From a virus: a stretch of 27,112 bases of DNA. Numbering within the stretch: the first letter of the stretch is position 1; each line of letters begins with the position of its first letter. The position numbers and the translations under genes were made by a program. This document shows positions 1 through 27,112 of the stretch, piece after piece. The DNA lies in the IMG/VR virus record IMGVR_UViG_3300009488_002389, positions 1 to 27,112 of that record. One strand, written 5' to 3'. The notes beneath the pieces are model-generated. The model was not told where the DNA came from. It searched no databases and was given only the letters and a program-made list of their open reading frames with translations.

Positions 1-1624
1 CCTGCCTTTTACTTTCTGCTATGCTGCCTATATCTGCAAGTTCCAACGTTCCTACGCCATCATTATTAATTATTGTAGTATTTATACGCTTATACCACAT
101 CGCCTCTCCGGAGGGAGGCTGCAGATTAGCTTTAGCGCTATCTAATCTCAAGTACCAGCCTCGTTGTTTTTTTTCAATACCAAATTTTTGAGCTTCTGCT
201 TCATTCATCGTTAGTAATGTATGGCCTATACGGGCCGCATTCATAACAGCACTTGCACCTCGAGCAGTATTTGCGTTCCCGGCTTCATTTTTTCCTAGCA
301 TGTTTTTGGCGGTGTGGTGAACTATACAAATAGCGCAATTAGTTTGATCGGCTATGTATTGAAAGCACCAGGCCACCTTATCCATATGCATATTGTCATT
401 TTCATGAAGCTCATGAGTCCGGACAAATGGGTCCACAATTAGTAATTTTATTTTATTATTATTTATAAATTGAACAACTGTTTTTTGCGCGCATTTATTA
501 ATAATAATGCCATTATTGCCTGGTTTTGCCAAAATAAGGGGCGTATCTCGTCCGGACGTAATATGGATATGCAGGTCTTCAATTGGGATTTTATGATGAG
601 ATGCGGCGCCGACAATTTTACGTTTAAGTTCATTTAGAGGTTCTTCCGTATTATATATCCAAACAGGTCCAGGGTTTTCTACTAAAAAGCCACTGAGAGG
701 GTATCCGGTTGATATGGAGATAGCATCCAGAAGACTTAGGGTTGATTTTCCAACGCCTCCCGGAGCGATTATAACAGATATAAATCCGCCCAAATATCTA
801 TTTTTCATTATCCAATTTCTTTTAGGTATTACCATCGGGTCTATATCTTTAGCTTCAATAGCTAAATTGAAAGGAAGCTTAAAAAAATCAGCGGCCGCTT
901 CTGCATCTTCAGGCTTATACTGAGAAATAGAATTAGCTATTTTTTTTAATTCCCAGTTTTCAAGAGGCGGGTTAACCTGGGTTTCGTTAATTCCAGTTAT
1001 TGCATTTAATATCGCATCATAACCCAGCCCTTTACGTCGTAATGTTCCGGCCAAACTTACGATTGTTTTAGTTCGTTCACCTTGAGAGATTGCTGCATTT
1101 TCTGATATGACGGTAGACTGGGTTTTCGGTTTAAAGTCCAAAATCCATTTTGGGCAATCAGCTATTTTTACGTTCGATAAAATTTCATAACATTTGCCAG
1201 ATATTATACTGCCCGGCCCGGCTACCAGCCCTCCTTTGCTACGTATATCTAGTCCAGGGGCTAACACATTTACACCGCTCCGCATTTGGCCGTTGAAATA
1301 TAAATGGTAACCTGCATTAGGAGTTTTAACTTTAAATGTTTTTGGTAATTTACCGTATTTTTTTAAAAGCTTTTTTAGCTCAGTTAATCCGTTTTTATTA
1401 TCTTTAATATCTATATCTATTACAACTAGATTTGAGTGCTCGCAAGAGACGCCCCAGTTATAAAGCAATGAACTTTTTTGGTATTTTGCTATTTTTGGTT
1501 CTGAACACGTAGCCGCCCAATTTTGCCATCCTTTAAAAAGGGGCAGGACGCTATTTTGACGGAGCGGAAAGACTTTTAATTCCCTCTGTTTAAAAAGGGT
1601 TAACATGCTATCAGCAGGTTTCAT
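1..1624 (-). CDS. Primase-polymerase / RepA-type replicative helicase (partial, runs off left edge)
   Basis: I read this frame by hand; it is open from ATG 1624 to the window edge, at least 541 codons. An AGAGG ribosome site lies about 7 nt before the ATG. The N-terminal third looks like the bifunctional primase/polymerase domain: an acidic pair in VVIDIDIK (D70, D72), GYHLYF (105-110) with its histidine, and GLDIRSKGGLVAGPGS (124-139). Residues about 180-240 resemble the primase C-terminal linker. An AAA/RecA ATPase follows, with Walker A APGGVGKS (287-294), Walker B LLIVDP (394-399) and a CIVHHT segment typical of RepA/DnaB-like helicases. It should prime and unwind phage DNA in the cytoplasm. 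It follows the HTH regulator gene by 38 bp on the same strand, so both probably share one promoter. The C-terminus is not visible. The family is clear; whether polymerase activity is retained is unknown. Confidence 0.9.
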   Translation of the reverse strand, partial: MKPADSMLTLFKQRELKVFPLRQNSVLPLFKGWQNWAATCSEPKIAKYQKSSLLYNWGVSCEHSNLVVIDIDIKDNKNGLTELKKLLKKYGKLPKTFKVKTPNAGYHLYFNGQMRSGVNVLAPGLDIRSKGGLVAGPGSIISGKCYEILSNVKIADCPKWILDFKPKTQSTVISENAAISQGERTKTIVSLAGTLRRKGLGYDAILNAITGINETQVNPPLENWELKKIANSISQYKPEDAEAAADFFKLPFNLAIEAKDIDPMVIPKRNWIMKNRYLGGFISVIIAPGGVGKSTLSLLDAISISTGYPLSGFLVENPGPVWIYNTEEPLNELKRKIVGAASHHKIPIEDLHIHITSGRDTPLILAKPGNNGIIINKCAQKTVVQFINNNKIKLLIVDPFVRTHELHENDNMHMDKVAWCFQYIADQTNCAICIVHHTAKNMLGKNEAGNANTARGASAVMNAARIGHTLLTMNEAEAQKFGIEKKQRGWYLRLDSAKANLQPPSGEAMWYKRINTTIINNDGVGTLELADIGSIAESKRQ

Positions 1625-1662
1625 TTATTGGCCTCTCTATGAGCTTTAGTGCTGAAAATAGG

Positions 1663-1887
1663 TTACCGGCATTTAGTATAAAATGCAGGGTGTGTAACTT
1701 TACGATTAAAAAGCCAGGATAGCCACGGAATATTTTTACCTAGCACAGAATGAGCCGCGGTCTCTAACAGCTGGGCCCTTTTTACGCTAACGCCTCTTTT
1801 TCTTCTTAAAATTTGAGATAAATGGCAGGGCCTCATTCCAATTGCTAATGCCAATTTAGTTTTTTCTCCATGTATCCAATATGCCAA
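1663..1887 (-). CDS. Small HTH (XRE/Cro-like) regulator, TTG start
   Basis: A 74-residue protein whose first half matches a helix-turn-helix: KTKLALAIGM, then RPCHLSQILRRKRG as turn and recognition helix, then a hydrophobic helix. The start must be TTG (1885-1887): an in-frame TAA lies a few codons upstream, no ATG fits, and an AGGTG ribosome site sits about 7 nt before it. A TTG start suggests low expression, common for phage repressors. It lies upstream of the primase gene on the same strand, divergent from the replication operon, as Cro/CI-type regulators usually do. The palindrome at 1987-2001 over the opposite promoter is a plausible binding site. The tail after residue 50 (GKNIPWLSWLFNRK) is not recognised. 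Function is inferred from size, HTH and position. Confidence 0.7.
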   Translation of the reverse strand: MAYWIHGEKTKLALAIGMRPCHLSQILRRKRGVSVKRAQLLETAAHSVLGKNIPWLSWLFNRKVTHPAFYTKCR

Positions 1888-1920
1888 AATTGCACCTAAC
1901 TTTCCATTTTATGGATAAAA

Positions 1921-1949
1921 ACTATAAAACTAAAAATTAAAATAGTCAA
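1921..1949 (-). promoter_or_regulatory. Sigma70-like promoter for regulator/primase
   Basis: On the minus strand TTGACT (1944-1949) and TATAGT (1921-1926) are separated by exactly 17 bp. Transcription would start near 1914, giving a leader of roughly 27 nt before the TTG start at 1887. A short inverted repeat, TCCAT-N3-ATGGA (1903-1915), lies on the expected start site and could be a second operator. Confidence 0.65.
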
Positions 1950-1986
1950 ATACAAATTTTAAATTTACTAATTTTAGCTATTAAAA

Positions 1987-2001
1987 CATGTCCTTGACAT
2001 G
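1987..2001. promoter_or_regulatory. Operator-like palindrome over the early -35 box
   Basis: CATGTC and GACATG form a perfect 6-bp inverted repeat around CTT (1993-1995). The right arm and spacer contain the TTGACA box, so a dimer bound here would block RNA polymerase. The adjacent HTH protein is the natural candidate ligand. I saw no second exact copy nearby, so the assignment is inferential. Confidence 0.45.
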
Positions 2002-2022
2002 GATAGATTACTATTATAGTAT
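1994..2022 (+). promoter_or_regulatory. Promoter for the replication operon
   Basis: A perfect -35 box TTGACA is at 1994-1999. The -10 is ambiguous: TATAGT (2015-2020) at 15 bp spacing or TAGTAT (2017-2022) at 17 bp. It is divergent from the minus-strand promoter at 1921-1949, and the -35 lies inside a palindrome. The SNF2 gene begins about 80 bp downstream. Confidence 0.55.
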
Positions 2023-2104
2023 TCGCTTCTTTGTTAAAAATGTAGGTAAAGATTATGTACCAAAAAAGGCATAATAACTCTAGAAAAGGAAGTCTATTTT
2101 AACG

Positions 2105-3652
2105 ATGCTTAAATATAAAAATGGTGTTTTTTCAGTGACAACCCTCATAGCAAAACGCTATAACATTAGTGTTGAAAAGCTTAGAAATGCGGGATTTATG
2201 TTCGATGGCCGTAAAAAAATATGGGTAACCGGTTTTTGGAAAATAGCTGCTAAACTTGATACCCAAATTTTGGAGGGAAGCTTACAACACTTGCAAAATG
2301 CTAATCATGATAGCAGCAGGTTAACAAACTTACATGGTTTCAATGTGCCGCTGCCAGATGGAAAAACGTTATTTGGCTATCAAAAAGCCGGCATACAATA
2401 TATGTTAAAAAATAAGAGAGTTTTATTAGCTGATCAAATGGGATTAGGTAAAACGATCCAGGTAATAGGCCTTTTAAATTTGCTACAACCATCCAGGGTA
2501 CTCATAATTTGCCCTGCTTCATTGCGGTTTAATTGGTCAAATGAGTTAAAAAATTGGCTTAAATATGACGAGCAGCCAAAACAAATAGAAGTTATTGCGT
2601 ATTCAAAGTTACAAAAATTTCAGAATATGAGAGCTATTAAATGGGATATAGTCATTATAGATGAGGCTCATTATATTAAAAATAAAAAGGCGCAACGGAC
2701 TAAGTTTATCACAGAAAATATAGCGGCAAATAGAGTCGTAGCATTAACGGGAACCCCTGTTGTTAATCGGCCCATTGAGCTGTTTTCTATTCTAAATTAT
2801 CTACAACCGGAGCTATTTCCGAGCGAGTTATCTTTTGCACAGCGTTATTGTCGGGCGCATCGTAAAACTATTCATATTAAAGATAAAAAGGGGCGTATTG
2901 TTAAAAAAATTATTTGGGATTTTAGCGGCGCTAGTGAGTTGACAGAGTTAAATGAGTACATTAGATCAATTTTAATGATTAGGCGTACAAAAGATCAAAT
3001 TTTAGAGCAGCTTCCCGAAAAAACAAGGCAGTTCATATTAGTTGATGCCGAGTCATTAAAAGCGGAGCAGATAATCAGTGACGAAAATAATTTAATATTG
3101 AAATTATACGGACCTAAAAATGCATATCAAAAAGCCGCAGGAGATTTAAATAACTGCCAATCGCCTTCTTTTAGTAAATTATCGACGGTTAGAAAAGCTC
3201 TTGTTCAAAAAAAAATGCCGTTTATTATTGAGCATGTTGAGCAGGCTATTAATTCATCAAAAAAAGTAATTTGTTTCTGCCATCATGTCCAAACGGCTAA
3301 TAGCCTAAAAAACTATTTTGGCCAAAAAGCCTGCGTATTTATAGGGTCAACACCTATGCGATTAAGAGAAAAAGCGGTTACCGATTTTCAATTAAATCCG
3401 GATATTAAATTATTTATAGGCAGCATAAATGCAGCGGGGATAGGCATAACATTAACAGCCAGTAGTAATGTAATATTCGCAGAGCCATCATGGGTGCCCG
3501 GCCGATTAGAGCAAGCAGAGGACCGTGTTCATAGAATAGGTCAAAAACGAGGGGTGCTCATTCAATATTTACTGATTAAAAATTCGCTAGAAGGGAGGAT
3601 GATACAACAGGTATTCGACAAGCAAGCCGTCATCGATAAATTAACAAAATAA
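2105..3652 (+). CDS. SNF2-family DNA helicase/translocase
   Basis: A 515-residue superfamily 2 ATPase. Visible motifs: GYQKAGIQYM (91-100) before the core, Walker A DQMGLGKT (110-117), DEAH (186-189), TGTP (215-218), and in the C-terminal lobe GIGITLTASS followed by HRIGQ (476-480), the SNF2 arginine-finger region. The first 60 residues may be a short DNA-binding segment. Length and lack of accessory domains match phage SNF2 proteins, which accompany replication and recombination genes. It probably remodels or translocates on duplex DNA or displaces proteins; it need not unwind strands. It is the first gene of the plus-strand operon. The best purine-rich ribosome site (AAGGA, about 15 nt before ATG 2105) is too distant, so initiation may be weak. 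The stop is followed 14 bp later by the next start. Confidence 0.9.
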   Translation: MLKYKNGVFSVTTLIAKRYNISVEKLRNAGFMFDGRKKIWVTGFWKIAAKLDTQILEGSLQHLQNANHDSSRLTNLHGFNVPLPDGKTLFGYQKAGIQYMLKNKRVLLADQMGLGKTIQVIGLLNLLQPSRVLIICPASLRFNWSNELKNWLKYDEQPKQIEVIAYSKLQKFQNMRAIKWDIVIIDEAHYIKNKKAQRTKFITENIAANRVVALTGTPVVNRPIELFSILNYLQPELFPSELSFAQRYCRAHRKTIHIKDKKGRIVKKIIWDFSGASELTELNEYIRSILMIRRTKDQILEQLPEKTRQFILVDAESLKAEQIISDENNLILKLYGPKNAYQKAAGDLNNCQSPSFSKLSTVRKALVQKKMPFIIEHVEQAINSSKKVICFCHHVQTANSLKNYFGQKACVFIGSTPMRLREKAVTDFQLNPDIKLFIGSINAAGIGITLTASSNVIFAEPSWVPGRLEQAEDRVHRIGQKRGVLIQYLLIKNSLEGRMIQQVFDKQAVIDKLTK

Positions 3653-3666
3653 TAGGAGGTAATAAT

Positions 3667-4245
3667 ATGAATTTTGAAATTTGTTCAACGTGTTCGCAAC
3701 TAATTTTTATTGCACAAAATGGGTTAGAAGTACTCGCGTTACAGTATTTATACAGTAATAACACTCAGATAGGCGACCTTAAACTACTCAAAAAAGGTTC
3801 TAAAACAGCAGCTGGGCTAGTTCTAGGTCCTAATGAGGACGTATGTGATGACTGTAACAAATTGATTACTAATGCGTCTTCAGCAGAGGGCGTCGACTTG
3901 AGTAAAAATGAAAATTTTGATCAAGGCCAGGTAATGCAGATGTTGGAGAGGGACCAAATAAAAAAACAACTTAAAAAGCGAGGGGTTGAGTTTAGTCAAA
4001 GAGAGCGGACTAATACACTTAAACAAAAGCTAGATTCCTCTGAAAATACTGAGCCTGAAGCTAAACTAGTTAACGACTCCGATATAGAAGACGCTAAACA
4101 AGAATTTTTTGATCTTTCATTAGAGCATGGTGATCAAGAATGTATGAAAATATTGCAGGCATTTAATGTTTCTAAATTTTCAGAATTAAATGGCGATAAT
4201 ATAGATGAATTTAGAGAAATGGTAGCTAAAAGGATGGTGAAATAA
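3667..4245 (+). CDS. Zinc-ribbon and HeH/SAP-like protein of the replication module
   Basis: A 192-residue protein with no recognised full-length family. It has two CxxC knuckles, C6/C9 and C60/C63, likely forming one zinc site. Residues about 95-122 (QIKKQLKKRGVEF, then NTLKQKL) resemble the HeH/SAP/LEM helix-extended-loop-helix seen in small phage DNA-associated proteins. The linker is rich in E, D and S. The C-terminal 50 residues are helical and unassigned. A strong AGGAGGT precedes ATG 3667 by 6-7 nt. Its TAA shares a base with the ATG of the DUF2800 gene (TAATG), so the two are translationally coupled and may act together. A DNA-binding adaptor for nuclease or helicase is reasonable but unproven. 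Confidence 0.75.
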   Translation: MNFEICSTCSQLIFIAQNGLEVLALQYLYSNNTQIGDLKLLKKGSKTAAGLVLGPNEDVCDDCNKLITNASSAEGVDLSKNENFDQGQVMQMLERDQIKKQLKKRGVEFSQRERTNTLKQKLDSSENTEPEAKLVNDSDIEDAKQEFFDLSLEHGDQECMKILQAFNVSKFSELNGDNIDEFREMVAKRMVK

Positions 4246-5471
4246 TGGGCGCGCATTCATTACTAGGACCTAGCTCTGTGACCCGAAGGATTAAGTGCCC
4301 TAGGTCCTATGTATTAGAAAAAAAAGCTATTGAAAAATACGGAGCCTCTGATAGCATTTATGCGCTCGAAGGGAGTGCGGCGCATAAATTGGCGGAGCTC
4401 TGTATCGTAGAAGATAAGTCACCTGCAGAATACATAGGGCAATTAATAGCTGTGCCTGATAAAACTAAGTTAGAATTTAAGGTAACTGAAGATATGGCTG
4501 AAAATGTAGCCTTGTATACTAATTTTGTAAAAAAAATGGCGCCTAAGCATAAAATTGAATCCAAAGAAATTTTAAGAGGTATTGAAACAAAAATCTCATT
4601 AGATGAAGTCATACCGGATGTTTTTGGCACCTGTGACTGCGATGTTTATAATGCGTTAACTAAGGAATTGATTATTATCGATTTTAAATATGGCGCAGGT
4701 ATTGATGTAGAGGCAGCTGAAAACTACCAGTTGATAATGTATGCGTTAGGGGTTGCTAATAAAATTTGGCTTACACAGTCAGATAAAACTAGGAATACTC
4801 TCAGCATATATGATTTGATTAAAAAAATAAATTTAATTATTGTTCAGCCTAGAAGTTTTAGGGCCGAAAATAAAATTAAAACCTGGGAGATTAATACTCA
4901 AAAACTGTTTTACACAGTAGCGCATATCATAAAACCAGGTTTAGTAAGGTCAAAAGCAGGAGATACGCATTTACAAATGGGAAGCCACTGTCGTTTTTGT
5001 AAAGCTATCAAAGATTGTCCTGAGTTACACAGACGCGTAAATGAAATAGCATCTAAACGATTTAATCCTAAAACAATAACAGATCAAGATATCATTGAAT
5101 CATATAATCTTAAGGTCATCGTGGCCCAATATTTTACAGATGTAGAACTATTTGCGCTTGATAAACTAATATCAGGAGAGATGATAAAGGGATTAAAATT
5201 GGTAAGAGGCCGGTCAAGTAGATTTTGGCTAGATGAGCAAAGAACTAATAAGCTTCTTAATTTATGGCTAGAAAATGAAGATAAGGTATTTATTAAAAAA
5301 TTAATCTCAGTGGCTCAGGCTGAAAAAATCATTAAAAAAGAAATGCCTGGAATGCTAAAAAATTTAAGTTCTCTTATCGGAAAATCGTCAGGAGCTCCTG
5401 TATTAGCGTTAGCAGATGATAAACGACCTGCTATTTCAGTAGACGCAGCCGCAGATTTTGAAAGCGTTTAA
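4245..5471 (+). CDS. DUF2800 family PD-(D/E)xK nuclease with Cas4/AddB-type Fe-S cysteines
   Basis: A 408-residue protein matching phage DUF2800. Nuclease motifs appear in order: EGSAAHKLAE with H47, GTCD with D131, IIIDFKYG with D146 and K148, and the QLxxY motif Q162-Y166. Four cysteines have the spacing that binds a 4Fe-4S cluster in AddB/Cas4 enzymes: C18 near the N-terminus, then C249, C252 and C258. Expected role: resection of DNA ends in phage recombination or replication, working beside the ssDNA-binding protein and SNF2 helicase. Its ATG overlaps the preceding stop. It is not evidence of CRISPR: no array or other cas gene is present. The last 130 residues lack recognisable motifs. 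Confidence 0.87.
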   Translation: MGAHSLLGPSSVTRRIKCPRSYVLEKKAIEKYGASDSIYALEGSAAHKLAELCIVEDKSPAEYIGQLIAVPDKTKLEFKVTEDMAENVALYTNFVKKMAPKHKIESKEILRGIETKISLDEVIPDVFGTCDCDVYNALTKELIIIDFKYGAGIDVEAAENYQLIMYALGVANKIWLTQSDKTRNTLSIYDLIKKINLIIVQPRSFRAENKIKTWEINTQKLFYTVAHIIKPGLVRSKAGDTHLQMGSHCRFCKAIKDCPELHRRVNEIASKRFNPKTITDQDIIESYNLKVIVAQYFTDVELFALDKLISGEMIKGLKLVRGRSSRFWLDEQRTNKLLNLWLENEDKVFIKKLISVAQAEKIIKKEMPGMLKNLSSLIGKSSGAPVLALADDKRPAISVDAAADFESV

Positions 5472-5531
5472 CAATAAAAAGAAAGGAGTAATTTAGTAAT
5501 TAAAAAACCGTAGTAATGAAAGGATAGAAAC

Positions 5532-6092
5532 ATGAAAAAAATAAGAATGGAACGAATAGTAACACCTGAATTTAGGTTAAGTTACCCATCTATATTTGAG
5601 AAAACGAGTTTTGAAAATTCTCCGGAAAGATATGAAATAACCATGTTATTTCCCAAAAAGCCAGGGATCCCAGGTATAAAAAAGGCAATACAGGCTACTA
5701 TAGACGCAGCCTGGCCGGATAAAGAAACTAGGCCAAAACTGCTTGCTCATCCAATTAGAGACGGAGATCATGACTTTCCGAGTAAGGAAGAGTGTAAAAA
5801 TATGCATGTTCTAAAGGCATGGTGCTCACTAAATAAACCGGGTGTTGTAGATAAACACAGAAATCCTATAATTGATCCGGAAGATATATATGCAGGGTGT
5901 TGGTGCCGAGCGACACTGATCCCTTTTGCGTACGGTCCTCCAAAAGCACCAAAATCAGGTGTTAGTTTAATATTGCAAAATATTCAAAAACTAAAGGATG
6001 ATGACTCATTTAATAATAGAGTTGCTGCAGAACATGATTTTGACGCGATTGAAGAATCGGAAGAAACTGAACAAGAATCAATGTTTGATTGA
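5532..6092 (+). CDS. DUF2815 family single-stranded DNA-binding protein (gp2.5-like)
   Basis: A 186-residue protein that looks like DUF2815: an N-terminal strand-rich segment RLSYPSIFEK, then RYEITMLFPKK, and a C-terminal domain with KSGVSLILQNIQKLKDD. The last 17 residues are strongly acidic and end in MFD, like the acidic aromatic-tipped tail by which T7 gp2.5 and bacterial SSB recruit replication partners. It should coat ssDNA made by the helicase and nuclease and stimulate the polymerase. An AAAGGA ribosome site lies about 8 nt before ATG 5532. It follows the DUF2800 gene after a 60-bp gap without an obvious promoter. Immediately downstream is a strong terminator-type hairpin. Confidence 0.85.
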   Translation: MKKIRMERIVTPEFRLSYPSIFEKTSFENSPERYEITMLFPKKPGIPGIKKAIQATIDAAWPDKETRPKLLAHPIRDGDHDFPSKEECKNMHVLKAWCSLNKPGVVDKHRNPIIDPEDIYAGCWCRATLIPFAYGPPKAPKSGVSLILQNIQKLKDDDSFNNRVAAEHDFDAIEESEETEQESMFD

Positions 6093-6093
6093 A

Positions 6094-6127
6094 AAAAAAC
6101 GTAAGAGCTTATGCTCTTACGTTTTTT
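6094..6127. terminator. Intrinsic terminator between the ssDNA-binding protein and polymerase genes
   Basis: A perfect 15-bp hairpin with arms 6094-6108 and 6113-6127 and a TTAT loop. The core CGTAAGAGC/GCTCTTACG is followed by six T and preceded by eight A, so it can terminate in either direction. It would reduce transcription into the polymerase gene. It shares sequence with the next hairpin (6119-6163). Confidence 0.8.
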
Positions 6128-6163
6128 GAGTTAGAGTAGCTTATAGTCTAACTCAAAAAACGT
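6119..6163. promoter_or_regulatory. Second hairpin, mutually exclusive with the terminator, abutting the polymerase ribosome site
   Basis: Arms 6119-6135 and 6147-6163 are perfect 17-bp complements (ACGTTTTTTGAGTTAGA on the left) around an 11-nt loop. The left arm reuses the 3' side of the terminator stem (6119-6127), so both hairpins cannot form together. The right arm ends directly before the AGGGAG ribosome site (6164-6169) of the polymerase gene. It may protect the 5' end of, or set access to, the polymerase message. Confidence 0.6.
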
Positions 6164-6174
6164 AGGGAGTGCAT

Positions 6175-8166
6175 ATGAAATTAACTATTGATATGGAGTC
6201 ACGGGCTACTATTGATCTCATAAAACATGGTGTTTATAACTACGCAGGTCATGAAAATACCGATATCTTATGTCTAGCGTTTAAGTCTAGTGAGTCCGGA
6301 CAAGTTTTTTTATGGGCTCCGGAAAAATATGCTAAATACTATAACAAAGATACGGTGCCCAAGAAATTTTTAAATTCCCTAATTAAGCGCGCCGATGAGA
6401 TCGAGGCTCATAATATAAATTTTGAACGGGTTATGTGGTACTTCCAAATGCATAAAAAATATGGGTTTGAAAAGCTGCCGTTTAATAAATTAAGATGTTC
6501 TGCTGCTTTAACTGCTGTATTTGCGCTGCCTAGAAGACTAGAAGACGCCTGTAAAGTTTTAAATTTATCAGCTCAAAAAGATATGCAAGGCCATAAAATA
6601 ATGCAAAAAATGTGTAAGCCAAGACTGCCCCTAAAAGATGAAAAGATAGCAGATCCCTTGTATAAAGACCATATTTATTGGCACGAAAAATCTGAATTTT
6701 TTAGTGACCTTTTTGAATATTGTAAAAAAGATGTTCTCGCAGAGGAAGCGCTGGCTAATTATTTGCACCCCTTGATACCCTCGGAGCTAGAAATATTTAA
6801 ATATAATATGCGAATAAATGACAGGGGCATACCGGTTGATACAAAGACAGTAGCTAACTTAATTTGCAAAATTGAGGAAAAACAGAAGGCCATAAATCAC
6901 GAATTAAGTAAGTTAACAGATGGATTTATAGCTTCAGTAAATCAAACCGGTGCGTTAATGGAGTATTTAAAATGTGAAGGCTATAAAATGCCTAATCTCC
7001 AAAAAGAAACCATAAAAAAGCATATCGAACATGAACAAATGAGCTCAAAAATACAAAGTATATTAAAGCTAAGGCAGCAAGGCGTTAAAAGTTCAGTAAA
7101 AAAATTCAAAGCCTTTGAAAATATGGCGTCTAAAGACGGCAGATTTAGAGGAGGCCTAGTCTATCATGGCGCATCAACAGGCAGATGGACCGCAAAAGGA
7201 GTGCAGACTCAAAATTTACCTAGGGCATGTTTACCTGAAAAATTTATTAATGTTGTCTCACAGTTATCTATTTCAGCTATTGAATCAGTCCACGATTGCA
7301 TGATAAAAACGGCTAGTCAATGCATTAGAGGAGTAATAAAAGCAGGGCAGGATAATGAGTTTTATTGTGCAGATTTTAAATCTATAGAAGCACGGGTATT
7401 AGGTTGGTTAGCTAACGACGATAAAATGTTAGCTGCATTTCGATCCGGGCAAGATTTATATAAATTAACTGCAGCTGAAATTTATAATAAGCCCTATGAA
7501 TATATTAAAGATGATGAACGCCTTATAGGTAAAGTAGCTGTATTAGCACTTGGCTATAAGGGCTGGATAGGCGCTTTTCAATCAATGGCGCCTGTGTATG
7601 GCGTATATGTGCCGGACGATCAGGCAGGAGAGATTGCGGGTAAATGGAGAGAAGCTCATCCAAAGATAGTGAGCTACTGGCGAGGTATAGAGTACGCGGC
7701 TAAAGAAGTTGTGAAAAATATAAGGCTGGTGTCGTCATATGGGCGTGTGAAATTCGGAATGCGTGATGATTTTCTTTGCTGCCGATTGCCATCGGGACGT
7801 TTTATATATTGGTTTCGGCCGAAAATGGAAACTGTGTCTATTTATGGTAAAAAACAGGAAGTAATTAGTTACTGGGGCATACATTCTAAAACTAAAAAAT
7901 GGAATAAAGAATATTTACATGCCGGCCGGATTACTCAAAATATAGATCAGGCGATCTCTAGAGATATATTAGCTGCAGCGATTATTAATTGTGAGGATAA
8001 TGGATATGCAGTGGTTTTGCACACACACGATGAGATATTAGCAGAAGTTAAAAAAAATGAAAAAGATTTTAAAAATTTTATTAATCTGGTTTCACAAAAC
8101 CCGGATTGGGCGGCTGATCTCCCGATAGATGCTAAAGGATGGATAGGTCAAAGATATAAAAAATAA
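6175..8166 (+). CDS. Family A DNA polymerase with 3'-5' proofreading exonuclease
   Basis: A 663-residue phage PolA-type enzyme. The exonuclease domain shows ExoI LTIDMES (D6, E8), ExoII AHNINFE (N80, E84) and ExoIII YCKKD (Y182, D186). The polymerase domain shows motif A CADFKSIEARVLGWL (D400, E405), motif B with R449, K453 and Y461, and motif C HTHDE (H618-E620). No 5' nuclease domain is present, as in T7-like and many siphophage polymerases. I chose ATG 6175 over the in-frame GTG at 6169 because AGGGAG (6164-6169) ends 5 nt before the ATG, whereas it overlaps the GTG. It replicates phage DNA with the primase-helicase on the opposite strand at the left. It is the last plus-strand gene of the module and converges on the endolysin gene with only 22 bp between stops. 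Confidence 0.95.
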   Translation: MKLTIDMESRATIDLIKHGVYNYAGHENTDILCLAFKSSESGQVFLWAPEKYAKYYNKDTVPKKFLNSLIKRADEIEAHNINFERVMWYFQMHKKYGFEKLPFNKLRCSAALTAVFALPRRLEDACKVLNLSAQKDMQGHKIMQKMCKPRLPLKDEKIADPLYKDHIYWHEKSEFFSDLFEYCKKDVLAEEALANYLHPLIPSELEIFKYNMRINDRGIPVDTKTVANLICKIEEKQKAINHELSKLTDGFIASVNQTGALMEYLKCEGYKMPNLQKETIKKHIEHEQMSSKIQSILKLRQQGVKSSVKKFKAFENMASKDGRFRGGLVYHGASTGRWTAKGVQTQNLPRACLPEKFINVVSQLSISAIESVHDCMIKTASQCIRGVIKAGQDNEFYCADFKSIEARVLGWLANDDKMLAAFRSGQDLYKLTAAEIYNKPYEYIKDDERLIGKVAVLALGYKGWIGAFQSMAPVYGVYVPDDQAGEIAGKWREAHPKIVSYWRGIEYAAKEVVKNIRLVSSYGRVKFGMRDDFLCCRLPSGRFIYWFRPKMETVSIYGKKQEVISYWGIHSKTKKWNKEYLHAGRITQNIDQAISRDILAAAIINCEDNGYAVVLHTHDEILAEVKKNEKDFKNFINLVSQNPDWAADLPIDAKGWIGQRYKK

Positions 8167-8188
8167 AAGGCTTATTATTGTGTAAATA

Positions 8189-8617
8189 TTACTTGTAAAA
8201 AGGAATAGTAAAAAGATGGCTGCCTTTTACCCATTCGACGCTAAAATGTAGCCATGTTACCGTGTTTTTCTCTATCACAGTTAGCCCCCAGTCTCTATAT
8301 ACGTTTTCATAATTGTCTATTATATCTTTTTGCAGTTCAAAAAAATCTATTTTTTGAAAAACCAGATCAGCAGCCATCCCTCTTTTGTGCGCAGATAAAG
8401 GAGCCCCTATCGAGTTAGGCATACGAAACCCCGAATCATCTCTTAAGCCCTCCTTATAGAGATCATTAATAGTTATGGGTACATTAAACCGATCCCTGAA
8501 TTTCTGACATATAACTGGTACTAAGGGATGAATAAACCGTGTGCTCATCTCTCCGAACCTATTAAAGATTCGGAGAGGTACAAATTCCTGAAGATAAAAA
8601 TTATTACTTAATTTCAT
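8189..8617 (-). CDS. Endolysin, M15 family peptidase
   Basis: A 142-residue single-domain zinc peptidase of the M15 (M15A/VanY-like) group: SAHKRGMAADL gives the SxHxxGxAxD signature (H77, D84) and WLHFS supplies the third zinc ligand (H124). It would cut peptide cross-bridges of host peptidoglycan at lysis. There is no signal peptide and no cell-wall-binding domain, so it needs a holin, and the compact form suits a Gram-negative-type wall. It is the last gene of the lysis cassette. Its ATG lies 14 nt inside the holin candidate gene, implying translational coupling. The region between it and the polymerase (8167-8188) shows no strong terminator. Confidence 0.88.
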   Translation of the reverse strand: MKLSNNFYLQEFVPLRIFNRFGEMSTRFIHPLVPVICQKFRDRFNVPITINDLYKEGLRDDSGFRMPNSIGAPLSAHKRGMAADLVFQKIDFFELQKDIIDNYENVYRDWGLTVIEKNTVTWLHFSVEWVKGSHLFTIPFYK

Positions 8618-8798
8618 TACTAGGTTTGGTAGAAGGATACTTATCTTGTAGATAGGTTTTACCGCCTATTAAGGCGGTCCCCATGCCACATAGCATTATC
8701 ATAGCCTGAAACGCATTAGGCTCCGTTTTGATAAATCCATATGCCAGGCCGCCGCAAATCAGCAAAATACTTATAATTTTACTTATGGTCCATTTCAT
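8604..8798 (-). CDS. Holin candidate (two membrane segments)
   Basis: A 64-residue protein with two predicted membrane segments, residues about 5-23 (ISKIISILLICGGLAYGF) and 29-46 (AFQAMIMLCGMGTALIG), joined by a short KTEPN turn, and a charged hydrophilic C-terminal tail. This two-helix hairpin plus overlap with an endolysin gene is the class II holin pattern, though sequence alone does not prove the function. A GGAG ribosome site lies 6 nt before ATG 8798. It sits between the spanin-like gene and the endolysin in one cassette. It could instead be a pinholin or antiholin. Confidence 0.7.
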   Translation of the reverse strand: MKWTISKIISILLICGGLAYGFIKTEPNAFQAMIMLCGMGTALIGGKTYLQDKYPSTKPSNEIK

Positions 8799-8811
8799 AA
8801 TTAACTCCTTT

Positions 8812-9126
8812 CTATTTATTATTTTCGATTAGCCACAAAATAAAAAGAATTCCAAGCCCGTAATTTTTATACGTGTTATCTTGTTTAAGACTTAAAATTT
8901 CTGATTTTAAGTCAAGTATCTCAATATCTTTAATAGCTATATTATTTGTTAAAAAATTATTAGCATTTTTTAAAAGTAGATTATTTTTTAATAAATGGGG
9001 ATACACAGGTAATTTATTTTGCATTTTTTTTATTTCTAAATCGCTGTAACCTATTTCAAACCCGCTGGCAATAATTAAATTACCTATAATGCAGTATAAC
9101 AAAAATACAATTGCTATTTTTTTCAT
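8812..9126 (-). CDS. Exported coiled-coil protein with C-terminal membrane anchor (spanin-like)
   Basis: A 104-residue protein when started at ATG 9126, which has GGAGGT 4 nt upstream; an in-frame TTG at 9138 overlaps that site and is unlikely. The N-terminus MKKIAIVFLLYCIIGNLIIASG is a signal peptide. A GFEIGYS motif follows, then a helical, leucine-rich, probably coiled-coil stretch (about 58-85), then a C-terminal membrane segment GLGILFILWLI (about 90-100). Sec signal plus C-terminal anchor is the topology of a unimolecular spanin, although no good lipobox is visible. It is the first gene of the lysis cassette. It has a clear paralogue at 16076-16489, with the same GxEhGYS motif and the same ending. 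Role inferred. Confidence 0.65.
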   Translation of the reverse strand: MKKIAIVFLLYCIIGNLIIASGFEIGYSDLEIKKMQNKLPVYPHLLKNNLLLKNANNFLTNNIAIKDIEILDLKSEILSLKQDNTYKNYGLGILFILWLIENNK

Positions 9127-9155
9127 ATAAACCTCCAATTTTATTATATCATTTA

Positions 9156-9183
9156 ATTATAAGTATCTGTTATTATGTGTCAA
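9156..9183 (-). promoter_or_regulatory. Consensus promoter of the lysis cassette
   Basis: On the minus strand a perfect TTGACA (9178-9183) is followed after 16 bp by a perfect TATAAT (9156-9161). The transcript would begin near 9149, about 23 nt before ATG 9126. It directs the spanin-like, holin and endolysin genes independently of the fibre genes upstream. A perfect consensus suggests strong basal activity unless a repressor acts here. Confidence 0.8.
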
Positions 9184-9190
9184 TTGGATA

Positions 9191-9373
9191 TCATTCCGCT
9201 ATCAAATTTTTGTATTCTAATTCCGTTTTACTGCCTAGTTCATTTTCTATTCTTTTTTCTCACATATATTTATCTGCTTTGTCCGGATTTTTGATAACTT
9301 GTATAATCCCGGTAGTTCGGCATTTATCTGGGGCAAGTTGTCCAAAATAATTAGATATAATCCTATTTTTCAC
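9191..9373 (-). pseudogene. Small gene coupled to the LamG gene, interrupted by an in-frame UGA
   Basis: A frame begins with GTG at 9373-9371, which overlaps the TGA stop of the LamG gene as GTGA. It encodes 37 residues (MKNRIISNYFGQLAPDKC at the start, ending DKADKYM), meets TGA at 9260-9262, and continues in the same frame for 22 codons (EKRIENELGSKTELEY, then KNLIAE) to TGA at 9191-9193. The part after the stop still looks like coding sequence: charged, amphipathic and stop-free. Either a TGG tryptophan codon mutated to TGA, or the stop is read through, or only the 37-residue product is made. TGA ends other genes here, so a reassigned code is unlikely. Small proteins after tail-fibre genes are common; I recognise no family. 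Confidence 0.5.
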
Positions 9374-10155
9374 AGCCCCAGCCCCCATTTAACATTCAAA
9401 TAATCTGTTAAAATATTTATTTGTTTGCTCGTCAATGCTTTATCAAAAATTAATACTTCCCCAATTTCTCCGGAGATACCCGAAGCCCCACTGGCAAGAT
9501 AAGAACCAATGCGTGATATGGCAGATGATACAGTTGTTGATACTGAACTTTTCGCGGTATCTCTAACCCCATTAATCCAGCCCTGAACAATTGGATTAAA
9601 ATATGTACATATCTGTAAAGTGAAGCCGGTATCTATCACAGTATCAAGAAAATTCGCTTGAACCCCTGCTTGTACGTGCCTTAAAAAGGCTGACCCCGAT
9701 GGTTTATAAAAAACTACTGGGGCTACTGCTAAACCCAATCCGATAGGATGCATAGTAGCAGATCCCCCGCTAACAAAATTATATTTACACACAATAACGA
9801 TCGTATATGCGTTTAGTGCGGGAGTTGGTCCGTATTCCATGACATCAACATTAAAATTTATAGTTTGCTTCCCAGCAAAATCTGATAACCTCGGTTGTAA
9901 AGATGGGGTACCCTGGGCGGCATTAAAATTATTGCCCGATTTATCATACCATTGCGTTACAAAATCCCCATTTAAAGATATAGTATCGTCATCTTGTGCA
10001 TCAAACCAGGCTAAAGGTTCAAAAATTTCAGGGCTAAATATTCCAATTCGCGCATTCCCGGAAATAGTGGCTGTCCCAGAAATAGTAACTGCGTTTATAG
10101 CTTTAGATACTAAAATCAAGCAAATTACCATAGATATCAAAATTGTTTTTTTCAT
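9370..10155 (-). CDS. Exported LamG/concanavalin A-like lectin protein
   Basis: A 261-residue protein with a good Sec signal peptide (MKKTILISMVICLILVSK, cleavage likely after INA near residue 22). A LamG-type domain follows from about residue 48: AWFDAQDDDTI, then VTQWYDKSGNNFNAAQ, and ends with GEIGEVLIFDKALTSKQ and YLNVKWGL, the usual closing strands. Such domains bind carbohydrate or surface glycans. It sits last in the tail-fibre gene run, where receptor-binding proteins usually lie, yet the signal peptide would send it out of the cytoplasm. GGAG lies about 6 nt before ATG 10155. It is preceded by the 584-residue fibre-like gene (16-bp gap). Role: phage adhesin or host-surface modifier; undetermined. 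Confidence 0.75.
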   Translation of the reverse strand: MKKTILISMVICLILVSKAINAVTISGTATISGNARIGIFSPEIFEPLAWFDAQDDDTISLNGDFVTQWYDKSGNNFNAAQGTPSLQPRLSDFAGKQTINFNVDVMEYGPTPALNAYTIVIVCKYNFVSGGSATMHPIGLGLAVAPVVFYKPSGSAFLRHVQAGVQANFLDTVIDTGFTLQICTYFNPIVQGWINGVRDTAKSSVSTTVSSAISRIGSYLASGASGISGEIGEVLIFDKALTSKQINILTDYLNVKWGLGL

Positions 10156-10171
10156 GTTGTCTCCTTATAGA

Positions 10172-11926
10172 TTATTTTTTTATGACGCATCTCATCTCAG
10201 TTATAGTTGCGTTTGCAGCAAGTGCAGATCTGCGTTCAACATAAATAGCAATCCCTTCATCTGTATTAAGCAATATTAATCCAGAAAATCCAACCGGCAA
10301 AGTGTGCGTATTATCAGGTGATACTATTACGCCTCTAGCGCCGACCGTAAAATTGCCAGTCACGGAGCGTTTCATCACCATAGGTGCAAAAGCTCTTGCT
10401 GCGGCTACCGAGGACTCTATGGATAATTCACCGTCAATATCTAAAACAACAGACTCCAAACCCGTATAAATAATATATCCCTGATCAGCCCCATCATTAG
10501 TTCTGTAATAATTTATCCCTGTACCGGATGTTGTAAAATTAACGGTCGCGCCTCCTAGATTTTCAGACACATAAAATGTGGCCGCATTTATAGTTACCAC
10601 ATAATATTCAACATCTTCTGATAATCCTGTCGGTAATGTAGAACCCCCTTCCGTTTTAAGCGTCAACGAATCGTTTGAGGATAGCTCGTGATCAATTGCG
10701 GCGGTTATTATATCGGTATCGGCATTAAAAGTGCACTCTATTTGATGCGTCATGCGCTCCTCTATTTGCATATCTATAAACGTTGCATTTATTGATACTG
10801 GTGTGTTTTGCGCGGGTATCAACGTTAAATCTGTATTATCGCTTATCTGTATTTGTCCAATAACAGTAGAATCCGGCACATCAGCGCAATTAACAAAAGA
10901 TATGAATTTGTCCGTTTGATCCCTTGATCCTGGGGCAAAGGTTCCACCTCCAAAACTACGAGTATCAAGTATGCTATTACTAGCCCGTACCCCCTTTGTA
11001 TTAAGTGTTTTCGGGAAATTAAACATATATTCATTGGATTGCGGGATAAAATTGCCTCCTAAAATAGTTAAACTTTCATTATTACCTGAGACTGTTAAAT
11101 GTACGGCACCAGGAATATTAAAGCCATTGCGGAAAAGAGTTGGTGTAAAAGTTACAGCTTCGCAATTTTCTAGTTTTAAACCAAATCCAAAAAATTCAAA
11201 ATTGACTGCACGAAAAGATATAATTTTTTTACGGACGGTTCCCAAATCCAGCCAACCAGCGGCTAAATTTTCTTCCCAAATCATAAAGTTAAAAACGGAA
11301 TCGTCAGCGGTTATATCAAATAATGTATTACTATTAAATACATCGATAAATGATGTTAGTTTTGTCACAAAAAATCCAAATGCAGCATCAGCTACCAAAA
11401 ACGGTCCGGAGCCGACATAAGCAAAATTAAGATTAAATAGGGAAGGTGAATTTGAAACATCTAACCTATATGGAAGTACAAATGTTTCTTCACTTCCACC
11501 ACGATAATATTTATTCTCAAGAATAATCCTATCTCCAGACGGCGCAGGCAAATCAAATATTGAATTAACTATTACTAAATCTACCCCAGTGGCAGCTTTC
11601 CATTTCAGCCCATCCCAAAAACGAGAAGTAACATGAGAATTATCAAAAGTCATCGCCCCTGTTCCCATTCCCTCTAAATTCAGAACCTGTGTATTCGTCA
11701 TATTTGGAAACGGATACGAATAAGTCGATGTGGTAATTATTTCAGGTGTAACATCTAAATCCCCCTGCGGTTGTGTAGTCCCAATACCTAAATTGCCCGC
11801 ATCATCAATTACGACATTGGGCGACGGTATTTGGCCGGATTTTTTTATGATGCTATTGGAATCAGCTAAAACAGTAGTCAAAAGAAAAACTGTAAATAAA
11901 ATTATAGAACAAGCCGCTTTTTTCAT
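10172..11926 (-). CDS. Large exported fibre-like protein with GIGTT motif
   Basis: A 584-residue protein starting with a signal peptide (MKKAACSIILFTVFLLTTVLA, cleavage before DSN). Just after it, NVVIDDAGNLGIGTTQPQGD is the GIGTxxP element frequent in phage tail fibres and surface fibres. The rest is beta-rich, with repeated short strand/turn patterns (about residues 150-330 suggestive of a beta-helix) and a later region with ITAAIDHELSSNDSLTLKT and YVVTINAATFYVSENLGG, resembling a carbohydrate-binding or appendage domain. There is no recognisable enzymatic motif. Its ATG overlaps the stop of the 120-residue gene (ATGA). It probably forms an adhesive or fibre structure. Whether it assembles on the virion or the cell surface is the open question. 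Confidence 0.7.
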   Translation of the reverse strand: MKKAACSIILFTVFLLTTVLADSNSIIKKSGQIPSPNVVIDDAGNLGIGTTQPQGDLDVTPEIITTSTYSYPFPNMTNTQVLNLEGMGTGAMTFDNSHVTSRFWDGLKWKAATGVDLVIVNSIFDLPAPSGDRIILENKYYRGGSEETFVLPYRLDVSNSPSLFNLNFAYVGSGPFLVADAAFGFFVTKLTSFIDVFNSNTLFDITADDSVFNFMIWEENLAAGWLDLGTVRKKIISFRAVNFEFFGFGLKLENCEAVTFTPTLFRNGFNIPGAVHLTVSGNNESLTILGGNFIPQSNEYMFNFPKTLNTKGVRASNSILDTRSFGGGTFAPGSRDQTDKFISFVNCADVPDSTVIGQIQISDNTDLTLIPAQNTPVSINATFIDMQIEERMTHQIECTFNADTDIITAAIDHELSSNDSLTLKTEGGSTLPTGLSEDVEYYVVTINAATFYVSENLGGATVNFTTSGTGINYYRTNDGADQGYIIYTGLESVVLDIDGELSIESSVAAARAFAPMVMKRSVTGNFTVGARGVIVSPDNTHTLPVGFSGLILLNTDEGIAIYVERRSALAANATITEMRCVIKK

Positions 11927-12285
11927 TTAATTATCGGCAGCCAAAATATAGTTGTTGGACATTCTCCCCGGCTATTGGTTGCGACTATTTTATAATAATC
12001 ATCTTTTTTTACGATAAAATTTAGGCTCGCGCGAGAGATAAAAACACGCCTATCATCCCAATGTTCAGAGCTTGCCATTGCTACCATTGTTGTAGGGGTA
12101 GCCGATGAATCTGAATAGGCTATAATTTTTCCTTTATCGCTGATATTATCCGCATTAATATGCGCTATTATTAAGCCGTCAGCTTCTGCTCTATATGTAC
12201 TCCCAGCATTTTTAGTTAGCCAGGCCCCCGATATACCTCCGGTAATAGCCGCGGCCAGCAGCATCGCTAAAAATAATTTTTTCAT
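11923..12285 (-). CDS. Small exported protein of the fibre cluster
   Basis: A 120-residue protein from ATG 12285, chosen because GAGGT lies about 7 nt upstream and because a clean signal peptide starts here (MKKLFLAMLLAAAITGGISG, cleavage near residue 20); a frame extension upstream to 12342 merely overlaps the preceding gene. The mature part (AWLTKNAGSTYRAEADGLII) is predicted beta-rich and ends RGECPTTIFWLPIIK. The pattern of strands and the DDYYKIVATNS segment resemble small appendage or fibre-tip domains, but I do not recognise a family. It lies 4 bp after the 341-residue gene and overlaps the 584-residue gene by ATGA, so it is in the same translation unit. Confidence 0.65.
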   Translation of the reverse strand: MKKLFLAMLLAAAITGGISGAWLTKNAGSTYRAEADGLIIAHINADNISDKGKIIAYSDSSATPTTMVAMASSEHWDDRRVFISRASLNFIVKKDDYYKIVATNSRGECPTTIFWLPIIK

Positions 12286-12289
12286 ACGA

Positions 12290-13315
12290 TTACCTCGATG
12301 GTAAAACTTTAAAATAATCAAACTCAGTAAAATGGGCTGCATTTTCTTCAGTTTTATCTTGCATCATTTTTTGTTGAAGATTTGTAGGAACATTAGTGGA
12401 CACAGTTCCTTGGGACGCGCCATCGATAAACCACTCTAAGGTGGTGTCACTTGTAAAAATTACTGAAAATTTAATTTCAGCTGTTGTCGCTGCTTGTCCG
12501 GTATCCGTTGTGGTGCTGCCGCCGTTTGATACCTCTAAGGTCCAAATGTTAGAACCTGCATTATTTTTAATAACTCGGACATAATCGTTTCCCCAGCCCG
12601 ATCCCGCTTCTTTTAGTCCAAAAGCACATTGCATATTATTTGTTTGTTCTAGCTGCAGCCTGACAAGAAATGACGGCCGCTTAGTATTTATGTACATACA
12701 GATATCGTTATCATCATAGGATCGCGCATCACCATTTATCGCGCCGGTAGTTAATCTAACCCAGCCATTTGCTTTTGATAAAAACGTTGTTGATCCGGTT
12801 GATTCATCTACTGTCCAATTAGCGTTTAAGAATCCCCAAAACTCATGAATATCTATAGGATTAGTCTGATTAAGGTTACCGCTCACCTCTAAAGCTATGC
12901 CCAAATGGCCGGATACTTGACCTACCAAAAAATTATTTTTTATATATGAATTGTTACTTGCATTAAATAAAACATTTATATTGCCGGATGCGTCTTCCGC
13001 ACTAATTACAGAATTCTGGTTAGCATTTGTAACCTTGAAAATGCCATCAACATGCAATTGTACAGTAGGATTATTTGTCCCTATGCCAACTTGGCCCCCA
13101 TCTTCAATAAAAATACCTAAATTACCGGCGTCATCAAATATATATAGCCCATTGGCATCACGAGCATTTATAGTTGATAGCGACATTTCAGTATTAATGA
13201 GTTCAGCTAGTATAGTATTTTGCGGGTTTGCTAAGCGTCCGAAAGAATCTACATATCCACCGTAGCAAGTTAGCGTAAGAATAAACATGAGTAATGCTGA
13301 AAATAATATTTTCAT
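12290..13315 (-). CDS. Exported fibre-like protein with FGRLA motif and lectin-like C-terminal domain
   Basis: A 341-residue protein with a hydrophobic export signal (MKILFSALLMFILTLTCYGG). Next comes DSFGRLANPQNTILAELI, resembling the FGRLRVS element of phage fibre proteins, then NGLYIFDDAGNLGIF and QVGIGTNNPTVQLHVDG, the GIGTxNP element shared with the neighbouring fibre genes. Residues about 170-335 look like a concanavalin A-like sandwich (FLVRLQLEQTNN, WTLEVSNGG, TLEWFIDGASQGTV). The start overlaps the upstream stop as ATGA. The 76-residue protein encoded just upstream repeats its first 45 residues in shortened form. Likely a receptor- or glycan-binding surface protein; virion location not established. 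Confidence 0.7.
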   Translation of the reverse strand: MKILFSALLMFILTLTCYGGYVDSFGRLANPQNTILAELINTEMSLSTINARDANGLYIFDDAGNLGIFIEDGGQVGIGTNNPTVQLHVDGIFKVTNANQNSVISAEDASGNINVLFNASNNSYIKNNFLVGQVSGHLGIALEVSGNLNQTNPIDIHEFWGFLNANWTVDESTGSTTFLSKANGWVRLTTGAINGDARSYDDNDICMYINTKRPSFLVRLQLEQTNNMQCAFGLKEAGSGWGNDYVRVIKNNAGSNIWTLEVSNGGSTTTDTGQAATTAEIKFSVIFTSDTTLEWFIDGASQGTVSTNVPTNLQQKMMQDKTEENAAHFTEFDYFKVLPSR

Positions 13316-13542
13316 GGATTTACATTTTCTATCAGAATAGTGTTTTGAGCGCTAGCCATCTGTTTAAAACTGGTTATCTGATTTTTAGTGGCTATCAGTT
13401 CTATTAAATTTGTATTTTGTGGGCTCGCTAAGCGTCCAAAGATTCCTATATGGGCGTATGTACGGGTAGCTAGCGTTACTAAAATAAGTAATACAGCTAA
13501 AATTAGGACTAGCAATAATAAGTTATTAATCTTTTGATACAT
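13312..13542 (-). CDS. Short exported or anchored protein, truncated paralogue of the next gene's N-terminus
   Basis: A 76-residue protein with a long hydrophobic N-terminal segment (about 8-25, LLLLVLILAVLLILVTLA) and possible cleavage after TYA near residue 30. The remainder contains FGRLASPQNTNLIELIAT, nearly the same as FGRLANPQNTILAELINT of the 341-residue protein, followed by a degenerate second copy (MASAQNTILIENVN). It lacks the GIGT and lectin parts, so it looks like a partial duplication of that gene. It overlaps the upstream coiled-coil gene by 17 bp and the downstream gene by 4 bp. A GGGAG lies 13 nt before ATG 13542, so coupling probably drives translation. Function unknown. Confidence 0.6.
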   Translation of the reverse strand: MYQKINNLLLLVLILAVLLILVTLATRTYAHIGIFGRLASPQNTNLIELIATKNQITSFKQMASAQNTILIENVNP

Positions 13543-13837
13543 GTTTTATCAGTAGCTCCCTTATGTCTTTAATATCATCTTTTAGTTCACTTACTGTGTC
13601 GTTTAAGTTACTTATTTTAGTTTCAATAGTCTGAAGCCGCAGCCCAAATTTTTCATTGGTGTGCTTATCATTTTTAGTCACTGATATCTGTAGACGTTCT
13701 TCTGCCGCATTAGAGTTATCTTTTATTTGTTTTGTTAATTTTTTCATATTTATTAAATACACTCCAATTATGATTATATCAAAAATAAGGTAATAGGGTA
13801 CTCCTATCTTTTCCAAAATTTGAAGTAAAGCGCTCAT
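13526..13837 (-). CDS. N-terminally anchored coiled-coil protein
   Basis: A 103-residue protein with one membrane segment (residues about 13-30, PYYLIFDIIIIGVYLI) and a long charged helix from 32 to 100 with heptad-like leucine/isoleucine spacing (LQTIETKISNLNDTVSEL). This is the shape of an inner-membrane spanin subunit or of small XhlA-like phage membrane proteins, but no family is certain. Its ATG overlaps the TGA of the upstream gene (ATGA). It sits in the fibre operon, away from the endolysin, which weakens a lysis assignment. Confidence 0.6.
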   Translation of the reverse strand: MSALLQILEKIGVPYYLIFDIIIIGVYLINMKKLTKQIKDNSNAAEERLQISVTKNDKHTNEKFGLRLQTIETKISNLNDTVSELKDDIKDIRELLIKHVSKD

Positions 13838-14187
13838 CGTAAAAGATCAAATATTTTTTTAATTATTGAAAGAGTATCGCACGTAATTTTAGATTCTTGA
13901 TCAATTTGTTTAGCTGCTTTTTTAAGGTACTCTATTTCAGCATTTGTTAATAATAAAGGTAAACCTGTATCTTTTTTAGCGTCCCAAAAAGTCGCCTCAT
14001 TTTCAACTCTTATATTATAATTTTTTATTTCTTCTTGATTAATAGCTACTTTTTTAATAATATCTTGCCTGAGTGTCATATCAATTAGGTTACCCTGTGC
14101 CGGTAAGATATTAGTAAAATAAAGTCTTTCTTTAATTGATAGCTTTAAAACATTGTTAATGACTGCAGGCTCTACATTTTTTTGCAT
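13834..14187 (-). CDS. Hypothetical phage protein
   Basis: A 117-residue, mostly helical, charged protein without signal peptide or membrane segment. I recognise no domain. An AAAGGA site lies about 8 nt before ATG 14187. It follows the large fibre gene by 15 bp and overlaps the next gene by 4 bp, so it belongs to the same operon. Small helical proteins after fibre genes can be fibre chaperones, but nothing in the sequence proves this. Confidence 0.6.
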   Translation of the reverse strand: MQKNVEPAVINNVLKLSIKERLYFTNILPAQGNLIDMTLRQDIIKKVAINQEEIKNYNIRVENEATFWDAKKDTGLPLLLTNAEIEYLKKAAKQIDQESKITCDTLSIIKKIFDLLR

Positions 14188-14202
14188 GATTTTATTCCTT
14201 TC

Positions 14203-15303
14203 TTAAACACCTAGTTTTATTGTATTGTCATCGTCCGTATCTACCCATAATTCATCAGTTACTGCTCCAGCGCTCCCTTGAGTTGTGCCGGATTTAAGAT
14301 TGTATGCAAATATCCCGCCATCACTTTTTATTTCCATGCGCATTGTACCCAAATTGGTTGTAGTGGTAGCACCTGTAAAAAATTTTACAAGGGTTGCTGC
14401 ATCCCTTCCGTTTCTACCTCCACCGATAGCAGTAATATTATCTGATATATTTGCTCCCAAATGCATACCCACATAGCCCACAGATTCTGCATCAGCATAG
14501 TGAGAGCCTAATATACTGCCATCTTTATCTGTATTATTTGTTTCATTGCCTGATATTCTGAATTGCCCCAAAATATGTAGCCGATTACGAGGATTTGTAG
14601 TCCCCAGCCCAAGAAGCCCAGCTGCTGTTATCCTCATTTTTTCGGTGCCAGCTCTGGTAGTATTATTTGTGGCTGTATAAAGACGGACCTGTGTCGCTGC
14701 ATTGTGGGACGCTCCTCCGCCGCCCAATGACAACACGTTTTCGCCAAAATCAGAATAACTATATACTATTGCATAGCCCTCGACTTCTGCTGTCGAATCG
14801 TATTGAGATGCCAATAAAAAACCTGTTTTATTTGTCGTATCAATTTCACTTGAAGAAAGCCTAATTTTACTTTTAACATGCAAATCGTTTAACGGATTTG
14901 CGATACCTATTCCAACATTCCCAGCTGTTAAAATCCGCATTCTTTCTACTGTATTAGTAGAAAATATTGTATCACCTATCCCAACCCCATCCGTATTAGA
15001 TGCAAAAGCTAAACTCCCTGTACTAGTCATGCCTGTTGCTACTGCGGCTGCTGAGGTCATTACAGTTCCATCCGGAAATTGTACTCCGGATAAAGAGCTG
15101 ATTAATTTTTCAGCTGTTAGCTCTCCGGAAACTGTAAAACCACCAATTCCATTATTCTCTATGTAATTAATAGTTTTTAAGGTAATAGCGTCCAAATCAA
15201 TCTGTTTAGTTACGCCGCTTTGTACGGCCGCAAATATTTCAGAGCCGATTAAGGCCCCAGCAACCGGTAGATTACTTATAATCGAGTCGTTTGGATTAGG
15301 CAT
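14203..15303 (-). CDS. Tail fibre protein with internal duplication
   Basis: A 366-residue protein without a signal peptide, as expected for a virion fibre. The N-terminus (SIISNLPVAGALIGSEIFAA, then TKQIDLDAITL) matches the start of many phage tail proteins, and VQFPDGTVMTSAA is another fibre element. From about residue 125 two homologous modules of roughly 100 residues follow: NVGIGIANPLNDLHV to GTEKMRI, and LLGLGTTNPRNRLHI to GTMRMEI, each with GGG and AAT-V-(F/Y) elements. The end DELWVDTDDDNTIKLGV is a common fibre C-terminus; no S74 chaperone domain is present. It overlaps the upstream 129-residue gene by 8 bp and probably binds the host receptor. Confidence 0.8.
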   Translation of the reverse strand: MPNPNDSIISNLPVAGALIGSEIFAAVQSGVTKQIDLDAITLKTINYIENNGIGGFTVSGELTAEKLISSLSGVQFPDGTVMTSAAAVATGMTSTGSLAFASNTDGVGIGDTIFSTNTVERMRILTAGNVGIGIANPLNDLHVKSKIRLSSSEIDTTNKTGFLLASQYDSTAEVEGYAIVYSYSDFGENVLSLGGGGASHNAATQVRLYTATNNTTRAGTEKMRITAAGLLGLGTTNPRNRLHILGQFRISGNETNNTDKDGSILGSHYADAESVGYVGMHLGANISDNITAIGGGRNGRDAATLVKFFTGATTTTNLGTMRMEIKSDGGIFAYNLKSGTTQGSAGAVTDELWVDTDDDNTIKLGV

Positions 15304-15685
15304 AAATATTAATCACGTTCCAATTTTTATCCCCCGGAGCTATCGAGTCGTCCACTTTAAGTAATTCAATCGCCATATTCTCATTTGTTAAATAAACTGC
15401 GCCGTCATCGGCGTTAAAAATTTTTATATTCTTGGTTGCTGTGTCTTTTATGACAACGGCATCGATACCCGAGGCGGATTTAATCAAAAGTCTTTGACCG
15501 ATAATACCACCTTCGATATTTTCGATGCTTCCTGAATTTGAAATAATTACTAGCTCCGAATCTATAGTAATTTCATTTGATGCTATTTGAGTAGATGCAA
15601 GTATCCCTGATAATCCAAAATTATCATTAATCCTGCCAGGGATGACGTTATTATTTGCGTCGGTTACAGTTTCATGTAGTGTCAA
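15296..15685 (-). CDS. Beta-rich tail/fibre-associated protein, TTG start
   Basis: A 129-residue beta-rich protein. TTG 15685 is the only start in this frame with a ribosome site (GGAGGG about 10 nt upstream); an ATG nearby is out of frame. Segments such as QRLLIKSASGIDAVVIKD and AVYLTNENMAIELLKVDD resemble the repetitive strand units of fibre or needle proteins, ending DKNWNVINIY, typical of fibre-domain endings. It is the first gene of the fibre operon, about 50 bp downstream of an extended -10 promoter, and overlaps the 366-residue fibre gene by 8 bp. Likely a fibre adaptor or short fibre. Confidence 0.65.
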   Translation of the reverse strand: MTLHETVTDANNNVIPGRINDNFGLSGILASTQIASNEITIDSELVIISNSGSIENIEGGIIGQRLLIKSASGIDAVVIKDTATKNIKIFNADDGAVYLTNENMAIELLKVDDSIAPGDKNWNVINIYA

Positions 15686-15745
15686 AAGATAAGACCCTCC
15701 AATAAAAAATGATTAGGGACATTCCCTTATCTCCGTTACTGATTA

Positions 15746-15754
15746 ATTATATCA
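15746..15754 (-). promoter_or_regulatory. Extended -10 promoter of the fibre operon
   Basis: On the minus strand TGATATAAT (a TGn extension followed by a perfect TATAAT, 15746-15751) lies 60 bp upstream of the TTG start at 15685. No good -35 is present, which an extended -10 tolerates. It lies between the tRNA-like gene and the operon, and would supply transcription cut off by the terminators of the island to the right. Confidence 0.55.
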
Positions 15755-15785
15755 GAAAAAATCACAACAGACCTTTATGTAATTT

Positions 15786-15861
15786 TGGTAACTGGGGCCG
15801 GACTTGAACAGGCGACCTTCGGGGTATGAACCCGATAAGCTACTAACTGCTCTACCCCGTA
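15786..15861 (-). tRNA. Initiator-like tRNA-Met (CAU), some stem mismatches
   Basis: A complete 76-nt cloverleaf with encoded CCA on the minus strand. Arms: acceptor TACGGGG/CCCAGTT, D stem GAGC/GCTT, anticodon stem TCGGG/CCCGA around TTCATAC (anticodon CAT), T arm GCCTG-TTCAAGT-CCGGC. Three consecutive G-C pairs close the anticodon loop and positions 1:72 are unpaired (U-U), both hallmarks of bacterial initiator tRNA. Mismatches: G4-A69 in the acceptor and U52-C62 in the T stem. The D loop is short and lacks one of the usual two G. It may be a divergent functional phage tRNA, a decayed one, or a recombination (attachment) remnant. Confidence 0.75.
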
Positions 15862-15898
15862 AAAAAGCCCCTTATATGAAAGCACAAAAAGAAATAAA

Positions 15899-15940
15899 CG
15901 GCCTCCTTTAGATAAGCTAGCGTGTTATTAGAGGAGGCCG
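15899..15940. ncRNA. Structured leader or small RNA candidate between tRNA and terminator
   Basis: A perfect 9-bp stem with arms 15899-15907 (CGGCCTCCT) and 15932-15940, extendable with wobble pairs to about 12 bp, encloses a loop containing GCTAGC. On the minus strand it is followed by GTTTATTTCTTTTTG, a broken U-tract, so it could terminate a short RNA or act as a leader of the tRNA. One arm carries CCTCC (anti-Shine-Dalgarno) and the other AAAGGAGG, hiding each other in the stem. Existence as an RNA is inferred from structure only. Confidence 0.35.
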
Positions 15941-15947
15941 CAGCTAC

Positions 15948-15974
15948 AATATAACAACATTTAAAAAATGTAAA
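15948..15974 (-). promoter_or_regulatory. Possible weak promoter of the structured leader and tRNA
   Basis: TTTACA (15969-15974) and TATATT (15948-15953) on the minus strand are 15 bp apart, shorter than ideal; an alternative -10 TATTGT (15946-15951) restores 17 bp. The start would fall near 15940, exactly at the base of the hairpin at 15899-15940. Upstream is the terminator of the island operon, so the tRNA needs its own promoter. Confidence 0.35.
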
Positions 15975-15990
15975 GAGAGATTTATAAATT

Positions 15991-16017
15991 AAAAAACGGC
16001 ATGAAGCCGTTTTTTTT
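15991..16017. terminator. Bidirectional intrinsic terminator
   Basis: AAAAAACGGC (15991-16000) pairs with GCCGTTTTTT (16006-16015) around ATGAA. T-runs on both strands allow termination in both directions. On the minus strand it ends the HTH/spanin-like operon about 60 bp after its last stop. The rest of the gap 15862-16075 holds the tRNA leader, a weak hairpin near 16032-16050 and a 14-nt palindrome over the stop at 16076. Confidence 0.8.
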
Positions 16018-16075
16018 GTAAGAAAGATATGAAGGTCCCCGGGATCTTCACACGTATATCCTAGCTTATAATTAG

Positions 16076-16489
16076 CTAATTAACAAGATTCATAGCCCAA
16101 ACAGTTCCAAAAATTGTGAATGCTATTTTTATCCAAAAGTTATCACTTTCAAGGGATTTGTTTTGGGCTTCTAAGTCTTTAATCTGCTTGGTTTTTAATT
16201 CAAAATCTTCAATTAATAGATTATTGTAATTCTTTAGAATTATATTCTTTACTATTAGAGCCGAACTTTTATCCATCATTTCATCATAGGTGGATAGCTT
16301 TATTTTCTTAATTCTTTTTTTGACTAGCTTACTAAAATATTCTTTGTTTTCTTCTAACAGTATGAATTCTTTGGGATCAATATTCTTCTTGAGTAGCTCC
16401 TCTTCAGAGTAGCCCACTTCAATACCGCCAGCTATATTACAATTTGAAAACACCCCCAGCATCAACATAAAACAAATTATTCTTTTCAT
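16076..16489 (-). CDS. Exported coiled-coil protein with C-terminal anchor, paralogue of the lysis-cassette protein
   Basis: A 137-residue protein: signal peptide (MKRIICFMLMLGVFSNCN, cleavage near IAGG), then GIEVGYSEEELLKK, then a long charged helical region with coiled-coil character (LKTKQIKDLEAQNKSLESDN) and a C-terminal hydrophobic segment IKIAFTIFGTVWAMNLV. Its motif order and ending match the protein at 8812-9126, with about 30 extra residues in the middle. By that relationship it may be a second spanin-like or envelope protein. It overlaps the regulator gene by ATGA and is therefore co-translated with it, in a regulated accessory operon rather than with holin and endolysin. It may thus serve the lysogen instead of lysis. 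No certain lipobox. Confidence 0.65.
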   Translation of the reverse strand: MKRIICFMLMLGVFSNCNIAGGIEVGYSEEELLKKNIDPKEFILLEENKEYFSKLVKKRIKKIKLSTYDEMMDKSSALIVKNIILKNYNNLLIEDFELKTKQIKDLEAQNKSLESDNFWIKIAFTIFGTVWAMNLVN

Positions 16490-16680
16490 ATTACACAGCC
16501 TTTCTTTTCGTATTTTACTACTTTATTCTCATGCCTTTTATAATGCCTTCTTAAATAAACACAAAGTGCCCTTTTGTCTCTTGAATATATGTTTTTTGCT
16601 ATCCAAGCTAGACTGTACCCCCCCATTTCTAGCTTGGCTATTAATTCTATATTATAGTCAGCTTTTGGTTTTCTTATCAT
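16486..16680 (-). CDS. Small HTH DNA-binding protein
   Basis: A 64-residue basic protein. IAKLEMGGYSLAWIAKNI, then KRALCVYLRRHYKR, reads as a helix-turn-helix of the resolvase/Hin-like or sigma-like type (the pattern IxxLxxxGxSxxxIAxxL), with a lysine-rich tail. It is likely the regulator of the divergent promoter region beside it. The ATG (16678-16680) has no ribosome site and lies inside a 24-nt palindrome. The promoter -10 ends only 8 nt upstream, so the mRNA is probably leaderless or nearly so. It overlaps the next gene by ATGA. Confidence 0.65.
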   Translation of the reverse strand: MIRKPKADYNIELIAKLEMGGYSLAWIAKNIYSRDKRALCVYLRRHYKRHENKVVKYEKKGCVI

Positions 16681-16696
16681 ATTTCAATATGATAAG
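16673..16696. promoter_or_regulatory. 24-nt palindrome covering the regulator start codon and -10 box
   Basis: CTTATCATATT (16673-16683) and AATATGATAAG (16686-16696) are perfect 11-bp inverted repeats with a 2-bp centre. The palindrome contains the regulator's ATG and its TATCAT -10 box. A dimeric HTH protein bound here would shut off its own gene, so autoregulation is the simplest reading. As RNA, only part of it would be transcribed. Confidence 0.55.
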
Positions 16697-16717
16697 GGAT
16701 TTGGTGCAGCTTGTCAA
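16689..16717 (-). promoter_or_regulatory. Promoter of the HTH/spanin-like operon
   Basis: On the minus strand TTGACA (16712-16717) and TATCAT (16689-16694) are exactly 17 bp apart. Only 8 nt separate the -10 from ATG 16680, so transcription should start at or within a few bases of the start codon. Its -35 lies 5 bp from the -35 of the opposite promoter. Confidence 0.75.
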
Positions 16718-16722
16718 CAGCG

Positions 16723-16755
16723 TTGACAAACGGTTCCCCGCCGTGGTACTATAAT
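16723..16755 (+). promoter_or_regulatory. Promoter of the beta-barrel-like gene
   Basis: TTGACA at 16723-16728, followed after 18 bp by TACTAT (16747-16752) with a TGG extension at 16744-16746; a perfect TATAAT at 16750-16755 lies 21 bp from the -35. Together this is a credible extended -10 promoter. It is back-to-back with the minus-strand promoter, and both -35 boxes form TTGTCAA-N5-TTGACAA (16711-16729). The two polymerases could not bind fully at once. Confidence 0.6.
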
Positions 16756-16761
16756 ATATAT

Positions 16762-16789
16762 ACCAGCAAAAGGAGGGCTGGTGAAATAA
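16762..16789 (+). promoter_or_regulatory. Leader hairpin exposing a ribosome site before a two-codon ORF
   Basis: ACCAGC (16762-16767) pairs with GCTGGT (16777-16782), leaving AAAAGGAGG in the loop. The AGGAGG is followed after 4 nt by GTG AAA TAA (16781-16789), a two-codon open frame. It lies in the 5' leader of the beta-barrel-like gene and could regulate it by stalling or ribosome loading. Function is speculative. Confidence 0.3.
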
Positions 16790-16826
16790 ACGCTAGGTCG
16801 ATAAAAAAATAGAAATGGAGAAAATT

Positions 16827-17432
16827 ATGAATATGAAAAAGATTTTTAAAGCAATACTAATAATGATGGTTGGGATTAATGTTTGTACCTTAGGCGCTGT
16901 TAATTTTGATCTAAAGAAAAACATTGAATGGAGCGATAGTTTAGAAACTGTCCTTTACGATGATGCTCTTTATGGCACCTTTGATAATAACAGCCGTTAT
17001 GATTTTGGTGCTAAAATTGAGTATGCTGTCACCTCTAACATTTATTATTTCGCTAAAGCCGCCTATCTAGATGATGCAGCCTTGAATATAAACCAGTCTT
17101 TTAACTTTAGTGCTGGATATGGGCTTTGTATCAAAAACTATGAAAAGGGTACGGAGTATTTTGTATCAAAGCTAGAAATAGGCTTTTTAAGCCGTGGTGA
17201 TCAACATAATTATCTAGTAAGCATGATAGATTATTATGAGAATAAATATTTTGGGTATCAAGCCACATGTGACATTATCAAATCCTTAAGCGATGATTTA
17301 ACGGAAATAGCAGCCGAAATTAAAACGTTTCTTGTTTTAGATGTTTTCCGCCCCGGTGCGTCAATACACTTTAATCAAGCAAATGGAGCAGCTTATTATA
17401 CAATAGCCCTGGATTGTGGAATAACACTCTAA
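16827..17432 (+). CDS. Exported, probably outer-membrane beta-barrel-like protein (phage accessory gene)
   Basis: A 201-residue protein from ATG 16827, chosen because GGAG (16817-16820) lies 6 nt before it; the ATG at 16815 overlaps that site. A signal peptide (MNMKKIFKAILIMMVGIN, cleavage after TLGA) is followed by alternating aromatic/polar strands: YDFGAKIEYAVTSNIYYFAK, FNFSAGYGLCI, YFVSKLEIGFL, KYFGYQATCDII and the end AAYYTIALDCGITL. This pattern suggests a small beta-barrel, but no named family is recognised. It is the only plus-strand gene after the replication module, has its own promoter and terminator, and is divergent from the HTH operon. This is the pattern of a lysogenic-conversion (moron) gene that could change the host surface or block superinfection. 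Role inferred. Confidence 0.65.
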   Translation: MNMKKIFKAILIMMVGINVCTLGAVNFDLKKNIEWSDSLETVLYDDALYGTFDNNSRYDFGAKIEYAVTSNIYYFAKAAYLDDAALNINQSFNFSAGYGLCIKNYEKGTEYFVSKLEIGFLSRGDQHNYLVSMIDYYENKYFGYQATCDIIKSLSDDLTEIAAEIKTFLVLDVFRPGASIHFNQANGAAYYTIALDCGITL

Positions 17433-17438
17433 GGCCTT

Positions 17439-17470
17439 TAATCCCTGGCTATATAATTAGCCAGGGATTA
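17439..17470. terminator. Bidirectional terminator ending the barrel-like gene and the late operon
   Basis: Perfect 13-bp stem TAATCCCTGGCTA (17439-17451) and TAGCCAGGGATTA (17458-17470) with a TATAAT loop; TTTCTTTATT follows on the plus strand. The stop codon and last codons of the minus-strand tail-tip gene lie inside the stem, so one structure serves both converging transcripts. Confidence 0.8.
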
Positions 17471-19949
17471 TTTCTTTATTCTCCAATAGTTTTAAAATTG
17501 TAGCTCCGCCATCTCTTTTATGCCTAATTCCAACACAATAAAAATCCTTTGTTCTGTACCCTTCTAATTCATTCCAGCTTTTATAATGACCTATCTCATT
17601 TCTAAAACTGTCTTGCTTAGGATCAAGCCTTACTTCTATCTGATCAAATATATCTACCTCGCGATAATTAAACGGTACTGATATTGTCATCCTAGCCCTT
17701 GGGTCTTTGTCTTGCTCAAGCTGTGCTTGTAATTGATCTATTTTTTCTTGTGACGAATCGATTAAATCAAAATTTTCCATCCGCTTTATTCTTTTGCCAT
17801 ATTTGAGAATTGATGCAGCATCTTTAGCAAAAACTGTTTGATTATCGCCATCAGGTAATAGTGTAAAGCTATGGGTGGTAGGAGTAACAGGGGAACTTTT
17901 ATTAGAAGAAGTGTCAATGCCAATAAATCCATCAGAACTTGGAGAAAACGGAACCTGAGCGAGCACCCTTATTCGCCTATAATCAATAGTTCCGTTTGTG
18001 TATATTAATATCGCTTTACTAAAAAATTGATTCTGTAGCATTACATCTCTCAATAATTGAGCTTTTATTCCGTTTGCAAAAAGTACGCTATGAGAATTTA
18101 TATCAGCTACTAAAAAATCAGGCTCTGTCCACGCAGCAGTGACTATGATTGAACCGCCATCCTGAAAATAAAATCGCGCTGCCCATATTACAGTTTGCGT
18201 TTCTATTGATGTATATGTATAGGACCCTATAGCGCTATCATTATTTTGTAATATAATATAATTTTTTACTTGAGCAAACCCTGCATTATAGCTAATTACT
18301 TTTTCAATTAACTTATTATTAAAATTATCAACTATAAACTTTGAAGTGCCTTTAATAGAAAAAGTTGTCGCAAATAATTTTTCATACTGCTGAAATATTT
18401 CAGATTCCGTTTTTAAAATATTTGATAGCTTTATGGAACTGTAGTAAACTTTCCCCCACTTAGTACCATGTTCAAAATAACTGCCGCTATCATTGTAAAA
18501 GCCAAACCCAGAGCATACTATTTTCCTTTTTATTCCTGTAAAAACTATCCCTAAATTAAAAATAGCAGTCGTACTCTGCAATTTTCCATTAATATATGTT
18601 TCTATAAGTTTATTGGTGTAATCAAAATTTAAAGCTAAATTTTGATAAAAGCCATCACCTAGACATTGCGTAAGAATTACTTGTTCTAAAATTAATATCT
18701 GAGAGCTTACCGTGTTTTCCGGATCGGTGTGCTTAGCATAAAAATATATTAATTCATTTTTATAATTAATCCCTATCCCTTCAAAAGAATAATCAGGTAA
18801 TGGCATCCCCCCTGTTGCAGATTGAGACTGCCACAATCGGGGCTCCGCGTCATTATTTTGTGTCCAACCCCATATTGGCCTCACAGAATGAAATAATCTC
18901 GCGGGGGGGCCTCCCATTATCGTATTATCAAATTTAGCATTACTATTTTTTTCCCATTTAATAATTATTTCTAAGCTATGATTTTGTAATGAAGGATAAG
19001 GATCAGGAGACAAAATATTATAAAAAGCCCTTGACGAATGGCTAAAAAATCCATTTTGCCAAGGGTCTTCTATGTTTCTCGGTAAACCGTTCTCCGTTAT
19101 ACTTGTAGCTACTGTAAAATCCTCACTATTGGCACTCGATTGATCCCTAATAGTAGTTCCCGCGCCATCATTAAAATCCGTTTCATCAAAAAGCCATAAA
19201 CCTAAAGTATTTGCGTCATCCTCAAAATTTGCCCGAGTCGTTTTTTCATTTCCGAAATAGGTAAAAAACAGCTTATTGTCATAAAGCCTCAACCCGCCTA
19301 TGCCTCCACCATCTACGACCGACTGATTCATCTGGGCAAGAAGATTTTGGTCATACGGTGTAACGTTATCATAAAATATCTCTTTCCGGAAAATGCCGCC
19401 TGTGGTTATTACCCCCAGCTCTTGATATGTATTATCAAACAGATCGATTACTTCTTTGATTATGGCCTGTGAGCTGGCCCTTTTAGACCGGCCAATAATG
19501 TTTTCCAAAATATAATGATCTCTTAAAATATCCAGCCTGGAATTTATTGTTAAGTCACAAGTCATATTTTCCTTGTAAGAAGGAAAGGTAGCAATTAAAC
19601 CATCTAATAATGGTTTAATATCTGTCTCTGCTTCCTCATTAAAAGAACCTTCAAATAAATAAATTTCGTAGTACCTAAACCGTGAGTGATACACATACTC
19701 ATTGGCGCCATTCCAAAGGCTTCCCTCCGTGCCTTCCGGATTAAAAGCGCCGGTTCGATTGTTAAATTCAAAAATACAAGAACTCTGTTGAACACGCCCC
19801 CTTAGCGTAACATCGTCAAGATCAATTGATATGTCACTTTTCCTTTTAATAAGGAAACGAGTAATATCTTCCCAAGGACCCCACGTGCTTGCGCTTGTAC
19901 GTCTTGCAATCTCAATTTTAAATGCTTTTTGTCTTTTATGCGATAACAT
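17457..19949 (-). CDS. Tail-tip / minor tail protein with LamG domain
   Basis: An 830-residue protein from ATG 19949, which shares its A with the TAA of the gene before it (TAATG); an in-frame TTG at 19988 inside that gene is less likely. The N-terminal part (DVTLRGRV, then FEFNNRTGAFNPEGTEGSLW) matches the opening of minor tail proteins that attach adhesion modules to the tail tip. Residues about 245-510 contain a LamG-like lectin domain (LGLWLFDETDFNDGAGTTIRD, then HSLEIIIKWEK). The C-terminal third (YGKRIKRMENFDLID, then FYCVGIRHKRDGGATILKLL) looks like a baseplate hub or tip domain. It lies after the distal tail protein gene, the usual siphophage order. Likely receptor or glycan recognition. 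Its last codons are within the terminator stem. Confidence 0.78.
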   Translation of the reverse strand: MLSHKRQKAFKIEIARRTSASTWGPWEDITRFLIKRKSDISIDLDDVTLRGRVQQSSCIFEFNNRTGAFNPEGTEGSLWNGANEYVYHSRFRYYEIYLFEGSFNEEAETDIKPLLDGLIATFPSYKENMTCDLTINSRLDILRDHYILENIIGRSKRASSQAIIKEVIDLFDNTYQELGVITTGGIFRKEIFYDNVTPYDQNLLAQMNQSVVDGGGIGGLRLYDNKLFFTYFGNEKTTRANFEDDANTLGLWLFDETDFNDGAGTTIRDQSSANSEDFTVATSITENGLPRNIEDPWQNGFFSHSSRAFYNILSPDPYPSLQNHSLEIIIKWEKNSNAKFDNTIMGGPPARLFHSVRPIWGWTQNNDAEPRLWQSQSATGGMPLPDYSFEGIGINYKNELIYFYAKHTDPENTVSSQILILEQVILTQCLGDGFYQNLALNFDYTNKLIETYINGKLQSTTAIFNLGIVFTGIKRKIVCSGFGFYNDSGSYFEHGTKWGKVYYSSIKLSNILKTESEIFQQYEKLFATTFSIKGTSKFIVDNFNNKLIEKVISYNAGFAQVKNYIILQNNDSAIGSYTYTSIETQTVIWAARFYFQDGGSIIVTAAWTEPDFLVADINSHSVLFANGIKAQLLRDVMLQNQFFSKAILIYTNGTIDYRRIRVLAQVPFSPSSDGFIGIDTSSNKSSPVTPTTHSFTLLPDGDNQTVFAKDAASILKYGKRIKRMENFDLIDSSQEKIDQLQAQLEQDKDPRARMTISVPFNYREVDIFDQIEVRLDPKQDSFRNEIGHYKSWNELEGYRTKDFYCVGIRHKRDGGATILKLLENKEIIPG

Positions 19950-19973
19950 TAGGGGTCCTTTTTGTCTTTTATG
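19925..19973. repeat. Direct repeat, 16 bp, 33 bp apart, at the tail-tip gene start
   Basis: CTTTTTGTCTTTTATG occurs at 19925-19940 and exactly again at 19958-19973. In the frame of the 830-residue protein and its upstream extension this gives HKRQK twice, 11 codons apart. It spans the overlapping stop and start of the two genes. Confidence 0.8.
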
Positions 19974-20221
19974 AGTACACCGTCGCAAGTCTTATATCTT
20001 AATCCAGGCGGCTTTGGTGGCGGGAATAACGATTCTACTTCAGCAAAGGAGCATTTATCTTTTTGCTTAGTTGTTATTGACTGTAAGGCTGATTTTATAT
20101 TTTCGACTATTTCTTGAGTTTTTAAATTAAGCCCGAATATTTTCTTGGTAGCTTCCGCTAACTCTTCAAGTGAGCATCCCACCGTGTGGATATTAATTTC
20201 GTTATGATCTTTTATTTGCAT
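19949..20221 (-). CDS. Small tail-region protein
   Basis: A 90-residue soluble protein with no recognised domain. A GCSLEELAEATKKIFGLN helix and a proline-rich segment FPPPKPPGL precede a lysine-rich end. It is located between the distal tail and tail-tip genes and its stop overlaps the tip gene start. The nearest ribosome-like GGGAG is about 14 nt before ATG 20221, so initiation looks weak. Could be a tail assembly cofactor; undetermined. Confidence 0.6.
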   Translation of the reverse strand: MQIKDHNEINIHTVGCSLEELAEATKKIFGLNLKTQEIVENIKSALQSITTKQKDKCSFAEVESLFPPPKPPGLRYKTCDGVLIKDKKDP

Positions 20222-20264
20222 AATATAAATTTTGTTCTCCCATTTATATTAGGTAATGTACTAT

Positions 20265-20355
20265 ATAAATTTATTTAGCGCTACTCTATTTGTTTCTCAA
20301 AAAACACGATATATGAGAAACAAGAGGTTTTAAGATAAATTTATTAAGTGCTACT
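20265..20355. repeat. Imperfect direct repeat and inverted repeat between tail genes
   Basis: A 21-bp element at 20265-20285 recurs at 20335-20355 with two mismatches (19/21); the second copy spans the stop of the distal tail gene. Between them TTGTTTCTCA (20290-20299) and TGAGAAACAA (20314-20323) form a perfect 10-bp inverted repeat with a 14-nt loop. The spacer 20222-20343 otherwise has no gene. Confidence 0.7.
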
Positions 20356-21258
20356 AATTCTTGTTTCCATTAACTCAAGTTTTACGGCCCCTCGCGCTTT
20401 TTCGCCCCAAGGATTTACTACCCACTTAGCTTTTGCCTCAATAAGATACACATCATTAATACTAAAATCCGGAATATCGCCTTCTGTAAATTCTCCGGAG
20501 CTTGGGAAAAAATTAAAGATGCCTCCGTTATTAACTATTTCTCTAATTAATTTATATTCCTTAGTTGATAAAGACCTCAAAATCATTGATGAATTAAAAA
20601 TACTTTTAACTCTATTCAGAATAGAATGCCCAAGATAATCCCTATTTAATTTACCTTTTGGGTCGCTAAAATTTTCATCATAACTAAGAACTTTACCCGT
20701 CTGAAGTTTCATATACCTGCGGCCCATGTAAAGCTCGCCAATTCTTTTTTCTTGATTTTCTATTTGAGTAAGAGTAATTTCAAATTTAAAAAACTGACCT
20801 GTTGTAACTGTTTCAGTTAATAATGCCTCTCCATTTTCTTGTAGTAACCGCCCATAATTCTCAAGCCGCAAAGGCAAGCTGTCACCAATTAGGCCTAGAT
20901 CGTCCGATTCCCAATGAATCGCACTACTAGCGTAATTAGAGTATGTTTTAACTACTGTATATCCCGCCTCACCTCTACGCCTCCTTGAAATAATTAAATC
21001 TTTAAAATTAATGCCTAGTAGTTTAATGATATCGATTTCGACGTCATCTTTAAAATCAATAATGATAGAAACTGTTACTGTATCGTCATCTGCTTTTTTA
21101 GTATACAAGAGTCCTGATGACTTATGATCATAAAGTAAATGTTTATCGTTAGCATACCATTTTTCCGGAGGATTAAAAGTTATTTCAAAATTTGGATTAA
21201 TATTACTATCTAAAAAATTAGCCTCGCAAAGCTCAAATTTTAAAGTATCTTGTGCCAT
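20344..21258 (-). CDS. Distal tail / minor tail protein
   Basis: A 304-residue protein following the tape measure gene, its ATG overlapping that gene's TAA (TAATG). It is beta-rich with no signal peptide, and by place and size matches a distal tail or tape-measure-attached minor tail protein. Segments WYANDKHLLYDHKS and KFEITLTQIENQEKRIGELYM, then GELYMGRRYMKL, resemble tail-tip ring proteins of Gram-negative siphophages, but similarity is weak. It probably connects tape measure and tail tip. Confidence 0.65.
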   Translation of the reverse strand: MAQDTLKFELCEANFLDSNINPNFEITFNPPEKWYANDKHLLYDHKSSGLLYTKKADDDTVTVSIIIDFKDDVEIDIIKLLGINFKDLIISRRRRGEAGYTVVKTYSNYASSAIHWESDDLGLIGDSLPLRLENYGRLLQENGEALLTETVTTGQFFKFEITLTQIENQEKRIGELYMGRRYMKLQTGKVLSYDENFSDPKGKLNRDYLGHSILNRVKSIFNSSMILRSLSTKEYKLIREIVNNGGIFNFFPSSGEFTEGDIPDFSINDVYLIEAKAKWVVNPWGEKARGAVKLELMETRISST

Positions 21259-23375
21259 TATACACCAAGCTCCACACGCTCAAATTCGCTGTCTTGTAAC
21301 TGGTTTCCAAGGATTCTTAGCTCCGTTTCTCCAAAATTAAATTCATTCATAATGGGCCTATTTGCCATATCATCTATCCTAGATATCATAACGGTTAATA
21401 AATTATTTGTCTCCTGCTGCTCATTAGCTCCCCCTGTAATACCTATTTTACCTTGCTGCAGCGATTGATTGAAAGTTGCAGGGATTACCCCCTCCCCTCG
21501 ATGTAAAAAAGCAGGGCCATCGGTTCTTATTTCTCCTGCGCCGTTTGCAAAACCTGGGATTTTTCCCGTTAAAAATCCCCCAACGCCTCCGGTAAGAAAC
21601 CCAAAAATAGCTTTAGCCGCCATTTGAGCGATTAATTTATTAAACTCATCTAAAATTGATTGAAAAACACCGGTAAATAATTCATCTATTGTTCTGGTCC
21701 CTTTTATAAATTCTAGGGTTACCTTAGCCATACCGCTTTGCATTTCTCTTGACATATCACTAAACCCATCTTTGACAAATTTTAAAGATTGGCCTAGTAA
21801 ATCAAGGCTTTTAGCTGTTTTTTTAATAGGGTCTTCCCCTTCCTGTTTGGCTCCTGGGGCTGTAGGGGCCGATGGAATTGTAGGAACCTCCGGTGCTTGC
21901 ACTCCCGCAAAGGCGGCTTTAAATGCGCCTTTAGCTCCAAATAACGCATCTTTTATGCTAACTATCCTATTTTTAAAAACGCTTAATGTTTTAGAAAAAA
22001 ATCCTGTTTGTTCATCAGATATCTTCATCGCGGTACCAATTGCGGTTAAAAGGGCTATTATTGCAGCTATAGTAACAGCGGGTAACGCTGCGATCGCCGT
22101 TATTGCAGCAACTATTCCTGTTATAACGCTAACTGCTCCTGCAGCTAATGATAACGCCTTAGCAGATATAGCTACAATGGCTATTGCTTCGCCAAGAGCT
22201 AGCAAACCTTTAGCTATTTTTTTCATCTCTTCCGGGTCCAATTTTTCAAGTTGATGATTAAATTTAGTAAGTTTTTCGGTCACCGCTAATATGGTAGGCG
22301 CGAGTTTTTCTCCAAAAGCTATCCCAAGTAAAGACGCCGAGTTTCTTAATCTACCCGTAGCCTCATCAAAGGTCGATTCTTGGATTTTAACCGCTCTATT
22401 TAGAGACTCGGTATCGGTGAAAATTTCTTTTAAAATATTATCGTAGCTTTCCAGCGCTTTAGTATCTAGAGCCCCAATCGCTGTTGCCGCTCTCATACTG
22501 CCAAACAACTCCCTTATTTCTGCTTCGCCAGAACGAGCAACCTTAGCGATTTGTTGTAATATCTCTGAAAAATCTTTACCTTTTAACGCTGTTTCCCCGT
22601 AAGCAATACCTAGCCGTCTAAATGTAGGGATCAGATCTTTAGGTGGGTCGATTAATGATGCTATTGCATTTTTTAGCGCGGTAGTGGCCTCTTCAGTACT
22701 GAGCCCTACTTTTGTTAACTGAGCAGTAGCCGCCGCAATCTGTTCTAACGATATCCCAGCTCGCTTTGCAAAAGGGATAACCTTACCTAGATTACGTGCT
22801 AATAAAGCTACCTCAGTCGCGCCGAATTTTTGGCCTACAAAAAATATACGCGCTACCTTTCCAGCAAATTTAAAAGTTCCTGAATATGCGTTCATCGCCC
22901 CGGTAATTGCTTGCACCGTGGTCGTTAAGTCAGCAACGCCCCCTTTAGCTAATTTAACTGCGGCATTCCATCTATCCGTTTGATCTTTAACATTTTCAGT
23001 TGTTGACACCAAAAAAAACATTGCTTTGGTAACGTCTTGAATAGCAAAGCTGCTTTCTCGCAATGTTTTTTTTGCTAACTCATCCAGCTGTTTACCCGTT
23101 GCTTTCACTTCTTCTTCAGTACCGGATAGCAGTGTTTTAACATTAGCCATGCCTTTTTCAAATCGAGCCATAGGGATAATTGCGGCCGTAGCAGTTGCAG
23201 CTACAAGTACAAAACCTCTGGTTGCAGATCGGCTAACCTTATCAGACGTGGTTTGGATTTTTAATAGCGAGGTATTTAGGCGTTTAACTGCCCTATTTAA
23301 GCCAGATACTGCTTGATTTAAATTTGAGGGATCACCTCTAAAAACGACCTTTACTTCGTTTTTGGTATCAGGCAT
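21258..23375 (-). CDS. Tail tape measure protein
   Basis: A 705-residue protein. Its N-terminal 90-350 region is the TP901-type tape-measure core: RFEKGMANVKTLLSGTEEEV, then SSFAIQDVTKAMFFLVSTT, LEQIAAATAQLTKVGLSTEE and ALKNAIASLIDPP. A hydrophobic alanine/isoleucine-rich stretch at about 395-450 gives two or more membrane-like helices. The end includes the FANGAGEIRTDGPAFLHRGEG segment typical of siphophage tape measures. It sets tail length and passes DNA into the cell. AGGAG lies about 7 nt before ATG 23375; the start overlaps the stop of the chaperone fusion by 8 bp. Confidence 0.95.
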   Translation of the reverse strand: MPDTKNEVKVVFRGDPSNLNQAVSGLNRAVKRLNTSLLKIQTTSDKVSRSATRGFVLVAATATAAIIPMARFEKGMANVKTLLSGTEEEVKATGKQLDELAKKTLRESSFAIQDVTKAMFFLVSTTENVKDQTDRWNAAVKLAKGGVADLTTTVQAITGAMNAYSGTFKFAGKVARIFFVGQKFGATEVALLARNLGKVIPFAKRAGISLEQIAAATAQLTKVGLSTEEATTALKNAIASLIDPPKDLIPTFRRLGIAYGETALKGKDFSEILQQIAKVARSGEAEIRELFGSMRAATAIGALDTKALESYDNILKEIFTDTESLNRAVKIQESTFDEATGRLRNSASLLGIAFGEKLAPTILAVTEKLTKFNHQLEKLDPEEMKKIAKGLLALGEAIAIVAISAKALSLAAGAVSVITGIVAAITAIAALPAVTIAAIIALLTAIGTAMKISDEQTGFFSKTLSVFKNRIVSIKDALFGAKGAFKAAFAGVQAPEVPTIPSAPTAPGAKQEGEDPIKKTAKSLDLLGQSLKFVKDGFSDMSREMQSGMAKVTLEFIKGTRTIDELFTGVFQSILDEFNKLIAQMAAKAIFGFLTGGVGGFLTGKIPGFANGAGEIRTDGPAFLHRGEGVIPATFNQSLQQGKIGITGGANEQQETNNLLTVMISRIDDMANRPIMNEFNFGETELRILGNQLQDSEFERVELGV

Positions 23376-23990
23376 TTTGTATCTCCTGCTTTAACTTAGC
23401 CCGAAATTCCTCATACTCATCTTCATTTTTGATCATTTCTAAATTTGACATCGCATTGTTGTAAAATTTGTTACCCTCTTTAGCGCCATGAAAAACTGAT
23501 ATTAACCTCTGATATTCTTCAATCTCGGTATATATAATCTGATCAAAAATAAAATCAATATCTCGATAGGTCATTTGCGTAACGATTTCGAGAGGCGTTT
23601 TTTTTAGGCGGTCACAAATTTTAAAAATAACTTTTTTTAAGTGCTCGTCTTTCGCAACGAGCTTTTGACGTTTTTTGGTTCAGGCTCCGAAGCTGCATTA
23701 TTTATTAATTTTGTAATTGTGCTACAAATAAGTGTGACATCGCTCATCGTTAAGCAAGTTTTCATAACATTTATATCATTATCAAAATGTTTTTTTGATT
23801 CTTCTGTCATAATCTCAAGAGCTAATTTTAATGAGCTATCTAAACTGGGTGCATCATCCTCCTTGCCTATTAGCCCCTTTTCTTGCAGCTCTTCAAAAAG
23901 TAACGCATTAATTCGGTTAAAGTGTACTTTTTCACCATAAAGTTCTATTGACGCACCAACTGCATTTTTTACAATGTCACAAATTTTCAT
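23368..23990 (-). CDS. Tail assembly chaperone fusion gpGT (made by -1 frameshift)
   Basis: The first 107 codons (23990 down to 23670) are those of the gpG-like gene. Slippage by -1 at AAAAAAC (23670-23676) continues as RQKLVAKDEHLKK, runs into the downstream frame (MTYRDIDFIFDQ and onward) and ends at 23368, giving 207 residues. The downstream frame has no ribosome site of its own and no stop between the slip site and 23368. In lambda and HK97-type phages this long form binds the tape measure through the T domain, while the short form covers its length. Position (after the tail tube gene, before the tape measure) fits exactly. Confidence 0.88.
23637..23990 (-). CDS. Tail assembly chaperone gpG-like (short form)
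   Basis: A 117-residue, acidic, mostly helical protein read in the zero frame to TAA at 23637. GGAGA precedes ATG 23990. It is the major product; the slip site lies 10 codons before the stop and yields the longer fusion. It is needed to assemble the tail around the tape measure, then leaves. Assignment rests on gene order, size and frameshift signal. Confidence 0.85.
   Translation of the reverse strand: MKICDIVKNAVGASIELYGEKVHFNRINALLFEELQEKGLIGKEDDAPSLDSSLKLALEIMTEESKKHFDNDINVMKTCLTMSDVTLICSTITKLINNAASEPEPKNVKSSLRKTST
23643..23676 (-). promoter_or_regulatory. Programmed -1 frameshift signal
   Basis: Slippery heptamer A_AAA_AAC (23670-23676, zero-frame codons CCA AAA AAC), a 7-nt spacer, and a GC-rich stem GCTCGT/ACGAGC (23657-23662 and 23643-23648) with an 8-nt loop. 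This is the standard arrangement of a -1 frameshift stimulator. Confidence 0.85.
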
Positions 23991-24012
23991 AGCTTTCTCC
24001 TTTTTATGTTTA

Positions 24013-24894
24013 TTATTTAATAGTGTCTACAATTTCAAAAGATTTTTGAAGAGCTGAATCATACAAAATTTTAATATTCAATGTTTGCTCAGACCAATCT
24101 TTTTCAGTCATTAATTGAGGGATGCTAGCTAGCTTTAATCGCGGAAAATGAATAGCTTCAAATTCATTATTATTTCGTTTTTGGCTATACGCATATGCTC
24201 CAAACTCAATTGGCACCGGGTTTTCAGTATATGTATAAATATTTCGACCTTGATTAACTCTACGTACCTCAAAAACCGCAGTATCGCCAGCTACCATAGC
24301 AATTGCGCCGCTTCCTCCTGTAATTTTAAATCCAAAACCAGCTACTTCCGTATCATTACTGGCTACTACAGTTAATGGCGCCGCGGTGATTTTAAGTAAA
24401 TCATTGACAAAACTTTTATCCACGCCTTCTCTAAAATCAATATTAGTATCACAAAAAATATCTACGGTAGTAGGAGTTACGACTTTAGCTACATAACGTC
24501 CTTCTTTAATATCATCAGGGGCTCCGGCCGTCACAGAGATAGACACGCTATCTATACCTGTAACCGCATCAACTACACTGGTACCGAGCTTATTAGCTAT
24601 TGCGGTAACATCGCCATTGGGCTCCGCGGCTATTGTCACTTTGCCAAACCCAGCTAATTCATACATAAAAGCAGCGTATTCTCTGAGAACAAGAGAAAGG
24701 TCAGGATTAATATTGCCATCTAAATGCGCCCATAAATTTGGATTACTGCCCCCAAATAAGTCCGCCCCCTCACGCTCTACAAGGGCCTCCATATTTCCCA
24801 AAACTCTCAAAATGCCATAAAACTCCCCTGTAAGCCTATTATATGGTGTGAATGTGTGAATCCCGCCTCTCATTCTTGGACTAGATAAAGTCAT
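24013..24894 (-). CDS. Major tail (tube) protein
   Basis: A 293-residue protein immediately upstream of the chaperone genes and following the tail terminator in transcription order, the standard position of the tail tube gene. The opening SSPRMRGGIHTFTPYNRLTG and strands such as LVLREYAAFMYELAGFGKV, then YAKVV-like and FEVRRVNQGRNIYTY fit tail tube proteins. A long middle insertion (VTAGAPDDIKEGRYVAKVV) resembles the added immunoglobulin-type domain many tubes carry. A clear GGAGG lies 6 nt before ATG 24894. Exact family not established. Confidence 0.75.
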   Translation of the reverse strand: MTLSSPRMRGGIHTFTPYNRLTGEFYGILRVLGNMEALVEREGADLFGGSNPNLWAHLDGNINPDLSLVLREYAAFMYELAGFGKVTIAAEPNGDVTAIANKLGTSVVDAVTGIDSVSISVTAGAPDDIKEGRYVAKVVTPTTVDIFCDTNIDFREGVDKSFVNDLLKITAAPLTVVASNDTEVAGFGFKITGGSGAIAMVAGDTAVFEVRRVNQGRNIYTYTENPVPIEFGAYAYSQKRNNNEFEAIHFPRLKLASIPQLMTEKDWSEQTLNIKILYDSALQKSFEIVDTIK

Positions 24895-24932
24895 TGTTAA
24901 CCTCCATTAAAAATTTTTGATAAATATTAAGG

Positions 24933-25130
24933 TTATATAATTTTTTCAGTTTTTAGGGTTTCCAGATAAATTTTAGGTACTTTTACTTGCTCTTCACCTT
25001 TTATAATTTCAATATGGTCCTTATTTCTTGATATCGTATGATCTTTTTTAGCTGTAAATTTTGAAACAAAGCCGCTTTCTGGCTTCAGGTCTTCTGAAAC
25101 CATTTTAAACGAGCCGCCTTTTGATACCAT
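24933..25130 (-). CDS. Small basic protein between tail terminator and tail tube genes
   Basis: A 65-residue lysine-rich, soluble protein. I chose ATG 25130 because AGGAGG is 5 nt upstream; a TTG at 25151 lies before that site and overlaps the upstream gene. No motif is recognised. Such small genes are frequent near tail tube genes and may be assembly factors. Confidence 0.6.
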   Translation of the reverse strand: MVSKGGSFKMVSEDLKPESGFVSKFTAKKDHTISRNKDHIEIIKGEEQVKVPKIYLETLKTEKII

Positions 25131-25143
25131 GACTTCCTCCTTT

Positions 25144-25611
25144 TTACTCAAATAACGTTAACGATATGTCTGTTATAGTCACGTAGCATCTAACCCCGTT
25201 TGGGCTTTCCCAAAGCCGAGGGTCAACTTTCATAATTTCTAAATTCGAGAACACAGGGGCTATTTTTTCTTGGATTATTTCTCTTACTACTCGCGCGTAT
25301 CTAGTATCCCGTAACGCAAAAAAAGCATCTTTGGCATCTCGAAACATTACTGCTATTGAGATTCTGTAATTTATAGCAAGTGCCCCTTGCTTTTCAGCCT
25401 GCACGGTGGCCACAGAATCCATATATTGCAAAAAAGCTACTTCATATTTTGGAATAGAAGACGAATCCCATAAAAAATAGGCTTCAGCTACAAAATTCGA
25501 TAATAAGGTGTCGCCCTTTTCAGTGTTGATTTCGGTTATCTTAGCTTGCAAATTTGCTTTCATAATATCTGCAATCTCATTCATTACCGTTTCAATATCT
25601 CTTTTAACCAC
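25144..25611 (-). CDS. Tail terminator-like / minor tail protein, GTG start
   Basis: A 155-residue protein with a helical N-terminus and a beta core (ALAINYRISIAVMFRDAKDA, then VRCYVTITDISLTLFE). Size and position (between tail-completion and tube genes) match gpU-like tail terminator proteins that cap the tube. The start is GTG 25611, with GAAAGG about 9 nt upstream, and the gene overlaps the preceding one by 8 bp. Confidence 0.65.
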   Translation of the reverse strand: MVKRDIETVMNEIADIMKANLQAKITEINTEKGDTLLSNFVAEAYFLWDSSSIPKYEVAFLQYMDSVATVQAEKQGALAINYRISIAVMFRDAKDAFFALRDTRYARVVREIIQEKIAPVFSNLEIMKVDPRLWESPNGVRCYVTITDISLTLFE

Positions 25612-26074
25612 CGGTTTTGCCTTTCATTGCATAAGAGCTAATAATACTAATCCATCGTCTTAATCGGCCTCCAACATCAATTATTATTGGTGGACGTGCC
25701 GGCATCCTAGATGTGCCCTCTTGTAAAAAAACATTCCAAGGCACTATTGAGCCTAAAGCCATTAATGCCTTTTGAATAATAGTGATATTATCCCCTGAGC
25801 CCCTGGTAGTAAAAGCTTTTAAAGTCCTTTTACTATCTACTAAAACAGGATATGGGCTACCTAAACGTCTAATCTTACTTTCCTTAGTTCGAGGTTTTAG
25901 ATCCGCAAATTTACCAGGCCTTGCACTAAAAATTAAAGGCTGGTTTGATACGTAAAAATCAGAAGCTACGATCTCAAAAGCCGGCCGCAAATCATTTGTG
26001 CGTTTTTGCAGACTTTTAAGCTCGTTACTAACTTTTCCAAGAGCTTCGGTCCCATTAATTAATATTCTTACCAT
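25604..26074 (-). CDS. Phage virion morphogenesis / tail completion protein
   Basis: A 156-residue protein. FLQEGTSRMPARPPIII is the PARP-type motif near the C-terminus of Mu gpG/HK97 gp10-like virion morphogenesis proteins; a basic, arginine-rich linker and a membrane-free helix follow. It acts in joining head to tail. It overlaps both neighbours by 7-8 bp. Confidence 0.8.
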   Translation of the reverse strand: MVRILINGTEALGKVSNELKSLQKRTNDLRPAFEIVASDFYVSNQPLIFSARPGKFADLKPRTKESKIRRLGSPYPVLVDSKRTLKAFTTRGSGDNITIIQKALMALGSIVPWNVFLQEGTSRMPARPPIIIDVGGRLRRWISIISSYAMKGKTGG

Positions 26075-26511
26075 TGATTAGCTTCCTTAGCTGCCTTGGG
26101 CACTATTTGATTTATTTGATTAAAGCTTTTGTATCGCGGAAAAGCCGAAGACGCAGCCGAATTAATCAGTACAATTTTTCCAGTTTTTAACGCCTTTAAA
26201 GCTGTCATAAAAGAGCCAAAATCAAAAGCGCGCGGTTTTTTATTCTTTTGGTTAACAACATTATAATTATTCGCACCTAAAACAAATTCAACTTTCTCGA
26301 CAACAAATTGGTCCGCTATTGACCTGAGAATTTTTAAGTCCTCAACATGAGTAATGGGAACCGTGTATATCCCATGCAACGCCCCGTTAATAAGAGCCGT
26401 AGCTTCTTCAATCCATACAGTTACCTCCGTACCTTTCGGACTTGTAGCAGAACTAAAAGGAGAAGAATTAAAATACACCTGTATACTACTCAATGCAGTA
26501 TAATTAGCCAC
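26068..26511 (-). CDS. Head-tail connector candidate (DUF1320-like), GTG start
   Basis: A 147-residue protein. The helical early part (VTVWIEEATALINGALHG, then VEDLKILRSIADQFVVEKV) and the position before the virion morphogenesis gene resemble gp36-type (DUF1320) connector proteins. The GTG start (26509-26511) shares its first G with the TAG of the gene upstream (TAGTG), so it depends on coupling; there is no good ribosome site. Assignment mostly contextual. Confidence 0.6.
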   Translation of the reverse strand: MANYTALSSIQVYFNSSPFSSATSPKGTEVTVWIEEATALINGALHGIYTVPITHVEDLKILRSIADQFVVEKVEFVLGANNYNVVNQKNKKPRAFDFGSFMTALKALKTGKIVLINSAASSAFPRYKSFNQINQIVPKAAKEANQW

Positions 26512-26828
26512 TATTTTTGGCCGATAGTTCTTAGTTTCGCGGTAGCTATAACTGTAATACCTGTATTATTTTCGGTTTTAGCCCTCAAAAAATTATAAGG
26601 AACTAAAGAGGCTCCGGATCTAACGCTATCGTCAGTATCCGCTTTTCCGATCCAAGCATCTAATTGAACCCAAGTAACTCCGTCCATGCTAACCTCTATA
26701 ATTATGTCCGATGTCCCAGCAGCTCCTGAAAAATCAAGTTGTGTATTAAATGCGTCCACATTAGCTACGCTAAGCGCAGCGCCGACCAAATTACCGGCTG
26801 TATTTAAAATTTCATAAGTAGATTGCAT
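26511..26828 (-). CDS. Beta-sandwich virion-region protein
   Basis: A 105-residue beta-rich protein. SDIIIEVSMDGVTWVQLDAW resembles the strand-turn pattern of discoidin-like and phage decoration or tail-appendage domains. AGGAG lies about 7 nt before ATG 26828. It sits between the repeat protein and the connector gene; role uncertain, possibly capsid decoration or neck. Confidence 0.55.
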   Translation of the reverse strand: MQSTYEILNTAGNLVGAALSVANVDAFNTQLDFSGAAGTSDIIIEVSMDGVTWVQLDAWIGKADTDDSVRSGASLVPYNFLRAKTENNTGITVIATAKLRTIGQK

Positions 26829-26831
26829 ATT

Positions 26832-27112
26832 TTAGCTCCTTTCTATCTTTACAATTGTTTTTTGCTCAATAAACTTTTTTCCGACCTCTTCCGGAAAAAT
26901 ATTAATGTCCCTTAGTTTTTTGCCTTTGGGAAACAATACTCCGTCATGCTGTATATTACCCCGTAACATAAATCGGAATGTATCTCCTGCTTCTAGCTCC
27001 AAATCCTTTGAATCATCCTCAGTTTCTAAAACTTCTAGCTCCAAATCCTTTGAATCATCCTCAGTTTCTAAAACTTCTAGCTCCAAATCCTTTGAATCAT
27101 CCTCAGTTTCTA
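26832..27112 (-). CDS. Acidic tandem-repeat protein, partial at the right edge
   Basis: The frame is open past the window end, so the true start is not visible; a TTG inside the repeats is not a start. The visible 93 residues begin with three copies of a 14-residue acidic unit (ELEVLETEDDSKDL), then a small basic domain (NIQHDGVLFPKGKKLRDINI, ending KTIVKIERS) similar to short HDG-type domains found near capsid genes. It may be a linker or scaffold-like protein. The gene count in the repeat beyond 27112 is unknown. Confidence 0.6.
   Translation of the reverse strand, partial: ETEDDSKDLELEVLETEDDSKDLELEVLETEDDSKDLELEAGDTFRFMLRGNIQHDGVLFPKGKKLRDINIFPEEVGKKFIEQKTIVKIERS
26990..27112. repeat. 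Perfect 42-bp tandem repeat
   Basis: Three units, at 27071-27112, 27029-27070 and 26990-27028 (last one 39 bp), identical in every base. The unit is 14 codons long and keeps frame. Further copies may continue beyond the window edge. Confidence 0.9.

Follow-up and report, generated by a model that had tools for sequence, protein, structure and literature searches.

The question raised by this locus is why a tailed phage should encode, beside a tail fibre of the ordinary kind, a series of fibre-like proteins whose N-termini have the appearance of Sec signal peptides. The window analysed, 27,112 bases with a GC content of 0.366, is the whole of IMG/VR record IMGVR_UViG_3300009488_002389. On its plus strand lies a replication module consisting of an SNF2-type helicase, an exonuclease, a single-strand binding protein and a family A polymerase, with a primase-type gene on the minus strand at the left end; the minus strand otherwise encodes tail proteins, a tape measure protein (21258–23375), then the fibre region and then a lysis group. 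No close relative was found, the best identity in an alignment of the polymerase over 80 viral-contig loci being 36%, and the polymerase loci that were fetched had no fibre or tail genes in common with the window. The tape measure protein showed 25–28% identity to those of other phages. Exact back-translated peptides of the genes at 12290 and 10172 and of the tape measure gave zero matches in viral contigs, as did the pattern FGRLA.PQNT; four matches to this pattern in genome contigs were attributed to chance, their frames being unrelated or short. A host search with the tail protein at 17457 against 369 genomes, representing the class of a Legionellales genome, returned nothing in a run that had no positive control. 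It should also be noted that the rightmost protein of the record (26832–27110, minus strand) opens with repeats of LEVLETEDDSKDLE and that the record ends inside the repeat.

A preliminary description of this region had reported export signals on four minus-strand genes, namely those of P1 (9370–10155), P2 (10172–11926), P3 (11923–12285) and P4 (12290–13315), and a hydrophobic anchor on a fifth, P5 (13312–13542). The coordinates and reading frames of all five genes were found to be correct. All genes of the window were scored with a signal rule that combined a von Heijne weight matrix with hydrophobicity and the charge of the n-region. The predicted cleavage sites fall between MKKTILISMVICLILVSKAINA and VTI in P1, MKKAACSIILFTVFLLTTVLA and DSN in P2, MKKLFLAMLLAAAITGGISGA and WLT in P3, MKILFSALLMFILTLTCYG and GYV in P4, and MYQKINNLLLLVLILAVLLILVTLATRTYA and HIG in P5, with all but that of P3 having been placed by eye rather than at the matrix optimum. 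The five N-termini have n-regions with a charge of +1 or +2, hydrophobic cores with a 10-residue Kyte-Doolittle mean of 2.8–3.8 and sigcleave-type scores of 4.2–7.5. P1 to P4 display the full Sec feature set, with a positive n-region, a hydrophobic h-region and the small residues at −3 and −1 that are expected of signal peptidase I substrates. P5 also has the −3 and −1 residues, but its hydrophobic segment is longer than those of the other four, with a core of approximately 18 residues that would suffice for an anchor. Within the replication, head and tail genes of the window the hydrophobic core never exceeded 1.9, and the only non-exported genes above this value were the holin-like gene at 8604 (2.65) and a membrane-coiled-coil gene at 13526 (2.94, with an uncharged n-region). 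The start codons of the signal-bearing genes are not arbitrary, since those of P4 and P2 lie in ATGA overlaps with the preceding genes of P5 and P3, respectively, and Shine-Dalgarno sites precede P1 (AAGGAG) and P3 (GAGG). The presence of textbook Sec signal peptides on P1 to P4 was confirmed by these sequence features, with export itself being a prediction. Three further genes, at 8812, 16076 and 16827 (the last of outer-membrane type), also have the look of exported proteins. As none of the signals of the window follows the Q-rule (glutamine at +1), it is inferred that the host is probably not a bacteroidete and is another Gram-negative bacterium.

Signals of this kind were found to be uncommon in comparable material. 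Among ORFs of at least 200 amino acids, the signal rule was passed by 4 of 12 in the window and by 8 of 960 in the control set of viral contigs (Fisher p = 6.3e-6), some of the control passes being plainly false and two of them resembling helicases. The corresponding counts for ORFs of at least 100 amino acids were 7/26 and 44/2010 (p = 1.9e-6). Sampling of viral contigs by fibre motif led to the same picture: a signal was present in 2 of 90 AGNLGIGT ORFs with a complete 5′ end (L192 and L207), in 6 of 96 GNVGIGTT ORFs (L363, L434, L435 and L456 by the rule, L409 and L422 by eye) and in 0 of 118 FGRLRVSNP ORFs, each count being a sample and applying to the matches listed. Signals on fibre modules are therefore rare but recurrent, occurring on a few percent at most, and this window has several in succession. 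The preliminary remark that export is unexpected for fibres agrees with these counts.

The mature parts of the proteins are for the most part fibre-like, as had been proposed, with matches to tail-fibre or virion families for P1, P4 and the plain fibre at 14203. P1 (261 amino acids) has a LamG/ConA-like domain following its signal; its residues 31–260 matched phrog_10356, a virion structural family (E 6.6e-20), while its match to Laminin_G_3 was weak (E 0.0023, below the Pfam cut-off). A tblastn search related it to Rheinheimera phage gp135 (28.8%, 85% cover) and to proteins of cyanophages and Erythrobacter phage, several of which are annotated as virion structural. A possible ORF of 37–38 amino acids with a GTG start (approximately 9260–9373, minus strand) overlaps the stop of this gene (MKNRIISNYFGQLAPDKCRTTGIIQVIKNPDKADKYM). 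P2 (584 amino acids) carries a capping motif, DDAGNLGIGTTQP, at residue 46, soon after the signal, followed by a long beta-rich region and a tail-type module (HELSSNDSLTL..GGSTLPTGL), with residues 413–473 weakly matching minor tail proteins of Microbacterium phages (E 0.1–0.8). P3 is small (120 amino acids) and gave no match in searches of the Pfam and PHROG families. Of the lectin-like domains or fibre motifs which all these proteins had been said to carry, P3 has neither, and P1 provides the sole evidence for a lectin fold, weak by Pfam.

P4 (341 amino acids) contains an FGRLANPQNT module, a VGIGTNNP capping motif at residue 76 and a beta-sandwich-like C-terminal head with two cysteines. 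Its residues 43–93 (51 amino acids) share 59% identity with the tail fibre of a Synechococcus phage, it has a fibre module in common with the non-exported 14203 protein (E 1e-4), and its similarity to the Bdellovibrio MAT fibre 8ojn is weak (E 0.04). Matches of P4 to immunoglobulin light chains in the PDB (best E 0.006) were weak and were taken as chance. P5 (76 amino acids), with its hydrophobic signal or anchor and two FGRLA-type repeats, is a truncated paralogue of the P4 N-terminus (43% over 47 residues, E 1e-6) and is linked to the fibre families through P4 only. Upstream of P5 on the minus strand follow an overlapping gene for 103 amino acids with an N-terminal membrane segment and a coiled coil (13526–13837, coiled-coil-type matches only), and, in ATGA overlap with it, a gene of the same operon for 117 amino acids without a convincing Pfam or PHROG family (13834–14187). 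The plain tail fibre (14203–15303, minus strand, 366 amino acids) was correctly described as having no signal; the GIGT motif ascribed to it is in fact present as the variants GIGIANP and GLGTTNP. It matched phrog_9942 (E 1.5e-10), the tail fiber family phrog_18345 and the Bdellovibrio Bd2133 fibre (PDB 8ond, E 7.5e-9), and directly upstream it is overlapped by a gene for a fibre-associated protein of 129 amino acids (15296–15685, minus strand), likewise without a signal and with no significant Pfam or PHROG family. Mature P1, P2 and P4 contain two, four and two cysteines, and the plain fibre none. No Peptidase_S74 match was obtained anywhere in the record. Single-sequence AlphaFold models of P4 and P1 reached mean pLDDT values of 41.7 and 31.7, too poor for fold searches.

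On the minus strand between 9.4 and 15.7 kb no strong match was found in a promoter scan that covered sigma-70-like promoters, and matches of 11/12 and 12/12 flank the block at 16717–16689 and 9183–9156. It is likely, from the position of these promoter matches and the head-to-tail arrangement of the genes, that the fibre block is read with the late genes and co-expressed with the plain fibre, which lies upstream, and with the lysis genes downstream. These comprise an M15-peptidase-type endolysin (8189–8617, minus strand; phrog_894, E 2.8e-15; Peptidase_M15_3, E 0.011) and a small membrane protein with a hydrophobic N-terminus and a weak match to an unnamed PHROG, holin-like by position (8604–8798, minus strand). 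Directly upstream of both lies the gene of a predicted exported protein with a C-terminal membrane segment (8812–9126, minus strand) under its own consensus promoter (TTGACA-16-TATAAT at 9183–9156).

The 8812–9126 gene has a paralogue at 16076–16489 (minus strand, E 7e-11), and both encode a signal-like N-terminus, a coiled-coil-like middle and a C-terminal membrane segment, have a low GC content (0.23 and 0.30) and follow the strong sigma-70-like promoter matches just given. Placed beside the holin-like and endolysin genes, the former has a topology like that of a unimolecular spanin without a canonical lipobox. A tRNA-Met with the anticodon CAT (15786–15861, minus strand) was detected by ARAGORN and Rfam between the fibre genes and 16076. 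The sole plus-strand gene between the tail and fibre genes (16815–17432, ATG at 16827) encodes an outer-membrane-type protein with a signal peptide and a DUF481 match (E 8e-4); with divergent promoter matches upstream (16689–16752) and a 13-bp terminator at 17439–17470, it has the appearance of a moron of the lom type.

Signal-bearing fibres also occur in seven viral contigs (G001, G002 and G373–G377) that were read whole or in large part. The order in G373 is that of the window: a tape measure gene, a 1216-amino-acid fibre without a signal (two ORF pieces joined by their coordinates), an exported fibre matching the tail-fibre family phrog_5668 (E 1e-23) and Peptidase_S74 (E 3e-10), a second exported protein, a holin and an Amidase_3 endolysin. 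In G374 (L461) four consecutive signal-bearing genes (5673–11478) are preceded by tail genes and followed by a holin-like gene, with the last of the four containing five capping motifs and matching a tail-fibre PHROG (E 2e-21); no fibre candidate without a signal was found in this interval. Exported fibres sit within virion modules in G001 and G376. G001 has terminase, portal and major head genes, and its exported protein of 707 amino acids contains repeated capping motifs, matches tail-fibre PHROGs and ends in a K1-lyase domain; in G376 a likely head gene is followed at a short distance by an exported fibre with S74. In G002, which has a major head gene, two adjoining exported proteins lie at the end of the tail region, and in G375 and G377 exported fibre-motif genes are present in less clear surroundings. 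Related architectures are thus found in unrelated tailed-phage contigs, and the feature is recurrent. It was also observed that small signal-like proteins lie directly beside a major or likely head gene in G376 (L463, 6507–7627) and G001 (L335, near 13429–14133).

Glutamine occupies the +1 position of the apparent cleavage site in all nine signals examined in G373, G374 and G375, although two of the nine sites score poorly and one is not among the sites listed by the matrix, and these were placed by eye. The Q-rule is followed by approximately 71% of signal peptidase I substrates across Bacteroidetes (PMC10653852), and phages of Porphyromonas gingivalis are reported to use it for proteins of unknown function (PMC10367356). 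Such agreement is unexpected of hydrophobic segments serving another purpose, and it argues that these signals are real and matched to their hosts. The four Q-rule genes of G374 stand at the tail-fibre position of a Bacteroidota-type phage contig, with holin-like and lipoprotein genes coming after them.

It is suspected, with confidence falling somewhat below even, that the predicted-exported fibre paralogues are expressed late and act at the surface of the infected cell, masking receptors there or on debris. The display of fibre-like adhesins or receptor decoys on the host, put forward in the preliminary description, is as a hypothesis compatible with the data. We infer the export itself, as well as the location, ligand, timing and masking function of these proteins, in the following scheme. 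The phage would make two kinds of fibre, a cytoplasmic tail fibre for the virion (14203–15303) and Sec-exported paralogues (9370–13542), the latter crossing the inner membrane with removal of their signals. The mature paralogues would fold in the periplasm or at the surface into beta-fibres with lectin-like or sandwich heads, most likely binding the glycans recognised by the phage's own fibre, and the receptors on the infected cell and on debris would thereby be masked when progeny are released. The adjoining plain fibre and the lysis genes that come next support this explanation. Against it, the four signal-bearing genes of G374 can also be read as export of fibres that belong to the virion itself, and expression at a late stage is less than ideal as a block to superinfection. 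For the exported proteins of the window, neither an anchor in the outer membrane nor a route of translocation to the surface was identified, so they might stay in the periplasm.

The exported proteins could instead be true virion fibres that mature in the periplasm, forming disulphides and trimers, and that join the progeny tails when lysis mixes the compartments. The virion structural PHROG of P1, the cysteines of mature P1, P2 and P4 that have no counterpart in 14203, and the lack of a signal-free candidate in G374 all fit this explanation, as do the ends of the exported spikes of G001 and G376 in a K1-lyase C-terminal domain and in S74, which are trimerisation or maturation domains of phage spikes. 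However, tail assembly is cytoplasmic, the literature searched yielded no example of exported fibres being attached late, and in both the window and G373 the exported fibres have an ordinary one as their neighbour. The explanation is accordingly considered unlikely, although by no means negligible, and the preliminary premise that sets export against a virion role stands in so far as export is unusual for fibre modules, whereas the exclusion of a virion role is not proven in view of G374. More improbable is that the N-termini serve virion proteins as hydrophobic plugs or as anchors in a membrane. P5, with its long core, may stay uncleaved and 13526 has a plain membrane anchor, but the other four proteins have charged n-regions, short cores and small −3 and −1 residues, the equivalents in Bacteroidota-type phages obey the Q-rule throughout, and the N-termini, apart from those of P4 and P5, are mutually unrelated, which fits signals rather than a shared attachment part; on this evidence an anchor or plug function is very doubtful.

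Surface adhesins of moron type, altering the host cell by lysogenic conversion in the manner of the Bdellovibrio MAT fibres or lambda Lom, would also be exported. The MAT fibres are themselves exported and contain trimeric beta-helices like those of phages (PMC10769870), solved examples resemble 14203 and, weakly, P4, and the gene at 16827, which has a promoter match and a terminator of its own, is placed like lom between tail and fibre genes (PMC12309495). The exported fibre genes, in contrast, lack strong promoter matches of their own, overlap each other and late genes, share the GC of the phage and offer no room for the N-terminal domain of approximately 130 residues that defines the MATs; nor is an integrase present in the window, which is a fragment. 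Lysogenic conversion is hence regarded as an improbable account of these genes. The preliminary description had also raised an origin from host surface proteins, and bacterial genes that the phage acquired, or that entered the contig by misassembly, would find a precedent in signal-bearing bacterial fibres such as the MATs (PMC10769870). This is disfavoured and the least probable explanation, since the mature parts consist of fibre modules of phage type whose GC is that of the phage itself, with the P4 module also occurring in 14203, the gene order overlaps phage genes and the pattern recurs in other phage contigs. The GC content of the exported fibre genes (0.33–0.40) and their GC3 equal those of the structural genes, so a recent capture from the host is unlikely.

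Surface masking by exported paralogues remains the preferred reading. The presence of the same arrangement in several unrelated viruses suggests that fibre-like proteins are placed by some phages not only on their own particles but also on, or outside, the cell they infect. If the export is real, annotation as a tail fibre does not by itself imply a part of the virion, and an additional set of receptor-binders, located outside the cell, would be made by some phages; this could mean a testable form of self-protection, in which progeny are not trapped and rivals are excluded, or else a novel way of maturing virions, and would affect the choice of receptor-binding proteins when host range is predicted. 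The unrelated contigs in which the pattern recurs, some with Q-rule signals, provide a family in which the export idea can be tested. No description of signal-bearing tail-fibre paralogues was found in the literature searched, outside which most subscription journals lie. In its broader form the proposal is a tentative one, namely that tailed phages of several host groups follow a recurrent, undescribed strategy, encoding between their fibre and lysis genes Sec-exported paralogues of their own tail fibres, with signals tuned to host secretion, which may coat the infected cell or debris with receptor-binding modules.

Among known systems, the Q-rule proteins of Porphyromonas gingivalis phages are likewise phage-encoded with host-type Sec signals and have no known function, but they are not described as tail-fibre paralogues (PMC10367356), and the signals of the window do not follow the Q-rule. 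The MAT fibres of Bdellovibrio bacteriovorus (PMC10769870; PDB 8ond and 8ojn) are also exported and combine phage-type trimeric beta-helix modules and capping loops with diverse heads; they are, however, bacterial genes, and the best PDB match (8ond) goes to the non-exported fibre of the window. The 21 MATs share a domain of approximately 130 residues directly after the signal (PMC10769870), whereas the first capping motif occurs at residue 46 in P2 and at residue 76 in P4, leaving approximately 25 and 57 mature residues, so that, judged by length and not by sequence, P2 and P4 lack room for this domain and fall outside the MAT definition. The MAT capping motif V-G-G/N-x-X-X-P-X-X-X-L (PMC10769870) is matched loosely by LGIGTTQPQGDL in P2 and VGIGTNNPTVQL in P4, and capping loops of this type are also common in phages. 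Lambda Lom (PMC12309495) is likewise exported and encoded between tail and fibre genes, a position like that of 16827–17432, but is a beta-barrel rather than a fibre. Ordinary phage tail fibres (phrog_9942, phrog_18345 and phrog_5668) have the same modules, capping motifs and genome place, and differ in that a signal peptide is rare among them in the sampled contigs. The FGRLRVS virion proteins of phrog_1645 have an FGRL motif near the N-terminus, as do P4 and P5, but none of the 118 among the matches listed has a signal, and P4 and P5 do not match the family. For the C-terminal S74 domain of the Peptidase_S74 chaperone fibres, finally, the window gave no match, whereas G373 and G376 each have an exported fibre that carries it.
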